From Bacteriovoracia bacterium (GTDB lineage: Bacteria; Bdellovibrionota; Bacteriovoracia; Bacteriovoracales; Bacteriovoracaceae), in assembly GCA_030431635.1 (NCBI GenBank), contig JAUIIL010000001.1:62001-126000 (forward strand): 64,000 bases of DNA, written 5' to 3'. The notes under the pieces are model-generated. The model did not search any database. It saw only the letters and a program-made list of their open reading frames with translations, and had not been told where the DNA came from. Positions 1-64,000 of the stretch are shown here, piece by piece (within the stretch, counting starts at the first letter, position 1; each line of letters starts with the position of its first letter). The translations under genes were made by a program, and so were the position numbers.

Positions 1-901
1 GAGAGTCAAATTCTTTTTGCCTTTCAACCAGCTCTTCAATAGCATAACGAGCATTTGATTCTAGAGTATCCATCTGATACTTGGTAGCGCTGTTATAAGC
101 TCTAATGGCAGCGTAGTAATAATCAGACATTTCTTTTTTCTCTTTGGATCTCTCTATCACTTCAGAGAGTTTTACTTTTAATAACACAGCTCCATAAACT
201 AAGGATGTTAATGGGTCAGAGAGCATCTGCCTTTTAAAAAAACGCCGAGCATAGTGAGAGTTCTCTTTTGTCCAGCTAAAGACAGAAGTTTCCTTGGGGG
301 TATCTTTATGGATAACTTTCTTTGTGTAAAGATCATAATTGGCCATATCATGACCAGGTTCAGCCCTCTCCCAAATCTGAATCCACCTCCCTTCATGTGT
401 TAGAGGAGAAATACAGCTATTAAGTTTTTGAGAAAAATACTTAACAACTTCAGAACGAGCATTTCTTTTATTGTTTATTCCGCGCTCTCTTGCGTGTTCA
501 CTTTGAAAGTAGCCAATTTGATCGTTAACTTCTCTAATCCCAGTGGAAGTCATTTGAGTGAGCCCGACAGCGAAAGCATTTGCCTTACTATTTCCAAGAA
601 CATTGTAGCGTGATTCTCCGTAAACAAGACCTGAGAGAAAAAAAGGATCGATCTCAAAACAATCGGCAACTCCGATGATAAGTTGAGAGAGAACAAGAGA
701 AGAGATAGAGTTCTTCTCCCTCTTACCAGTAGTGCTATCTTCAGCTATAACATCTTTAACAAAACGTCTTAAAAGATGAGGTGAGAGTTTTATTTTTTTA
801 TGATGGACAAGAGGTTTCAGAGTATAGGAAGTTTTCCAAGAACCTCTTGGATAAGCTACTGACAGCAGTACAAAAGTAAAAAATAAAACGAGAGTGCGCA
901 T
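1..901 (-). CDS. Lytic transglycosylase-like exported protein (3' end cut by window edge)
   Basis: The reading frame is open from an ATG at 901 to the window edge, giving 300 residues without a stop. The N-terminus (MRTLVLFFTFVLLSVAYP) is a signal peptide. About residues 85-130 carry the hallmark of soluble lytic transglycosylases (SLT, GH23): GESRYN with the catalytic Glu, followed by VGLTQMT. Known family members cleave peptidoglycan glycan strands in the periplasm. After this comes a helical region rich in Tyr, Lys and Glu that continues past the edge. An upstream ATG at 906 is in another frame and gives no sensible protein. SLT identity is fairly safe from the Glu motif; substrate and role (cell division, secretion or prey wall entry) cannot be told. 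Confidence 0.8.
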   Translation of the reverse strand, partial: MRTLVLFFTFVLLSVAYPRGSWKTSYTLKPLVHHKKIKLSPHLLRRFVKDVIAEDSTTGKREKNSISSLVLSQLIIGVADCFEIDPFFLSGLVYGESRYNVLGNSKANAFAVGLTQMTSTGIREVNDQIGYFQSEHARERGINNKRNARSEVVKYFSQKLNSCISPLTHEGRWIQIWERAEPGHDMANYDLYTKKVIHKDTPKETSVFSWTKENSHYARRFFKRQMLSDPLTSLVYGAVLLKVKLSEVIERSKEKKEMSDYYYAAIRAYNSATKYQMDTLESNARYAIEELVERQKEFDS

Positions 902-959
902 CTCATTATCATACAAGGGTTTAGTACTCAACAAGAGCCCAAATGTAGTTTTTTCTTGG

Positions 960-979
960 GTGTCTAAAACTTTAACAGA
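960..979. promoter_or_regulatory. Third copy of the activator-site-like palindrome
   Basis: Read on the minus strand this stretch is CTGTTAAAGTTTTAGACAC. It matches the palindrome at 41377-41397 in 16 of 19 positions and the one at 34525-34545 in 14 of 19. It lies between the divergent transglycosylase and the 406-residue secreted protein gene. No convincing GG-N10-GC element follows at the 67-68 bp distance seen at the other two sites, so its function is uncertain. Confidence 0.4.
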
Positions 980-1130
980 GTTTCCTTTAATCTTAAGCCT
1001 GTCAATGTCCTAGACGGTTGTAGTAATAACTACAATGACCCTTTTAAAGAATTTCAGAAACTGAGACAATGTGTGCATTAGGTTTATTAAAAACATTTTT
1101 GTAAGATTGTACCTTCTCTTAGGAGTTTTG

Positions 1131-2351
1131 ATGAAAAAGATATGTAGAAGTTTGTTTTTAGGCTTAGCTCTAGTAAGTTCTGCAAAAGCATCTAGTTTAG
1201 ATGATCTGTTAATTTTACAGAGAAATGGTACGGTTATCTCAATCGAGAGCAATGAAGATGAGATTATTTATAAGATATGTAAAACTGCAGTTGTTTTTGG
1301 ATTAAGTAGAGGATGTACGGCTGAAGTAAATTTAATAATATCTAAAAAATATTTCCTTGAATCTGCTTCAAAGCTAGACGCCTACAAACCCGTAGTAGAA
1401 CAAACTAAAGTGGTTGAAGACTTAGAAGAGAGAGTTGAAGTAGCTAACAGAAGTAATGATATTGGACAACAGCTTTTTAGTGAAGAGAAGATTGAGTTTG
1501 AAAAAATCCTAAATAACCCTGAGAAGGTCCTTTATTTTGAAAAACTATATGGCCCCAATTGGAGAAAAAATTTAGTTGCACAAATGGATAAGCATAGAGA
1601 GTCTCATTTGTCTGAAGCCAAGAGAATAGACTTGGATAATATTAGCTTAAAAGAAAATCTTCGTGTTGCAAAAGAGAAACTTTCAATTCTCAAGCAAGAA
1701 CCAAAGTACCTAAAAATTAAAGAGTTAGTAGAAGCGGTAATCTCTAATGATGATTATGAGTTAACTATTAATAATCACCTGAATAATAGTGAGGAGGATT
1801 ATAGTGTACTCACTACAATAGCTCGAGATGCTTTATTTTCTCTAAATGCTAAAGTGACGCTTGGAGAAGAGCGTGCTACCAATAGTTGGATTGAAGATTT
1901 CATACAGCCTATTAAGTCAAGTTTTCGAAGAAAGGCATCAGTCTTTAAAAGTGCAAGAGTGAAACTTTCTGATAAATGTGAACTTGTATACAAAGATGAG
2001 CTCTACTCGTTTGTGTTAGAAGGATCTGGTTTAGCTTTACTTTCAGGTGAAAAGGGTTTACCTAAACGAGTTTCTTATTCCAGCATTAATCCTGAACGAT
2101 TTGATTATAAAGAGGAAAATAATAATAATATGGATATTGTTGAAAACTACTATTCGAAAGATATCAATGAAGTTTTTAACTTATTATCTGATGATTTTAT
2201 TCTAACTTACTGTTTCTCATATGATGAGTTTTTCTTTGATTCCATAGAAAAAGGTGACTTTTTACTCAGAGAAGTTGATAACCAAATGAGAGAAGAGGAA
2301 CTACCAGAAGGATATAACAAAATAAAAAAAATAGAAGCTAGAGAAAAATAG
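1131..2351 (+). CDS. Secreted protein of unknown function, 406 aa
   Basis: I do not recognise a family. The start is placed at the ATG at 1131 because TAGGAG lies just upstream and the product then begins with a clean signal peptide (MKKICRSLFLGLALVSSAKA). An in-frame upstream ATG at 1071 would add 20 residues that hide it. The mature protein is charged and helical, with a likely coiled-coil segment around residues 85-200, three Cys pairs or singles (KICKTA, RGCTAE, DKCELV, TYCFSY) and a very acidic, lysine-rich C-terminus. It is a single gene facing away from the transglycosylase, with the palindrome at 960-979 in its upstream region. Periplasmic or surface location is inferred from the signal peptide only. 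Confidence 0.75.
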   Translation: MKKICRSLFLGLALVSSAKASSLDDLLILQRNGTVISIESNEDEIIYKICKTAVVFGLSRGCTAEVNLIISKKYFLESASKLDAYKPVVEQTKVVEDLEERVEVANRSNDIGQQLFSEEKIEFEKILNNPEKVLYFEKLYGPNWRKNLVAQMDKHRESHLSEAKRIDLDNISLKENLRVAKEKLSILKQEPKYLKIKELVEAVISNDDYELTINNHLNNSEEDYSVLTTIARDALFSLNAKVTLGEERATNSWIEDFIQPIKSSFRRKASVFKSARVKLSDKCELVYKDELYSFVLEGSGLALLSGEKGLPKRVSYSSINPERFDYKEENNNNMDIVENYYSKDINEVFNLLSDDFILTYCFSYDEFFFDSIEKGDFLLREVDNQMREEELPEGYNKIKKIEAREK

Positions 2352-2480
2352 TATTCATTTGTTTTTAAGGACTGATAAGCTTCAATCGTTAAAATTCTTC
2401 TCAATTGAGAGTCATTCAGTTTGTGTTTTCCAGGTAACTTGTTGAGCCCAAGTGGTTAGGGCAAAAATGTCAAACAAATA

Positions 2481-3227
2481 TTACCACTTAGTACCTAACT
2501 GAAGCCCCATAAGTCCATAAGTATTATCTTGCGTATGTGTCCAATCTGTTTTTTGAAGAGCTGCTTCTATTTTAACAAAAGCTCTCTCATTCATTCCCAT
2601 GACACCCACATGGGCCCCTAGAACATTTGTATCATATTCAAAATGAGCGTTAAGATAGTTTGAGCTAGTAATAACTCCGTCAAAATCATAGTTTGAGTAA
2701 CTGATACCAGAATAAACTAGCGACCAATCTCCCATTCTATACCCATAGATAACAGAAGCATCTCTGACTCGACTTTTGACATCAGCGGATACTCCAACAT
2801 CAAAAATATCTGAATCTGAGTCGTTACTATCTGTTTGTCTTCCGTAGGACATTGTGACTGCGAGAGAATGATTTCCTTTCTTAGCTTTATTTTCAGGCTC
2901 TCCTAATATTTGAAACTTTAATCCAGCTTGGATAGGTGAGCGATCGGGTGCCACGATATAAATATCAAGATTATCTAAAAATCCGAGGCTTCCTTGAGCG
3001 GCCAATGCCTGTGAGCTTTCATTTTTAAGAGCATTATTGATTTTACTACCAGCACTGACTCCACTTGTGTCAAGATTAGAGCGAGTATAGCCTCTATAGC
3101 TGATGGCCACGTCTCCATCGAAGAGTTTCCCCTTAGTTTCTGGTGAAATGAATCTGTTCCCAGGAGTTTTTATAGCAATAGTGCAGCTAGAAAGGGTGAG
3201 AGCTAATAGTAAGTAGGAAAGTCTCAT
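2481..3227 (-). CDS. Predicted outer-membrane lipoprotein, 248 aa
   Basis: The start at 3227 is preferred over an in-frame ATG at 3260 because AAGGAG lies at proper spacing and the product begins MRLSYLLLALTLSSC, a signal peptide ending in a lipobox (LSSC). The rest alternates hydrophobic and polar residues with many aromatic and Gly/Asn turns (for example KGNHSLAVTMSYG, DWSLVYSGISYSNY) and ends in GLQLGTKW. This pattern suggests a small beta-barrel or beta-rich surface protein. A possible sigma-70 promoter (TTGACG, then CATGAT after 17 bp) lies upstream. No functional family is recognised. Confidence 0.75.
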   Translation of the reverse strand: MRLSYLLLALTLSSCTIAIKTPGNRFISPETKGKLFDGDVAISYRGYTRSNLDTSGVSAGSKINNALKNESSQALAAQGSLGFLDNLDIYIVAPDRSPIQAGLKFQILGEPENKAKKGNHSLAVTMSYGRQTDSNDSDSDIFDVGVSADVKSRVRDASVIYGYRMGDWSLVYSGISYSNYDFDGVITSSNYLNAHFEYDTNVLGAHVGVMGMNERAFVKIEAALQKTDWTHTQDNTYGLMGLQLGTKW

Positions 3228-3332
3228 GAGTTCTCCTTCATCAATAGTTGGAGATATCATGTCTTATGGAGAAGTTCTCGTCAATGGTGAGACATTGAGC
3301 GGTAGAGAAGAAAAATTTTTTAATCTAGGTCT

Positions 3333-3413
3333 TTAATCCATGACCGTTATAGCAAAAAGAACAAAGACAAAAGCCTGAAACATAACCCCTGTTAAATAAA
3401 TGATGCTGTTCAT
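3333..3413 (-). CDS. 26-residue single-span membrane peptide
   Basis: A short frame runs from the ATG at 3413 to a TAA at 3333. The peptide is one continuous hydrophobic helix (GVMFQAFVFVLFAITVMD at the C-terminus) with only a few polar residues at each end, typical of bacterial one-pass micropeptides. Two signals support expression: AAGGAAG six bases before the ATG (3420-3426), and a near-perfect sigma-54 promoter at 3460-3476 that would start transcription about 36 bases upstream. The annotation is from sequence alone; small membrane peptides of this kind often regulate a larger membrane complex, but no partner is evident here. Confidence 0.5.
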   Translation of the reverse strand: MNSIIYLTGVMFQAFVFVLFAITVMD

Positions 3414-3459
3414 AGGTGACTTCCTTATTTTCCATTAATTGGTACCTAGTAAGCTTATG

Positions 3460-3476
3460 AGCAATCCTCATGCCAA
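3460..3476 (-). promoter_or_regulatory. Sigma-54 promoter of the micropeptide gene
   Basis: On the minus strand the sequence is TTGGCATG-AGGA-TTGCT. It differs from the sigma-54 consensus (YTGGCACG-N4-TTGCW) at a single position and keeps the GG-N10-GC core. The predicted start is near 3449, followed by a Shine-Dalgarno element and the ATG at 3413. It points away from the dipeptidase gene. Confidence 0.65.
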
Positions 3477-3606
3477 TATGAAAGATGTTATTTCAGGCAG
3501 TTAAGTAGAGCCGTTTTCTTTTTGGTTCGATATGCCCCCAATGCTTAAGGGTAAAATGCTACTGGTTTTTCTTTACGCTTTATTAGACTCAAGGCAAAAT
3601 AAAGAG

Positions 3607-4764
3607 ATGAAAAAAACTCTTCTTATTTCGGCCCTCGTAGGACTCTTTGGTCTTGTTATTTTGTTTTTCTCTCTGCCTTCTATTGTCGATAGTAGGCTGA
3701 ATCAAGTTTATTCAAGCAAAGAGAAGGTTTTCTTAGAAGAGACAAATAAGTTGCACCAGTCTCTTTTTATTGCTGATTGGCACTCAGACTCTCTTCTTTC
3801 AAATAGAGATCTCTCTCAAGAATACGAAAGAGGACATGTTGATTTTGTTCGTATGCGAAAAGGGAACATGGCCTTACAAATGTTTACAACCGTGACTGAA
3901 GTTCCGATGTGGGTTGTGACTCAAAATAAAGAGCATGATTTTGATGCTATTTTTCCTCTCGCTCTTATTCAAAAATGGCCTCAAGAGAGTTGGGAGTCAA
4001 ATTTTTATAGGGCCATTTATCAGTCTCAAAAATTAAAACAATTTGTTGAGCGTGATAAGAAAATGTCTCTAATTACCTCAAAGAGTGAGTTGACTGAATT
4101 CTTATCCAAAAGAGCAGAAGACAAAGAGCAAATTGCTGGACTCCTTGGGATTGAGGGAGCCCATGTATTGGAAGGGAAGTTTGAAAATTTAGATAAACTT
4201 TTTGAAGCTGGTTTTCGTATGCTTTCGATGGCCCATTTCTTTGATAATGAAATTTCTGGTTCTGCCCACGGTGAGAGTAAATCAGGGCTAAGTGAACTAG
4301 GTGAGAGAATTATTAGAAGAATGAATATGCTCTCCATGATTATTGATATCTCTCACACCTCCCATGAAGGGATTCAAGATGTTCTGGATATTTCAACAAA
4401 ACCAGTCATTAGTTCACACACAGGGGTGAGGGGAACTTGTGATAATGAAAGAAATCTTTCTGATGAGCAGATTAAAAAAATTGCTGGAAGAGGGGGAATT
4501 ATCGGGATTGCTTTTTTTAAGTGGGCCATTTGTGGTGAAGATGTTGATGCTATTGTGAAGGCCATTAACTATACCATTAATCTTGTTGGCCCAAAACATG
4601 TGGCCCTTGGATCTGACTTTGACGGAGCTGTTAAAGTTCCTTTTGATGTTTCTCATATGAATCTACTGACAAACGCTCTTCTTGAGTCCGGTCGAACTCA
4701 TGAAGAGATTGCTCTTATTATGGGAGAGAATATCAAACGTTTTCTCTTGGAAAATTTACCCTAA
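3607..4764 (+). CDS. Membrane dipeptidase, peptidase M19 family
   Basis: This is a zinc dipeptidase of family M19 (renal dipeptidase-like), which hydrolyses dipeptides and can act on D-amino-acid-containing ones. Visible landmarks are the metal-binding DWHSD near the N-terminus, GIEGAHVLEG with the bridging Glu, ISHTSHEG and SSHTGVRG with metal His residues, RNLSDEQI, and the C-terminal GSDFDG. The chosen ATG at 3607 gives an uncleaved membrane anchor or signal sequence (MKKTLLISALVGLFGLVILF); an in-frame ATG at 3532 would add 25 residues before it. About 385 residues is a normal family length. It stands alone, with speA convergent downstream. Export suggests a role in envelope peptide or peptidoglycan-fragment turnover. 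Confidence 0.9.
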   Translation: MKKTLLISALVGLFGLVILFFSLPSIVDSRLNQVYSSKEKVFLEETNKLHQSLFIADWHSDSLLSNRDLSQEYERGHVDFVRMRKGNMALQMFTTVTEVPMWVVTQNKEHDFDAIFPLALIQKWPQESWESNFYRAIYQSQKLKQFVERDKKMSLITSKSELTEFLSKRAEDKEQIAGLLGIEGAHVLEGKFENLDKLFEAGFRMLSMAHFFDNEISGSAHGESKSGLSELGERIIRRMNMLSMIIDISHTSHEGIQDVLDISTKPVISSHTGVRGTCDNERNLSDEQIKKIAGRGGIIGIAFFKWAICGEDVDAIVKAINYTINLVGPKHVALGSDFDGAVKVPFDVSHMNLLTNALLESGRTHEEIALIMGENIKRFLLENLP

Positions 4765-4874
4765 ATTGAGTCAATAATAATTTAAATTATCAATTTCAAG
4801 AAACAGAATCAGGAGTCCGTTTCTGTTAAACTAGAACCCAGGGTCCTTAGGTTCCAGATGACCCGAACTTAATA

Positions 4875-6785
4875 TTAGCTTAAATAAGTATATTGATTTA
4901 AACAGGCTTCATAAAAGTCAGTTAACTCAACTCCAGTTCTTGGCTTGATTTCACCATCTTTTACTTTTTTATCTATGGACTTTTTTATGGTCCTGGCCAA
5001 TTCCTTCGGATCATATTGCATCATCTTAAGGATATCGGCACTAGTGCTTCCTGATATAACTTCTTCAATATAAAAATCGTTCGGATCATCATCATCCATA
5101 TAAACATGGACTTCATTAAGACGACCAAAGAGGTTGTGGTTATCTCCCATAACATCTTGATAGGCGCCAGTAAGAAAGAGACCAATAAAATACTCTCTCT
5201 TATCGAGTTCATGGGCCATCATATATTTTTTATGCCCACCCTGAGCAACAAAGCGTGAAATTTGTCCATCAGAGTCACAGGTAATATCAGCTAACTGACA
5301 TTCAACAGTTGGTTTTTCGTTGAGTCTCTGTAAAGGCAGGACCGGCAGAACTTGATCAATGGCCCAACTATCAGGAGCGGATTGAAAAATAGAAAGGTTA
5401 CATAAGTACTTTCGAGAAAGAAGCTCATTGATTTGTTCTAAGTCTTCAGTGTTATCTGTCTTCTTCTTTAATTTTGTTTGAACACTTCTGGCGACCTTCC
5501 AAAAGAGAGTTTCTCCAAGTGTCCTTTCTTTCAAACTCAAAACACCAAGGCTGAAAGCACTTTGAATTTCTTCTTTGATTTGAACAGCATCTTGGTAAGC
5601 TTCTTGAAAGTTCTCATCATCCATATCGTTATAGAGTCCTTTCATTTTAAGAACTAAAGAGTGCTCATCTCCCGTGACTTCAAAGGGTGAATCATTTTCA
5701 GCAACATTAATTTGACCAAAAACATTGGTGATTACACAGGAGTGATGGGCAGTCATGGCCCGACCTGATTCAGAAACGATATGAGGATGCCTTACACCTT
5801 CCTCGTCACAAATATCTTTTAAAAGGTAGACAACATCACCGACATAATCTTTGAAGTAGTAGTTAATAGAAGAAATACTATTTGAGTGGGTTCCATCATA
5901 GTCAATACCAACTCCACCACCAACGTCAAAGTAATCCAGTGGTGCACCAAGCTTAACTAACTCACAGTAAAGTCTTGCCCCTTCAGTAATAGCACTTTTC
6001 ATGGTCCTAATATCAGGAATCTGACTCCCCATATGAAAATGAAAAAGTTTCAGCAGGTGAAGTTTATTTTTTGCTTTGAGTAGTTCAACAGATTTGACCA
6101 ACTCAAGAGAACTTAAACCAAACTTGGCCTTATCTCCTGATGAGTTTGCCCATTTCCCACAACTTTTACTTTGAAGTTTTCCTCTTAGACCAATGAGAGG
6201 ATCGATATCTAGTTCTTCAGCAGTCTCAAGTAATAAAGAGAGTTCACTAAACTTTTCAACAACTACAATGACATTGCCTTTTATCTTGCGGCCTAAGAGG
6301 GCCAAACGCATAAAGTCTCTATCTTTATAACCATTACAAACAATAAGAGAGTTGGGACTAATATCTTGAGATAAAACAGCAATGAGCTCCGCTTTTGAAC
6401 CAGCTTCAAGCCCATAGTCATAATGCTGTCCTTCATCAACCACTTCTTCGACCACTTCTCTCATTTGGTTGACTTTAATTGGGTAGACTCCAAAATACTT
6501 ACCCTGGTAATTAGCTTCAGAAATCATGAAGTCAAAAAGCTTATTAATAGATTTAACTTGAGAGCGAAGAATATCGTGAAATCTAATAACAGCAGGGAAG
6601 TTAATTTTTTTATTCTTCATCTCTGCGATAACTTCATGAATATCAATCTCTGGGCCTGAGCGGTGCCTGGAAGGGTAAATACAAAGATTTCCTTTTTGAT
6701 TTGCACCAAAATAGCCTAAGCCCCATTTCTGGATGAGAAATAAGTCTTCAGATAACTGTGAGTTCCAATCTTGATTTTGTTCCAT
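4875..6785 (-). CDS. speA: Biosynthetic arginine decarboxylase (agmatine-forming)
   Basis: The product is a PLP-dependent fold III decarboxylase of the SpeA family, converting arginine to agmatine, the first step of polyamine synthesis by the agmatine route. The PLP lysine lies in GVYPIKVNQ, followed by FGLSSLELVKSVELL and HFHMGSQIPD, the glycine-rich phosphate-binding DVGGGVGIDYDGT, and the catalytic Cys in the ADITCDSDGQI motif. About 636 residues is the usual length for bacterial SpeA. The ATG at 6785 is used; a TTG nine bases further upstream is possible, and neither has a good ribosome binding site. It is a lone gene here, with no agmatinase or agmatine deiminase nearby. Confidence 0.95.
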   Translation of the reverse strand: MEQNQDWNSQLSEDLFLIQKWGLGYFGANQKGNLCIYPSRHRSGPEIDIHEVIAEMKNKKINFPAVIRFHDILRSQVKSINKLFDFMISEANYQGKYFGVYPIKVNQMREVVEEVVDEGQHYDYGLEAGSKAELIAVLSQDISPNSLIVCNGYKDRDFMRLALLGRKIKGNVIVVVEKFSELSLLLETAEELDIDPLIGLRGKLQSKSCGKWANSSGDKAKFGLSSLELVKSVELLKAKNKLHLLKLFHFHMGSQIPDIRTMKSAITEGARLYCELVKLGAPLDYFDVGGGVGIDYDGTHSNSISSINYYFKDYVGDVVYLLKDICDEEGVRHPHIVSESGRAMTAHHSCVITNVFGQINVAENDSPFEVTGDEHSLVLKMKGLYNDMDDENFQEAYQDAVQIKEEIQSAFSLGVLSLKERTLGETLFWKVARSVQTKLKKKTDNTEDLEQINELLSRKYLCNLSIFQSAPDSWAIDQVLPVLPLQRLNEKPTVECQLADITCDSDGQISRFVAQGGHKKYMMAHELDKREYFIGLFLTGAYQDVMGDNHNLFGRLNEVHVYMDDDDPNDFYIEEVISGSTSADILKMMQYDPKELARTIKKSIDKKVKDGEIKPRTGVELTDFYEACLNQYTYLS

Positions 6786-6845
6786 CAGTTTCAATTTAGA
6801 GCAAGATAAAGATAAGGAAAAGAAAAAAAGGGGGGAAGTGTGAAA

Positions 6846-6892
6846 AATCTCGCAGGCAAACCTAGGGGGAGAGTTCGTCTACCTGCGAGATT
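6846..6892 (-). terminator. Intrinsic terminator of the small lipoprotein gene
   Basis: An 11-bp perfect stem (AATCTCGCAGG with CCTGCGAGATT) lies just after the stop of the small lipoprotein gene. On the minus strand it runs directly into TTTTTC, the expected U-tract. Confidence 0.75.
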
Positions 6893-6902
6893 CTATCAAT
6901 AA

Positions 6903-7100
6903 CTAGCGAATACCAACAAAATTTTGGCGGTACTGCTGGTGTTTCTGCATTAACGTGAGCTTTTCACCTGAGTATGAGCTTCCCTCGCTTTTACCGTTGC
7001 TTGAGACTGGTTTGTTTGCCACCTTTAGTGAAGCAGAAGAACACGATGATAACACTGCTGCCAAACTAAGAAGCAAAAAAGTCAGAGTAAGGTTTTTCAT
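6903..7100 (-). CDS. Small lipoprotein, 65 aa
   Basis: The signal peptide (MKNLTLTFLLLSLAAVLSSC) ends in an LSSC lipobox, so the mature lipoprotein is only about 46 residues, rich in Ser and Gly and then polar and basic (LTLMQKHQQYRQNF). The start is firm: a full AAGGAGGT Shine-Dalgarno sequence sits upstream. The gene has its own sigma-54 promoter (7145-7161) and terminator (6846-6892). It is therefore a separately controlled monocistronic unit of the kind often made in large amounts. No family is recognised. Confidence 0.8.
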   Translation of the reverse strand: MKNLTLTFLLLSLAAVLSSCSSASLKVANKPVSSNGKSEGSSYSGEKLTLMQKHQQYRQNFVGIR

Positions 7101-7144
7101 GAGCTAACCTCCTTGTAGTTCTCATGTCTTCTACTTTTAGTATA

Positions 7145-7161
7145 TGCGATTTGCGTGCCAA
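7145..7161 (-). promoter_or_regulatory. Sigma-54 promoter of the small lipoprotein gene
   Basis: On the minus strand this reads TTGGCACG-CAAA-TCGCA, with a perfect -24 block and one mismatch in the -12 block. The predicted start is near 7133, giving a 33-base leader with the strong ribosome binding site before the ATG at 7100. The element overlaps one arm of an imperfect inverted repeat (7146-7181: GCGATTT/AAATCGC and TGCCA/TGGCA). A second inverted repeat, GGCACC-N5-GGTGTC, lies at 7200-7217; either could be an activator site. Confidence 0.7.
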
Positions 7162-7245
7162 TTTTTAGCTGGCAAAATCGCCTAAATCGGCTGCAGTTCG
7201 GCACCTCTTCGGTGTCAAAGAGTAAAGTGCTCAGTATCAAAAAGG

Positions 7246-7677
7246 CTATTTAGGATCGAGAATAGTGAGATAGTGACGCTGCTCGTCTATTGAAAGTGGT
7301 TTAATTGACTCAAGGTTTTTCTTTTTCAGACCTCTGCCTTTAATAACCTCATCAACCAGTCTGGTTTTTTTAGTTAATTGAAGAGCTATATCAAGAAGCC
7401 ATTGAGGGAAGCGGGATTTAAGCTCCGCTGGTGGTAGGCGCAAAATCTCCGTTTCTTCTAAGGCGATAATATTGGCGCTTCTGGGCTGTTCATCAAAAAA
7501 AGAGAGTTCTCCTAAATAGGTATTGGCCCCAAGATAGGCCAAAGGGATAACCTGAGTTCCTTTTTTCACACAAACCATAAGTTTGCCAGATTTAACGATA
7601 TAAAGAGAGTTATCAGTGTCTCCTTCCAGGCAGAGAACAGAGTCTTTTTTTAATGTAATCTCGTTAATACTACTCAT
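7246..7677 (-). CDS. Cyclic nucleotide-binding domain protein, 143 aa
   Basis: Residues 1-110 form a cNMP-binding (CAP effector) domain. The phosphate-binding cassette is intact: GELSFFDEQPRSANIIA has the Gly-Glu and Arg-Ser/Ala positions that contact the cyclic nucleotide ribose-phosphate. There is no helix-turn-helix after it, only a short basic tail (IKGRGLKKKNLES), so this is a sensor or adaptor module and not a CRP-type regulator. It starts two bases after the stop of the upstream gene in the same orientation, so the two are probably co-transcribed and cytoplasmic sensing may be linked to that exported protein. Confidence 0.8.
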   Translation of the reverse strand: MSSINEITLKKDSVLCLEGDTDNSLYIVKSGKLMVCVKKGTQVIPLAYLGANTYLGELSFFDEQPRSANIIALEETEILRLPPAELKSRFPQWLLDIALQLTKKTRLVDEVIKGRGLKKKNLESIKPLSIDEQRHYLTILDPK

Positions 7678-7679
7678 CG

Positions 7680-8777
7680 TTATAATTTTAAGAGCTTCTT
7701 AATCACTTTGGCCAATGCTCTTGCACTTCTTTGAAAATAAAAATTCTGAGGGTAAATCTCATCAAAAAATAAAACATTTTCTCCCCAGTCAGCATAGATA
7801 AGCTTTTCAAAATCAAAAAGAAAAACTTGGTGCTGCCCCGCTACTTTTTTAAGAATCTGATTAAAAACCGGATCACCTCTATATTTAGAGCAATCAAAAG
7901 CAACTGACTTTATAAGTGATTCTCTGGCGGGCTTAAACAAAGCCAGCTTTCTCTCAATAATTCCTTTTAAATAATAGTATTTTGCATTGGCCGCAGATAT
8001 TTCTTTCAAATTATTGATAAGGCCATAGGCCCCCTTAAAATCATTTTTATTAATGAGATCTCTTACTTGGTTAAGCTGTGCTGTTATTTCTTGGCTCTCA
8101 ACAAAAGAGCAAGCAGCACCAGGGGGAGCACTTAGGTTCAGAGGAGTTGTAATAGCAACAAAAAGAGAGTTTCTTGATTTAACGTATTTAATGAGTTCAT
8201 CAAGGGCCATCTCGTAATGCAAGTATTCGACTTCAGAGTGAACTCCATCAAAAAGAATATTCTCATTTATTTTTGTCACTGAAGGTCCTAGGACGACCGG
8301 CCCTATTTTTTCATAGAGGAATTTGGAAAAACTAGGAGCAATGTAGAGAATAGATTGATAAGTAGTGTCTTTATAACGTAGGAAGTTTCTTCTCACTGAA
8401 GCAACTTCACTCATTTGGTATTTGTTTTCAAAAAATTCTTCGCTCCCTCCTAAATAAAGAATGACCTTGGGGAGAGTCTTCATTCTCTTTATCTGGTTCA
8501 AGGTTCGGTGAAGGGCGAAAGTTTTTTTCCCAAAAGTCACAATTTGGATAGGGTGTTTAAGATTGATAGAGATTTCCTCTTGCATTAACGGAATAAACTC
8601 TTGAAATTTTTCTGCCAATCTATCTCCTACAATGGCCAGGGGAGGAGTTTTTTCAAACTCAATAGGGGGATTTTCTTGAAAATAGTAGGGATAAGGCCTA
8701 ATTTGAGTAGGACGAGAAAGAAAATAAAGAGAGAAAGCAACAATTGAACCCAAACCAAAAAGTAATTTTATTTTCAC
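7680..8777 (-). CDS. Membrane-anchored SGNH-hydrolase-like protein with degraded catalytic motifs
   Basis: An N-terminal hydrophobic segment (IKLLFGLGSIVAFSLYFLS) anchors or exports the protein. The rest has the order of an SGNH/GDSL fold, but with key residues changed: AIVGDRLAEKF where GDS is expected, ILYLGGSEEFF where GxND is expected, and FFDEIYPQN near the C-terminus where DxxH would lie. About residues 230-285 look like a helical TPR-type insert. The SGNH assignment is an inference from motif order; if right, the protein has probably lost hydrolase activity. It is the first gene of a pair with the cNMP-binding protein. Confidence 0.6.
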   Translation of the reverse strand: MKIKLLFGLGSIVAFSLYFLSRPTQIRPYPYYFQENPPIEFEKTPPLAIVGDRLAEKFQEFIPLMQEEISINLKHPIQIVTFGKKTFALHRTLNQIKRMKTLPKVILYLGGSEEFFENKYQMSEVASVRRNFLRYKDTTYQSILYIAPSFSKFLYEKIGPVVLGPSVTKINENILFDGVHSEVEYLHYEMALDELIKYVKSRNSLFVAITTPLNLSAPPGAACSFVESQEITAQLNQVRDLINKNDFKGAYGLINNLKEISAANAKYYYLKGIIERKLALFKPARESLIKSVAFDCSKYRGDPVFNQILKKVAGQHQVFLFDFEKLIYADWGENVLFFDEIYPQNFYFQRSARALAKVIKKLLKL

Positions 8778-8848
8778 AGTAAGCCTAATTTTAAAGAGTT
8801 ATTAGTTTCTAGTTTAACTTATCCATAAATTTTGGTAAATGATTCACC

Positions 8849-10072
8849 ATGACAAATAAGACTCCTGAACTATTGGCCCCTGCTGGAAGTTTAGAAAAGC
8901 TAAAAGTATCGCTTCTTTATGGAGCTGATGCTGTTTATTGTGGGGGACAAAAATTTGGCCTTAGGGCAGCTGCAGATAATTTAACCTACGATGAACTCAG
9001 GGAGGGAGTGGAGTTTGCTCATCAATTGGATAAGAAAGTTTATGTCGTTTTAAATAGCTTTCTTCACGACAGCGATCTTGAGCAGCTACCAGAATTCATT
9101 TCTTTTTTAGAAGAAATTCAGATTGATGCTGTTATTGTTTCTGATCCAGGTGTTATCAAAACGGTGAAGGAGAACTCTCAAATTGATATTCATCTTTCAA
9201 CCCAAGCAAGTTGCTTAAATACCCACGCGGCCAAAATATGGAAGAGTTGGGGAGTGAAGAGACTTATTCTTGGTAGAGAAGTTTCTATTGAAGAAGCTGG
9301 GGCCATTAAGAAAAGTAGTGGTCTAGAGGTTGAACTTTTTATCCATGGTTCAATGTGCATGGCCTACTCTGGCAATTGTGTCATCTCAAACTATACCCAA
9401 GGAAGAGATAGTAATAGGGGAGGCTGCGCCCATAGTTGTCGTTTTGAATATAGTGTGGATTTTAAAAATTGGGAAAGTGTTGAAACACGAAAAGCTTATT
9501 TTATGAGCTCTAAAGATCTTAATGGGATTGCTTTACTAGAAGAATTTGCTCGTCATGGAATTGATTCTGTAAAAATAGAAGGAAGGATGAAGAGTTCTCT
9601 TTATGCTGGTAGTGTTTCAAAAGTTTATCGAGAAGCCTTGGACTACTATAAAGAGAAAGGACATTTTTATAGTGAGCAAATGAAGGATTGGGAAGCAGAG
9701 ATGAATAAATTCTCCCATAGGGCCTACACTGAAGCTTCACTAGTAGAGAAAGCTGGTGAGGACTCCATTTTTGATGAAAGGCAGAGTGCTCTTTCTCAAG
9801 ATTATGTTTCTGCAGCAGAAGTTGTTGAGGCCATCGAAGGAGAACATATACTTTTACAGGTAAGGAAAGCGTTTGTTCCAGGTGATGAGCTAGAGCTTCT
9901 CCCTTTTAGAGGGCCTGCAGTGAAATTAAATTCAGAAAAAATCTTAGATATCAGTAACCAAGAAATAGAAAAAACACGTCCAACAACTCTAGTGAAAGTG
10001 CCTTACACCAAAGGGGCCCAGGAGCTCAATATTGTGAGAAAAAAATCTTATGCAGCTAATAATTTATTGTGA
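8849..10072 (+). CDS. trhP: U32-family tRNA hydroxylation protein, TrhP/YegQ type
   Basis: This belongs to the U32 'peptidase' family, whose TrhP members hydroxylate U34 of tRNA to 5-hydroxyuridine. The start PELLAPAGSLEKLKVSLLYGADAVYCGG is the family signature. The central GSMCMAYSGNC, together with RGGCAHSCRFEY, carries the conserved Cys cluster. KIEGRMKSSLYAG and the C-terminal beta domain follow. At 407 residues it is near the usual TrhP length. It overlaps the next gene, also U32-like, by 23 bases, so the two are probably translated together and may form the TrhP1/TrhP2 pair known in some bacteria. Confidence 0.88.
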   Translation: MTNKTPELLAPAGSLEKLKVSLLYGADAVYCGGQKFGLRAAADNLTYDELREGVEFAHQLDKKVYVVLNSFLHDSDLEQLPEFISFLEEIQIDAVIVSDPGVIKTVKENSQIDIHLSTQASCLNTHAAKIWKSWGVKRLILGREVSIEEAGAIKKSSGLEVELFIHGSMCMAYSGNCVISNYTQGRDSNRGGCAHSCRFEYSVDFKNWESVETRKAYFMSSKDLNGIALLEEFARHGIDSVKIEGRMKSSLYAGSVSKVYREALDYYKEKGHFYSEQMKDWEAEMNKFSHRAYTEASLVEKAGEDSIFDERQSALSQDYVSAAEVVEAIEGEHILLQVRKAFVPGDELELLPFRGPAVKLNSEKILDISNQEIEKTRPTTLVKVPYTKGAQELNIVRKKSYAANNLL

Positions 10073-11192
10073 AACTCGTAAAGATTTAGAGAAGGCCCTT
10101 GATTGCTCTATCAGTGAAGTTATCTTGGGACATAAAGCTTTCTCTCGCTTTGGGCGCCTTGGAAATGAAGAATTTTCTCAAATGAGTCAATACGCAAAAG
10201 AGCTTGGTCTCAGAATTATCTTTGAGTGGGATATTCTTATGACTGAAAAGGATTTTTTGCGTGCAGTTCAAGCACTTAAACACATTGATATTTCTTTGAT
10301 TGATTGTTGGAGAGTTCAAGATCCTGGAGCCCTTGAGTATGTGATGAATCACTTTGCTCATCCCGTTCAGTATATCTGCGAAACAGGAAATCATAACTTA
10401 AGTGCACTTCAAATGTGGAAAGAGTTGGTTGGTAAAAGACTCGATCGTCTCATTCTCTCTGTTGAGCTTCCGAAAGCAAAGCTCAAGGAATATAGAGAAA
10501 AATTAAATATTCCTCTTGAAATATTAGGCTTTGGCCCAATTCTTCTTTTCTATACCCCACGCTCACTCTTAACTCCTTTAATTGATAAAAAAAGTGATGA
10601 GTTTATTGAGGCTGTGGGAACAAGTGAAGAATCTCCTCATAAAGGATTTCCTCTTATTCAAAACTCCCATGGAACTTTCATGTTTCATATTAAGGAACAA
10701 TGCCTTCTCGATCTTTGTCATGAATTAAGACTAATTAAACTGGATTATTTAAGAATTGATTTAAGACAAAGTTCAATGTCCTATTTAAGTTCCATTGCTC
10801 AATTGAGTTTAAATTTCAATGAACGGAAGTTTGAAGAATTTAAATGTGAGTATCCTAAGTCTGTGATGAAGGGATATTTCAGAGTCAATAAAAGTGATGT
10901 GCTTTTTCCAAAATTAAAAAACTACCGATTGAGAGCAAGGGATAATTCTTATGTTGGTGAAGTGATTGAAGTTCAAAAAGATAAACATCTTGTTATCTCC
11001 ATTAAAAACAAAAACTTCTCTTTAAAAAATGGAGATACTCTTATTATTCATAATACCGAAGGTAAGAGTAAAACTCTGACAGTAAAATCTTTAAAGAACT
11101 CACGCTATCAAGAAGTTGAAAAAATTGAAAATGCAGTTGCTGTGATTAATTTTTCAGGGGGCATTCAGCCTCGCTCTCAAATATTTATCTGA
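10050..11192 (+). CDS. Second U32-family-like protein, partner of TrhP
   Basis: The start overlaps the end of trhP by 23 bases in another frame. The protein follows the U32 barrel layout (LDCSISEVILGHKAFSRFG, KELGLRIIFEWDIL, then LEILGFGPILLFYTPRS where family members have the GP...Y..R segment), but the Cys cluster of the catalytic paralogue is absent. A beta-rich C-terminal domain (about residues 290-380) resembles the accessory domain of U32 proteins. A non-catalytic or regulatory partner of TrhP is the likely role, from the overlap and fold; the fold assignment is moderately sure. Confidence 0.7.
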   Translation: MQLIIYCETRKDLEKALDCSISEVILGHKAFSRFGRLGNEEFSQMSQYAKELGLRIIFEWDILMTEKDFLRAVQALKHIDISLIDCWRVQDPGALEYVMNHFAHPVQYICETGNHNLSALQMWKELVGKRLDRLILSVELPKAKLKEYREKLNIPLEILGFGPILLFYTPRSLLTPLIDKKSDEFIEAVGTSEESPHKGFPLIQNSHGTFMFHIKEQCLLDLCHELRLIKLDYLRIDLRQSSMSYLSSIAQLSLNFNERKFEEFKCEYPKSVMKGYFRVNKSDVLFPKLKNYRLRARDNSYVGEVIEVQKDKHLVISIKNKNFSLKNGDTLIIHNTEGKSKTLTVKSLKNSRYQEVEKIENAVAVINFSGGIQPRSQIFI

Positions 11193-11291
11193 CATCTCCT
11201 TACATAAGCTTAATCCGAGCTTTACATATTCTTAACAAATAATTGATGATATTAGACAGTTTAGTAAAAAGGTTAGGTAAGGAGGCCACTT

Positions 11292-12644
11292 ATGAAAAGC
11301 TTATGGATAGCTTTATCAATGATGCTCATGATGTTTTCTACTTACGCGCAAAGCGTAAAAAGAATTCCAGGCGAATTTGTCGTTCGTTTTAAAACTCAAA
11401 GAAATGCAGCAAGATTCTTTCAAAGAAATGGTGAAGGAATTGTTAAGAACCTTAAGGCAAAAAGTGGTCTTTACGGAAAAATTAAGGTTCATCCTCAGCA
11501 AGGTCAGAGTATCATTCACCGGCTTTTAGCGGATTCAATTAATACTCAAGATATCGCAAGAATTGAGCCTAACTTTGTTTATCAACTCGCTCCAGTGAAA
11601 AACGAGCAAGATAGCAGATATAACCATTTGCGTGGTCGTTTCTATCGTGCTGGTGTTCCTGCTGATAAAATGTTTGATGAGTTATGGGGCCTTCATAACA
11701 CCAAAAACGAAGGAATAGATGTTAACGCTCTTAACGCTTGGGAAAAAACGAAAGGATCTAAAGAGGTTGTAATCGCTGTTATTGATACTGGAGTTGATTA
11801 CACTCATCCTGATATTAAAGATAATATGTGGGTAAACACGAAAGAGATTCCTGATAATGGAATAGATGATGATGGAAATGGGTTTATTGATGATATCTAT
11901 GGGTATGATTTTGTTAATGATGATTCTGACCCAATGGATGACAATGATCATGGAACTCACTGTTCTGGAACAATAGGGGCTTCTCATAACTCAATCGGAG
12001 TCGCTGGAGTGATGGGGAATGTGAAGATTATGGCACTGAAGTTTTTATCGGGCAGAGGAGGAGGAACTCTTGATGGCGCTGTTAGAGCAATCGACTATGC
12101 GACTGAAATGGGTGTTGATGTTATGAGTAACTCTTGGGGAGGCGGAGGCCGTTCTCAAATTCTTCTTGATGCTATCAAGAGAGCTGAGGAGAAAGGGATT
12201 ATTTTTGTAGCTGCTGCTGGAAATGAAAGCAATAATAATGACAGATTTCCTAGCTACCCAGCGAGTTACGGTCTTGATGCTCAAAACGTTATCTCCGTTG
12301 CGGCCATGGATATTGAAGGAGATGGAGCAAGTTTCACAAACTACGGTGTAAAATCAGTTCACGTCACTGCTCCTGGGGTAAATATTGTTTCAACAACTCC
12401 GGGTGGACGTTATAAGTCTTTCTCAGGAACTTCAATGGCCACTCCACACGTATCAGGTGTTGTTGGTCTTCTTCTTTCAACTAATAGTAGAAGAGCTGTT
12501 AAAGTAACTTCGAAGAATATTAGAGAGTGGCTTATCCGCTCTTCCAAGCCTCACGAAGCTCTTAAGAAAACTTCTCTTTCTGGTGGTTACGTAGATGCTT
12601 TCTCTGCTTTAACTGGACAAGGTGTTTTGGTAAGAAGAAGATAA
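11292..12644 (+). CDS. Secreted subtilisin-like serine protease (S8), copy 1
   Basis: A signal peptide (MKSLWIALSMMLMMFSTYAQ) is followed by an inhibitor-type propeptide (IPGEFVVRFKTQ... to about residue 95) and an S8 catalytic domain. The triad is complete: Asp in VIDTGVDYTHPD, His in DHGTHCSGTIGA, Ser in GTSMATPHVSG, with the oxyanion Asn in AAAGNES. GGAGG... type spacing is good (AGGAGG before the ATG). It is followed by its own terminator and then by a closely similar paralogue in the same orientation. Secreted subtilases are major digestive proteases; prey degradation is inferred from the likely lifestyle only. Confidence 0.93.
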   Translation: MKSLWIALSMMLMMFSTYAQSVKRIPGEFVVRFKTQRNAARFFQRNGEGIVKNLKAKSGLYGKIKVHPQQGQSIIHRLLADSINTQDIARIEPNFVYQLAPVKNEQDSRYNHLRGRFYRAGVPADKMFDELWGLHNTKNEGIDVNALNAWEKTKGSKEVVIAVIDTGVDYTHPDIKDNMWVNTKEIPDNGIDDDGNGFIDDIYGYDFVNDDSDPMDDNDHGTHCSGTIGASHNSIGVAGVMGNVKIMALKFLSGRGGGTLDGAVRAIDYATEMGVDVMSNSWGGGGRSQILLDAIKRAEEKGIIFVAAAGNESNNNDRFPSYPASYGLDAQNVISVAAMDIEGDGASFTNYGVKSVHVTAPGVNIVSTTPGGRYKSFSGTSMATPHVSGVVGLLLSTNSRRAVKVTSKNIREWLIRSSKPHEALKKTSLSGGYVDAFSALTGQGVLVRRR

Positions 12645-12670
12645 GAAGCTTACCTAAACGATGAAAATAA

Positions 12671-12701
12671 AAAGAGGCCAGAATTTCTGGCCTCTTTTTT
12701 T
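12671..12701 (+). terminator. Intrinsic terminator after subtilase copy 1
   Basis: AAAGAGGCCAG-AATTT-CTGGCCTCTTT forms a strong stem followed by a run of T residues. It separates the two subtilase genes into independent transcription units. Confidence 0.9.
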
Positions 12702-12853
12702 ATGTTATTTCAGATAGTTATTCTCAAACCTTACAAAGGATAATGTAAAACTTACATCTTCTTACTTGCGTCATTGTAATCTTTACATACCTTAGGAAAA
12801 TAGTCGATTATAAGATCTAGCTATTTCTAAAAGATTAAGAATGAGGGAGTTTT

Positions 12854-14218
12854 TTGATGAAGAGTGTAGGGTCGTTTTTTGTTTTCATATTTTCAGTTTC
12901 TTTGTTTGCTCAGCAGCAAGCTCCCCAGGTCATTCAGGGTGAATTTATTGTTCGTTTTAAGTCGAAGACAAATGCTCAAAATTTTTACCAAAGAAATGGA
13001 AGAAATCTAGTTCGTCCGATTGAAACAAAAAGTGGGCTATACGGAAAAGTGAGGGCCATGAATTCGTCACAGCAGCAAGGAATTATTCATACACTCACAG
13101 CTAATCTGGCAAATGTGAACGATATTGCTCGAATTGAACCAAATTATAGAATCACAGTTTCACCTGTAAGAAATGAAGATGATTTAAAATATAATCATCT
13201 CCATGCTCGTTTTTATAATCCTTACACCCCAAGGGATGAGCTTTTTAAAGATTTGTGGGGAATTAAGAATGAAGAAAACCAAGGTGTTGATATTAACGTC
13301 ATGGATGCTTGGAATACTTCTAATGGGAGTCGCCACATTGTTATTGCTGTTATTGATACTGGAGTTGACTATACTCACCCCGATCTTGCTAGAAATATTT
13401 GGAAAAACCCCAAGGAAATCCCAGGTAATGGAATTGATGATGATGGTAATGGTTATATAGATGATATTCATGGCTATGACTTTTTAAATAACGATGCTGA
13501 GCCATTGGATGATCATGGCCATGGAACTCATTGTGCGGGAACTATTGGTGCTGCCCATAATACGATGGGAGTAACTGGGGTTATGGGAACAGTTAAAATC
13601 ATGGCCTTGAAATTTCTGGGAAGAAATGGTGGAAGCACAGAAGGAGCTATCCGCGCCATTGAATATGCAACTGAGAATGGTGCTCATATTATGAGTAATT
13701 CATGGGGAGGCGGAGGCCGTTCTGAGATTCTTCTGGATGCTATTAAGAGAGCAGAGAAAGAAGGAATTATTTTTGTTTCAACAGCTGGAAACTCACATAA
13801 TAATAATGATCTTTATGATTATTATCCTGCTAGCTATGGAAAAGAAGCCAAAAACGTTGTTGTCGTCGCTGCGATTGATAAAAATGGGAGTGCTGCTTAC
13901 TTTTCGAGCTATGGAAGAAGAAATGTCCATGTAGCTGCTCCAGGGGTGAATATCCTTTCAACGATACCAGGGGGATATGGACAAAAATCAGGAACATCTA
14001 TGGCGGCTCCTCATGTTTCAGGAGTCATAGGGCTTCTGCTCGCAACAAATTATCGAAGAAAGAATAAGGTAACAGCTCAAAACGTAAGAGATTGGCTTAT
14101 GAATACCTCTACTCAAAGTAAAGAATTAGAAGCTCTCTCAGCTTCAGGTGGTTATGTAAACACTCTAAATGCAATGATGGGAAAAAGAACAAAATACACT
14201 AAGTTTCAAGGAAGATAA
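12854..14218 (+). CDS. Secreted subtilisin-like serine protease (S8), copy 2
   Basis: The architecture is the same as in the preceding gene: signal peptide (ending FAQQQ), propeptide starting VIQGEFIVRFKSK, and S8 domain with Asp in VIDTGVDYTHPD, His in GHGTHCAGTIGA, Asn in STAGNSHNN and Ser in GTSMAAPHVSG. The two proteases share long identical stretches across the catalytic domain, which indicates a tandem duplication. They differ in their C-terminal tails: this one ends with a basic stretch (KRTKYTKFQGR). Separate promoters and terminators suggest separate control of the two copies. Confidence 0.93.
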   Translation: MMKSVGSFFVFIFSVSLFAQQQAPQVIQGEFIVRFKSKTNAQNFYQRNGRNLVRPIETKSGLYGKVRAMNSSQQQGIIHTLTANLANVNDIARIEPNYRITVSPVRNEDDLKYNHLHARFYNPYTPRDELFKDLWGIKNEENQGVDINVMDAWNTSNGSRHIVIAVIDTGVDYTHPDLARNIWKNPKEIPGNGIDDDGNGYIDDIHGYDFLNNDAEPLDDHGHGTHCAGTIGAAHNTMGVTGVMGTVKIMALKFLGRNGGSTEGAIRAIEYATENGAHIMSNSWGGGGRSEILLDAIKRAEKEGIIFVSTAGNSHNNNDLYDYYPASYGKEAKNVVVVAAIDKNGSAAYFSSYGRRNVHVAAPGVNILSTIPGGYGQKSGTSMAAPHVSGVIGLLLATNYRRKNKVTAQNVRDWLMNTSTQSKELEALSASGGYVNTLNAMMGKRTKYTKFQGR

Positions 14219-14240
14219 TCTTTTCTATGGAGAGAAAGAA

Positions 14241-14269
14241 AAAGGGCCACTTTAAGTGGCCCTTTTTTT
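14241..14269 (+). terminator. Intrinsic terminator after subtilase copy 2
   Basis: AAAGGGCCACTT-TAAGTGGCCCTTT is a strong stem followed by a T run, directly downstream of the second subtilase. Confidence 0.9.
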
Positions 14270-14353
14270 GTTTTAAAATGTAAATTATTCAACGTTTATT
14301 GTGCTTTGCATGAACTCTTTGTAGACTTCACACTATTAGATTTGAGGTCACCA

Positions 14354-15871
14354 ATGAAACTTTTGTTTTTCTCATTTTTCCTTTTATTTTCAATAAGCTA
14401 TACCTATGCAGGCAAATACGATCCCCTTTTGGGCCAGAGACAAGAGAGGTTTTTAAAGTCTCGCCAAAATCTTCTCTCTGAAATTGAAAATAATCTATCG
14501 CAAGGAAAGTTTTTAGCAGTTAACGTCGACGAGATGACTCAAATGAGCTTGGATTATTCTGATATTATTAATATCAGGTATTTTAAAGGGGTGGGTGATC
14601 AGGGGCAAATAATAGCTGATTGGACAAAGAAGTTTTTGGATGTTTACTTACTGCCGCTTGTAAATCCTAAAAAAGTTTTCTATCACCAGCCTCGTTTTAG
14701 TATTAACTCAGCTGAGGCACTGGGCATTGGACTTATTCAATTAAAAAAGTTTTACAAGGAAGACTTTGAAAAGTTCACGAAAATAATTGAAGCTCTAAAA
14801 CCTGCTTTTAAAATCAATGATACTTATCCTCTTTTTTTAGGTATATCGACTATTTTGGCCAATGACTTGGCCCCTGAAACCTTTGAATTTAAAACAGTTA
14901 AAACAATTCTTTCGAATAACATAAAGAGCTTTCAAAAAAATCTTAATCACTATGATTATAGAATTTTGGGGCAAAATGAATTTAATGCAGGTTCTGAGTC
15001 ACTTGTTTATAAGGAGGAGAGAAGATTATTTGAGATTGAACCAACTCATCGTCATCCCATAAGTAATTTATCTTTCGATCCTCTTAATAAAAATATCCAT
15101 TATCAAAGTTCAGATAACAAGTTTCTTGAAACGATTGGATATGCCCTCAAGTATGACAACTACCAAGATGTTGCTTACAACGGAAGAATTAAACTTGAAA
15201 ATTATGTTGGCCATGTTATTAACAGGTCTCGTTCAAGTCATGACTACCGTTTAACTGAAGCCATTTGGAAACAAGTAAGAGGAGCTTACTTAAAAAATCC
15301 TCAGGGCCAAAAAGAACTGGTAACTCAAACTTTACCTCTGGTTATTGAACACTCTTATTCTCTTCAAGGAAATGGAAGTTTTCTTAAAGATATGATTGAT
15401 GATTCTCTAAGTTTAGAAACAAGAGAGAATCTTATTTCATTAATAGAGCTGATTTCCATTGAAAGTGAAAGTATTGCGAGAAAAATGACGGACGAGTTTC
15501 TTAATGGACAAAAACCTCAAGTTATCAGAGTTGGTTCTGATGAATGGGGAAAAGAGTTTTTGAATAATGTTGATAATATGTGGAATATTCACCGCTATGA
15601 TTATGTAAAATATGAAGAATCCTTAAGTGGGGTTTTCGAGACAAAGAAAGCACTTATTGAAGCAGTAGATACTTTAAAACCAAATGAAGAGTTAGTTGCT
15701 AAGGTCTATTCTTCAAAAGAGTTAATTGAGAAAGCTTTAAGAGTGCCTCAAAAATATACTCGCAAAGGTTATGTCGTCTCTATCGGCTCCCCTCGTTTTT
15801 TTAATCCTAGAGACGTGGGGTTATTAAAAAAGCTATTGTTTCATTGTAATCTCAGATTCTTAAAAGAGTAG
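14354..15871 (+). CDS. Secreted protein of unknown function, 505 aa
   Basis: Starting at the ATG at 14354 (GAGGT upstream) gives a signal peptide, MKLLFFSFFLLFSISYTYAG. An in-frame ATG at 14306 would add 16 residues in front of it. The mature protein is mixed helical and strand, with no recognised domain and no obvious catalytic motif. It is a single gene between the subtilase terminator and a small lipoprotein gene. Periplasmic or surface location is inferred from the signal peptide. Confidence 0.75.
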   Translation: MKLLFFSFFLLFSISYTYAGKYDPLLGQRQERFLKSRQNLLSEIENNLSQGKFLAVNVDEMTQMSLDYSDIINIRYFKGVGDQGQIIADWTKKFLDVYLLPLVNPKKVFYHQPRFSINSAEALGIGLIQLKKFYKEDFEKFTKIIEALKPAFKINDTYPLFLGISTILANDLAPETFEFKTVKTILSNNIKSFQKNLNHYDYRILGQNEFNAGSESLVYKEERRLFEIEPTHRHPISNLSFDPLNKNIHYQSSDNKFLETIGYALKYDNYQDVAYNGRIKLENYVGHVINRSRSSHDYRLTEAIWKQVRGAYLKNPQGQKELVTQTLPLVIEHSYSLQGNGSFLKDMIDDSLSLETRENLISLIELISIESESIARKMTDEFLNGQKPQVIRVGSDEWGKEFLNNVDNMWNIHRYDYVKYEESLSGVFETKKALIEAVDTLKPNEELVAKVYSSKELIEKALRVPQKYTRKGYVVSIGSPRFFNPRDVGLLKKLLFHCNLRFLKE

Positions 15872-15937
15872 AAGAGAGAACTAAATTCCTTTATTTTTTC
15901 TTTGGAAAAGAAGAGAGAATCATCTATACTTTCTACA

Positions 15938-16216
15938 ATGAGAGTCTTACTAATTTTATCTTTATTCTTTAGTTGTGCTTTAAAGCAACCGGGAAGTAAA
16001 TACTTTGGTGAATTATCATCGATGGAGAGTACTGAGTTTGAAGAAAAGGGACTGAGTAAGACTTTTTCTGATATTCCTTTCTTGAATGCCAGTAATTTTC
16101 TCATTGAAAGTATTTCTGTTGTTGAAATCGCTTTTGGAAATAATTCTTTTTATCAATCCCATTTTAAGCGAATTCTTGATCTCTCTCACCCTTCGATCGC
16201 TCCCCCTTTTTTTTAG
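15938..16216 (+). CDS. Small probable lipoprotein, 92 aa
   Basis: The ATG at 15938 gives a very short signal peptide, MRVLLILSLFFSC, with the Cys at residue 12 in a lipobox-like but unusual context (FFSC). An in-frame upstream ATG at 15902 would add 12 polar residues and bury this signal. The mature part is short with no recognised domain and ends in PPFF. The opposite strand carries an overlapping frame without export signals, which looks like a shadow. Moderate confidence that it is a gene. Confidence 0.5.
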   Translation: MRVLLILSLFFSCALKQPGSKYFGELSSMESTEFEEKGLSKTFSDIPFLNASNFLIESISVVEIAFGNNSFYQSHFKRILDLSHPSIAPPFF

Positions 16217-16228
16217 TTAATTAACTAA
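16213..16228. promoter_or_regulatory. 16-bp perfect palindrome upstream of sbtA
   Basis: TTAGTTAA-TTAACTAA is a perfect inverted repeat with no spacer. It overlaps the stop codon of the preceding gene and lies 42 bases before the sbtA-like start. It could be an operator for a dimeric regulator; no proof is available. Confidence 0.35.
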
Positions 16229-16269
16229 GTTCTTACAAAATTTTTGAAAACCGTTTAATGGAGGATATT

Positions 16270-17256
16270 ATGGGTATTGAAACCCTGTTGGATAATGTTA
16301 TGCATCCACCAGTCCTATTCTTTTTTCTAGGATTGCTGGCCATCGCTGTGAAGTCGGATTTGGAAATCCCTAATCAAATCGGTAAGTTTCTGTCGATCTA
16401 CCTGTTGTTTGATATTGGTATAAAAGGAGGAGAAGAACTGTTTCATAGTGGATTCTCTTTAGTTGTCGTTAAAGTTGTCATTGCTTGTTTACTTTTGTCT
16501 TTTTTTATTCCTTTTATTATTTATAAAGTTTTACGTCTAAAACTAGATGTCTATAATGCTGGAGCTATTGCTGCGACTTACGGGTCAATTAGTGCAGTTA
16601 CCTTTGCAACCTCAGTTTCTTTTCTAGAGTCTTCTAATGTCCCTTTTGGGGGATACATGGTAGCAGGGATGGCACTCATGGAATCTCCGGCGATCGTTGC
16701 AGGACTAATTTTAATAGGACTAGGACTGAAAAACTCTAAAGACACCAATGAAGTAAGTGAGAAAAGAGATTTTAAAGCTATTTTGCATGAAGCTTGCTTT
16801 AATGGTTCCGTTTTTCTTCTTGTGGGAAGTCTTGTGATTGGAATGGTCTCAGGAACAGCAGGAGAAGCCGAACTAAAACCTTTTGTGACCGATATCTTTA
16901 AAGGAATGCTATCACTTTATATGCTTGACATGGGATTACTCGCAGGAAGAAGACTTGGCGAGTTAAGAAAGTCAGGGCCATCATTAGTCATTTTTGCTCT
17001 ACTTTACCCGATTGTGTTTTCTTTTCTTGGAACGGCGGTTTCCTATTTGCTAGGATTACAACCAGGAGATGCATTATTAATGACAGTACTTGTTGCTTCA
17101 GCATCTTATATTGCAGTTCCTGCAGCCATGAGAATTTCAGTACCTCAGGCCAATATGTCTCTTCTTTTGCCGATGTCCTTAGGAGTGACGTTTACATTTA
17201 ACGTAACAATTGGAATACCTATGTATTATTCGATTATTACATCAGTATGGGGGTAG
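16270..17256 (+). CDS. SbtA-like sodium-dependent bicarbonate transporter
   Basis: The product is an integral membrane protein with about ten helices and an inverted-repeat layout, matching the SbtA (DUF897) family. Landmarks include HPPVLFFFLGLLAIAVKSDLEIP at the N-terminus, YGSISAVTFATSVSFLE in the first half and ASASYIAVPAAMRISVP in the second. Known SbtA proteins import bicarbonate with Na+. The start is the ATG at 16270 because GGAGG precedes it; an in-frame ATG at 16258 overlaps that ribosome binding site. A PII-like gene follows after three bases, the usual SbtA-SbtB arrangement, and a porin gene comes next. Confidence 0.85.
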   Translation: MGIETLLDNVMHPPVLFFFLGLLAIAVKSDLEIPNQIGKFLSIYLLFDIGIKGGEELFHSGFSLVVVKVVIACLLLSFFIPFIIYKVLRLKLDVYNAGAIAATYGSISAVTFATSVSFLESSNVPFGGYMVAGMALMESPAIVAGLILIGLGLKNSKDTNEVSEKRDFKAILHEACFNGSVFLLVGSLVIGMVSGTAGEAELKPFVTDIFKGMLSLYMLDMGLLAGRRLGELRKSGPSLVIFALLYPIVFSFLGTAVSYLLGLQPGDALLMTVLVASASYIAVPAAMRISVPQANMSLLLPMSLGVTFTFNVTIGIPMYYSIITSVWG

Positions 17257-17259
17257 ATT

Positions 17260-17550
17260 ATGAATAAAATAGAGTTGATACATAATAAAGAAGTTTTAAG
17301 AGTTTTAAAGAGTCTAATGACCAAAGATAGAGCATTTGGTTTCACGACTCTTAATGTTCATCAAGGCTACGGCCCTTTGAAAGGTGAGTACAAAGAAGAT
17401 CATATTGGAGATGAGCAGTTTTTTTCTATCATACTCATCGAAGATGATAAAAAAGCAGATGAACTAATAAAGAATTTAAAAAAATTTACCAAAGGTAATA
17501 AGTTTATTTGTTTAACCTCAAAAGTGAATTTCACAAAAGGTGATGAATGA
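17260..17550 (+). CDS. PII-like (SbtB-type) regulatory protein, 96 aa
   Basis: The small protein has the ferredoxin-like PII layout: TTLNVHQGYGPLKGEYKED is at the T-loop position, followed by EQFFSIILIEDDKKADELIKNLKKF. It lies three bases after the SbtA-like gene, where SbtB regulators are found; SbtB binds adenine nucleotides and gates the transporter. The Arg-x-x-Arg/CGPxGC redox tail of some SbtB proteins is not visible. Assignment rests on fold pattern, size and gene order. Confidence 0.75.
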   Translation: MNKIELIHNKEVLRVLKSLMTKDRAFGFTTLNVHQGYGPLKGEYKEDHIGDEQFFSIILIEDDKKADELIKNLKKFTKGNKFICLTSKVNFTKGDE

Positions 17551-17614
17551 AAAAATACGGTTTTGTTGACTAACAAATTAAGTATTTAAACATTCAACTT
17601 TTTTAGGGGGAAAT

Positions 17615-18715
17615 ATGAATAAAATATTTTTAGTGGCCAGCTGCGCCCTTTTTTCAATATCATTTAACGCTTTGGCCGTATCGAGTGAGTTTTATGGCTT
17701 TTTCAAGGGAAGTGTTTTTCATTCAACAGATGCTGTGAATTCTTTTTATAACCCGAATATGGTGGCACCAACTAGTGTTTCTTATTCACCTTCTTTGTCA
17801 GAAGCTGATGCAACAAGAACAACACTCCAGGTTGGACAATCAAGACTTGGGACAAATATTAAGGGAAGTAGCAAAACATCTGCCAACGTTGAAATAGACT
17901 TCGTTGATTTTGGTCAGTCCTCACCAACAACTTCAAGTCATCCAAGGCTAAGGAAAGCTTATCTCAATTACCAAATAACAGATGATGCGTTGATTAGATT
18001 TGGACAGGACTGGGATAGTTTTTCACCATTTAATCCAATTACTTTCAATTATATTGGGAACTACTTTAACTCTGGTAATGTTGGCTTTATGAGACAACAG
18101 GCCAAGTATATAAAAAAGAAGGGTTCTTACGAATATAATCTAACTATTGGTCAAGCAGGGAAAAACTCTTCTGGACAAGATAGTGATTTAGAAAAAAATA
18201 ATTCTCTATCTTATAGCGGGTATGTCCAAAAGATCTTAGGAAACCACATAGTGAACTTAAGTGCGATAACAGCTAGAATTAGAGGTTCAAGCAAAAAAGA
18301 AACTGTTTGGGGAAGTAGTTTGGGGCATAAATATAAAAACAACTTCTTTGAAACAGTTTCAGAGTTCTATTATGGAGAAGGACTAAGTCAAGTTGCTCTT
18401 TTGTCTTTACCGACAACAGACGTTGTTAAAGAGTACGGAGCTCATTTAACAGCAAAAGTACCCACGAAGAAATATGATTATTATGCTGGTTTTGGATTTG
18501 CTAAAAATAAAGATAGTTCAACAAGTGTGTTCAGCTCTTCTAGTGAAAAGTTTACAACGCTTGGGGCCCAAGAAAACTATACTTATAAGTTAGGCCTTTC
18601 CAAGAATGTTGATGAGTTTTTGCTTTTTACTGAAGCTGCTCGTTTGAAAACTGTTTATCAGTCAACTTCATATTATGCTTCAACGATTGAGTTAGGTGCT
18701 GTTTACAAGTTCTAG
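17615..18715 (+). CDS. Outer-membrane porin-like beta-barrel protein
   Basis: After a signal peptide (ending FNALA) the whole sequence reads as amphipathic strands joined by polar turns, ending in the C-terminal ...LGAVYKF, with a final Phe as needed for barrel assembly. The segment LRKAYLNYQITDDALIRFGQDWDSFSP resembles the DcaP-like/porin family in the conserved strand after the N-terminal plug. A good AGGGGG ribosome binding site is present. It follows the SbtA/SbtB pair after 64 bases, so it may supply the outer-membrane route for the same solute, which is inferred. Confidence 0.78.
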   Translation: MNKIFLVASCALFSISFNALAVSSEFYGFFKGSVFHSTDAVNSFYNPNMVAPTSVSYSPSLSEADATRTTLQVGQSRLGTNIKGSSKTSANVEIDFVDFGQSSPTTSSHPRLRKAYLNYQITDDALIRFGQDWDSFSPFNPITFNYIGNYFNSGNVGFMRQQAKYIKKKGSYEYNLTIGQAGKNSSGQDSDLEKNNSLSYSGYVQKILGNHIVNLSAITARIRGSSKKETVWGSSLGHKYKNNFFETVSEFYYGEGLSQVALLSLPTTDVVKEYGAHLTAKVPTKKYDYYAGFGFAKNKDSSTSVFSSSSEKFTTLGAQENYTYKLGLSKNVDEFLLFTEAARLKTVYQSTSYYASTIELGAVYKF

Positions 18716-18725
18716 TTTTACAAAA

Positions 18726-18812
18726 TGAAGATCGGGAATGTGCGTAACCGTCCTTTTGTCCAAATCCTGGTCTTCGGCACATAGGTCTTAGTTGACCTAT
18801 GTGCCATCTTCA
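18726..18812 (+). ncRNA. Structured, possibly switching RNA element
   Basis: Between the porin gene and the next one, TGAAGAT (18726-18732) pairs with ATCTTCA (18806-18812), enclosing a perfect 12-bp hairpin GGCACATAGGTC / GACCTATGTGCC (18776-18787 and 18794-18805, six-base loop). An upstream ATGTGC (18738-18743) can pair with the same GCACAT (18777-18782) used by the hairpin, so two structures exclude each other. There is no U-tract, so it is not a simple terminator. It precedes the 111-residue exported protein's ribosome binding site. It does not resemble a riboswitch class I know. Confidence 0.4.
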
Positions 18813-18830
18813 CAGAACATGAGGAGTTTT

Positions 18831-19166
18831 ATGAAAATTTTAATCTTAATATGTCTTTTATCACTTAATACTTTTGCCATTGAATCTATTCCTATTATTG
18901 GTGTTAACAATAAGGGAGAAGAAATTTGGGGTGAAATTCCAAATGAAAAATATGAGAAATTACTAGATTATGAGATGGAAAGTTCTGAGCAATTTGCTGA
19001 AGAAGAGTTGAGAGAAGAAGTTCTTCCAATTCTTTCACAGAAGCATTTAAAGCTTAGTGCGATCATTATTGGTCTAGGTGGTCAAGGACAAATAGGTCTT
19101 GGCCCTTTTCAGCTTGGCCTTGGAATTAACACTCAATTTTTCTATAACGTTAAGTCTAATCAATAG
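18831..19166 (+). CDS. Small exported protein with a Gly-rich repeat, 111 aa
   Basis: The start at 18831 has GAGGAG upstream and gives a signal peptide, MKILILICLLSLNTFA. The middle is acidic (EMESSEQFAEEELREEVL). The C-terminal third, LSAIIIGLGGQGQIGLGPF then QLGLGINTQFFYNV, resembles the repeat unit found four times in the next gene. It is separated from that gene by eight bases, so they are probably one operon and may work together. The function is unknown. Confidence 0.7.
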   Translation: MKILILICLLSLNTFAIESIPIIGVNNKGEEIWGEIPNEKYEKLLDYEMESSEQFAEEELREEVLPILSQKHLKLSAIIIGLGGQGQIGLGPFQLGLGINTQFFYNVKSNQ

Positions 19167-19174
19167 GAGAAACC

Positions 19175-20494
19175 ATGAAATCTATTATAATATATACTCT
19201 TCTCATTTCATCGACTCTGTTTGCCAGTGTCATAAAAGTTCCAAGTAACTTTCTTTATGAAAAGACATCCAAACAAACGAAAGAAGAAAGTTTTTTCTCT
19301 AGGAGAATCGATGGCATTCTCAATTCACAAGAAGAAGCCTTGGGGCACTATAGAAGTAAAAATTCAAAGTTAAAATTGGACCAGCTTATTACTTCGTTCA
19401 CAATAAGCAAGTCAGGTCTTTTTGGTCTAAGTGCTTTGGGGGCGAATAGCAATACATCTTTATTTTGGAAGAGACGAGGTTCATCAAGTCAGGTGAAAGA
19501 AGTTGAAACTTTTACAATAAAGGAGGGATTGGACGATATTGAACTTGAAAATCAAGCCATTGAAATAACTGATTATCTTATTTCTAAGAAACTTTTACGA
19601 AAAAAAGAGAGATTTAAAAAAAAATTAATGAAAGCTATTAAAAAAGGAAATACTCTCTTTAATTCGATGGAGCATTTGGCCTTTAATCAATGGGAAGTTG
19701 CAGGTTTAAGACTAGACCTTTCTTTTAGTGCAAATGGTAACCTTGCTCCTTTTACAGGAATTGGAGGGAGTAGTAGGCTTTGGATTGAGTGGAAAAAGAA
19801 CACCCTTCAAACAAAAAAGACATTGAGTCTCCATAAAAAAGATAAAAAGCTCAATAACTTTATAGAGCAATTGTTAAAAGAGGTTTCGCTTGTTGAGCAT
19901 GAAAAAAACTTAGGAAAGTTCAAGCTTACAACTTTCTATGCAGGAATTGGCCAGAATTTGAGAACAGGATTTTTTGGAATAGGTAATTCTCATTATGGGT
20001 TTGTTGGTTATATTAAGTTGAAAAGAAATCCTTATGCAGTATTGCAAAATACAACGATAGAAAAAGAATCTTTAAGTCTGATTCAAGATGAAGTAAAGGA
20101 GAAAAATATAGGGAATTCAGTGATGAAATTGCCTCGAAAAAAGTTTCAGAAAGGAATTCAGAGAGCAATGAAATATGTTTCAAATTTCTCTCAAAGACAG
20201 ACAGATAGTGAAAAGTCGAAATGGTATGTACATAAAATTAGACAGATTACGACATTATCAAAATCAGGATTTTTAGGTATTTCTAATCTATCAAGTCGGG
20301 CAGTCTTTATTATGATTTTTGAAAGAGAGCCCCAAAACTATATTCCTCATCTTGTTGAAGCGTCTTATGATGAGGAAGAACCAACTTGGGAGATTAATTT
20401 AATCCGTTTAAATTTTATCGCCTCTCTTGGTTTCAACGTTCCCTGGGTAGCAGGTTTTACACTAAGACCAAACGTTGAGCTTATTTGGAATTAA
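19175..20494 (+). CDS. Exported protein with four related beta-type repeats, 439 aa
   Basis: The signal peptide is MKSIIIYTLLISSTLFAS and AGGAG precedes the ATG. Four segments share a hydrophobic pattern with Gly turns: about residues 69-100 (SKSGLFGLSALGANSNTSLF), 175-207 (SFSANGNLAPFTGIGG), 249-283 (NLRTGFFGIGNSHYGFVGYI) and 351-384 (LSKSGFLGISNLSSRAVFIM). They are separated by lysine-rich helical stretches. A last strand pair ends in ...VELIWN. The repeats look like beta hairpins that pack into or onto a membrane. No named family is recognised. Its 3' end overlaps the convergent methyltransferase gene by four bases. Confidence 0.75.
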   Translation: MKSIIIYTLLISSTLFASVIKVPSNFLYEKTSKQTKEESFFSRRIDGILNSQEEALGHYRSKNSKLKLDQLITSFTISKSGLFGLSALGANSNTSLFWKRRGSSSQVKEVETFTIKEGLDDIELENQAIEITDYLISKKLLRKKERFKKKLMKAIKKGNTLFNSMEHLAFNQWEVAGLRLDLSFSANGNLAPFTGIGGSSRLWIEWKKNTLQTKKTLSLHKKDKKLNNFIEQLLKEVSLVEHEKNLGKFKLTTFYAGIGQNLRTGFFGIGNSHYGFVGYIKLKRNPYAVLQNTTIEKESLSLIQDEVKEKNIGNSVMKLPRKKFQKGIQRAMKYVSNFSQRQTDSEKSKWYVHKIRQITTLSKSGFLGISNLSSRAVFIMIFEREPQNYIPHLVEASYDEEEPTWEINLIRLNFIASLGFNVPWVAGFTLRPNVELIWN

Positions 20495-21633
20495 GGTGAC
20501 TGTTTTTGCCAGAGCTGAAATTTAACACTAATTCCTCCGTTAGAAAAACGCAGTTCTGAAATACGGCGATAATTTTTCTCACGCGGGAATATTTTTGTTT
20601 CAAAAGGCATCACAAGGCCTATCAATTCCGGATGATAAGTTTGTGTCATTTGGTTAAAGAAAGAATTCAAACTTTCTTGTTGATAGGCCCTCTTTCCGTA
20701 GGGAGGATTACTTAAAATCCAGTAGTGATTGTTGCTATCTTCAGCACTTCTAAAGAGATCCTCTTGAATAAAATGAATACTACTATCTTGTTGGATATTA
20801 TGGTTAATGACTTCAGAGAGGATATCTTTTCCCATATAGCCCTGAAATTGATAGTTAGTATTAATAGGAACAAGTCTCACTTGAGGTTTATTATGAATTA
20901 AAGGAAAATAATTATAATTAAAATCTCTTTCATGAAAATGGAAAAACTTTTTTGCTTCAAACAAAAAAGTTCCTGTCCCACAACAAGGGTCTAGTAGGGT
21001 AAAAGAGCGGATGTCTTTTTTTTGATATTGAAGCCAAGAATAAAGAATTAATGCCGAAGCAAGATTTTCTCTAATAGGTGCCACTCCACTAATTGAGCGG
21101 GAACCTCTTTTATGCAAACGCTCTCCACTGGTATCGATACTTAAAGTGACATCATCATTTTCAACTCTAACAAAAAGTGTAAAGGGTGTCGGAGGCCGTT
21201 GCTCTAAAAATTGTTTCTTTATAAGCCTGGCCTGAAATGTTTTTTCAATCGCGCTTTTGATAACTTCTTCAATTTTTTTGGTGTGAATAAGTCTTGAGCG
21301 GTGAGATGTAACAGAAAATTCAGGAATTTCACCTCTTAAATAGAGATGCCAGGGGATTTTAACAGCTTTATGAAAAAGTTTAGGGGCATCACGACATCTA
21401 AAGGTCGCTATTCTTAATAAAATCCGGTTAGGAATTTTTAAAAGTGAATTTAAGGCATGTCCATATTCTATAGGGAGAGAGATTTCAAACCCACCTTTAA
21501 GTTGAGTAACAGAGTCAAGCCACTCATTGGGAGCTTGAAGAGAGTCCCATTTTAGCTTTAGTTCTGCTATGGCAAGCTCCTCTAAACCTGGAGTCGTTTG
21601 AACAAAAAAAATCTTAGAATCGTCACTATTCAT
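20491..21633 (-). CDS. THUMP-domain RNA methyltransferase, RlmL-like
   Basis: An N-terminal THUMP-type RNA-binding region (to about residue 170) is followed by a Rossmann methyltransferase domain. The SAM-binding loop is LLDPCCGTGTFLFEA and the catalytic motif is LSNPPYGKR (NPPY, as in N2-guanine methyltransferases). The family includes the RlmL half of E. coli RlmKL, which makes m2G2445 in 23S rRNA; the 380-residue size fits a stand-alone RlmL domain. The exact target base cannot be read from the sequence. The gene is divergent from the neighbour at 21648, with 14 bases between the start codons. Confidence 0.85.
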   Translation of the reverse strand: MNSDDSKIFFVQTTPGLEELAIAELKLKWDSLQAPNEWLDSVTQLKGGFEISLPIEYGHALNSLLKIPNRILLRIATFRCRDAPKLFHKAVKIPWHLYLRGEIPEFSVTSHRSRLIHTKKIEEVIKSAIEKTFQARLIKKQFLEQRPPTPFTLFVRVENDDVTLSIDTSGERLHKRGSRSISGVAPIRENLASALILYSWLQYQKKDIRSFTLLDPCCGTGTFLFEAKKFFHFHERDFNYNYFPLIHNKPQVRLVPINTNYQFQGYMGKDILSEVINHNIQQDSSIHFIQEDLFRSAEDSNNHYWILSNPPYGKRAYQQESLNSFFNQMTQTYHPELIGLVMPFETKIFPREKNYRRISELRFSNGGISVKFQLWQKQSP

Positions 21634-21647
21634 GATAAATTAATTAT

Positions 21648-22157
21648 ATGAGAAAACTGAGACCTTATCACCATAACTATGACAAAAAAAGCTATCAAGT
21701 TGAAGTGGATTACTCGATAACTGATAGGCTTGATGTGACTTTCTTTGTGTATTCCGATAAAGATTGGGTTACTCACAAAGATTTTGGACCAAATCCTTCT
21801 CATAATTGGGGACTGTGGGATTATGATGTCGTTGAATGCTTTTTTCACTACCGTTCTCACCCTTATCTTGAAGTTCAACTTTCTCCACTGGCCCAAGCTT
21901 TCAATCTGATGATTTTAAGACCCAGAGAAGTTTATTACACTCCTTTAAGCTTAGGAGCAAGTTTTAGTTGTGAAATCGAAGAGAACTTATGGAAAGCAAA
22001 AATGAGAATCCCTTTGGATAATCTTGTTGGAGAAGGTGAGCTTTACGGAAATTTCTATGCCTGCTTGGGAGAAGGGAAGAGAAACTATTTTGCCTTATCA
22101 GGAAAATTTAATGAAACAGCAGATTTTCACCAACCGGAGCTCTTTGTTAAGTTATGA
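21648..22157 (+). CDS. CBM9/DOMON-like beta-sandwich protein, 169 aa
   Basis: The segment LDVTFFVYSDKDWVTHKDF, followed by NWGLWDYDVVECFFHY and YLEVQLSPLAQAFNLMI, has the alternating pattern of the carbohydrate-binding family 9-like (DOMON) beta-sandwich, in which 'W..DvvE.f...Y.E....p' is the core. There is no signal peptide, so it acts in the cytoplasm or leaves by another route. It overlaps the next gene by four bases (ATGA), indicating translational coupling to a methyltransferase. Ligand unknown. Confidence 0.7.
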   Translation: MRKLRPYHHNYDKKSYQVEVDYSITDRLDVTFFVYSDKDWVTHKDFGPNPSHNWGLWDYDVVECFFHYRSHPYLEVQLSPLAQAFNLMILRPREVYYTPLSLGASFSCEIEENLWKAKMRIPLDNLVGEGELYGNFYACLGEGKRNYFALSGKFNETADFHQPELFVKL

Positions 22158-22837
22158 AAGGAAAACTCACTCTTATTCCAACGCCGATTGATGAAAACTC
22201 GATATTAGAGCCTGGGGCCTTGAAGCTTTTAGATGAGAATTGGGATAAAAGTATTCTTTTAGTTGAAGAGGCCAAGGCCAATAGACGCAGTTGGCTTCGT
22301 TGGGGACTACCTCGTGAGGCCATCGAGAAATTTATTCTCTACAATGAACATACGCAAGAGAACTTAAATCTAGAGTTGATTAAAAAACTTCAAAAAGGAG
22401 AGAATATTTTTCTTTTAAGTGACTGTGGACTTCCCGCTTTTTGTGATCCAGGGCAAGAGCTCGTTAATCTTTGTCACCAACATAAAATTGAAGTTTCTGC
22501 CACTTCGTTTGCGAACTCTATTTCCCTTGCAATTGCTCTGAGTGGATTTGATCACTCTCAGTTTTTCTTCGCGGGCTTTCCTCCTCGCCAAGATAGAGAG
22601 GCTTTTCTCACGAATGTTCTTAAGCGCCAAGAGACAATTGTCCTTATGGACACTCCCTATAGACTAAGAAAGTTATTAGAGGAGCTTGATAAATTAAAAT
22701 GCCAGAGAGAAGTCTTTCTTGGGATGAACCTTAATCAACCTTCGCAGAAGTTGGTCAGAGGAAGTATCGGAGAGCTTCTTAAAAGAGATGATGAAAAAGA
22801 AGAGTTTATCCTCTTAATTGACAGAGTCAGGAAATAA
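22154..22837 (+). CDS. Short RsmI-like SAM-dependent methyltransferase, 227 aa
   Basis: The N-terminus KGKLTLIPTPI and the GP-loop-like segment LLSDCGLPAFCDPGQELVNLCH are those of the tetrapyrrole-methylase/RsmI fold, and the middle (GFPPRQDREAF) fits the short form of about 230 residues common in Bacteroidetes. E. coli RsmI (about 286 residues) methylates the 2'-OH of C1402 of 16S rRNA; this shorter form may do the same, but it lacks the C-terminal domain. It is coupled to the upstream DOMON-like gene and overlaps the convergent gene by 24 bases. Confidence 0.82.
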   Translation: MKGKLTLIPTPIDENSILEPGALKLLDENWDKSILLVEEAKANRRSWLRWGLPREAIEKFILYNEHTQENLNLELIKKLQKGENIFLLSDCGLPAFCDPGQELVNLCHQHKIEVSATSFANSISLAIALSGFDHSQFFFAGFPPRQDREAFLTNVLKRQETIVLMDTPYRLRKLLEELDKLKCQREVFLGMNLNQPSQKLVRGSIGELLKRDDEKEEFILLIDRVRK

Positions 22838-23926
22838 TTTTTGGCAATAACCACTTCGATAGGTCTCTTCAAAATGTTCAGTTATTTTTTGTAATGTCTC
22901 TTCGTCTGTAGTGGCAATTTTCTCTTTGTTATCTTCTCTCCATTTATTCATTTTTTGAGTCACGCAGTCATCGATATTCTGGTACTTTGGTGATGCTGGA
23001 CTTTGGAGTTGTGATCTGTTTACTTGATAATAGAACATCCAAAAAGTAGTTCCTATACTGTCTTTTATTTCTTCCCAATTATCAGTGATATAGTAAGTTA
23101 AGAGTCCTAGAAAAATAAGAGAAACTACTTCCATCGTCTTTTTTAAGGTGAATTGAGTGCCCGCGATAAGAATAGTTTTTTTATTATCGAAACCAATGAT
23201 TTGTGGGCCATATTTAATGATGTCTTCGATTTGTTCGAAGGTAAAATTCTTTAGAAAAAGATTAAAGTAGTTAATAGTGGCGAGTTCAAAAAAAGCTAAT
23301 GTTGGGTCGTGGAAAACGGCCAGGGTTGTGGTAGCTAAAGAAGCTCCAAGCATTCTTTTACGAATTTTTGGCCAATTGAATCTTGCCCATTCTAAAAAAT
23401 GACTGTGAGACTTTATGACTCGCATTTCTTTAAAGTAGGGGAGAAGTTTGGCCTGCATTGCTTTTTTGATAACAAGTTGATTGAAATTCCTTTGATACGC
23501 TTTTGAGATTTTTTCAGTTAAAGAGAAAGTCTTCTCCATTGCTTGTGGGGGAAGTGATTGTACAAAAACAAGCTCATTAATAAGCATATTCCAAGCATAG
23601 AGAGGATTCTGTCCATAATTAACATAGAAGTTTTCAACAAACTTTATCGTAAATTCGCGGTGATTTTTTTTGGTAGGATCAAAAAATTCTCCTCCCATTT
23701 TGTTGGCCATTTTTTTCGCAACAGCAAAAGCGAACTCTGGATGAGGAGCAATTCTTCTTTGATAAAAGTTCATTGACTCTTCAATGTCACTAAAAAAATC
23801 ATTAGGTAGTTTCTGGTTGAGGTAGAATTCGTAGCGAGAGTAATTAAAATTTCCCAAGAAATGTTCTTCGCACTGAGTGGCCACAGCGATAAAAGCAAAC
23901 AGAAAAGAGAAAAGAAGTGATTTCAT
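22814..23926 (-). CDS. Exported, membrane-associated protein of unknown function, 370 aa
   Basis: The signal peptide is MKSLLFSFLFAFIAVATQC, with a Cys at residue 19. The body is helical and basic. Hydrophobic stretches lie at about residues 190-215 (ATTTLAVFHDPTLAFFELA) and 275-295 (VVSLIFLGLLTYYIT), and two Cys occur in the C-terminal 70 residues (DDCVTQKM and SGYCQKLF). The layout, a Cys at the mature N-terminus and Cys after a late membrane segment, is loosely like the five-member family at 34.6-45.1 kb, but the sequence similarity I can see is weak. No family is recognised. Confidence 0.7.
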   Translation of the reverse strand: MKSLLFSFLFAFIAVATQCEEHFLGNFNYSRYEFYLNQKLPNDFFSDIEESMNFYQRRIAPHPEFAFAVAKKMANKMGGEFFDPTKKNHREFTIKFVENFYVNYGQNPLYAWNMLINELVFVQSLPPQAMEKTFSLTEKISKAYQRNFNQLVIKKAMQAKLLPYFKEMRVIKSHSHFLEWARFNWPKIRKRMLGASLATTTLAVFHDPTLAFFELATINYFNLFLKNFTFEQIEDIIKYGPQIIGFDNKKTILIAGTQFTLKKTMEVVSLIFLGLLTYYITDNWEEIKDSIGTTFWMFYYQVNRSQLQSPASPKYQNIDDCVTQKMNKWREDNKEKIATTDEETLQKITEHFEETYRSGYCQKLFPDSVN

Positions 23927-24109
23927 AGCGATAGAGTTCTATCATGAAAAAACATGCGTTGCATTATATAATCTTGCTCAAGCTGTTTCCTTGAAAATAA
24001 TACAGCTTCAGATAGAGTGCTTCTTCGCTCATAACTATTTGAAATAACGTTATTTTGAGTCAAGTTTTCCCTGGCCTGATGGATAAGGGCCGATTATACT
24101 GCGCTTCAC

Positions 24110-25105
24110 ATGAAAGAAAGAAAAAATGAACACATTCAACTAGCACTTGAATCAGAAGGCCATGCTCTTTTTCATGACAAAAGATTTGATTATGAACCAC
24201 TACTTGGTTCCATGAATAAGGCCATGGAACGCAAAGTTGGAGGAGAGTATTTTGGATTTCATTTTGATTATCCTCTCTGGGTATCAAGTATGACTGGTGG
24301 AGCGCAGTATGCTTCCACGATTAATAAAAACCTGGCCATGGCCTGCAGAGAGTTTGGTTTAGGGATGGGGCTTGGTTCTTGTCGAAATCTCCTTTTTAGT
24401 GAAGAGTCTTTTGAGGATTTTAACGTCAGAAAATATATGGGTGAAGCTCCTCTTTTTACCAATCTTGGAATCTCTCAACTAGAGCACTTGGTCCAAGAAA
24501 ATCAAACTCACTTGATAGATGAGATGAACAATAAATTAAGTGCAAATGGAATTGTCATTCATATCAATCCATTGCAAGAATTCTATCAAAGAGAGGGGGA
24601 TTGCTATCAAAGAAGTCCTATCGAAACGATAAAGCTCTTCTTGGACAAAACAAAGACAAAAGTCATTGTGAAAGAAGTTGGGCAGGGAATAGGCCCTCAA
24701 AGTTTAAAAGAATTATGTAAACTTCCATTGGCCGCTATAGAAACAGCTTCTTTTGGAGGAGCGAATTTCTCTCAAATTGAACAACTAAGAGAAGGAGCGC
24801 AATTTCGGGAACCAGCCTTAGCTTATGTTGGTCACGATAATGAGGAGATATTAGAGACTATTAATCAATTAGAAAACCCCCATCAAATTTGTTTTATTCT
24901 CTCTGGTGGTGTTAAGAGTTCTCTTGATGGTTATTATTTGACTCATAAATGCTCATTTCCCTCCCTTTATGGGCAAGCAACATCACTGCTTAAATATGCT
25001 TTAAAAAGTTATGAAGAGTTAAGTTCATACTTGGCCGAACAAATAAAAGTTTATAAGATGGCCAAAGAGTTTTTAGTGATTAAACAAGGAAGCAATCGTG
25101 GATAG
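24110..25105 (+). CDS. fni: Type 2 isopentenyl-diphosphate delta-isomerase
   Basis: This FMN-dependent isomerase interconverts IPP and DMAPP. The family start (RKNEHIQLALES), WVSSMTGGAQYASTINKNLA, MGLGSCRNLLF, the substrate-binding region and FILSGGVKSSLDGY are all present. At 331 residues it is close to the usual size. It heads a five-gene run ending at 29354 with overlaps or short gaps throughout, so the whole mevalonate branch is probably one operon. Type 2 enzymes typically accompany the mevalonate pathway in bacteria, which the neighbours confirm. Confidence 0.93.
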   Translation: MKERKNEHIQLALESEGHALFHDKRFDYEPLLGSMNKAMERKVGGEYFGFHFDYPLWVSSMTGGAQYASTINKNLAMACREFGLGMGLGSCRNLLFSEESFEDFNVRKYMGEAPLFTNLGISQLEHLVQENQTHLIDEMNNKLSANGIVIHINPLQEFYQREGDCYQRSPIETIKLFLDKTKTKVIVKEVGQGIGPQSLKELCKLPLAAIETASFGGANFSQIEQLREGAQFREPALAYVGHDNEEILETINQLENPHQICFILSGGVKSSLDGYYLTHKCSFPSLYGQATSLLKYALKSYEELSSYLAEQIKVYKMAKEFLVIKQGSNRG

Positions 25106-26375
25106 AGTGAAGGGTTTTTCAAAATTTTCTAAAATGGACAAGCTTAAATGGGTTTGTTCTCAATTACCAAAAGAGAAGGCCAGTGCTTTTTATGAACTAA
25201 GACACTATTGGCATGAAGATGCAAAAGTTCAACAGCGCTTTGATGAATTTAGTGAGAATACGATTAGTAACTTTACCTTCCCTTATAGTGTTGCCCCTAA
25301 TTTTTTAATTAATGGAAAAAACTATTGTGTTCCAATGGTTATTGAAGAGAGCTCTGTTGTTGCAGCTGCTAGTAAGGCCGCAAACTTTTGGTCCACTAGA
25401 GGAGGCTTTAAGGCCCAGGTTTTGGGAGAGATTAAGAGTGGGCAAGTTCATTTTTTTAGCGAAAAACCCTTTAGTTTTTTAAAAGAAGAATTTAGCTCCA
25501 AGATTTCTGAAATAAAAAAAGCAATCTCTGTGTTTGACTCGAATATGATCGCGAGAGGTGGAGGAGTTCAAGAAATAGCTCTCATCGATAAGACATCTGA
25601 GCTTGAAAACTATTTTCAAATTGATTTAAAGTTTAAAACTTGTAATGCCATGGGGGCCAATTATATCAATACAATTCTTGAAGAAGTGGCCAATTTTCTT
25701 CGAGTCCACTGGCCATTTGCTCAAGTGAATATGGCCATCCTCTCAAACTATACGCCAGACTGTTTAGTGGAAGCGAGTGTTTCATGTCCAATTGATTCGT
25801 TGGGTGAAAATGCTCAAGAGTTTGTGCTTAACTTTAAAAGGGCTATTGATATTTCTCATGTTGATAAAACAAGGGCCGTTACTCATAATAAAGGTATCTT
25901 TAACGGAGTGGATGCCGTTATTCTCGCTACTGGAAATGACTTTAGGGCCGTTGAGGCCTGTGGACATGCCTACGCAGCGAGAGAGGGAAAGTATAAAGGA
26001 TTAAGTCAGCTGAGCCTTGAAAATAATCATTTTCGTTTTAGTCTCACTCTTCCTTTGTCTGTTGGAACTGTTGGAGGTCTCACTAATCTTCATCCTCTGG
26101 CTAAAGCCTCTCTCGATGTCTTGGGTAACCCATCTGCATCAGAATTGATGATGATTGCGGCAAGCGTTGGATTAGCTCAAAATTTTGCAGCTATTAATTC
26201 TTTAGTGACGACTGGCATCCAAAAAGGGCATATGAAAATGCATTTACTCAATATTTTAAGTGGACTCGAAGCGTCGCGTAGTGAAATTGAGCAAGCAAAG
26301 AGTTATTTTTCGGATAAAACAGTTTCATATACAGCAGTTAGGAATTTTCTCGCCTCGATGAGAATTTCCCAATAA
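25098..26375 (+). CDS. mvaA: HMG-CoA reductase, class II type
   Basis: The enzyme reduces HMG-CoA to mevalonate with NAD(P)H. Visible signatures are MVIEESSVVAAASKAANFW with the catalytic Glu, CNAMGANYINTILEEVA, AVTHNKGIFNGVDAVILATG with the catalytic Lys and Asp region, GTVGGLTNLHPLAKASLD and the C-terminal GIQKGHMKMHL with the catalytic His. At 425 residues and without a membrane anchor it is the bacterial soluble form. It starts with GTG at 25098, eight bases inside the end of fni, with AAGGAAG upstream. Confidence 0.95.
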   Translation: MDRVKGFSKFSKMDKLKWVCSQLPKEKASAFYELRHYWHEDAKVQQRFDEFSENTISNFTFPYSVAPNFLINGKNYCVPMVIEESSVVAAASKAANFWSTRGGFKAQVLGEIKSGQVHFFSEKPFSFLKEEFSSKISEIKKAISVFDSNMIARGGGVQEIALIDKTSELENYFQIDLKFKTCNAMGANYINTILEEVANFLRVHWPFAQVNMAILSNYTPDCLVEASVSCPIDSLGENAQEFVLNFKRAIDISHVDKTRAVTHNKGIFNGVDAVILATGNDFRAVEACGHAYAAREGKYKGLSQLSLENNHFRFSLTLPLSVGTVGGLTNLHPLAKASLDVLGNPSASELMMIAASVGLAQNFAAINSLVTTGIQKGHMKMHLLNILSGLEASRSEIEQAKSYFSDKTVSYTAVRNFLASMRISQ

Positions 26376-26393
26376 AAACGGAGTAGGAGCAAG

Positions 26394-27395
26394 TTGAGTA
26401 GTCATAGAGAGCAGTTCTTTTTTGGTCATGGTAAAGTTTTATTAACATCAGAATATTATGTTATAGATGGGGCTAGTGCTTTGGCCCTTCCCACAACACT
26501 GGGACAGACGCTAACAGTTCGTTATAAAAAATCTTATGAACCCAAGCTCATTTGGAAAAGTTACGACTCCAATGGAAAGCAGTGGTTTGAGAATACGTTT
26601 GAGTTGTGGCGTTTCGATATTTTAGGCGAAGATAAATCAGAGCCTTATCTTGTTCTTCAAGACATTTTAAGAAACGCGAGAAAGCTTAATCCTCATTTTT
26701 TAAGAGAAGAAGTCGAAGTCCTTGTTGAGACAAAGCTCGATTTTCCACTTGAATGGGGACTTGGTAGCAGCTCAAGTCTTATTTATGATATTGCCCAATG
26801 GGCCTATATCTCACCCTTTGAATTAGGTTCAAGAACTCTTGGAGGTTCTGGCTATGATATTGCTTGTGCGGGAGCGATGGGACCGATTCAGTATCAAAAA
26901 CGGGCCACAGGTCCAAGTTGGAAACAAGTTAATTTCTACCCTCACTTTCAAGAAAATCTCTACTTCCTCTACCTTGGACAGAAGGTGAAGACTTCAGAGG
27001 CCATTAAATATTATCAAAGTTTAGAAAATAGCAATAAGCTTAAAACAGTAAATACATTAACTCATTTAACTGAGGAGATTATTGGGGCCACAGATTTGAG
27101 TGAGTTTGAATCTCTTTTATTTACTCATGAGAATATTATTTCAAAAGAATTGAAGTTGGAGCGAGTTCAAAACCAATTCTTTCAAGACTATTGGGGAGCT
27201 GTCAAATCGCTTGGGGCTTGGGGAGGAGATTTTGCTCTTGTAACTTCCAGTGAACCCTTTCAAAAGACAGCAGAGTATTTTAAGGAGCGTGGGTATAAAA
27301 CTCTTCTTCGCTTTGACGATATCATTTGCCGTGATCTGAGATTTAATGCTGTTGCTGCGGTGGAGGCACTCTCAGAGAATGAAGTTATTCAATAA
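26394..27395 (+). CDS. GYDIA-type GHMP kinase, candidate phosphomevalonate or mevalonate kinase
   Basis: This is a GHMP kinase: FGHGKVLLTSEYYVIDGASALALP is motif 1, LEWGLGSSSSL the ATP-loop motif 2 and GSGYDIACAGAMGPI the GYDIA signature that names the family. Such genes sit inside mevalonate operons of Bacteroidetes, where the phosphomevalonate step is otherwise unassigned. A dedicated mevalonate kinase lies three genes on, so phosphomevalonate kinase is the likelier role, by elimination. The start is a TTG at 26394, supported by GTAGGAG upstream. It overlaps mvaD by 17 bases. Confidence 0.85.
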   Translation: MSSHREQFFFGHGKVLLTSEYYVIDGASALALPTTLGQTLTVRYKKSYEPKLIWKSYDSNGKQWFENTFELWRFDILGEDKSEPYLVLQDILRNARKLNPHFLREEVEVLVETKLDFPLEWGLGSSSSLIYDIAQWAYISPFELGSRTLGGSGYDIACAGAMGPIQYQKRATGPSWKQVNFYPHFQENLYFLYLGQKVKTSEAIKYYQSLENSNKLKTVNTLTHLTEEIIGATDLSEFESLLFTHENIISKELKLERVQNQFFQDYWGAVKSLGAWGGDFALVTSSEPFQKTAEYFKERGYKTLLRFDDIICRDLRFNAVAAVEALSENEVIQ

Positions 27396-28437
27396 TCTTA
27401 AAGCATCTTCCATAGAAAAAAATCAAGGAGAAGCTCATTGGCAGGCACCATCAAATATTGCGCTTATTAAATACTGGGGCAAAAGAGAACTTCAGCTTCC
27501 TTCAAATCCATCATTAAGTTTCTCTCTTTCAAAATGTTTAACTCAAACGAAGGTTAAATACAGCTTTGATCAAAAGCAAAATAAAATAGCTTATACTCTT
27601 ATCAGCCAGGACATAAAAAGTAATGCTAAAATGAACAAATTCTTTAATATCTTGGCAGAGCTTTTTCCAAAACTTCATCACTTTAGTTTTGAAATTGAAA
27701 CTCAAAATACTTTTCCTCACTCCGTGGGGATTGCTTCTTCGGCCTCTGGTTATGCGGCCCTTTCTTTAAGCCTCTTAAGTTGTTTGCATGAAGCCTTTGG
27801 CGTTGAAGAGGATGAGAATTTTTTCAAGAAGGCCAGCTCTATCGCAAGGATTGGTTCAGGTAGTGCCTGCCGCTCTCTCCTTGGAGGGTTTAGTTTGTGG
27901 GGAAAGAATAAGTATGTTCCTCAATCAAGTGATGAATACAGTGTAGGTATCGATGATATTCATCAAGATTTTCGAGAGTTAAATAATTTAATCTGTATTG
28001 TTGATAAAGAACCTAAGAAAGTATCAAGTTCCCAGGGACATGAACTCATGAACCAACATCCTTTTAAAGTGCAAAGATTTTCTCAAGCTTATGAAAATTT
28101 AAATTCTCTCCTAAGTATATTGCGCACAGGGGATTGGAGATCCTTTGCTGGTATTGTAGAGAATGAAGCACTCACTCTTCACGCTCTCATGATGAGTTCT
28201 GATTCTCCTTATCTATTAATGACAGCTGATACGCTTAAGGCCATAGAAGTTGTAAAGTCTTACCAAAAACAAGACCACTACCTTGCCTATACAATGGATG
28301 CGGGGCCAAATCTGCATATTTTTTATCACCCCCAAAAATGCAAGGTTATTGATAAATTGAAAGCGGAATTAAAAGAGAGAATTGAAGATTGCGATTTTAT
28401 TGAGGATAAAATTGGTTCTGGAGCTAGAAAGCTATGA
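27379..28437 (+). CDS. mvaD: Diphosphomevalonate decarboxylase
   Basis: The enzyme converts mevalonate diphosphate to IPP with ATP. Landmarks are APSNIALIKYWGKRELQLP with the conserved start motif, PHSVGIASSASGYAALSLS (ATP loop), GSGSACRSLLGGFSLW, and YTMDAGPNLHIFYHP near the C-terminus with the catalytic Asp. The ATG at 27379 is chosen since an upstream in-frame start at 27346 lies deep in the preceding gene and adds non-family sequence. It overlaps mvk by four bases (ATGA). Confidence 0.93.
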   Translation: MKLFNNLKASSIEKNQGEAHWQAPSNIALIKYWGKRELQLPSNPSLSFSLSKCLTQTKVKYSFDQKQNKIAYTLISQDIKSNAKMNKFFNILAELFPKLHHFSFEIETQNTFPHSVGIASSASGYAALSLSLLSCLHEAFGVEEDENFFKKASSIARIGSGSACRSLLGGFSLWGKNKYVPQSSDEYSVGIDDIHQDFRELNNLICIVDKEPKKVSSSQGHELMNQHPFKVQRFSQAYENLNSLLSILRTGDWRSFAGIVENEALTLHALMMSSDSPYLLMTADTLKAIEVVKSYQKQDHYLAYTMDAGPNLHIFYHPQKCKVIDKLKAELKERIEDCDFIEDKIGSGARKL

Positions 28438-29354
28438 GTGAGAAGATTTTTTATTCTAAAATACTTCTTTTTGGAGAGTACTCAATTATTAGAGGGCATA
28501 AGTCATTAACTCTTCCTTATAATCTCTTTAGTGGACAGTTAAAACTTTCAAACAAATTTGAAAGTAAAGAATCAAATAAAGAGCTAAAGGCCCTATGTCA
28601 TTATTTGAAAAAAACAAATTTCTCAGAAGAGTATGACTTTGATATTAAATCTTTTGAGTTTGATATTAATCATGGTCTTTTCTTTGATTCAACGATTCCC
28701 CAAGGCCATGGAGTGGGAAGCTCAGGTGCTCTTTGCGCGAGCGTTTTTCATCGTTATCATAATGGTGAATATCAAAATACAAATTTAACAAATGAAAAAA
28801 TCAAAGAACTTCAAATGATTCTCTCTAATATGGAGTCTCATTTTCATGGAGCTAGCTCTGGTCTCGATCCTTTAATGAGCTATCTTAATCAACCACTTCT
28901 GACTAATGAGGATAAGTCATTAGAGAAAATTTCAATACCAAAAGAAGGAAAGAGTAAGAGGGCTTTTTTTCTACTTGATACTGGACGTTCAAGAAGAACA
29001 GAGCCTTTAGTTAATCTCTTCATTGAAAAGCTAAAAAACCCTACCTTTGAATCAATTATTGATAATCAACTAAGCCAATCTTTAAATGAATGTATCCAGT
29101 GTTTTATTAATAGTGATTTTGACTGTCTTTATAAACACCTTAGAAATGTGTCTGAACTTCAATTAGAGCACTTCTCTCCTATGATTCCTAAACTTTATCA
29201 AGGTTTATGGAGGCAAGGGCTAGAGAGTAATGAGTATCTTCTTAAGCTTTGTGGTGCTGGTGGAGGAGGCTTTATCTTAGGCCTTACTTCAAATTTTGAT
29301 CATTTTTGCTCGCTTTATCCACAAGAGCAGGTAAGACCTCTTTATCGTTTTTAA
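28434..29354 (+). CDS. mvk: Mevalonate kinase
   Basis: A GHMP kinase with KILLFGEYSIIRGHKSLTLP, the ATP loop QGHGVGSSGALCASVF and the C-terminal CGAGGGGFILGL. FHGASSGLDPLMSYL matches mevalonate kinase motif III, which contains the catalytic Asp of the SGLDP segment. It phosphorylates mevalonate in the step before the GYDIA kinase. At 306 residues it is normal in length and closes the operon; a short AT-rich hairpin lies at the gene end. Confidence 0.9.
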   Translation: MSEKIFYSKILLFGEYSIIRGHKSLTLPYNLFSGQLKLSNKFESKESNKELKALCHYLKKTNFSEEYDFDIKSFEFDINHGLFFDSTIPQGHGVGSSGALCASVFHRYHNGEYQNTNLTNEKIKELQMILSNMESHFHGASSGLDPLMSYLNQPLLTNEDKSLEKISIPKEGKSKRAFFLLDTGRSRRTEPLVNLFIEKLKNPTFESIIDNQLSQSLNECIQCFINSDFDCLYKHLRNVSELQLEHFSPMIPKLYQGLWRQGLESNEYLLKLCGAGGGGFILGLTSNFDHFCSLYPQEQVRPLYRF

Positions 29355-29372
29355 ACAGAATTAATAAAAACG
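29346..29372. terminator. Weak hairpin between the convergent mvk and 1627-aa genes
   Basis: CGTTTTTA and TAAAAACG form an 8-bp stem around an 11-base loop. It includes the mvk stop region. T residues follow on the plus strand but not a clean run, so termination is possible but weak. Confidence 0.3.
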
Positions 29373-29378
29373 TCTTCT

Positions 29379-32300
29379 TTACTTGAAAAGTTTATTACAA
29401 ACAGAGAAAATGTCGTTTGTTCTTTTGTAAATGAGTTCCCGGCGTACATACTTCGATATAGTTTTCTCTATAAAAATTTTATCAAGATTTTGAGCATATT
29501 TTTCGTTAGTTAAATAGAGAAAACCTTTGAATATTCCCATTGAGTACAAACGAGGCAAATGCAATTGATGTTCAGTGATACTTGCTAAAATTTCTTGGAA
29601 AAGTTCTTTGTTTTCTAAATTTGAGTCTAGAATTTTCTTGAAGCTTAGGCTTAAGGTGTTCAACGTATATTCGCTAATTTCATTTTTATTTTTTGAGATA
29701 TGAGCAAAAACTTTTGCCAAATGAACTGCAGCATTTTTATCGCTTCTTCCTTTTGTGAGATGGTAAATAATTTGGGCAAATGGATTAATATCACCTAGAG
29801 AAAAGAACGAACTCTTTTTTAGCTCGTACACTTGGCCAAAGTCTATAGCATGAATTTCTTTTGTTTTTGGATTAAAAAGAAAATTCCCTAAGTGCCTATC
29901 GGAGTCAAATATACCCTTTTTAAACATTAGTTCAATTTCAATTTTAAAAATAAATTCTGACACAATTTTTTTATCATCGTCCGCAAGTTTTTCAAAAGGG
30001 ACCGTGTCTCTAATATCTTGAAAAATTAAAAGTCCTTCTCTTTGCTTTTTTCCAGATGACGGTTTAGCTGGTTTTATAATCCAGCCTTTGTAAGATGGAG
30101 TTTGTTCATAGTAAGGTGCAATTGTATTACTAAGCTTGAGTTCTCTTAAAAATGAAGCTTCATCTAGAGTTTGTTCTTCTAGCTCAAGTAAATACTCTGT
30201 ATAATTAACTTTCTCATTGTAATCTGGATGTTGCTGCAAATATCTTGTCCAACTTTTAAGAATATTGATAGTCGATTTAATGGATTCAACAAGATATTCT
30301 TTTTTTATATAAAGAGCATCAGTTGAACCATCTTTCCAGTGACAAATAACAACGTGCTTAATTCCTCCTGAACCTGAGAGCTTTTCAAGATAGTCAATAT
30401 GATTATATTCTTCTGATGGTAGGATTCGTTCAAGATAATTATAAATTTCAAGCATTGTAGCAGGAGATGAACTATTTTTTGCTTTCGCTAGGTCTGTGTT
30501 TGTTCCAAATAAGGCCAAAATGTCAGCAAGTTGGGCCCCTTTAATGCCTATTGGACCGTGGGCCTCGGCCATTTGTAATAATCGAGATTTTTCTCCATTT
30601 AGCTGAGTTGAGATTGGGTTATTTGCGAGAAGAAAAGAGAGCAAGATCGAGTGCTCATATTTATTCAGGCTTTGGGTATAACCCTGAAACCTAATAATGT
30701 CATTTTTACTTTCGATACCTGCAAGGGAATAGAGCTTGTTAGTAATATGCTCACCTTGGTAAAAAAGTCCATAAGGTTGAGAACCTACAATTGCTTCAAT
30801 TAAGGCCAACTTTTGTAGGGCGCTTGCATCGTTAATATGAGATTCCAAAACTCCCAAAAGCTTGTCTGATTTATCAATTATTTTTTTCATGTAAAGATTA
30901 ACAAGGCCATTATTTAAATTTGATGAATCATATTTAGGAAATATTGAGTATAGTTCTCCATTAGGGTTCTGAATATAAGCTACTAATTTTATTTTTTGTT
31001 CGTTGGATAGGACTTTTATTAACTGACTTATAGCGGAGAGTGCATTCATCGTGTAGAGGTCAATTTTTTTATAGTTAAAACTTTTTAATGGAAGGATGTA
31101 TTTTATATTTTGCTCTTTACTCAGATGAAGTTTCCAAGCAATTTCATTTTCTAAGAAATTATCTAAAAAAACGGATGCCCTGGGAATTATTCTTTCAATC
31201 TTGCGAAATAATTTAAAAAGATGAGCATCTGTTAAATTATTTACTTGAGACAGTTGTTCTATCTCACTCTTGAAATATTCTTGTGCAAGTAAGACTCTTA
31301 CTTTCTCTGAAGCTGTTCTTTCATTTTCAAGAGTGTCTTTAATGAACTGAAAAGAAAGTTTTTTCGTATCAATAGAACCTGATTTCTCATCGGTAGCAAT
31401 TTTGTTTATATATTCAATCAGTAATCGATCTGTAAAACTTGTGACTCTTTTTCCACTTAAAATATTCCATATTTCTATAATCTCTTCTGGTGATAAATTT
31501 TCAACTGGTATAATCTTCATTACTTCGAATTGAATTTGGTCTAGACCATTGTAAGAAATATTATCGTTGTAACGATAAGGGATAACGTAGTCATCGGGAT
31601 TAAAGATGGATTTTAAATAACTCAGAAGAGTTTCTTTATGGGCCCTGAATTGTTCGAGATAGGCATTGGTATGGATTAGTTCTCTTTGTAGGCCAATCTC
31701 TTTTTCAATGTCTGAAATAAGTTTATAACGAATTTTTTTAAAGAATGTAATATAGCCGCTGTGATAACGGAATTGATCATAATTATACATATTAAGAATT
31801 AATCGAACTTTGTCCTGAAGATTCATGTTTTGCCGAGAGAGTCCTTCCCATACGTTGTTCAATATTTGAGACGGTATTGTTGTATAGTCCAAATCATTAA
31901 CTATAGTTCCATCGCTTCCCAAACGAAAAATTTGACTTCCTTTTTCATTTTTGATTTTAAGCTCTTTCAAAATCTCAGGAAAAAACTTCTTAAAACTTTC
32001 GTCGTTTTCAATCTTTTTAAAGTAGAATTTAAGTAATAAATTCAAGTTTGTTTGAGGCACATAATCTCTAATCTTTCTTGGATGTGACCATATTGCCATT
32101 TTACGTTCATAGATAATATCCATGAATTTCATTTTGGTTTTTTCATCAAAATATTCACCGATCTGGTTAAATAAAAACTGCTCAAGTGCGATAAATTCAC
32201 TATCATTTTTTAATAATTCAAAATTTTCATTAAAAAATAGTTCCTGAATAATGTCTTTTTTTAATTCTCTCCCTAATGGTGAACTTGAACCAATAAGCTG

Positions 32301-34262
32301 GCCAATCAATTTCCCATGTTTGGCCGTAATCTCATGGAAGAAATGCTGTTTCCATTGCAAAACATTTTTAATCCTTGCTCCTTCTTTCTTGTAGATCATA
32401 TCAGAGACAAGACTCTTCATTTGTTGGTTTAAGAGATTGTCTCTTAAAAAATCTTCTAATTTTTCAAGGTTCTCTTTAGGCAGTTGAGAGATCTTCCTGG
32501 GGAATACTTCAGGAGAAAAGTGCCAATTGACAATATTAAGCAGTTTCAAAAAATCTTCAATATCATTAAATCTCTCACTTAAATAAACAAAAGGAGTAGA
32601 AAGTTCTCTCATAATAATAGAGGTATACATTTCAAATAGGTAATTGGCCTTTTTAGGATTGTCTTTTGCATATCTTTTATATCGTTCATTGATAAATTGA
32701 TAATCTTTGTTTTTTAAAAAGAAAGAAAAAATATCAATATTAAGTGTCGTATCAGCTCCTTCAAAAAAAAGACCTTTTTGATAGGTTTCCAACGCTTCAA
32801 TTTCGTCATTAACATTTGTTTTGGAACGATACAAAGTCTCAAGATAATTTAAACAATGTCTTAAATAAGTTTCTTGAGATTGAGGATAGTCGAACTTGCC
32901 ATTAACGAATACTTTGTTAAAATAATCGCTCAATTCAACTTTATATAGCTCTCTGTATTTTATGAGGAGGTTTTCATCGAACAGACTTGAAAACTTATCT
33001 AATTTTTTAAACACACTTGAATTAAGAGTAAGTTTTGGCGATGAAGCGTCTTGAAGTTCTTTAGGTTTTATATTTTCTAAAACCCATTGTTTAGAAAAAT
33101 CCTTGATAGATTGAGGAAATGATTCCCAGTCTTGAAAACGCTTCCTTGTTAAATAGTTTAATGTAGGTTCATCCTTCTTAAAGTTTGATACATTGGAGCT
33201 ATTTTCTGATGTGATTAACTCAAGCAGCTCTTTGTATTTGTTGATAGCTTGAACTTGATCTTCAACTTTTGCCTTAGACATTAAAGAAACATAAGCGGAT
33301 AATTCTTTGTTTGATATGCTTGGGTTCTTTAAACTTTGAATCATAAACTTAGCAACCTCTGAAAAATTTAAGGTGCCACTGCTTTTCCCTAGTACTACAA
33401 GTAATTGTTTCTCAAGTTCATTAATATGATAAAGAATGCTGAGGTTCTTAATCATCTCGTTTGTATGAAATGAAATAGATTCTACTTCATATGTGCCTCT
33501 TTTGACCCTATCATAAGCAAGAACACCTCGCGCTAAGTTAATGGTCATTGCTTCATCTGGAGTTGAACCTATAATACTATTAAGAACACCTGGGTTTCCT
33601 CCAATACTCAGTTCACGAGCATGTAGCAGTGAAGAGTTATTGAGCTTTGCATCTCTGAGGATTTCATGCGCTAAGATATCTGATGCAACAACGTCAAGCT
33701 GTCCATTACTTACGTCGGATGATATTTCCTGGCTTGCTCGAAGTTGCCATTTCACAATTTCGTCTTCTTTCGGACTTGCAAAATTGTGAGCGATAGTTCC
33801 TTGAATTGCCTCTAGCACAAATTCCACTTGCTCCATACTTGCTTCTTGAGGGAGGACTTGTTGAGATTTGAAAAATTTTTTAATGAGTCCAGTATTTATA
33901 AAAACGTGTCCTACGAAAAAATTGCGATCAGGAGGTCTATATTTGTAAAGAAAGGACTCAGCCTCGTCATCGACAAGATAATAAACTTTGTAAGAAGGGG
34001 TTTGAAATCCAATTTTTGATGCAGATATTGTCAGTCTACTGACAAGTTGTTCAGTCCATAGTTTGAGTTCACTAAGTCCAGGGGATTCTAGATCTAAAAT
34101 ATGCTTGTGTTTGAAAATACTATCTAATTCTTTTATTTCTTTTTTTGTTAAATCTTCAAAAAGCTGAGCTTCTGACATGAAACGAATATCTTTGAACAAG
34201 GGATCACTGGCAAGAGCCGTACAATTTATTAACAAAAGAAGAAGAAATAGCCTCATATTCAT
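29379..34262 (-). CDS. Giant exported protein with M48-like N-terminus and UbiB/ADCK-like kinase end, 1627 aa
   Basis: The signal peptide (MNMRLFLLLLLINCTALAS) sends the protein out of the cytoplasm. Around residues 115-200 the text VFINTGLIKKF, then GTIAHNFAS and QLDVVASDILAHE, follows the order of an M48 metallopeptidase, but HExxH is degraded. Most of the protein is helical. Near the end, residues about 1239-1480 have the order of an atypical UbiB/ADCK kinase: GIKGAQLADIL (KxGQ-like), LSGSGGIKHVVICHW, YIKKEYL with a candidate ATP Lys, DSDRHLGNFLF (D.HxGN) and IDFGQVYEL (DFG). These assignments come from motif order and are inferences. ATP-dependent kinases are rare outside the cytoplasm, so either the substrate is unusual or the domain no longer acts as a kinase. 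It is divergent from the island's first unit. Confidence 0.7.
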   Translation of the reverse strand: MNMRLFLLLLLINCTALASDPLFKDIRFMSEAQLFEDLTKKEIKELDSIFKHKHILDLESPGLSELKLWTEQLVSRLTISASKIGFQTPSYKVYYLVDDEAESFLYKYRPPDRNFFVGHVFINTGLIKKFFKSQQVLPQEASMEQVEFVLEAIQGTIAHNFASPKEDEIVKWQLRASQEISSDVSNGQLDVVASDILAHEILRDAKLNNSSLLHARELSIGGNPGVLNSIIGSTPDEAMTINLARGVLAYDRVKRGTYEVESISFHTNEMIKNLSILYHINELEKQLLVVLGKSSGTLNFSEVAKFMIQSLKNPSISNKELSAYVSLMSKAKVEDQVQAINKYKELLELITSENSSNVSNFKKDEPTLNYLTRKRFQDWESFPQSIKDFSKQWVLENIKPKELQDASSPKLTLNSSVFKKLDKFSSLFDENLLIKYRELYKVELSDYFNKVFVNGKFDYPQSQETYLRHCLNYLETLYRSKTNVNDEIEALETYQKGLFFEGADTTLNIDIFSFFLKNKDYQFINERYKRYAKDNPKKANYLFEMYTSIIMRELSTPFVYLSERFNDIEDFLKLLNIVNWHFSPEVFPRKISQLPKENLEKLEDFLRDNLLNQQMKSLVSDMIYKKEGARIKNVLQWKQHFFHEITAKHGKLIGQLIGSSSPLGRELKKDIIQELFFNENFELLKNDSEFIALEQFLFNQIGEYFDEKTKMKFMDIIYERKMAIWSHPRKIRDYVPQTNLNLLLKFYFKKIENDESFKKFFPEILKELKIKNEKGSQIFRLGSDGTIVNDLDYTTIPSQILNNVWEGLSRQNMNLQDKVRLILNMYNYDQFRYHSGYITFFKKIRYKLISDIEKEIGLQRELIHTNAYLEQFRAHKETLLSYLKSIFNPDDYVIPYRYNDNISYNGLDQIQFEVMKIIPVENLSPEEIIEIWNILSGKRVTSFTDRLLIEYINKIATDEKSGSIDTKKLSFQFIKDTLENERTASEKVRVLLAQEYFKSEIEQLSQVNNLTDAHLFKLFRKIERIIPRASVFLDNFLENEIAWKLHLSKEQNIKYILPLKSFNYKKIDLYTMNALSAISQLIKVLSNEQKIKLVAYIQNPNGELYSIFPKYDSSNLNNGLVNLYMKKIIDKSDKLLGVLESHINDASALQKLALIEAIVGSQPYGLFYQGEHITNKLYSLAGIESKNDIIRFQGYTQSLNKYEHSILLSFLLANNPISTQLNGEKSRLLQMAEAHGPIGIKGAQLADILALFGTNTDLAKAKNSSSPATMLEIYNYLERILPSEEYNHIDYLEKLSGSGGIKHVVICHWKDGSTDALYIKKEYLVESIKSTINILKSWTRYLQQHPDYNEKVNYTEYLLELEEQTLDEASFLRELKLSNTIAPYYEQTPSYKGWIIKPAKPSSGKKQREGLLIFQDIRDTVPFEKLADDDKKIVSEFIFKIEIELMFKKGIFDSDRHLGNFLFNPKTKEIHAIDFGQVYELKKSSFFSLGDINPFAQIIYHLTKGRSDKNAAVHLAKVFAHISKNKNEISEYTLNTLSLSFKKILDSNLENKELFQEILASITEHQLHLPRLYSMGIFKGFLYLTNEKYAQNLDKIFIEKTISKYVRRELIYKRTNDIFSVCNKLFK

Positions 34263-34524
34263 AGCTTGTAGATAGCAAATACTTCACAAACATACAACGC
34301 AATGAGTCTTCTATGTATAATTTGTTTCCTCATAATTTTTTCATTGTTTAGGAAATAATAAAGACACGTAACTGCCTAATAATATTGAATTTATTATGGA
34401 GAACCCCAGCTAAGGGTGAGAATGATGAATGAACCGGGAATTACTGTGACTTGATTTCTGGTTCTGATTCAGATTCAGATTCAGAAAATTAAGAGCTTAA
34501 CCTTTTTTGTTAAAGGGGGATGGC

Positions 34525-34545
34525 CCTGTTTAAACTTTAAACAGT
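34525..34545. promoter_or_regulatory. Palindromic activator-site candidate (copy A)
   Basis: CTGTTTAAA and TTTAAACAG face each other around one C, a 9-bp inverted repeat. Its centre lies 67 bp upstream of the GG of the sigma-54 element at 34600-34616. The copy at 41377-41397 matches in 15 of 21 positions and has almost the same spacing, which fits an enhancer site for a sigma-54 activator. Confidence 0.55.
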
Positions 34546-34599
34546 GTCGAATCTATTAACTTTATTGGTCGTTATTTTAATGAGTTAGACAATTTAAAG

Positions 34600-34616
34600 T
34601 TGGTCTAAATCTTGCT
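34600..34616 (+). promoter_or_regulatory. Sigma-54-type promoter of the 397-aa gene unit
   Basis: TTGGTCTA-AATC-TTGCT keeps the GG-N10-GC core and the TTGCT -12 block, but the -24 block is only partly matched. The surrounding bases align with the element at 41453-41469 (AAGTTGG...CTTTGCTCCT). The predicted start is near 34627, almost at the ATG at 34629, so the message would be leaderless or nearly so, consistent with the lack of a ribosome binding site. Confidence 0.5.
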
Positions 34617-34628
34617 CCTATTTAAGTC

Positions 34629-35822
34629 ATGAATATTCGTCGATTTATCTGTTTACTCCTAATCTTGGTTTTCTCCCTGGAAAGTTCCATTGCTTGTTCA
34701 GAGCAAACCAAAGAGTTTGTTACCGAGTATGAGAAGAGCTTGGTAGAGACATTTGAAGTTCTTAAAGAGAATAATTATTCTTTTACAGCCGAAATTAATG
34801 AAGACTTTATCGAAAAAGCAGTGATTATAAGTATAGCTAGTATTGCAATAGGTGGAATAAGTTTTTATGTAAAAAAACTTAGAGATAAAAGAGCTGCAAA
34901 TTTAAAAACAAATAAGGGTTGGGAAAAATATAGTATAGGAATAAGTAACTACGCTCAAGATTGGATGAATATAGAAAAAGGAAATAGGACCTTAAGTGAA
35001 GAAACAAGAAAACTGTATTATTCATTAATTAACTTATCTCCTGAAATGAAAGAGAAAGCAGAGGATATTGCAAAGAAATACTATAAAGCAGCTTTTGAGC
35101 ACAATATCTCCCAAAATATAATTGAAAATGGCGATTCTAAAAATGAATTAACTAAATATAGAAAAGGAATCAAGGGAGAACTTAAAGAAGTAGCCCAAGG
35201 ATTTTTAAAAGAAAAGAAAGAGATTGTAGACTCTCTACATGCCATTTTATCAAATCCTCAAAATAAGGAAGTCATCACTCAACTAGGAATTCCTCTTGAA
35301 ACTCATTTTACAAAAATTCAAGAAATGCAAAAAACATTAAATAATGTCGACTTCCTATCAGTTGAGAACTCTTCAAAACTAAAAAATACAATTGATGAAA
35401 TACAATTTTTAGAGAAAGCTCTCTTACACATTAAACCGAAGGCAGGTGGGACTCAGCTTGGACGAATCTTGAAAAAAGGAAGTAGTAAGGTATTACTGGC
35501 ATTAACAGGTGCAACTGTTCTTATAACGGCTAATAGTGCTAAGGCGATGGCCAAAGAAGGAAGTGAAGAGAATAGTCTAGAATATAACCTCATTAATAAT
35601 GCTGAAAGGTATTACTCACTAGATGAGGATTCCAGATGTTCTTTCTTAGAAAGTAATCCTGATTTTTACTCTCAAAAAGTCATAGAGAAAAGCCAAATGG
35701 ATGATTATCTTGTCTTTTTTCAAAAGAGTTATCCTCAAACAGAAGTAAGTAATTTTCAAGAAAATAAGAAAGAAAAAACATTTAAACAGGTATTTGGAAA
35801 GAGCAAGGGAGAGGAGTTATGA
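34629..35822 (+). CDS. Two-Cys exported coiled-coil family, member 1, 397 aa
   Basis: The signal peptide ends IACSEQ with Cys23. A hydrophobic segment at 64-81 (AVIISIASIAIGGISFYV) precedes a charged helical region to about 285. A second hydrophobic segment (288-303, VLLALTGATVLITANS), Cys337 (SRCSFLESN) and a C-terminal FKQVF (385-389) follow. If the signal is cleaved, both Cys face the periplasm and the helical part lies in the cytoplasm, or the reverse if it is retained. It is the first of five paralogues, and the gene has a sigma-54 element and an activator site upstream. No ribosome binding site is visible. The function is unknown. Confidence 0.8.
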   Translation: MNIRRFICLLLILVFSLESSIACSEQTKEFVTEYEKSLVETFEVLKENNYSFTAEINEDFIEKAVIISIASIAIGGISFYVKKLRDKRAANLKTNKGWEKYSIGISNYAQDWMNIEKGNRTLSEETRKLYYSLINLSPEMKEKAEDIAKKYYKAAFEHNISQNIIENGDSKNELTKYRKGIKGELKEVAQGFLKEKKEIVDSLHAILSNPQNKEVITQLGIPLETHFTKIQEMQKTLNNVDFLSVENSSKLKNTIDEIQFLEKALLHIKPKAGGTQLGRILKKGSSKVLLALTGATVLITANSAKAMAKEGSEENSLEYNLINNAERYYSLDEDSRCSFLESNPDFYSQKVIEKSQMDDYLVFFQKSYPQTEVSNFQENKKEKTFKQVFGKSKGEEL

Positions 35823-36961
35823 AAAAAGTTTTAATATTGTGTTTAGTTTTCTCTATAACGACTCAATCTGTTTTGGCTTGCCCTAGTTTTATTCTAGAGA
35901 AAGTAAAAAATCATGAAAAACAATTAGAAAAATTAAGCACAAGAGAGAATTTACTAGATTTTTTGGAAGATAATCTTCTTTTAACTTCAGTAGGCTTGAC
36001 CTTGTTTGGAACAGTGAGTGTTTATTTGCTCTATAGAGACTTTGATTTACGGTTAAAAAGAAATATTGAGGAGTTAAAAGTTGGTCTAGCTAAACTAGAG
36101 GCCAAGTTGATAGAGGAAAGGAATATTGTGAAAAGAAGCGTGGATGAGCTTATAAAAACAGATGATGATTTTGCTGAAATATATAAATTTGCGAATGAAC
36201 TAAATCCAAATGTTATTGATGATATTAGAAAAAAGATAAGTTTAGAGCATTTAAAGGAAGGCAGAGGACAAAAACTTCTAAAAGAGAGTGTTCGAGAAAA
36301 TATGCTTGCAAGTCTAGATCAAAGAAAAAAGTCTCTTGAGTATTTTTCGGAATTTACTGATGAAGCCAGGAAAATAAAACTTTTAGAAGGATTGAGTGGA
36401 TTCAAGATAGAGGAAATTCATAAAAAAGTAGTGGACTCAAAAGAGCTACTTGGCCGCTTCACATATGATATGGAAGATTTAAGTCTTATTGAAATTTATA
36501 AGAAAAATATGAATGAAATTAACGGTGACATGGCCAGAATTCAATGGGCCTTATCTGAAGCACGTATCATAAATCTTGTAGCTGAGCATTTCAAAAAAAG
36601 TCAAGCAGAGTCAATAAGAAAAACTCTTAAAAATGCGACCAAAAAGTGGGGGAAGAGGGCCATCAAATTTTTACCTCTAACAGCTTTAATGCTGACAGGT
36701 GACTCTGCTGTGAAAGAATTTAAAAAAGAAGAAGAGAGCTATGATGTTTATGCAGGTCTAGATACACCAAATGCTAAGTACCTCTCTCTTTCTCTTCCAG
36801 CGAAATGTAGTGCTGCTTCAGAGAATAAAAAACTGCTTGAGAATATAGAGGATCAAATAGCTCTTATGAGTGATTTTGTAAGTATTGAAGAAATAAGTGA
36901 TGAAGCACCTCCTTCACAAGGCTTTAAAAAGGTATTTCAAGGAGGAACAAGTGGGATATAG
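35819..36961 (+). CDS. Two-Cys exported coiled-coil family, member 2, 380 aa
   Basis: The ATG overlaps the stop of member 1 (ATGA). The signal peptide ends SVLACPSF with Cys21. Hydrophobic segments lie at 53-72 (LLLTSVGLTLFGTVSVYLL) and a short one at about 283-293 (IKFLPLTALML); between them is a lysine/glutamate-rich helical region. Cys330 (AKCSAAS) and FKKVF at 369-373 complete the family pattern. The Cys-to-motif spacing here is 39 residues against 48 in the other four members. Function unknown. Confidence 0.8.
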   Translation: MKKVLILCLVFSITTQSVLACPSFILEKVKNHEKQLEKLSTRENLLDFLEDNLLLTSVGLTLFGTVSVYLLYRDFDLRLKRNIEELKVGLAKLEAKLIEERNIVKRSVDELIKTDDDFAEIYKFANELNPNVIDDIRKKISLEHLKEGRGQKLLKESVRENMLASLDQRKKSLEYFSEFTDEARKIKLLEGLSGFKIEEIHKKVVDSKELLGRFTYDMEDLSLIEIYKKNMNEINGDMARIQWALSEARIINLVAEHFKKSQAESIRKTLKNATKKWGKRAIKFLPLTALMLTGDSAVKEFKKEEESYDVYAGLDTPNAKYLSLSLPAKCSAASENKKLLENIEDQIALMSDFVSIEEISDEAPPSQGFKKVFQGGTSGI

Positions 36962-38189
36962 ATTCTTCTCTCTACTACTTTTATTTGTGACGACAATAAA
37001 TGCTTATGCATGTCCCATGGCCTTGAGAGAACTGATTGAGGATACTCAGAAAAACGCATCATTTATTTCAGAAGATTCTGCTCTCGTTGAGGCCCTTAAT
37101 TCAAGGAAGGCCAAAATGTTTGCTGTCGGAGTTGGCGTTAAAATTACTTATGAATTACATAAGAGATCGATGAATAAGGATTATCAGAAAGTGTTGCAAA
37201 AAAGCTTTTTGTTTAAGGATCTAGAACTTAAAGCACTTATTAAAGAAGCTGGAAAATTAGATTCTCAAATAGAAAATAAAATAGCTAAAATGAATTTTGA
37301 TTTTGAGTTAAAGCTTGATGAAATTTTTGAACATGAAACCAATGGCTATGTGAGACAGGGGCCGGATGCTTTAAGAGCGAACGCGACTGAGTTTGAGAAA
37401 GATTTTTATCAAAGAAAATTAAGTGAATTAAGTGAAGAGAAGCAAAGGATTAAGTGGAGTGAGACGTTAGAAAAAGAGCAGACAGCTTTTAAAAGCGAAG
37501 TGGAGAAAGTTTTAAGAGAGGAAGTTAAGCTCTCTCTTAATGCTCGAATGAAAACACTTGAGCAGCAACTAAATAATGATGTTGTTACTTATCTTACAAA
37601 ACTAGATACTCATGATAAAAATTACTTAAAGCAAAAGCCTTTGTATCAAGAGTTTGAAAATGATGTGAAAAAAATGAAAAATCTTCACTCTCAAATAAAT
37701 ACAGCGGGAGAGTTTTCTGAAATAACGAAAAAACTCACCAAAATAAATACGACTTTTGATAATTTAGTTCTTAACAAGTTTAGAACTCTTAAAATTCAAT
37801 TTGCTCTTAAATATGGTTTTAATCGAAGTTCTTCAGTCATAGGCAAGGGAGCAAAAGTTTTAGGAAAAGTGATGCCAACTGCAACTTTTCTTCTCATTCT
37901 TAGAGATATTATCAATGAATATCAGCTCTCAGAGTCTTCTAGCTCAATTGAAAATAAGTATAAAGATGATGAGTTATCTCTCTTTCTTTCAGATCTCTCT
38001 AACGAAGCCATTTGTCAGTATTTGCTAGATAACAAAAACTCAGTTGAACACTTAAAAGAAGTAAACGCTGAATTTGTTGAGGCCATTACTATTAATAGCG
38101 CTGTTGGCTCAAGTATTGTTGATCAAAGGGAAGAAAAAAGTACAGATAATCAATCACTTAAAACTATTTTTGGAGCAAAAGGGATATAA
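36951..38189 (+). CDS. Two-Cys exported coiled-coil family, member 3, 412 aa
   Basis: The start is set at the GTG at 36951: GGAGG lies five bases upstream and the product then begins with a proper signal peptide, MGYRFFSLLLLFVTTINAYAC (Cys21). An ATG at 36897 is in frame but sits inside member 2 and adds an amphipathic leader that would spoil export. The first hydrophobic segment (about 56-66) is weak; the second is at 307-320 (VMPTATFLLILRDI). Cys355 (EAICQYL) and LKTIF at 403-407 follow, exactly 48 residues apart. It overlaps member 2 by 11 bases. Confidence 0.8.
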   Translation: MGYRFFSLLLLFVTTINAYACPMALRELIEDTQKNASFISEDSALVEALNSRKAKMFAVGVGVKITYELHKRSMNKDYQKVLQKSFLFKDLELKALIKEAGKLDSQIENKIAKMNFDFELKLDEIFEHETNGYVRQGPDALRANATEFEKDFYQRKLSELSEEKQRIKWSETLEKEQTAFKSEVEKVLREEVKLSLNARMKTLEQQLNNDVVTYLTKLDTHDKNYLKQKPLYQEFENDVKKMKNLHSQINTAGEFSEITKKLTKINTTFDNLVLNKFRTLKIQFALKYGFNRSSSVIGKGAKVLGKVMPTATFLLILRDIINEYQLSESSSSIENKYKDDELSLFLSDLSNEAICQYLLDNKNSVEHLKEVNAEFVEAITINSAVGSSIVDQREEKSTDNQSLKTIFGAKGI

Positions 38190-38267
38190 AGGAAGAAAGC
38201 CCGATCACCAAGCTCAGCTATCTTGTTCTTATTTATCAAATTCTATCAATAATCCGATAAATTCTTG

Positions 38268-40100
38268 ATGAAGATTATTGTTTTTACAGTCTTTTTAACT
38301 TTTATTGGGCATGGGCCATCAGCCCTTGCTGCAGATGGAAATCAAAAACCTAAAACGGGTAGGGCCAGATTAAAGTGCATGATGAGAAGGGCCATTGCTG
38401 AAGCTGCAGTAGAGTCGAGACAATACGCTGGAAGTTGGTGGGAGCACAAGTGGCTCGGGGGAAGAGTTCCAAGTTATATTGGTCGCTTCTTTGTGAAAAA
38501 GTATAGACCTTGGAAAAAGCCTGAAATGAAGCTATCAGGACTTTTTGTCAAGAACGAAGTCAGTAGTATTCAAAAAAGTTTGGAAAAAGGTAAAGTCCCA
38601 AAAGAGTGGAAGCTAGATCTCATTAGATTTAACGATGAGTTTTTTTATAAAAGACCTGCAAGATTCATCTCCAATCACTTGTACTCTGGTGTGAGAGGAG
38701 CAGATAGACAGATATATGAAACCACAATTGCTGGAGACATTGCAGTGGGTGGCTTTATTTACTTTCCACTGACCCTCTATGGCGCCAAACAATTAGGAAC
38801 ACTCGTTGGAAAAAATGAGAATAAAAAGAAAGAAAGAGAGGCCCTGACGAGATTTCAATACGATCCTCTTTTTGAAGACTTGGCCTTTGAGTATGAGTAT
38901 TTAGAAGAGTTTGATGATGATCTGGCAATTAAGAGTTCTGCTTTAATAAAGCAAATTGAGAAATACCGAAAGATGGATATTTATCAAAAAGTTGATGAAT
39001 ATAATCTTAGGCTTAAAAAGTATGAAGAAGAAGAAAAGTCAGGAGAACTCAATAGAGAGAAAGAGTTTTTACTCTATTATGAAAAGCAAGAAGAAGAGTA
39101 TAAGCAAAATGTGGCTTTAAGAAATCAACTCATTAAGAAAAACGCTGATAAGTTTTTACTTGAGAAGGTAAAAATTTATCAAATAGATGATGAGTTTATT
39201 AATTTTATAAAAGTGAATTTGAGAGAGTCAGAACTTGAGTTTGCTCTTAGTAAAATGAAGGAAGCGAGAGATGCTTATAGTAAAGTCTACTCAATTTTAA
39301 TTTCAGAAACGGTTGATTTTTCTCAAGAAGGATTTGAAAAATTAAACCATAAGCATAGTAGTGTTGTCTTTCAAGATAGTGTTGATTTTGAAGGACTAGT
39401 TCTCAAAAGACCTTTGCCTGAAAAGTACTCAAATCCAGAAAAAAAAGAAGTTGTTCAGATGGATTCAAATATAGAAATCAACAAAACCCTGGATGAACTT
39501 AATTTTGAAATTGATAATTTTAGAAAATATAGAGAATTGATGCAAAGTAAATATTTTGAAGTCGATGAAAAGATGAATGCAATGGAGAAAGACTGGATTT
39601 TAAATGATGATGAACTGGTCGAAGTAAAAAATTTGGGCATTTTTGATGTTGATTATCTTTTAAGACTTGGAAGTGAAGGGTTAACAGAAGAAGAGAAAAA
39701 AAATTATCAAGTTGCAAATACAGAGAAAAAAATATCAGTGAATGAATTTCTCAAAATTGTCGATCAAAGCCTAAGAAACTTTTCTAGAAATCAAGAGATG
39801 ACTGATTTTTTTATCAATGAAATGGATAATCCAACAGCTAGCCAGTATGGAACTTTTAGAGATGAAGAAGCTCTACAAAGAATAAAAAGAAATCCTTTTC
39901 ATCACAAGATCCTCTCAGCTTATGAGAGTACAAAACTAACAGCAAAAGAAGCAATCGCTCTAATTCAACTAGAACAGCATATGTCACTACAATTTTATAT
40001 TCAACAAGATATCATGCGAATGCAACACAAAGATGAGAGTTCTCCTTATTATAGTTTAGAGAATTTTCAGAAATTTTTAATTCAAGAGTATTCCTTATAG
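38268..40100 (+). CDS. Exported helical protein with acidic/basic coiled-coil, 610 aa
   Basis: The ATG at 38268 gives a signal peptide (MKIIVFTVFLTFIGHGPSALA); a TTG three bases earlier is also possible. Cys is present shortly after (RLKCMMRRAI). A hydrophobic segment at about residues 155-175 (DIAVGGFIYFPLTLYGAKQLG) is followed by a long charged helical region rich in Glu, Lys and Tyr, with likely coiled coils from about 200 to 320. It lacks the C-terminal Cys and [FL][KR]x[VI]F motif of its neighbours. It lies in the same orientation between family member 3 and the HEGLH gene. No family is recognised. Confidence 0.75.
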   Translation: MKIIVFTVFLTFIGHGPSALAADGNQKPKTGRARLKCMMRRAIAEAAVESRQYAGSWWEHKWLGGRVPSYIGRFFVKKYRPWKKPEMKLSGLFVKNEVSSIQKSLEKGKVPKEWKLDLIRFNDEFFYKRPARFISNHLYSGVRGADRQIYETTIAGDIAVGGFIYFPLTLYGAKQLGTLVGKNENKKKEREALTRFQYDPLFEDLAFEYEYLEEFDDDLAIKSSALIKQIEKYRKMDIYQKVDEYNLRLKKYEEEEKSGELNREKEFLLYYEKQEEEYKQNVALRNQLIKKNADKFLLEKVKIYQIDDEFINFIKVNLRESELEFALSKMKEARDAYSKVYSILISETVDFSQEGFEKLNHKHSSVVFQDSVDFEGLVLKRPLPEKYSNPEKKEVVQMDSNIEINKTLDELNFEIDNFRKYRELMQSKYFEVDEKMNAMEKDWILNDDELVEVKNLGIFDVDYLLRLGSEGLTEEEKKNYQVANTEKKISVNEFLKIVDQSLRNFSRNQEMTDFFINEMDNPTASQYGTFRDEEALQRIKRNPFHHKILSAYESTKLTAKEAIALIQLEQHMSLQFYIQQDIMRMQHKDESSPYYSLENFQKFLIQEYSL

Positions 40101-40250
40101 CTACTATCCACTGTGACGTGGTTTTGGCCCAGGGACATAAATTTGGCTATCTTATAGACACTTTTGTAAATGTGGGCAAATAAAACAAAAAAATCAGCAT
40201 AAAATTTATAGAAATGACATAATCTAATCCATATTTTTAGAGGTTGTTTT

Positions 40251-41375
40251 ATGAAATATTTAATTTTATATATTTGTGTTTTTAGTTCAGCTTACTCCCA
40301 AAGTCTTGATGAGCTAATAAAACAGGCCCAAAGTGGAAAATTAGTATCTTCATCATCTATAAGTATCAGAACTTCGAATGGAGTTAAGACAGTAACTGTA
40401 AAAAAAGATGGTCAAGTAGTTAAAGTATTTAGAAAAAAATCAGATTTTACTCAAGAAGATATCGAAAAATACCCTTCTGGCTATGAAGCTTTCGGAGGAG
40501 TGAATGAAGCTAAAGAAAAAAGAGTTCAAGAAGCCATTGACTCATTAAATGCTTATGATCCCAATGGTCTTGATGTTTATAACTCTCTAAAGAAGAAAGA
40601 TACTTTTGTCTTTTTTCTTGGAGATAATAATGATTTGAGTACTGCAGTTCATGAAGGTTTGCATTCTCTGGATCTTGAGTTAAGAGTAGGTAACCAAGCA
40701 GCATTTAAACTTGTTGATGGTGACTTTATTTCAATGCCAATTAAGCAAACTTATCTAAGGAAAGTTGTTTATGACTCTATGTTAGATGAAAAGGAGAAAG
40801 AAGATACCTATGCTCAAATTTACTTAACAGGATCGAGCGGAGCCCAAGGTATTCATATGCTTTTAGAAGAGCTAAATGCTTATGCTCATGGAAACACAAC
40901 AACCCTAAGGTTATCTGAGGGAAATAAAAGTAACAGCTATTTTAATGTTGGATTGTCTCGTATGATGTACTACACACTACTTTATTTAAAATTTAACAAA
41001 CAAAAACAATCAAACACTTGGAAGTTTATGAAAAGTGATAAAGACTTCAAAAACGTCTTATTATCTCTATGGAGACAAGCAGAAGAGGTTGTAGGAAAAA
41101 GCTGTCTTTCAGATTTTGTTAGAATTGATACTACTGATCTTAATAAAATATATACTGATGAAAATATCTTATTTCTCTCTGATTACTTTGATGGAGAAGA
41201 AGTTTTTGACTATGTAAAAGAGTGTCAGATTGATTATGCTGAAACCCTTGATGCTATTAATCTTGATCTTAATAAAGGTATTCAAAGCTTACCAGACAGC
41301 TTGAATCTGAATAGAGAAGTCCCCCAACCTCTAGATTCTATGAATAAAATAAAGTCATCAGGATCTATTAGGTAA
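40251..41375 (+). CDS. Exported metallopeptidase-like protein with HEGLH motif, 374 aa
   Basis: The signal peptide is MKYLILYICVFSSAYS and AGAGG precedes the ATG. Residues 134-138 read HEGLH in a helix-like context (STAVHEGLHSLDLELR), the HExxH zinc-binding pattern of gluzincin/metzincin proteases. A Glu 68-69 residues later (MLLEELNAYAHG, E206-E207) fits a third metal ligand, as in gluzincins. The rest is not matched to a named peptidase family. A metallopeptidase role is inferred from the motif only. It lies within the exported-protein island; the 150 bases upstream hold no clear promoter. Confidence 0.72.
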   Translation: MKYLILYICVFSSAYSQSLDELIKQAQSGKLVSSSSISIRTSNGVKTVTVKKDGQVVKVFRKKSDFTQEDIEKYPSGYEAFGGVNEAKEKRVQEAIDSLNAYDPNGLDVYNSLKKKDTFVFFLGDNNDLSTAVHEGLHSLDLELRVGNQAAFKLVDGDFISMPIKQTYLRKVVYDSMLDEKEKEDTYAQIYLTGSSGAQGIHMLLEELNAYAHGNTTTLRLSEGNKSNSYFNVGLSRMMYYTLLYLKFNKQKQSNTWKFMKSDKDFKNVLLSLWRQAEEVVGKSCLSDFVRIDTTDLNKIYTDENILFLSDYFDGEEVFDYVKECQIDYAETLDAINLDLNKGIQSLPDSLNLNREVPQPLDSMNKIKSSGSIR

Positions 41376-41376
41376 A

Positions 41377-41397
41377 ACTGTCAAATCTTTAGACACT
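41377..41397. promoter_or_regulatory. Palindromic activator-site candidate (copy B)
   Basis: The sequence CTGTCAAATCTTTAGACAC is an imperfect palindrome matching copy A (34525-34545) in 15 of 21 positions. Its aligned centre lies 68 bp before the GG of the promoter at 41453-41469; the same distance at copy A is 67 bp. Confidence 0.55.
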
Positions 41398-41452
41398 ACC
41401 CAATTAATTGACACCTTCATGAAGCTAACCTGCTGAAATAATAGCAATTAAG

Positions 41453-41469
41453 TTGGCTCTATCTTTGCT
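41453..41469 (+). promoter_or_regulatory. Sigma-54 promoter of the 325-aa gene unit
   Basis: TTGGCTCT-ATCT-TTGCT keeps GG-N10-GC, the TTGGC block and a perfect -12 block. The predicted start is near 41480, giving a 27-base leader with TAGGAG before the ATG at 41507. Confidence 0.65.
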
Positions 41470-41506
41470 CCTTATATTTTAGTTAGAAATAAAAATAGGA
41501 GTCTTT

Positions 41507-42484
41507 ATGAAACTAGTATTTGTTTTAGGTTTAATGAGTTCTTTTCTTATGGCCCAAGAAGCTTATGAAACACCAAGTGGGCATATGAATTGGGATGATT
41601 CATTTGTTGAGGTCAAAAGGGCACCCGAGCTAATTCGTCCTAGAGGATTAGAGGTTACAGCGGTTTCTCCAAAATTAGAGAAAAAAGTCATTAAATCAAT
41701 CAATGGTGGTTTTAATCCTGATAAGCTCAGAGTTGCTTTTGTTGAAAATGGCTATATCGCTATTCAAGAACTAGATTCCGAAGGTAAACGTGTTTCAAAA
41801 ATGTACTCTAAAGTACAAGACGGAGTTGATAAAGAAGAATTAAAAAAGAATTTAAATGATATTATCATGTCAGCAAGTCTAGAGAGAAAAGGGATTGATC
41901 TTGCTGTCGAAGATATAACTTCTTTGCAAGAAGCTTTAAAAAATAAAGACGAATCTGCTCTAGAAGAGTTGAAGTCTCAGAAAAAATTCAGACAATCTCG
42001 TATTGATATGAGTGAGCTAGATTTAGTTCAAAAAATTCAAGAAGAAATGCCAGAGAACCCATATGTTCAGACCATGGCCAGCGTGTCCCAAAAACTTTTG
42101 AAAGCTTCTCATGATAAGCAGAAGCAGTATGATGAGTTAGTAAAAGAGCACAAAGAAGAAGTTGCTGCCTTAGATAAAGAAAAGAAGAAATGGAAAAGTT
42201 GGTATTACAAGCTTGATGATTACTCAAAAAGACTAAAGAAGCGCATGGAAGTGGTATTAAATGAAACAATACCTAATCTTAACAATACGATTAAAGAGTG
42301 TAGTCTTGAAAAAGCAGAAAAGGCCAACACTATCAATGAGCAAAAAAGCACAATTGCTGACTTAGAGTCACAAATCCACATTTATCAAACTCAATGGGTA
42401 GACCCAGCAACATTTAATAACAGAAAGCAAAGGGCCATCAAAAGATGGGTTGAAAAAAGAGATATCGCTACGAGTGAGAAATAA
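41507..42484 (+). CDS. Exported coiled-coil protein, 325 aa
   Basis: The signal peptide is MKLVFVLGLMSSFLMA. Residues about 65-115 look like a small folded domain (LRVAFVENGYIAIQEL, DSEGKRVSKMYSKV). From about 190 to the end the sequence is a long charged coiled coil (YDELVKEHKEEVAALDKEKK and later EKANTINEQKSTIADLESQI). It is the first gene of a unit with its own sigma-54 promoter and activator site, and the next family gene begins three bases after its stop. It lacks the two-Cys pattern. A structural or tethering role is possible but unproven. Confidence 0.78.
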   Translation: MKLVFVLGLMSSFLMAQEAYETPSGHMNWDDSFVEVKRAPELIRPRGLEVTAVSPKLEKKVIKSINGGFNPDKLRVAFVENGYIAIQELDSEGKRVSKMYSKVQDGVDKEELKKNLNDIIMSASLERKGIDLAVEDITSLQEALKNKDESALEELKSQKKFRQSRIDMSELDLVQKIQEEMPENPYVQTMASVSQKLLKASHDKQKQYDELVKEHKEEVAALDKEKKKWKSWYYKLDDYSKRLKKRMEVVLNETIPNLNNTIKECSLEKAEKANTINEQKSTIADLESQIHIYQTQWVDPATFNNRKQRAIKRWVEKRDIATSEK

Positions 42485-42487
42485 GTA

Positions 42488-43822
42488 ATGAAAAAAATTC
42501 TCTGCTCTGTCTTAATAGCTTCTTTTATGTCTCAATCATGGGCATGCCACCTCTCGACACAAGAGAAGCTTGATTCTTTTTATACTTCTATCGAACTAAC
42601 TCAAGAGAGTTTTTTTAACACGAAGACTGCTGATTCTGGAAATCCAGCTCGCCTGGTAGCTCTTTCCTTAATTGCAGGCTATGCTGTTAATAAACTTTTG
42701 AGAAAAAAAAGACGTGAAGGAAGAGATCTCAGAGCACTTGAGGCCTTGGAAGAATTTTCTGATGAAACACAACGCTTATATAACCTTTCTTGGAGCTACT
42801 CAGATAATGTAAAAGAGATAACTCATCCAACAAACTTTATTCTGGCTAAAAAAGATTTAATGAAGGAAGAGTTGGCCCAAGCTCGCAATGAATTAAATAA
42901 AATAGAATTACAGGTGAGATCTTTTGAGAGTTTGAAAGAGTTTGGAAGTGAGGAAGGGCTAAAGAAACTTGAGGAAGAATTAGGCAAAAATCAGGATGAG
43001 CTCTTAGCGGAATCACAAGCGTTGAAAAATAAATTTGAAGCTCAATCAAGGCAAATTAAACAAAAGTATGAGAGTGAGTTTATTCAAAATTTTAAAACTC
43101 AATTAGATGATGGACTTAGAAAAAGATCTCTTTACTTTGATAACTATGAAAATGCTTTAAGAAATATGGCCAAGAGTTCTTCAGAAGAAAAAATGAAGAT
43201 ATTAAACCAACTTGCAGATGAGATGGGGCAAGCTTCAAAAAGCATTAAAACACTCAATAGTTCAATCGGTGCTAAAAGTTCAGAGCTTTTTGAGTATGCT
43301 GAAAAAGCAGATAAACTTATTAAAAAAGCAGTTGAGTCAGTTCACTCAACAAAAGGAAAAAATTCTTTATTTAAACTTCTTAATAATGAAATAGCCTCAA
43401 TTTCCAATAGTAGGGCAATGGGGTTTAAGCCTGAATTTCCTGGAAGAGGAAAACAGATTCTTAATAAAGCAGGTCGTTTATTAAGAAAAACTGCAGTTGT
43501 TGGAGTTTTATCTCTTGCTGCTTTTGATATTAAAGCTGCAGTACAAGAGGGAGCTGAATCTACTAATGTTTTTACTTCCTATAACGAAGAAAGTCGTTTG
43601 GCCTTCTTCACCCAGTCAAGAGAGGCCCAGTGTTTACTTTTAGAGGAAAATGAAGAGTTTGCGGAAGGTCTTCTTGTAGATGAAAAATCTTTTTATGATG
43701 AATATAATTTAGATTATAGTTTAGCTTTAGAAGATATTCATATTGATGATTCCCTTAAAGAGCAACCTCCTCGTTTGAAAGATGTTTTTAAAAAACAACT
43801 TGATGGGGGAGAACAAAGATAG
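42488..43822 (+). CDS. Two-Cys exported coiled-coil family, member 4, 444 aa
   Basis: The signal peptide ends SWACHLS with Cys20. A hydrophobic segment at 55-70 (ARLVALSLIAGYAVNKL) is followed by a long helical region (about 75-330), a second hydrophobic segment at 335-348 (TAVVGVLSLAAFDI), Cys382 (EAQCLLLEEN) and LKDVF at 430-434, exactly 48 residues after that Cys. It is three bases after the coiled-coil gene and nine before member 5, in one apparent operon. The function is unknown. Confidence 0.82.
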   Translation: MKKILCSVLIASFMSQSWACHLSTQEKLDSFYTSIELTQESFFNTKTADSGNPARLVALSLIAGYAVNKLLRKKRREGRDLRALEALEEFSDETQRLYNLSWSYSDNVKEITHPTNFILAKKDLMKEELAQARNELNKIELQVRSFESLKEFGSEEGLKKLEEELGKNQDELLAESQALKNKFEAQSRQIKQKYESEFIQNFKTQLDDGLRKRSLYFDNYENALRNMAKSSSEEKMKILNQLADEMGQASKSIKTLNSSIGAKSSELFEYAEKADKLIKKAVESVHSTKGKNSLFKLLNNEIASISNSRAMGFKPEFPGRGKQILNKAGRLLRKTAVVGVLSLAAFDIKAAVQEGAESTNVFTSYNEESRLAFFTQSREAQCLLLEENEEFAEGLLVDEKSFYDEYNLDYSLALEDIHIDDSLKEQPPRLKDVFKKQLDGGEQR

Positions 43823-43831
43823 AGGGTTGTT

Positions 43832-45118
43832 GTGTTGTTAAAGTTCTTGTTTATCTATACTCTTGTCTTCCTCTCTTTAATGCCGCTTAGAGCGCAGACT
43901 TGCTCTAAAGAGCAAGAGCATCTTATTCAATCTCTCTCTCAAAATATTTACTTCATCCAAAACCATCCGGAGGTAGTTGCCAGTGTAGGAAGTCCACTGG
44001 TTTTAATTGAAATTTTACAACTTGCCACATCAGAGAGAGGAAGCTTTGGGCCTGCGATGACACTAATGCGGAGAAACCAGATAAGGCAGCGAGCTCCCTA
44101 TTTTATGAGTAGTCGAGTTTTAATTGAAAAGCTTAGACCTCCGTTAGAATTCTCTCAACATTTAGGAGTTGAAAACCTCTTCGATGAACTCTCACTTGAC
44201 TACTATAACGAAATTCAACGCTTATCTCGAAAATATAAGAAGAAATTATATCCCTTAGAACCTCTTAAAGGTCAAAAGGAGATGAATATTTATATGGAAG
44301 AGATGAAGAGCTATCTCACTCAGTATAAAGAAGTCGAAGCCTTCAAACAAACTGAAGCTTATCAAAAAGAGTTAAGAAAGATTGAGCAAGATTTCTCTGA
44401 AAAAGCTTTAGAAAAAATTACCGCTAGGATTGAAAAAAGAATTAATGGAAGAATCAAAATTTTAGATGCCTTGCAATCTCAATTTAAGACAGAGCAAGCA
44501 CGCAAAGAACTTCTCCTAAGTGGAATTGATTTAGATAATTTATTAAAAAGAATAGTGGATTTGAAAAAAACTTATCAAGAAGTACTTTCAAAAAACGCCG
44601 AGAAGTCTGTTCTTCATACAATAAGTGCAGAAGGATTTAATAATTTAAGTAGTAAACTTACTTTTCAAGTTAATGAATTTAATGACTTTATTGGTGAGAT
44701 AAAATTAAAGAATACTCCTCATATAGAAATGGAAGAAATAAAGGTTACGAGTAAAATGGGTACTTTAAAAAAGATTTTATCAACTCTTGCGGTGGGAACG
44801 ATGCTTCTAAGTGTTCCTCAGTTAGCTAAGGCCTTCGAAGATGGAGAGAAAAAAAACAAGATAGGGCAGTACTACAAAGAAAGACCTTATGAATTAATGG
44901 GAGCTTTAAGCGAAGAATCTTTATGTTATCTTTTTTCAGAAGTCACCGAAGTTCAAAAAGCAGTAGAAGAAAAAAATAACAAGCTTAATGAGATTGTAGG
45001 ATTATTTGAAGAAAATCAGCTTAGTACAAATTCTCAAGTCTATGAAGGAACAGCTTCTAAAAATACTTTAAGAGATGTATTTAAAGAAGATAAGGCCACA
45101 AAAGTGAAAGGCAATTAA
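43832..45118 (+). CDS. Two-Cys exported coiled-coil family, member 5, 428 aa
   Basis: It starts with a GTG at 43832, nine bases after member 4, with AGAGGG before it. The signal peptide ends LRAQTCSKEQ with Cys24. Hydrophobic segments are at 48-65 (VVASVGSPLVLIEILQLA) and 317-330 (STLAVGTMLLSVPQ); Cys365 (ESLCYLFSE) lies 48 residues before LRDVF (413-417). The region between the segments is highly charged and helical. Its stop overlaps the convergent crotonase gene by four bases. The function is unknown. Confidence 0.82.
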   Translation: MLLKFLFIYTLVFLSLMPLRAQTCSKEQEHLIQSLSQNIYFIQNHPEVVASVGSPLVLIEILQLATSERGSFGPAMTLMRRNQIRQRAPYFMSSRVLIEKLRPPLEFSQHLGVENLFDELSLDYYNEIQRLSRKYKKKLYPLEPLKGQKEMNIYMEEMKSYLTQYKEVEAFKQTEAYQKELRKIEQDFSEKALEKITARIEKRINGRIKILDALQSQFKTEQARKELLLSGIDLDNLLKRIVDLKKTYQEVLSKNAEKSVLHTISAEGFNNLSSKLTFQVNEFNDFIGEIKLKNTPHIEMEEIKVTSKMGTLKKILSTLAVGTMLLSVPQLAKAFEDGEKKNKIGQYYKERPYELMGALSEESLCYLFSEVTEVQKAVEEKNNKLNEIVGLFEENQLSTNSQVYEGTASKNTLRDVFKEDKATKVKGN

Positions 45119-45975
45119 AGTGGTCTTACGTTATCAGGCAGTTCCGAATCTTCTTCTTTAACTAGAGTTAATTTCACAACTTGTCCCATACTTTTTGCTG
45201 GCATAAAATCGTCATCTTGTTTTGAGAAAGATTTATAGTCCTCAGCAATAAGGGCCGCTTTGGTGATTTGTTTTTCATAGTGACAAGCATGTTCTAATCG
45301 GGCCTTAATTCCTTCAAGAAGTCCAAGCTTAGATTGAATTCTTTGAATAGGAGCTTGCTCTCTGATATTTTTTAACATCTCTTCAATAACAGCTGTTCTA
45401 TTACTCTCAGAATAGGTCTGATAGATGAATCCACTTTGTAATAATTGCTCATGGGAAATAGCTTGAGTACTTAGAACCCAATTTCTGGCCATTGCTGGAG
45501 AAACAACTGTAGAGAGAAATCCCAGTCCCCCTGATCCAGGAATAAGACCTTTTCGTGAGTGATCAAAAGAGAGTTTTGCTTCCTTATCACAAAATCTTAT
45601 GTCACAACCAATAGCGAATTCACTCGCAATATTTGAACAGCCTTTTCCTAAATCAATAACGACAGTTTGAGGTAGGTGAAAAAGTGCTAAGTTAATTTTT
45701 TGGAGTTTAGTAAAAAACTTTTCAATAGCAGAGCGATCCATTTGACGAATCATTTCCATATCAAGACCAGGTGAGAACTCTGAAGCTGTTGAGTTAATAA
45801 GAACAGAGTGGACTTCAATTTTATTTGTCACCCACGAAAGTACACTCTCTAATTCAAAAAGCATTTGAGTTGAAAAATAATGTTCTCTTTTAGCATCAGT
45901 AAAAGTAATGACTAGAGTGCGAGTAGAGCTTTCAAGTTTTACACTTAGAGTTTCGTAGTTAAAAAAAGAATCCAT
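45115..45975 (-). CDS. Enoyl-CoA hydratase/isomerase (crotonase) family protein
   Basis: The crotonase fold is visible in LINSTASEFSPGLDMEMI, where an oxyanion-hole Gly lies, and IDLGKGCSNIASEFAIGCDIRFC, followed by GLIPGSGGLGFLSTVV. The family acts on acyl-CoA thioesters in fatty-acid breakdown or side pathways. The catalytic Glu of the hydratases is not clear, so the reaction cannot be stated. It stands alone, convergent with the exported-protein island. Confidence 0.82.
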   Translation of the reverse strand: MDSFFNYETLSVKLESSTRTLVITFTDAKREHYFSTQMLFELESVLSWVTNKIEVHSVLINSTASEFSPGLDMEMIRQMDRSAIEKFFTKLQKINLALFHLPQTVVIDLGKGCSNIASEFAIGCDIRFCDKEAKLSFDHSRKGLIPGSGGLGFLSTVVSPAMARNWVLSTQAISHEQLLQSGFIYQTYSESNRTAVIEEMLKNIREQAPIQRIQSKLGLLEGIKARLEHACHYEKQITKAALIAEDYKSFSKQDDDFMPAKSMGQVVKLTLVKEEDSELPDNVRPL

Positions 45976-46150
45976 AACCTTCCTTGGCCAACTTGCACTT
46001 CAAAGTCCTTAGAAGTGCTATAGATTTATTTTTTCATCTCTATGTTCCCATTGTCAAAAAGGTAAATTAGTCGAGTATTACTTTTTAAGGTAAATTTTGA
46101 TAACTACTGAGTATTTGGTATTAAACCGAGTGATTCGCTCTAAGTATTAT

Positions 46151-47086
46151 TTACTTAGTCCCGCTCTCTTCGAGAAAACGCTCAGCTCTGATAGCTGCTT
46201 GGCAACCCGAACCCGCTGCTGTAATGGCTTGACGGTAGTAAGAGTCCTGAACATCTCCACAAGCAAAAACCCCAGCAATATTTGTATCTGGGTGTCCATT
46301 TCTGGTTTTGATAAACCCGTGGTCATCAGTTTCTATTTGGTTACCTAAAAAAGAAGTGTTTGGTGTATGTCCAATGCCGTAAAATAACCCATCAGTTTCT
46401 CTTAAAGTCTGTTCACCAGTTTTGAGGTTTTCAACAACAATTCCAGTGACACCGCTTTCGTTAAATTTAATCTCTTTAACTTCTGTATCCCAGACGAATT
46501 CTATCTTTTCGTTTTTCATTGCTCTTTCTTGCATAGGTTTAGAGGCCCTTAAGGTGTCTCGTCGATGAACAATAAAAACTTTCTTAGCAAACTTTGTAAT
46601 AAAGGTCGCATCCTCCATTGCCGTGTCTCCACCACCAACAACGTGAACAATCTTATCTCTATAAAAGAAACCATCACAGGTCGCACAGGTGCTCACCCCA
46701 CGTCCTGTCAGCTCTTTTTCATGCTCAAGCCCCAAGAATTTTGCACTGGCCCCTGTTGAAATAATAATTGTTTGAGCTTCATACTGACTTCCATCTGAAC
46801 ATTGAACCTTAAAAGGTCTTTGTTTCAGATCAACTTCTGTCACAGTCACACTTTTATACTCAGCTCCAAAACGGGCTGCTTGTTTTTTTATATTTCCTAT
46901 AAGTTCAGGGCCTAAAACTCCCTCAGGAAATCCCGGAAAATTTTCAACATCAGTAGTAAGAGTGAGTTGCCCTCCTGGTTCGTGTCCTTCAAGTACAATA
47001 GGGTTAAGATTCGCTCTGGCCGTATAAAGGGCAGCCGTTAGCCCAGCAGGCCCAGTTCCAATAATGACAACTTCTCTTTTTTCCAT
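46151..47086 (-). CDS. trxB: Thioredoxin-disulfide reductase
   Basis: The enzyme reduces thioredoxin with NADPH through FAD. It shows the FAD-binding GTGPAGLTAALYTARANL, the redox pair in CATCDGFFYRD, the NADPH-binding VHVVGGGDTAMEDA and the C-terminal GVFACGDVQDSYYRQAITAAGSG. At 311 residues it has the standard bacterial length. The gene follows a 65-residue protein gene after a two-base gap in the same orientation, so the two are probably co-expressed. Confidence 0.96.
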   Translation of the reverse strand: MEKREVVIIGTGPAGLTAALYTARANLNPIVLEGHEPGGQLTLTTDVENFPGFPEGVLGPELIGNIKKQAARFGAEYKSVTVTEVDLKQRPFKVQCSDGSQYEAQTIIISTGASAKFLGLEHEKELTGRGVSTCATCDGFFYRDKIVHVVGGGDTAMEDATFITKFAKKVFIVHRRDTLRASKPMQERAMKNEKIEFVWDTEVKEIKFNESGVTGIVVENLKTGEQTLRETDGLFYGIGHTPNTSFLGNQIETDDHGFIKTRNGHPDTNIAGVFACGDVQDSYYRQAITAAGSGCQAAIRAERFLEESGTK

Positions 47087-47089
47087 TTT

Positions 47090-47287
47090 TTAGTTCTCTT
47101 CTACTACGCCAAGTTCTTTTTTAATAACAGCTGGTCTATCATCTTTTTCTGGATGCATTTCATAGTAAGCCTTGATTGACATGAGATCATCAGGATTCTT
47201 TGCTTCAGCTGTTAGCTTATAAGTTTCACCAGTTAGGGTGCAGTCATAGCGGTAAATTTTCTTAAAGCTCTTTTTTCTTTTTGCCAT
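47090..47287 (-). CDS. Small basic cytoplasmic protein of unknown function, 65 aa
   Basis: The N-terminus is very basic (MAKRKKSFKKIYRYDCTL), followed by a short folded-looking core with one Cys and a mid-protein acidic stretch (YEMHPEKDDRPAVIK). It has no signal peptide. It lies directly upstream of trxB with a two-base gap, so co-expression with thioredoxin reductase is likely; a nucleic-acid- or ribosome-related role is possible from the basic start but not shown. An AGGTTACC ribosome binding region precedes the ATG. Confidence 0.65.
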   Translation of the reverse strand: MAKRKKSFKKIYRYDCTLTGETYKLTAEAKNPDDLMSIKAYYEMHPEKDDRPAVIKKELGVVEEN

Positions 47288-47342
47288 GGTAACCTCTTAA
47301 ATTTTCACTAAGTTATAGGCGATTTGTTCTATCTATTCAAGT

Positions 47343-48125
47343 TTATTGGCAAGAGACATCTATCTTCGAGGGGTTACGTGGTTCTCTGGCGTAATCCCAA
47401 GTGAAGATCTTGGTAAAAAGTCTCATAAACTTAAGCCCTCTATTTCGGGCGGAAGGAGCAAGGTAGTAGCGCTCGCTACTTGAATTAAGAAGAACATTAT
47501 AGGAGTTATAACTCTCGATTCTTAAAAGCTGGTAGTCCAGAGAATCAAGACCAATTTTTATGGTTTCAGGTTGATGGCCTACGATTTGAGTGGTCATATC
47601 TTCCAGAAGGTGCTTTGAATTCTCAAATTCATTGGGAAAGAAGGCCGCAGGGAAAAATAAAACACCTGCAACAATTTTTCTGGCCGTGGCCTCATTTGAA
47701 AGTGTGTTTTGAGTTTTAGAGTAATCCCCCAGGCGGTAGCAACTTTTTTGGCGATGAATAAGTTCCTGGCAGTACTCTTTGTCTTGGGCCATATGCATCT
47801 CGCAACCGCTATTTTGAAGCTTTTGCCAAAAAAGGTGATCAGAATAATAAGGAGCAAGGGTCTTTTTCATTTCTTTGAGAGCTTGAAGGCACTCTCTTTT
47901 ATTTGAAAGAATAAATTTTTTAAAAAGTGATTTATTACTCAAAAAGCTGCCTAGCATTATTTCTTGATTTTGATAAAGATAAACCTTTCTGAGCAAGCAG
48001 CTTTGCATTTCGTATCGATCGTTCTTTATTTTGGTAAGCTTGATGTATTCGGTTCCAGGATAAATATCGCTGGCCAAAAGATTAAGAGAACTAACAGTGA
48101 GAATTAAGGTAAGTAATTTTTTCAT
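47343..48125 (-). CDS. Secreted protein of unknown function, 260 aa
   Basis: The signal peptide MKKLLTLILTVSSLNLLAS is clear. The mature protein has six Cys (QSCLLRKV, RECLQALK, SGCEMHM, EYCQELI, KSCYRLG, DVSCQ), an even number that suits disulfides in the periplasm, and one hydrophobic stretch at about 170 (KIVAGVLFFPAAFFPNE). No family is recognised. The gene is single and divergent from the barrel pair at 48241-50840. Confidence 0.72.
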   Translation of the reverse strand: MKKLLTLILTVSSLNLLASDIYPGTEYIKLTKIKNDRYEMQSCLLRKVYLYQNQEIMLGSFLSNKSLFKKFILSNKRECLQALKEMKKTLAPYYSDHLFWQKLQNSGCEMHMAQDKEYCQELIHRQKSCYRLGDYSKTQNTLSNEATARKIVAGVLFFPAAFFPNEFENSKHLLEDMTTQIVGHQPETIKIGLDSLDYQLLRIESYNSYNVLLNSSSERYYLAPSARNRGLKFMRLFTKIFTWDYAREPRNPSKIDVSCQ

Positions 48126-48240
48126 AGTTAACAGACTAATCTAGGCAAGATAAGCTTGCATTTCGCAACGCTTCTTTTTGCTAACTTTATGAATTTGCAT
48201 TAAAATAAAAGATATATTGTGGCCCCAGGGAAGGAGCTTG

Positions 48241-49725
48241 ATGCGTCTTATTTTCATTATTTTCTTAACCTTATTTTCTTATTATTCGAGTGCTCGTTTA
48301 GGTGTTTCTGTCATCAATAGAACGGACTCTGGGAAAACGATTATTCTGAGTATTGGAGCTCTTAATGAAATCAAAGCACAACAAAAAGCGGTACTTGTCT
48401 ACGTTGATTTTATTGAAGGGGAGCTTTTAAAAAGCGATCTGATTGCTACTGTTGAAGCGGTTAAAGTTGATGATAATGAGTCTATTTGGTTTGTCAGAGA
48501 AGTTTTCAACCAAGACGCTTTGTTAAATGAAAATAAGTTCAGTCTTCTTTCTCCTTCTATTGCTCTTAAAGGCAGACGTCAATTGAAGGGGAATCGAGTT
48601 AAAATTGTGAAAAACTCAAAGCAAAAAACAAGTGATGTGATTAATGATTTTGAGAAAGGTTGGGATGAGTCCCAGCTTGTGAGTAAAGACTCTGAAGCTT
48701 TTGAGAAGATAGAGCTTCTTGGAAGAAGTGAGTTTGTAGATGAGGATTATGCTCTTGCTGATGTCTATCAGTGGGTAGAGAAAAATAAGAAAAAGAAAAA
48801 ACTTGTCCCTGAAGCCATTTATCGAAGTCCCTATAAAAAAGAGTTTGAAGAAAAAGTTAGGTTAGAAACTTTTGAAAAAATGGCCATGCATTATGTTAAG
48901 CAAGGAAATACAGAGTTTTTTAATCCAAGTGAGTTTTATCAAAATATGAATAAAGAGAAAAACTTACGTTCGCTACGTACAACATACGCAACTGATCTTG
49001 AAGAGATTATGGATAAGGAAGAAAAAAATCAGCAAAATTATAAAAACATATTAGAGAAGGGCCCAAGATGGTCAGAAGATATGTCAGATAAAGATTTGGC
49101 CAAAACCCTCGACCAATATGGAATAGCAGCGGAAGTCAAACGCAGACAAAGCGTTTTCCTTAAGGCCTATAATAATCAGTTCATTTTCTCCTCTGGAGTT
49201 AACCTCTCTAACAATCAAACAAATGGTGATGCTGGTAACGGAAGAGTTGAGAAATATGACTTTAATTTGGGTCTTGAGTTTCATCTTTTTAAAAACGTAG
49301 AGGCCCTTGATCATTTAACACTCGAGTGGTCAATTAGACGCTCTTTTGACGGAGTTGCTGTAGGTAGTTCAAATGCAACAACAGCTGAAACCTCACTTGC
49401 TCTGGCCTTTGATTATTATCCTTTTACTCCACCAGGACTTAGTGAGCGTAATAGTTTTTTTCTAGGAACTATTCTAAGGACAGGAAAAACAACTCTTAAT
49501 GTGAACTCGACTGGTGCTGAGGCCGAGTATAACACTGGAGCGGTTCTCGGACTAAGAACTGGATTTAAATATAGCTTTAGAAATGGACTTGGCTATCGTT
49601 TTATGCTCTCTAGAGAGAGTCTTCGACTTGATAAAACAAGTGAAAATGATTTGGCCAGTGATCTACCAAGTATTATTAGTATGGAAGAGATAAAGTTCTC
49701 TGCAGGTGTGACATTATTTTTTTAA
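48241..49725 (+). CDS. Outer-membrane protein with SH3-like N-domain and C-terminal barrel, 494 aa
   Basis: The ATG at 48241 has AAGGAG upstream and gives the signal peptide MRLIFIIFLTLFSYYSSA. Residues about 20-90 form a beta-rich domain (GKTIILSIGALNEIKAQQKA ... ESIWFVREV) that matches the equivalent part of the next gene. A charged linker follows, and from about 320 the sequence is a set of amphipathic strands ending ...FSAGVTLFF, as in small outer-membrane barrels. It precedes a related gene after 11 bases. The function is unknown. Confidence 0.78.
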   Translation: MRLIFIIFLTLFSYYSSARLGVSVINRTDSGKTIILSIGALNEIKAQQKAVLVYVDFIEGELLKSDLIATVEAVKVDDNESIWFVREVFNQDALLNENKFSLLSPSIALKGRRQLKGNRVKIVKNSKQKTSDVINDFEKGWDESQLVSKDSEAFEKIELLGRSEFVDEDYALADVYQWVEKNKKKKKLVPEAIYRSPYKKEFEEKVRLETFEKMAMHYVKQGNTEFFNPSEFYQNMNKEKNLRSLRTTYATDLEEIMDKEEKNQQNYKNILEKGPRWSEDMSDKDLAKTLDQYGIAAEVKRRQSVFLKAYNNQFIFSSGVNLSNNQTNGDAGNGRVEKYDFNLGLEFHLFKNVEALDHLTLEWSIRRSFDGVAVGSSNATTAETSLALAFDYYPFTPPGLSERNSFFLGTILRTGKTTLNVNSTGAEAEYNTGAVLGLRTGFKYSFRNGLGYRFMLSRESLRLDKTSENDLASDLPSIISMEEIKFSAGVTLFF

Positions 49726-49736
49726 GGGGTTAAAAC

Positions 49737-50840
49737 GTGAGATTTGTTTATTTATTTTTACTTATTCTACCTTATGTTCATGCTCTTGAGGTTGACGAGA
49801 AGTTAACCCTTAGAGTTTTAAAGGCATCAGACACAAAGAAAACAATTCTCATCAATAGGGGAGAAGAAGATGGCTTAAAAAAAGGAGACCATGCAAAATT
49901 TTTCCTGACAACCGGAGTTGTGGCCAGAGGAATGGTTGTTAAAGTTTCGCCGATGAGATCGATTTGGGCCTTGTATCGACTAGTAAACGCTCGAGAAGTG
50001 AATACTGACCAAGTGATGAATTTAAAAATTACTACTCCTGTGAAAATAAGCTCTGATGAAACAAAAATGCTTATCGCTGATGATAAACCGGTGTCAGTGA
50101 CCGATCCTGCTGGTGGTGATAGGGCCCTTTATGATGATAATGCTCAAAACTTAGGAATTCCTTTAGCTGAAGGAGCTGATGATGTGATTAATCCTTTAAC
50201 GGCTGCAGAAAGAGCAGAGCTAGCAGAACTGCGTTCAAAAGTGATCGAAAAAGATATCAGTACAAAAAGATATGAGCTGTGGACAAATCTTCAAGTAGCA
50301 AGGGCCAGTAGTAAAGTAGAGGCAACTTCGGAGGGAGTAAACGCCAGCGGAACAAACTCTGTCTTCGACCTCACCTTAGGGGGAGAGTATTATTTTAAGG
50401 ATCAAAATTCATGGTATTCAGATTTCTCCCTCATTGGTTTTGTTCATAATTTAACTATGAACCGAGTTTTACTTGATGGAGGAAGTAGTGATATTTCTAT
50501 TTTTGAATATGGTGGGGGAACGAATTGGTATTTTTTAGGAGAGCACTCAAAAGCTGAAACCTTTATGCCTTATGGACTTTTCCGTTTTAGTACCGGCTCC
50601 GCTACTGATGATTATACAAACTCATCCAACACAAAAGTTTATGCCGCTTCAGGAACAACTTCAACTGTTTCAGCAGGTCTTGGGATAAAGTACTATACCT
50701 TCAGAGGCTACGGGATGAGAGTTGATACTGACTACTATTCTCGCTCGGTGACTTATAGTTCAGTAACTAATTTTACTGGGGCCGCTTCAACCACAGAGAG
50801 TGGTTTTCGCTTTAGTGTAGGACTGAGTTATCGTTGGTAA
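49737..50840 (+). CDS. Outer-membrane protein with SH3-like N-domain and C-terminal barrel, 367 aa
   Basis: It starts with GTG at 49737 (AAGGGG upstream) and has a signal peptide, MRFVYLFLLILPYVHA. The N-terminal domain (KTILINRGEEDGLKKGDHAK ... RSIWALYRLV) resembles the preceding gene and the FlgT-C/SH3-like modules that read 'K..INxG...Gl..Gd'. After a linker come alternating strands ending ...FRFSVGLSYRW, a barrel signature. It is convergent with the next gene across a five-base gap. Confidence 0.78.
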   Translation: MRFVYLFLLILPYVHALEVDEKLTLRVLKASDTKKTILINRGEEDGLKKGDHAKFFLTTGVVARGMVVKVSPMRSIWALYRLVNAREVNTDQVMNLKITTPVKISSDETKMLIADDKPVSVTDPAGGDRALYDDNAQNLGIPLAEGADDVINPLTAAERAELAELRSKVIEKDISTKRYELWTNLQVARASSKVEATSEGVNASGTNSVFDLTLGGEYYFKDQNSWYSDFSLIGFVHNLTMNRVLLDGGSSDISIFEYGGGTNWYFLGEHSKAETFMPYGLFRFSTGSATDDYTNSSNTKVYAASGTTSTVSAGLGIKYYTFRGYGMRVDTDYYSRSVTYSSVTNFTGAASTTESGFRFSVGLSYRW

Positions 50841-50845
50841 AACTA

Positions 50846-52222
50846 TTAATCTTCAAATGTTATTTTTTCTAGCTCTTCAATTCGCTTTTTAAGCTTTTCT
50901 GCAAAGTTACTATATTGATTATAACGACTTGCAACTATGGAATCTCTATGAAGACGACTAACAAAGGTTGGCGTAGGAGCTCCTTTTAAAACATAATCAT
51001 TTAGTTTTTTTAGTTGTGCTAAAGTTAAGATATCAAAGATGTCAGTATCAAAATATATGTTATTAATATTTTTACCACTTTGTGGGTCAAAAGGTTTTAA
51101 AATATAATCTTTATGAACTGGGTGATTTAATAAAGCAAATTTCTCTTCAGCTTTAAAGAGAGGTTCACCTTTACCTTCTAGAAAACCTGAAATATTAAAT
51201 TTAGTATCTTGAACCAAAAGAGTGATAAAGCGCGCTGGAACTAGAGCTGCACCAGAAACTGCAGTCGCAACCAAAATAGAAGTTGCTTGAGAAGTCCCAG
51301 AAATAAGCAAAGTATCGTAGAGGTATGTAAAGATTTTTACAATACCAAATAGACTTGTACCAGCAACCGTGTATGTTGGCCCATAATAATTCATGAGCTC
51401 TACTAGCCTTAAGTTCAGATGGTGCTTTTTTAACCAAAAAAGGAATGCATTAAACTTTAAAGAAGAAACATATTCTTCATTATTAGCAAGCTTAGTTTTG
51501 TCAATCTTTCCTTTATATTTTTTATAGACGTTTTCTAATAGATGATAAGGCTTAAGACTTAATCTCCTCGCAAGTGAATTTTCTATTTCTTTCGCATTTT
51601 CAATTGATCTCATTTTGATATTTTGATCGATCAAAGTAATAATACCGTCTTCATAATTTTTTAACTTATGTTTTGTATTTTCTAGATATAAAGCATAAGA
51701 CTTTGCTTGCCATTTATTCTTTATATCCCAATATTTTTTAAAATCATGGAGCTTATCTTTTTCAAAATTCAAAATGACGTTATCAAGCTCAATTTTCATA
51801 TAATGAAAAAGTCGTTCTTCAAATTTCAATAAATCTTCTTTGCTGAAACTCTTAATGAAATCAGAAAAATTAGTGGGAGTTTTAGATATATTATCCATTG
51901 AAGCAGAGATAGCTTTTTCTAAAAAACTATCTGAGTTAACGAAAGCTGCAAAATAAACAGATGCTTCAATTTCTTTACTTACTTGTGGAGGAATTTCAGT
52001 TAGGCCGTTCTCGTCTTTGTATTTTTTCTTGAGTTTAGCAATTATTTGAGTATTTACTTCATCAATTTTTTTTAAAACACTGTCACTATACTCCTCAAAA
52101 CTCATTCCTTTTTTTATGGGGGGAAATTGGTTAGCTGTATCAAAGCTTGTGCAAAGATCATTGGCTTGAGTTTGAGATAGAAGAAAAAGAAAGCCTAAGA
52201 CAGTTAAGAAAGTTTTGTACAT
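50846..52222 (-). CDS. Exported membrane-associated helical protein, 458 aa
   Basis: The start at 52222 has GGAG upstream and gives the signal peptide MYKTFLTVLGFLFLLSQTQA with Cys soon after (NDLCTSF). A helical, lysine-rich region follows; a hydrophobic pair at about residues 290-335 (GIVKIFTYLYDTLLISG and SILVATAVSGAALVPARF) would cross the membrane. The overall layout recalls the five-member family, but the late Cys and [FL][KR]x[VI]F end are absent. An in-frame ATG at 52234 adds four residues only. No family is recognised. Confidence 0.72.
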   Translation of the reverse strand: MYKTFLTVLGFLFLLSQTQANDLCTSFDTANQFPPIKKGMSFEEYSDSVLKKIDEVNTQIIAKLKKKYKDENGLTEIPPQVSKEIEASVYFAAFVNSDSFLEKAISASMDNISKTPTNFSDFIKSFSKEDLLKFEERLFHYMKIELDNVILNFEKDKLHDFKKYWDIKNKWQAKSYALYLENTKHKLKNYEDGIITLIDQNIKMRSIENAKEIENSLARRLSLKPYHLLENVYKKYKGKIDKTKLANNEEYVSSLKFNAFLFWLKKHHLNLRLVELMNYYGPTYTVAGTSLFGIVKIFTYLYDTLLISGTSQATSILVATAVSGAALVPARFITLLVQDTKFNISGFLEGKGEPLFKAEEKFALLNHPVHKDYILKPFDPQSGKNINNIYFDTDIFDILTLAQLKKLNDYVLKGAPTPTFVSRLHRDSIVASRYNQYSNFAEKLKKRIEELEKITFED

Positions 52223-52349
52223 GGTATACTCCAAAATATGTATTGAAAAATTATTGCAACGCTGTATTTCTGTAAATGAGTGATTGTCTTTACTGTAAAA
52301 ATTGTGTTATGCGTCTTACAAAACACGAAAGTTTTTCTGATTTTATCAT

Positions 52350-52377
52350 TTTTGGTGTCATAATAGCGTTGCCAAAA
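52350..52377. promoter_or_regulatory. Inverted repeat upstream of the collagen-like gene promoter
   Basis: TTTTGG (52350-52355) and CCAAAA (52372-52377) face each other, with the centre about 69 bp before the GG of the sigma-54 element at 52431-52447. This is a similar distance to copies A and B, but the sequence differs, so it may bind another activator. Confidence 0.3.
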
Positions 52378-52430
52378 CGCACCTTTCAACGCGTTAAAAC
52401 AGTTGAAGTACTTCTCTATTGGATTTAAAC

Positions 52431-52447
52431 CTGGCCTTATTTTTGCT
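52431..52447 (+). promoter_or_regulatory. Sigma-54 promoter of the collagen-like gene
   Basis: CTGGCCTT-ATTT-TTGCT keeps GG-N10-GC, a CTGGC block and a perfect -12 block. The predicted start is near 52458, 27 bases before the ATG at 52485, the same leader length as at the promoter of the 325-residue gene. Confidence 0.6.
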
Positions 52448-52484
52448 TCTTAAGTGTGTGTTATCTCAGCATGAAGGGGAGAAA

Positions 52485-53909
52485 ATGAAGAGTTTAGTTC
52501 AACTAGCAGTGGTTTTTTTGTGTTTAAGTGCAAGCACTTTTGCTTCTCATTTTGGTTTTAGTGGACGGGATGGACGAGATGGTCAGCCTGGTTATAAAGG
52601 TGACGATGGTCATAATGTCAGTGTTATCGCAAATGGAGAAGAACTCTTTTTTGATCTGAGAGGAGGAGCAGGGTCTGATGCTAGTTACGGAGAATATGGA
52701 GAGGATGCTTATGGGTGTTCTCAGCCTTACCGTCCTCCTTATAGTCTTTATGGTGCTAACGGTGGAGATGCAGGTGATGGAGCTCCAGGTGGTCGTGGGG
52801 GTAATGGAGGTGACGCTCTTGTTTTTACTGATTCAATGAACTCCCTTGCTTCTGTTACAATTTTTAACTCGGGAGGCGAAGGCGGATACGGTTCTGAAGC
52901 CGGACTTCCTGGAAGAGGTTGCTACTGTCAGTTTTCTTCTTGGTCAGTACAAAGCTGCTACACTGAAAATGTTTGTCGAGATGTAAAAAAGTGTCGTGAT
53001 AGAACAACAAGAGATAGACAAGGCAGAACTCGTACAGAGAGGATTTGCTCAACTGAGCGAGTTTGTACGCCCCAGCGTAGATGTCAAATGAACTACTACT
53101 CTTGTTTTGACGGACGTGATGGAAGTGCTGGAAGATCTTACGGAAAGGCCGGAGATGGTAGTAGAGGAAGTATTCGGGTTGTTCAAGGTCTAGAGTTTTT
53201 ACCAAGCGAATACCCTTATCAAAAATTAAGTTTGAAGGATTCTGCACAAAAACCTATGGAGCTTTCAAAACAAATATGGAGCTTTCAATCAGGAGCAAGA
53301 GCGCTTTTTTCTTATGAATCAGATATAGGTGATGAGTACTCTTTATTTGAAAGGCTTGCTAAAAAGTCGTTTCAATTAAATTGGCAGGCCGAGAGAAGTA
53401 TTGATGAATTCTCTGGCTCTTATATCGAAGCTCATTTTGATGGAATCAATTTAGATTTAAAGCTCTCTTCAGATATTTTTGCGAAAACAAAAATTGAGTA
53501 TTCTTCCTCTGGAGTTAAAGAGCTCGTCATACAGGAAGTCTTGAAAGGTGAAGAGATAGGAAATGTTTCTCTTACTAAAGCAGAAGGACTTTCCAAGTCT
53601 TTTGAAAGTATCGTGAAAGATAATGAAAATTTAGGTGATTTGGTGAAAACAACCTTCTTGGTTAATCTCAAGTATAAAAAGAAATTTTTAGGAGGTTGGG
53701 AAACTGTCCACCAAGGGGAGTTATCTGACTTATATATAGAAAAACAAAATGGTCAGTTCATTCTTAGGTTGGGACAGCTTCCATTACCAAAACCAGCGGA
53801 GAAGATTTTCAAGAAAAGAAGACGAGTTTCACTTGAAGTCATTGCCCTGAGAGAGTTTGGAGGAAAAGTGAAGAGAGTGAAAATGATAAAGAACGATTTC
53901 AGGCTTTAA
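52485..53909 (+). CDS. Secreted collagen-like, Gly- and Cys-rich protein, 474 aa
   Basis: The ATG at 52485 has AAGGGGAG upstream and gives a signal peptide (MKSLVQLAVVFLCLSASTFA). Residues 27-45 contain six Gly-X-Y triplets (GRDGRDGQPGYKGDDG), followed by a Gly-rich stretch (GANGGDAGDGAPGGRGGNGG). A Cys-rich insert with nine Cys and many Arg (about residues 145-210) comes next, then another GRDG segment and a beta-rich C-terminal half. It probably forms a cell-surface filament or adhesin; this is inferred from composition. It is a single gene with a sigma-54 promoter and a terminator-like hairpin at its end. Confidence 0.85.
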   Translation: MKSLVQLAVVFLCLSASTFASHFGFSGRDGRDGQPGYKGDDGHNVSVIANGEELFFDLRGGAGSDASYGEYGEDAYGCSQPYRPPYSLYGANGGDAGDGAPGGRGGNGGDALVFTDSMNSLASVTIFNSGGEGGYGSEAGLPGRGCYCQFSSWSVQSCYTENVCRDVKKCRDRTTRDRQGRTRTERICSTERVCTPQRRCQMNYYSCFDGRDGSAGRSYGKAGDGSRGSIRVVQGLEFLPSEYPYQKLSLKDSAQKPMELSKQIWSFQSGARALFSYESDIGDEYSLFERLAKKSFQLNWQAERSIDEFSGSYIEAHFDGINLDLKLSSDIFAKTKIEYSSSGVKELVIQEVLKGEEIGNVSLTKAEGLSKSFESIVKDNENLGDLVKTTFLVNLKYKKKFLGGWETVHQGELSDLYIEKQNGQFILRLGQLPLPKPAEKIFKKRRRVSLEVIALREFGGKVKRVKMIKNDFRL

Positions 53910-55281
53910 ATGAAGAATCGAAATGATTCTTCATTTCTTTAACTCTATCAGGTGTGAAATGCCCGAGTCTTCGTTTCCAAAGGTCTTCAAAAGTTCTTAC
54001 TTTTTCAGTTTGGATGACACGAGAGAGCTTTTCTGGTGAAATATCTTGCTCTTCAAAAGTATTGATAAGAGAAGGTTTTCTTAAAGACTTCATTGTGAGT
54101 GTTTTATCATAGGGAAGGTTAAATTTATTCATTAAAATTTTAACCATATCTTGGGCCATAATTCTGAAAGTTGTGTATTTCCCGCCTAAAATAACATGAA
54201 TATTAGAAGAGGGGTGGTAGAGTTTATGGACTCTAGATATTCTACCTAATTCCATATTACCTTCAAAGACCAGTGGTCTTACTGCTGCAAAACTTGAAAT
54301 AATATTTTCCTGAGAAAGATTGGCGTGAGGGAAATAATCTCGAATACAAGAGATCAGATAGTCTATTTCACTTTGGTTGGCCTTAATATTATACATCTCT
54401 TCCGTGACGGGGCTCTCAGTTGTTCCCGCAAGAATCGCTCCTCTTTGAGGGATCACAAAAATAATTCGTGCATCTTTTGTTTGTAAAACAACAGGGTACT
54501 CCAAACTAAGTGCCTCTTGTTTAAACCAAAGATGAATTCCTTTCGAAGGCTTTAGCTTTGGTAGCCAACTAATATTAAGATCTTTCATCACTTTGTCTGT
54601 AAATGGCCCCGTCGCAAAAACAACTTCTTTGGCCTGGATTTCTTTTATCTCTCCCGTTAAATTGTCTTTTAAGGTAACACGATTAAGTTTGACCCCTTTT
54701 TTGAAAGAGATAACTTCCGTGTAATTAAGAGCATGAATATGAGGCGCTATGAGGGCATCGTAAAGACACTCAAGTCCTAACTTAGCATCATCAACAATAG
54801 CATCAGAGTAAACTCCACTTCCTTTTAGGCCTTGAGGATTAAGAGAAGGAAGTTTAAGTTGTGTCTTTTGTTTATTTAAAACTTGATGAGGAGTGTTTTT
54901 AAAAAAAGAGAGAATATCGTACGTTAGGAGACCCATTTTTAGCATCCAAAGAGGATACTTACTGGAACGATAAATAGGAAGATGAAAACTTCTCTTATAA
55001 CAAAGGTGAGGCGCAATTTGTAGCCATAAATTCTTTTCTTGAAGAGCTTCCATCACGAGAGAGAAGTCGAGATTTTCTAAATACCTAATTCCACCATGAA
55101 GCATTTTAGAGGATCCCTGGGAGGTTTGAGAGTTAAAATCTCCTTTATCAACAAGAAGAACTTTTAATTGTGTTTCATTCTTCTCTTGATTAAGGGCCAA
55201 ATCTCTTAAGATTCCACTTCCTACAATCCCTCCTCCAATAATGAGGATGTCTTGGTATGAGCTGATTTTTTTGAGAGACAT
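53899..55281 (-). CDS. glpD: FAD-dependent glycerol-3-phosphate dehydrogenase
   Basis: The enzyme oxidises glycerol 3-phosphate to dihydroxyacetone phosphate and passes electrons to quinone at the inner membrane. The N-terminal FAD-binding DILIIGGGIVGSGILRDLAL, the SSKMLHGGIRYLE segment and QRGAILAGTTESPV, together with the C-terminal GGKYTTFRIMAQD, mark the GlpD family. At 460 residues it is shorter than E. coli GlpD (about 500). Its start overlaps the stop of the YbjQ-like gene, so it lies at the end of the secA run. Its last codons form part of a hairpin shared with the convergent collagen-like gene. Confidence 0.92.
   Translation of the reverse strand: MSLKKISSYQDILIIGGGIVGSGILRDLALNQEKNETQLKVLLVDKGDFNSQTSQGSSKMLHGGIRYLENLDFSLVMEALQEKNLWLQIAPHLCYKRSFHLPIYRSSKYPLWMLKMGLLTYDILSFFKNTPHQVLNKQKTQLKLPSLNPQGLKGSGVYSDAIVDDAKLGLECLYDALIAPHIHALNYTEVISFKKGVKLNRVTLKDNLTGEIKEIQAKEVVFATGPFTDKVMKDLNISWLPKLKPSKGIHLWFKQEALSLEYPVVLQTKDARIIFVIPQRGAILAGTTESPVTEEMYNIKANQSEIDYLISCIRDYFPHANLSQENIISSFAAVRPLVFEGNMELGRISRVHKLYHPSSNIHVILGGKYTTFRIMAQDMVKILMNKFNLPYDKTLTMKSLRKPSLINTFEEQDISPEKLSRVIQTEKVRTFEDLWKRRLGHFTPDRVKEMKNHFDSSFKA
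53908..53936 (+). terminator. Hairpin terminator of the collagen-like gene, inside the end of glpD
   Basis: AAATGAAGAATC (53908-53919) and GATTCTTCATTT (53925-53936) form a perfect 12-bp stem with a five-base loop, followed by TTCTTT on the plus strand. On the minus strand it encodes DSSF near the C-terminus of GlpD, so the terminator doubles as coding sequence. Confidence 0.6.
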
Positions 55282-56630
55282 TAATCTTCCGCTTTTATGA
55301 CGATGATAACATTACCAGTAATCGTTATTTTATATTTTTGAGAAGAAGAAACTGTTTTGGCAATCAAGGGAGTGAGAGCAAAAGAAACTCCAATAATAGC
55401 ATTTCCTTTCTTCTCTAGTGCTTGCAGCTTTAGCCTTTGGGTTAGAGTTTGATAAATTTGAGGGAGGGCTTCTTCACTTTCTCCTTCATTTTGCAAAAGA
55501 GATTCAGGATCAATAAAGTCTTCATTAATAGGATCTTGCTCATCAAACTCAATCATATCTGAATCAATAGTATAATGCTCAGTAACGAGACCTAAATGTT
55601 CCTTAATTTCATATCCATCAAAGTGAGAGAGGGTAGTTACCATAATGTTATTGATATTAAGCTCATCCTTACTTAGTTCAAATTGATGGTTGTAGTTTTG
55701 ATAGATATTTCTCTTACTTACAATACCTGCATCAACTCCCGTATGAACGTCTTTTAGAGGATGAATTTGCTCTGAAAGTCCAACTAAAATATCAACATCA
55801 AAGACTCTTAGTTTATGACAAAGAATAATGGCCGCAAATTCACTCACTCGAGAAATTAAAAAGCGCCCGCGAGATAGAGATTTTCTGGTCTCTTCTTGCT
55901 CACTTTCTTTAATAAGTTCATGAACAGTAAGGACTTCCAATATCCCTTCAATATCTTCCTTATACTTGATATTTTTTATGACAAGACTATAAGGAGGGTT
56001 TCCTTCAGTGGCGAGGTTTCCAAATGTCATATTTTGAGTAAAAGCGTGAACATCGCCAAATGTTGGTGAATGACTTTCAGTTTGAGACTCTTCCTCGATC
56101 TCTTCATTCAGGTAAGGAAGGGGTGTTTTAGTTCCAGTGTCTTCATGTGACTCTTGCTCTTGCTCTTGCTCTTCTTCAGGTGTGTTGATTTCTTCATTAA
56201 TACTGATTTCATCATCAAAATCTGAATTTGACTCGAACTCTGATTCAGTCTCAGCTTCTGGTTCTGATTCAGGCTCCATAGACAAAAATGACTCTTCTTC
56301 TAGTTCAGGGCCCTCTTCATTGATACTTACTTCTGTATCATCAGCCTGATCTTCAAAAGATGAGTCAGAGAATTCTTCTCCAAAAGCCGTTTCAAATTCT
56401 TCTTCTTCTTCAACTTTTTCCTCTTCTTCTGGTTCTTTCTCCTCTGAGAATTCTTCTTGATTATCAAGAGGGAAGGCAGGGGGAAATTCTTCGAGAACAT
56501 CCTCTTCTAAAGACTCTTCAGCACTAGGTTCATCAAAATTTGTTTCAAATTCTGCCTCATCTTCTTCATGAAGAAACTCGCTCATATCTTCAATACGAGT
56601 AATATCTTTTTTGGTTGTATCATCACTCAT
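55281..56630 (-). CDS. Cytoplasmic protein with acidic low-complexity half and YbjQ-like C-domain, 449 aa
   Basis: Residues about 1-185 are extremely acidic, Glu/Ser/Asp rich and probably disordered. A middle domain (about 205-290: SLVIKNIKYKEDIEGILEVL, then FLISRVSEFAAIILCHKLRV and DVDILVGLSEQI) is followed by a C-terminal domain with the layout of the YbjQ/UPF0145 family (MVTTLSHFDGYEIKEHLGLV, then LQALEKKGNAIIGVSFAL). There is no signal peptide. It lies between secA and glpD with gaps of three or fewer bases. The function is unknown; the YbjQ match is moderate. Confidence 0.7.
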   Translation of the reverse strand: MSDDTTKKDITRIEDMSEFLHEEDEAEFETNFDEPSAEESLEEDVLEEFPPAFPLDNQEEFSEEKEPEEEEKVEEEEEFETAFGEEFSDSSFEDQADDTEVSINEEGPELEEESFLSMEPESEPEAETESEFESNSDFDDEISINEEINTPEEEQEQEQESHEDTGTKTPLPYLNEEIEEESQTESHSPTFGDVHAFTQNMTFGNLATEGNPPYSLVIKNIKYKEDIEGILEVLTVHELIKESEQEETRKSLSRGRFLISRVSEFAAIILCHKLRVFDVDILVGLSEQIHPLKDVHTGVDAGIVSKRNIYQNYNHQFELSKDELNINNIMVTTLSHFDGYEIKEHLGLVTEHYTIDSDMIEFDEQDPINEDFIDPESLLQNEGESEEALPQIYQTLTQRLKLQALEKKGNAIIGVSFALTPLIAKTVSSSQKYKITITGNVIIVIKAED

Positions 56631-56633
56631 AAG

Positions 56634-59189
56634 TTAAGCACCATGGCAGTGTTTATATTTTTTACCTGAGCCACATGGGCACGGATCGTTTCTTCCTACT
56701 TTTGATTGTGCTCTTTTGACAACTTTAGACTCACCAAGACTTTGCTGCTCTTGGGCTTGGGCCTGACGATGGGCCGCTAACTGCTCTTCCAGGGCCTTTT
56801 TTTGAGCTTCTTTAATGGCCTCAACTTCTTCTTGAGTGTAGAGTTTGACTTCAAAAAGAGTTTCAACAACTGCATGCTTGATTTCAACTTTCATCTGCTC
56901 ATAAAGTCCAAAAGCTTCTCTTTTATACTCAACGAGAGGATCTTTTTGACCGTATGATCTGAGACTAATTCCTTCTTTTAAATGATCCATGGCCAGAAGA
57001 TGGTCTTTCCAGAAAGAATCAAAAGTAGAAAGAAGAATTTCTCTGATAGTTAATTTGATTTGTTCTTTGTCGTACTGTGAGAATTTTTCTTCAAGAAGTT
57101 CTTTGGCCTTCTTGGAAAAATACTCAAAAACGTTCGAATGATATTTATCTATGCATTCGTTAACATCCACTTCATAGTGAGTTTTAAACACGTTTTTAAA
57201 ACCTGCTTTCATTTCTTCCCACGGCCATTCAATGAGAGGAACATTTCTGTTTGGTCGGTACTGAGATTCAAGAGAGGCCGCTACATCTTCAACCATTTCA
57301 TGGACAAGTTCTTTGTTTCCTTCATCACTTAGAATCTCTCTTCTGAGTTTATAAATAACTTTTCGCTGCTCATTCATAACATTATCAAAATCAAGCAGAT
57401 GCTTTCTAATTTCAAAGTTGTGTCCTTCAACTCTTTTTTGGGCCTTCGCTATAGCATTGGTAATCATTTTATGCTCAATAGGCTCGTCATCATTCATCCC
57501 AAGCTTGCTCATTAATCCCCTGATTCTATCTGAACCAAAAATACGCATCAAATCGTCTTCGAGAGAGAGAAAGAATTTAGAAACTCCAGGATCACCCTGT
57601 CTTCCTGAACGACCTCTTAGCTGATTATCAATACGTCTTGATTCATGTCTCTCAGTACAAATAATGCAAAGACCGCCAGCTTTTTTGGTTTCCTCAGTCA
57701 GCTTAATATCAGTCCCTCTTCCGGCCATGTTAGTTGCAATTGTCACAGCTCCTTTTTGACCAGCATTGGCAATAATATGAGCTTCTCTTTCGTGCTGTTT
57801 AGCATTGAGAACTTCGTGATTAATTTTCTCTTGCCTTAAAAAACGAGAAAGTATTTCAGAGCTATCGATAGAAATTGTTCCAATTAATATAGGTTGGCCT
57901 TTTTCATGGCGCTCTTTGATCATTTTTGCGATAGCCTTGTACTTGGCTTCTTTGTTAGCATAGACAACATCAGCTTGGTCATCCCTGATAAGCGGAAGGT
58001 TTGTAGGGATAACAACGACATCAAGGGCATAAATTTTATGAAACTCTTCTGCCTCTGTATCAGCTGTTCCAGTCATTCCTGAGAGTTTATTGTAAAGCCT
58101 GAAGTAATTTTGGAAAGTGATTGAAGCAAGAGTTTGGTTCTCACTTTTAATTTTCACTCCCTCTTTAGCTTCAACAGCCTGGTGAAGACCATCTGACCAA
58201 CGAGACCCTTCTTTAAGACGACCTGTAAACTCATCAACAATAATAACTCTTCCTTCTTTAACAACATAATCAACATCATTAACAAAAAGAGTATGGGCCT
58301 TTAGAGATTGGTTAACAGCATGAAGGAAATCAATGTTTTTGAGCTCATATAAGTTTTCAATATTAAGTTCTTCTTGAACTTTGATGACTCCATCATCAGT
58401 TAAAACGGAGCTTCTTGTTTTCTCATCAACTGTATAGTGCTTTTCTTTTTCTAACTTAGGAATGATGCGGTTAACTCTTTCATAAATTCCTGTATCTCCC
58501 TCACTTGGACCGGAGATAAGTAGGGGAGTTCTGGCTTCATCAATAAGAATTGAGTCGACCTCATCCACGATACAAAAATTATGATCCCGTTGAACATAAT
58601 CATTGAGATCAAACTTCATATTGTCTCTTAAGTAATCAAAAGCAAATTCGTTGTTAGTCCCATAGGTAATGTCAGCGTTATAAGCTTCTTTTCTTTCCTC
58701 ATCATCCATATCTGCAAGTATGCATCCAACAGTTAGCCCTAACCAGTTGTAAAGAACTCCCATTTCTTCAGCATCACGAGAAGCTAGGTAATCGTTAACT
58801 GTGACCAAGTGACAACCGAGTCCACTAAGACCATTAAGATACATTGGTAATGTTGCTGTTAAGGTCTTTCCTTCACCTGTTTTCATTTCAGCAATTTTTC
58901 CATGGTGAAGAACGATTCCACCCATGAGCTGGACATCAAAATGCCTCATTTTAAGAACTCTCACAGAAGCTTCTCTTACAGTGGCAAAAGCTTCTGGCAA
59001 AAGTTCATCCAGTGTTTTTCCTTCTTCAAGTTGTTTTCTAAATTTATTCGTTTGGGCCTTGAGCTCATCATCACTGAGGGCTTTCATTGCTGGTTCAAAA
59101 GAATTAATTTTATTGACGATTGGTTGAAGTTCTTTAAGGTCTCTATCTTGTTTTGTTCCAAATATTTTTTGAATCGTTCTTGTTAACAT
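56634..59189 (-). CDS. secA: Preprotein translocase ATPase SecA
   Basis: SecA drives export through SecYEG. It shows the Walker A loop [17 protein letters not shown], the [19 protein letters not shown] segment with the DEVD box, [31 protein letters not shown] and, after a variable linker, the C-terminal Zn-binding [13 protein letters not shown]. At 851 residues it is a normal length. AAGGCGG precedes the ATG, inside the 3' end of the M23 gene. The many exported proteins in this window depend on this pathway. It lies in a run with M23, YbjQ-like and glpD genes. Confidence 0.97.
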
Positions 59190-59202
59190 TTATTATCCGC
59201 CT

Positions 59203-60300
59203 TTACTGTAGAGTATAATATAATGGGTCAACAGCAACACCGTTGACTCTGACTTCATAATGCAAGTGTGGGCCTGTTGAGTTTCCCGTACTTCCTACTT
59301 TTGATATGAGTTGTCCTCTTCTTACTTTTTGCCCTAACTTAACATCAATATCTTGGTTGTGAGCATAAATCGTTTCAATTCCATATCCATGATCAATTTG
59401 AACAAACTTTCCAAACCCTGCTTTTCTTCCTGCGTAAGTGACTAATCCATCAGCAGGTGCATAAACAGGAGTCCCATGAGTGGCCCCAACATCAAGTCCT
59501 TCATGCATTCTTTTCTTTCCACTTACTGGATTAATTCTCTGCCCATAGTAATCTGTAATCCAGCCATTTGTTGGAAGAAAGGTAGGAGTTGAACGCAAGA
59601 GTGAGTCTTTATCTAGAAGATACTGGTCGAGTTCATGAACACTAATCTCCATATCTGAAATAAGGTTTTTGAGTTTTTGATAAGTATAATCAAATTCAGC
59701 ATATTCATTAGCAAGCCTAAAACTTCTTTGTGATAGGGCAGACCAATCTCTTGCGATATTATAGTTTTTTTGAATTCCAAGATTAGTGGCAATCTTTTGG
59801 TCGTAGAGATCTTTTAACTCTAAGTATTTGGGATCTTTTTCCATGTTTTGAAAATCAAGTTTTAAATCAATATACTCTTTTAAGTAGTGGGGAAGTGTAT
59901 TTGTTTGTTTATTTTTTAGTAACTCTTCTCTCTCTTCTTCTCCAGCTTCTTCGTTCTTCAAATTTGCTGGATTACTTTTAAATTCAAGTTCCTCAAGCCC
60001 CGTGATGATACGTAGTTTTTTTTCAAAGGTATGAATACGTTCAATATCTTGGGAGAGGGTATTAATCTTCATTTGAAAAAGTTGGATCTGCTCTTTTAAT
60101 TGCCGGTTCTCAAGGTTGAGGTGTTTATTTTCGTAAACTTGCTGCAAAATTTTCCAGTAATCATAGGCCAATATAGCAACGAGCAAACTAAAGACTACAA
60201 ATAAAAAAGCAAAAGACTTAAAGAAAAGCCCTGGTATCCTGATGGATTTAACTTTTTTTTCCTTCTCAGGTATAAGCATGAGTGTATAGTAACGATCCAT
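59203..60300 (-). CDS. Membrane-anchored M23 peptidoglycan endopeptidase
   Basis: Start at the ATG at 60300, with AAGGAAA upstream (an in-frame ATG at 60339 would add 13 residues). A single membrane segment (about 25-45: FFKSFAFLFVVFSLLVAILA) is followed by a coiled coil (about 50-230) and a C-terminal LytM/M23 domain. The zinc ligands are visible: MHEGLDVG (HxxxD), IYAHNQD and GPHLHYEV (HxH). The family cleaves peptide cross-links in peptidoglycan, or activates amidases if it lacks activity; here the ligands are intact. It lies directly upstream of secA, a common arrangement in related bacteria. Confidence 0.9.
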   Translation of the reverse strand: MDRYYTLMLIPEKEKKVKSIRIPGLFFKSFAFLFVVFSLLVAILAYDYWKILQQVYENKHLNLENRQLKEQIQLFQMKINTLSQDIERIHTFEKKLRIITGLEELEFKSNPANLKNEEAGEEEREELLKNKQTNTLPHYLKEYIDLKLDFQNMEKDPKYLELKDLYDQKIATNLGIQKNYNIARDWSALSQRSFRLANEYAEFDYTYQKLKNLISDMEISVHELDQYLLDKDSLLRSTPTFLPTNGWITDYYGQRINPVSGKKRMHEGLDVGATHGTPVYAPADGLVTYAGRKAGFGKFVQIDHGYGIETIYAHNQDIDVKLGQKVRRGQLISKVGSTGNSTGPHLHYEVRVNGVAVDPLYYTLQ

Positions 60301-60383
60301 GGATTTCCTTGTGAGAAATAACAAATACTTAGAATACATTCTAAAGGAAACTCAAGGGAAATGAAAAGTCTTTTACTTAGGCC

Positions 60384-61130
60384 TTAGCCCTGAGCAATAG
60401 AGACAATGACAGAGATATTATCCTGACCCCCATTGTCATTGGCGCATTGAATAAGTTTTTGAGTCAGATTTTTTGTTATCTCCAAAGTGGCCTTCTGAGG
60501 TTCGGGGATAGTTTCGTTAACAAGATAGATAATGTCGTGATCGGTGACCTTACCATGAAGGCCATCTGAACAGATAAGAAACATATCATTTTTTGATATT
60601 TTATAATTAAAGACATCAACCTGTAGATCTTCATCAAAGCCTACAGTCCGAATGAGAACGTTTTTTTGAGGATCCTCATGACCTTGCTCTCTGGTATAAA
60701 CGCCCATATTAATCTTTTCTTGAACCAGGGAGTGATCTCTAGTGAGCTGAAATAATTTTTGATTATGAACGAGATAAACACGAGAGTCACCAACATTAGC
60801 GATATACAGATGTGAATCTCTGTAAAGGATGCAGGAGAGCGTGGTTCCCATTCCTTTGAGTTCAGGAGATTCTGATGCTTTTAACAAAATGCTCTGGTTG
60901 ACTTCTTGTATTATCTTAACCAAAAGTTGCTTGGCTTCAAGATTCGCATATTTCTGGAGGAGTTCTGGTAATAGCGAGGTCGTGAGTTGCGAAGCAATAT
61001 CACCACCATTATGCCCACCCATTCCATCGGCAACAGCAAAAAAAAGTCCAGCGGGGTAAAGACAAATTGAGTCTTGATTACTCTTTCGCTTCATCCCGAT
61101 GTGAGTATCTCCAGCTGTAATAACTCCCAA
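60384..61130 (-). CDS. PP2C-type serine/threonine phosphatase
   Basis: The PP2C metal-binding motifs are complete: KRKSNQDSICLYP, ADGMGGHNGGDIAS, GMGTTLSCILY, VGDSRVYLVHN, CSDGLHGKVTD and GGQDNISVIV. It removes phosphate from Ser/Thr using two Mn/Mg ions in the cytoplasm. The start is a TTG at 61130, supported by GGGAGA upstream. It faces away from prkA, so a kinase and a phosphatase gene share one divergent control region of about 190 bases. Confidence 0.92.
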   Translation of the reverse strand: MGVITAGDTHIGMKRKSNQDSICLYPAGLFFAVADGMGGHNGGDIASQLTTSLLPELLQKYANLEAKQLLVKIIQEVNQSILLKASESPELKGMGTTLSCILYRDSHLYIANVGDSRVYLVHNQKLFQLTRDHSLVQEKINMGVYTREQGHEDPQKNVLIRTVGFDEDLQVDVFNYKISKNDMFLICSDGLHGKVTDHDIIYLVNETIPEPQKATLEITKNLTQKLIQCANDNGGQDNISVIVSIAQG

Positions 61131-61168
61131 TTTTAATCTCCCTGATTCTCCAACACTCCCATTTTAAG

Positions 61169-61184
61169 CTAAAGCTAGCTTTAG
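61169..61184. promoter_or_regulatory. 16-bp perfect palindrome between PP2C and prkA
   Basis: CTAAAGCT-AGCTTTAG is a perfect inverted repeat in the divergent intergenic region. It is followed by GTGCGAGTTTTTT on the plus strand, so a terminator is also possible, but no plus-strand gene ends here. An operator for both genes is the simpler reading. Confidence 0.4.
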
Positions 61185-61320
61185 TGCGAGTTTTTTCCAG
61201 GGGAAAATGACGGATTATTAAAGTCAGTTTTTTGCAAGTGGTATCTTCTTGGCCCTTTTAATGAAAGGTATTAAAGGGTAGAATAAAAGAGATAATCACG
61301 CCTCATTTCTGGAGGAATTA

Positions 61321-63375
61321 ATGAGCAAACTAAATATTTCAAAATTTGTTTCTGAAAACTTTAACGCTGAAGATTTTTCTCATCTTCATTGGGAAGGGAG
61401 TTTTCAAAGTTATGTAGACTTGGTTTTAAAAGATCCAAGAATTACAAGAAATGCCTTTCAAAGAGTCCACGACATGGTGATAAGCTATGGGACTTCCAAC
61501 TATACAGAATACAAAAAAGAAATTACTCGTTATCACTTTTTTGATGACCCTCTAGAAAACGGTAAGGATGCTATTTTTGGAATCGATGTTCACTTGATGA
61601 AATTTGTGAATTTTTTCAAGTCAGCGGCTGCTGGGTATGGAACTGAGAAAAGGGTTCTTCTTTTACATGGTCCTGTTGGATCTGCCAAATCTTCCATTTC
61701 TAGACTTCTGAAAAAAGGGCTTGAACATTATTCAAAAACAGATGAAGGAGCTCTCTATACTTATGAATGGTATGACGTTGAAGAGACACCAATTCTTGGA
61801 GGACAAAAAGTTTTTCCATGCCCAATGCATGAAGAACCATTGAAACTTATCCCGGAAGAGGTAAGAGCTCAATTTGCTGAAGAGTTAAATAAAAATATTG
61901 ATGGTTTTAGAATAAAAATTAAGGGAACAATTAATCCAGCCTGTCGTTATATTTATGAACAGTATATGAAAAAATATAACGGAAACTGGAATAAGGTCAT
62001 TGATAATCACATTAGGATTAAGAGACTCGTTCTTTCTGAAAAAGATAGAGTGGGGATTGGTACATTTCAACCAAAAGATGAGAAAAACCAAGATTCAACA
62101 GAGCTAACTGGAGATATCAACTACAGAAAAATTGCTCAGTATGGTTCTGACTCAGATCCAAGAGCTTTTAACTTTGATGGAGAGTTTAACATCGCTAACA
62201 GAGGGATTGTTGAATTCATCGAGATGTTAAAACTTGATGTGGCCTTCCTTTATGATTTACTAGGAGCTTCTCAAGAACAGTCAATTAAACCCAAAAAGTT
62301 TGCTCAAACTTCAATTGATGAAGTTATTTTGGGACATACAAATGAGCCTGAATTTAGAAAGCTTCAAAATAATGAGTTTATGGAAGCTCTTCGAGATAGA
62401 ACGGTTAAAATTGATGTTCCTTATATTACAAGACTTGATCAAGAGGTGAAAATCTATCAAAAAGATTTTAACTCAAAAACTCTTGATATCCATATCGCTC
62501 CTCACACAATTGATATGGCCAGTACATGGGCTGTTTTAACAAGACTAGAGGAACCAAAGAAAGCGGATTTGACAAGAATGCAAAAACTCAAACTTTATAA
62601 CGGGAAGACTCTTCCAGGTTATAATGAAGATAATGTGAAGGAATTGCGTAAAGAAGCTGTGAGAGAAGGATTGGAAGGGATTTCTCCTCGTTATATCCAA
62701 GATAAAATCTCAAATGCCATCGTAAAGAATGCTCATCACGGCTGTCTTAATCCTTTTATGGTCTTTAATGAACTTGAGTCTGGACTCAAGCATCACGCAT
62801 TGATTAATTCTCCCGATCAACTTGAAGTTTATAAAGAGATGTTGGCGACGACTAGACAAGAGTATGAGGATACTGTGAAAAATGATGTCATGAAAGCCAT
62901 TAGCGTTGATGAAACGGCCATTAATACTTTATGTGCGAACTATATTGATAACGTGAAGGCTTATACTCAGAAAGAGAAAATTAGAAATAAATACTCTAAT
63001 AAACTTGAAGAAGCAGATGAGCGTTTCATGAGATCGATCGAAGAGAAGATTGATATTCCTGAATCACGTAAAGATGATTTTAGAAGAGAAATCATGAATT
63101 ATATTGGTGCTCTTGCTATTGAAGGGAAGCAATTTGATTATAAGATGAATGAAAGACTGCATAGGGCGCTAGAGCTTAAGCTTTTTGAAGATCAGAAAGA
63201 TACGATTAAGTTAACGACAATTATTTCAAACGTTGTAGATAAGGCGACACAAGAGAAGATTGAAGTTGTAAAGTCTAGGCTTATTAAAAACTTTAATTAC
63301 TGTGAAATATGTGCAACTGATGCTTTAAATTTCGTTGCGAGTATTTTTGCCAAAGGCGATTCGATTAAATCTTAA
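61321..63375 (+). CDS. prkA: PrkA/YeaG-type serine protein kinase
   Basis: The product is a PrkA-family protein, an AAA+-related kinase. It has the Walker A loop [19 protein letters not shown] (about residue 113-131), an extended PrkA N-domain ([36 protein letters not shown]) and the C-terminal PrkA domain ([20 protein letters not shown]). At 684 residues it matches the family. TGGAGG precedes the ATG. The next gene is YeaH-like (DUF444), the usual partner; in E. coli the YeaG/YeaH pair acts in stationary phase and stress. SpoVR, the usual third partner, would lie past the window edge. Confidence 0.94.
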
Positions 63376-63384
63376 GGAGAACGC

Positions 63385-64000
63385 TTGGACCACCCGATAA
63401 AAAGAGATCACGCACGTTTTAGAAAAATCGTAAAAGGTCGCGTGCGTGATAACCTAAGGAAATATATCTCTCATGGACAACAAATTGTTCCCAAAGGGGG
63501 AGATAAGTTTACTGTTCCAATGCCTCAAATTGATACCCCAAGATTTAAGTTTGGTGATAAATCCCAAGGGGGTGTCGGACAAGGTGAAGGGCAACCTGGA
63601 GATCCAGTTGATGGACAACAAGATCCAAATGGAGAACCAGGAGAGGGTGAAGCCGGTCAAGACGAAGGAAGTAAAGAATTAGAGGTTGAGCTAACTGTAG
63701 ATGAGTTGGCCCAGATTTTAGGTGAGCAGCTTGAGCTTCCTAATATTCAACCGAAGGGAAAAAAATCCCTTCAATCAACAGTTGATAAGTACTCGACTAT
63801 TGGAAAAACAGGGCCTGATTCACTAAGACATATTAAAAGAACTTATAAAGAAGCCCTCAAAAGACAGATTGCTTTGGGACATTACGATCCAAATAACCCA
63901 ACTGTTATTCCGACAAAAGGTGATTACCGCTACAGAGCAGCTGATACGAAAATAGAAATGGAGAATTCTGCTGTTGTCATTTATATGATGGATGTCTCAG
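63385..64000 (+). CDS. yeaH: YeaH-family (DUF444) protein, start only (3' end outside window)
   Basis: It starts with TTG at 63385, with AAGGAGA four bases before it, and runs open for 205 residues to the window edge. The N-terminus is KRDHARFRKIVKGRVRDNLR, as in YeaH, then a Gly/Gln/Asp-rich linker, PNIQPKGKKSL and, at the edge, AVVIYMMDVS, the beginning of the vWA-like domain that reads MDVSGSM in the family. Nine bases separate it from prkA, in one operon. Confidence 0.9.
   Translation, partial: MDHPIKRDHARFRKIVKGRVRDNLRKYISHGQQIVPKGGDKFTVPMPQIDTPRFKFGDKSQGGVGQGEGQPGDPVDGQQDPNGEPGEGEAGQDEGSKELEVELTVDELAQILGEQLELPNIQPKGKKSLQSTVDKYSTIGKTGPDSLRHIKRTYKEALKRQIALGHYDPNNPTVIPTKGDYRYRAADTKIEMENSAVVIYMMDVS

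Follow-up and report, generated by a model that had tools for sequence, protein, structure and literature searches.

The alpha-pore-forming toxins and the methyl-accepting chemoreceptors (MCPs) are among the described systems that most resemble the proteins reported here. Toxins of the Hbl, Nhe, Ahl, and YaxAB type are exported, helical, and encoded as tandem sets of two or three paralogues; in those of the ClyA/Hbl/Ahl type, the hydrophobic segments are found in the middle of the protein. MCPs cross the membrane twice and have a long, charged helical region in the cytoplasm; their ligand domain separates TM1 from TM2, and the helical arm follows TM2. Orphan paralogue families, for their part, are common.

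The family described here comprises seven proteins (A-G) encoded by a Bacteriovoracia genome. Five of them (A-E) are found in the window, i.e. the 64,000-nucleotide stretch of DNA that was analyzed, together with the neighbours X, H, and K. Coordinates are collected in Table 1.

Table 1. Family members, neighbouring genes, and upstream sites. Positions count from the first nucleotide of the window unless a locus is named.
Feature	Position	Strand	Description
29-bp non-coding element AAGAGCTTAACCTTTTTTGTTAAAGGGGG	34491..34519	+	identical copy upstream of F (L034:8772-8800)
Operator-like palindrome CTGTTTAAACTTTAAACAG	34526..34544	.	103 nt before A; just downstream of the 29-bp element
Family member A	34629..35822	+	397 aa; signal peptide, Cys23, TM1 65-79, helical loop, TM2 288-302, Cys337, FKQVF
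Family member B	35819..36961	+	380 aa; Cys21, Cys330, FKKVF; start overlaps A stop (ATGA)
Family member C	36951..38189	+	412 aa; Cys21, Cys355, LKTIF; GTG start; overlaps B; TM1 weak
X	38265..40100	+	exported helical orphan of 611 aa with a single mature Cys; outside the family
H	40251..41375	+	exported HEGLH metallopeptidase-like protein
Operator-like palindrome CTGTCAAATCTTTAGACAC	41378..41396	.	129 nt before K, unit K-D-E
K	41507..42484	+	325 aa, exported charged helical protein; heads unit K-D-E
Family member D	42488..43822	+	444 aa; Cys20, Cys382, LKDVF; 3 bp after K
Family member E	43832..45118	+	428 aa; Cys24, Cys365, LRDVF; 9 bp after D
Family member F	L034:8931-10046 (contig C4, own genome)		FREVF near C-terminus
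Family member G	L034:10043-11281 (contig C4, own genome)		FKNIF near C-terminus

Homology of the C-terminal domain

A sequence-only reading of the window had grouped A-E as one undescribed family. All five ORFs were found where that reading had placed them (C starts at 36951 with GTG, preceded by AGGAGG), and each displayed the architecture ascribed to it: behind the signal peptide come a Cys, a hydrophobic segment, a long charged helical stretch, another hydrophobic segment with another Cys after it, and the C-terminal motif. Straightforward similarity was as low as had been reported: pairwise identity among members is ~15-25%, and BLAST matches among A-E are weak, with A-D as the best pair (E = 0.004). 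A profile of the five proteins, searched against their own genome, retrieved the new tandem locus F-G (E = 6.6e-8), the layout of which is that of A-E (Cys after the signal peptide, LSDEAKC at Cys2, C-terminal motif). Over 131 kb of this genome, scores were 135-163 bits for the seven members and at most 6.4 bits for any other frame. A leave-one-out HMM, with the C-domain taken as the 75 residues before Cys2 to the protein end, recovered every left-out C-domain (7/7; 30.7-63.1 bits, E = 1e-8 to 1e-18); no decoy or windowed shuffle exceeded 14.3 bits. The shared C-terminal domain proposed earlier was thus supported at the sequence level. The family itself also stood, but with seven members in two islands in place of five in one.

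Features common to the C-domains are TM2, an LSxEAxC-like motif at Cys2, and the terminal [FL][KR]x[VI]F. Mature chains contain exactly two Cys in all seven members, at equivalent places (Cys1 after the signal peptide, Cys2 30-37 residues beyond TM2), a pattern absent from non-members among 45 listed proteins with a signal-type N-terminus. From Cys2 to the start of the motif, we counted 48, 39, 48, 48, 48, 51, and 57 residues in A-G. The spacing previously given for the five (48 in four, 39 in the other) was therefore reproduced, but a fixed distance of 48 residues as a rule is contradicted by B, F, and G.

Across members, the profile tests detected no shared sequence in the middle helical region and only a weak homology signal in the N-terminal region. 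Because left-out C-domains are detected while the middle region stays silent, true homology of the members is well supported for TM2 and the periplasmic tail; the arm is either diverged beyond recognition or a replacement. It is helical and charged, with no consistent periodicity peak at 3.5 residues and no clean heptads, and the label "coiled coil" applied to these proteins before was too strong. By C-domain closeness, after the pair F-G, A is nearest to F and B to G. The topology AF|BG was favoured by likelihood in 6/6 tests, none of them significant (p-AU of the rival topology 0.15-0.23); two subunit types (A with F, B with G) are therefore no more than a lead. Searches of Pfam, NCBIfam, PHROGs, PADLOC, and PDB gave no significant match for the family, in agreement with its being undescribed.

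Predicted membrane topology and the two cysteines

The 15 residues before TM1 contain fewer K+R than the 15 after it in all seven members, and K+R are more numerous before TM2 than after it in 6/7, with a tie in E. The predicted cytoplasmic side is hence richer in K+R in 13/14 segments, the remaining one (TM2 of E) being tied, and net charge agrees with the predicted topology in 14/14. Following the positive-inside rule, these charge patterns place the N-tail and the C-tail, and with them both Cys, on the periplasmic side and the arm of 187-265 residues in the cytoplasm, so that the two Cys are predicted to share one side of the membrane, as had been suggested. Export of the N-tail would be the job of the signal peptide. 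Both Cys being in one compartment, a disulfide within or between chains would be possible, and one joining Cys1 and Cys2 is plausible. Weak points are the low hydrophobicity of TM1 in C and the small charge bias in E.

Two other arrangements were considered. If the hydrophobic segments did not both span the membrane, the proteins would be periplasmic or singly anchored and the helical arm would reside in the periplasm; TM1 of C and TM2 of B, which are short or weak, would suit this arrangement, as would the neighbours X and K, themselves exported and helical. It is made rather unlikely by the consistent N-out/C-in and N-in/C-out charge flanks of the seven members. Far less probable still is that they are lipoproteins, with Cys1 lipidated and only Cys2 free or in a disulfide. 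This would account for the Cys immediately after the predicted signal peptide in A-D, but Cys1 adjoins an AxA-type signal peptidase I site or stands two residues past it, and C and D have Tyr or Trp at -2. A family-wide lipobox (tested as [LVI][ASTVI][GAS]C) was not found, and general lipidation is excluded because E, F, and G carry T, I, or V at position -1.

Gene organization, upstream sites, and distribution

The genes A/B and F/G overlap by ATGA, and B/C by 11 bp; within the unit K-D-E, gaps are 3 bp (K/D) and 9 bp (D/E). A palindrome with the consensus GTGTCTAAASTTTAGACAC was located 103-129 nt before the first start codon in all three member-bearing transcription units (the copy before F reads GTGTCTAAAGTTTTGACAC and, as at A, lies just downstream of the 29-bp element). 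In 531 kb of the own genome (16%), nine such sites scored at least 15 bits, compared with 0 in the reversed sequence. All nine were intergenic and 46-129 nt upstream of genes for proteins with a signal-type N-terminus; the first matrix was built from five of them, the other four being outside it. Best sites in the gaps before X and H were weak. As the palindrome also precedes other genes for exported proteins, membership of the family in a secretome-type regulon is probable.

The 29-bp element is identical at A and F despite ~20% protein identity between the two loci. Part of it is similar to sequence at the 3′ end of S23-type four-helix-bundle genes (L109, L123), terminator included; this part may be the relic of a repeat and not a control site. 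Because of this possible origin from an S23-type terminator, the palindrome is the safer control element. A structured-RNA leader was considered and rejected: the sequence upstream of A (upA) folded better than its shuffles (z = -2.95), and that upstream of F (upF) did not (z = -0.92). The leader shows two compensatory pairs, which a palindromic operator would also explain; we prefer this reading. Rfam gave nothing at curated thresholds, and its weak matches look like chance. A sigma-28 promoter reading of TAAAGTTT was likewise discarded, as a consistent -10 at N11 was not seen by eye.

Searches of the taxonomic family, which spanned 48 genera in all, yielded no member in the 128 genomes other than this one, and a 369-genome sample of the phylum gave none outside the own genome. 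The weak profile matches elsewhere looked like chance when checked: some frames were alaS-like or dnaX-like, and the rest were also unrelated or fragmentary (minus-strand loci were read roughly). Further searches were equally negative, i.e. those with (i) D alone against 97 relatives; (ii) a G pattern in GTDB genome contigs; (iii) F and H in viral contigs; and (iv) G and H in plasmids and phages. The homologues in other Bdellovibrionota that the sequence-only reading envisaged thus did not appear, and the family seems restricted to the lineage of this genome, whose taxonomic family is probably the predator-containing Halobacteriovorax/Bacteriovorax family.

Of 14 relatives, 13 have a dusB homologue at most ~3 kb upstream of ffh (mostly less than 1 kb), and the gap mostly holds one HAD-like gene. 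The same gap in the own genome spans 5.7 kb and holds a 533-aa protein, a 104-aa protein, a protein with a JAMM-like motif, F, and G. Since relatives keep dusB and ffh close, island 2 (F-G) is a lineage-specific block. For island 1, queries with D, X, H, and the family profile gave no convincing counterpart in relatives, and A-E apparently sit in a lineage-specific block as well. The GC content of the island genes is slightly below that of most reference genes of the window, and no direct repeats of at least 11 bp flank the island ends.

Among the neighbours, H has a paralogue in the own genome (42%; G000:C6, L035:227-1165) and a homologue in a Verrucomicrobiota MAG (29%). HEGLH/HESLH/HEGLH and a downstream EELNAY are invariant in the three sequences, and H is likely an exported metallopeptidase. 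With gluzincin-type HExxH metallopeptidases it shares HE[GS]LH and, further downstream, EELNAY as the putative acidic ligand, both in three homologues; unlike them, it has no Pfam or PDB match, and a fold search with its structure model (pLDDT 64) was negative. The protein adjoining F-G carries the JAMM-like motif HTHPHGGPLSIGD, seen by eye, and is without a Pfam match. Both X and K are exported orphans, and X gave no convincing match in the family sample of genomes.

Proposed function, alternatives, and relation to known systems

We propose that the seven proteins form a lineage-restricted family of paralogous inner-membrane hairpin proteins, with disulfide-held ends, coupled sets of genes, and a shared operator-like site, a proposal in which we place about half of our confidence. 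A Sec signal peptide would deliver a short N-terminal tail with Cys1 to the periplasm. Past TM1, the chain would form the long, charged, and variable helical arm on the cytoplasmic side; past TM2, it would be periplasmic again for its C-terminal 82-99 residues, which hold Cys2 and the docking-type terminal motif. The two periplasmic Cys are probably disulfide-bonded, holding the ends together, within a chain or between partners from adjacent genes. The genes form sets (A-B-C, D-E, and F-G) that are either translationally coupled or closely spaced, and for this reason assembly of the members into hetero-oligomers is most likely. The conserved periplasmic/TM2 module would then serve assembly and docking in all members, perhaps with its tail motif binding one common partner in the periplasm, and specificity would reside in the diverged arm on the cytoplasmic side. 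Controlled through the palindrome, the family may be expressed together with its exported metallopeptidase-like neighbours. We infer an envelope-scaffold or transmembrane-coupling function. A bolder version, to which we give a small share of belief, is a genus-level invention, within a predator-containing family, of diversifying double-spanning adaptors. Their outside module would be conserved and disulfide-closed and their cytoplasmic arms free to change; with exported metallopeptidases as partners and a common operator, they would form part of a dedicated secretome regulon, acting e.g. at the prey interface.

Alternatively, the proteins could be secreted, multi-component factors similar to alpha-pore-forming toxins, which insert hydrophobic segments into the membrane of another cell. 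Their signal peptides, length (370-445 aa), mostly helical nature, hydrophobic segments, and tandem sets of two to three genes are all compatible with such a role, as is the origin of the genome from a predator-containing family. However, the hydrophobic segments flank the arm and are not in the middle, and their positive-inside signatures are of opposite sense. A profile match of the family to solved toxins was absent as well. The AlphaFold model of G gave no fold match, with AhlC only at E = 6.9, although its poor quality (pLDDT 46) makes the lack of similarity to ClyA/Hbl/Ahl toxins weak evidence as far as fold is concerned. Taken together, we regard a toxin role as improbable. That A-E might be unrelated proteins of convergent architecture, with no common family, could be read from their low pairwise identity and weak BLAST matches, but this is already refuted at the sequence level for the C-domain by the leave-one-out detection and by the discovery of F and G with the profile of the other five, and we give it practically no credence.

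The family of putative hairpin proteins is real, coherent, and undescribed, and it is missed by ordinary pairwise searches; its operons share a control-type site, which to date has been seen before genes for signal-sequence proteins and nowhere else. In two H. marinus genomes, 39-40% of the proteins were unexplained (PMC5760749). If this is confirmed, the palindrome would allow an exported-protein regulon to be listed in a group with ~40% unexplained proteins, and the family would exemplify how a protein family can arise quickly in the bacterial envelope.

With spanins and short membrane-anchored coiled coils, the family has in common that the proteins are helical, membrane-anchored, and possibly disulfide-bonded; it differs in that its members are much longer, double-spanning, and not phage-associated, with no significant PHROGs assignment. 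From the alpha-pore-forming toxins, the family is set apart by the position and charge flanks of its hydrophobic segments and by its two conserved Cys. To MCPs, it is similar in its two membrane-spanning segments and long charged helical region, predicted to be cytoplasmic; the MCPsignal tip domain had no Pfam match in the members, and, unlike in MCPs, the arm is located between the two segments, with both ends of the protein predicted to face the periplasm.

Candidate regulon of exported proteins

Within the 531 kb scanned, strong sites of the palindrome GTGTCTAAASTTTAGACAC were found upstream of signal-sequence genes only (nine out of nine). The palindrome looks like an operator for a regulon of exported proteins.

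Features discussed in this part (L numbers denote stretches outside the window; L034, from the same genome, carries family members F and G)
Feature	Location	Details
Palindrome	window 960-978	consensus; further sites in L034, L108, L109, L122, L123
Exported orphan	window 22814-23926	Cys after signal peptide
Exported orphan	window 50846-52234	Cys after signal peptide
Exported orphan	L034:14964-16280	Cys after signal peptide
Kinase-like protein	window 29379-34262	1627 aa, exported; ABC1-type kinase-like domain (Pfam PF03109, 5.9e-9)
S23-type sequence	window 34443-34519	upstream of A
S23-type four-helix-bundle gene	L109:4781-5452
S23-type four-helix-bundle gene	L123 near 17181
JAMM-like protein	L034:7843-8658	271 aa, exported; motif HTHPHGGPLSIGD; adjoins F and G
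Relative of H	L051:8073-9086	contig assigned to Verrucomicrobiota

Neighbours and look-alikes of the two-Cys family

The three orphans contain a single hydrophobic segment close to the C-terminus, followed in two of them by a Cys; a search for sequence similarity to the seven paralogous two-Cys, probable hairpin proteins found none. Upstream of the first family gene (A), the 3′ end and terminator sequence of the S23-type genes reappears, and this stretch may be a relic of such an end. The JAMM-like protein had no matches among 58 other genomes of the taxonomic family. Both HEGLH and EELNAY are retained in the relative of the metallopeptidase-like protein H.

Giant kinase-like proteins

Two paralogues of the kinase-like protein (1641 and 2009 aa) are encoded on contigs C3 and C1 of the same genome (G000). 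Another genome (G017) encodes a 1652-aa relative, in which HEIAH and DRHSGNF...DFG motifs are also present. Exported kinase-like proteins of such size are unusual.
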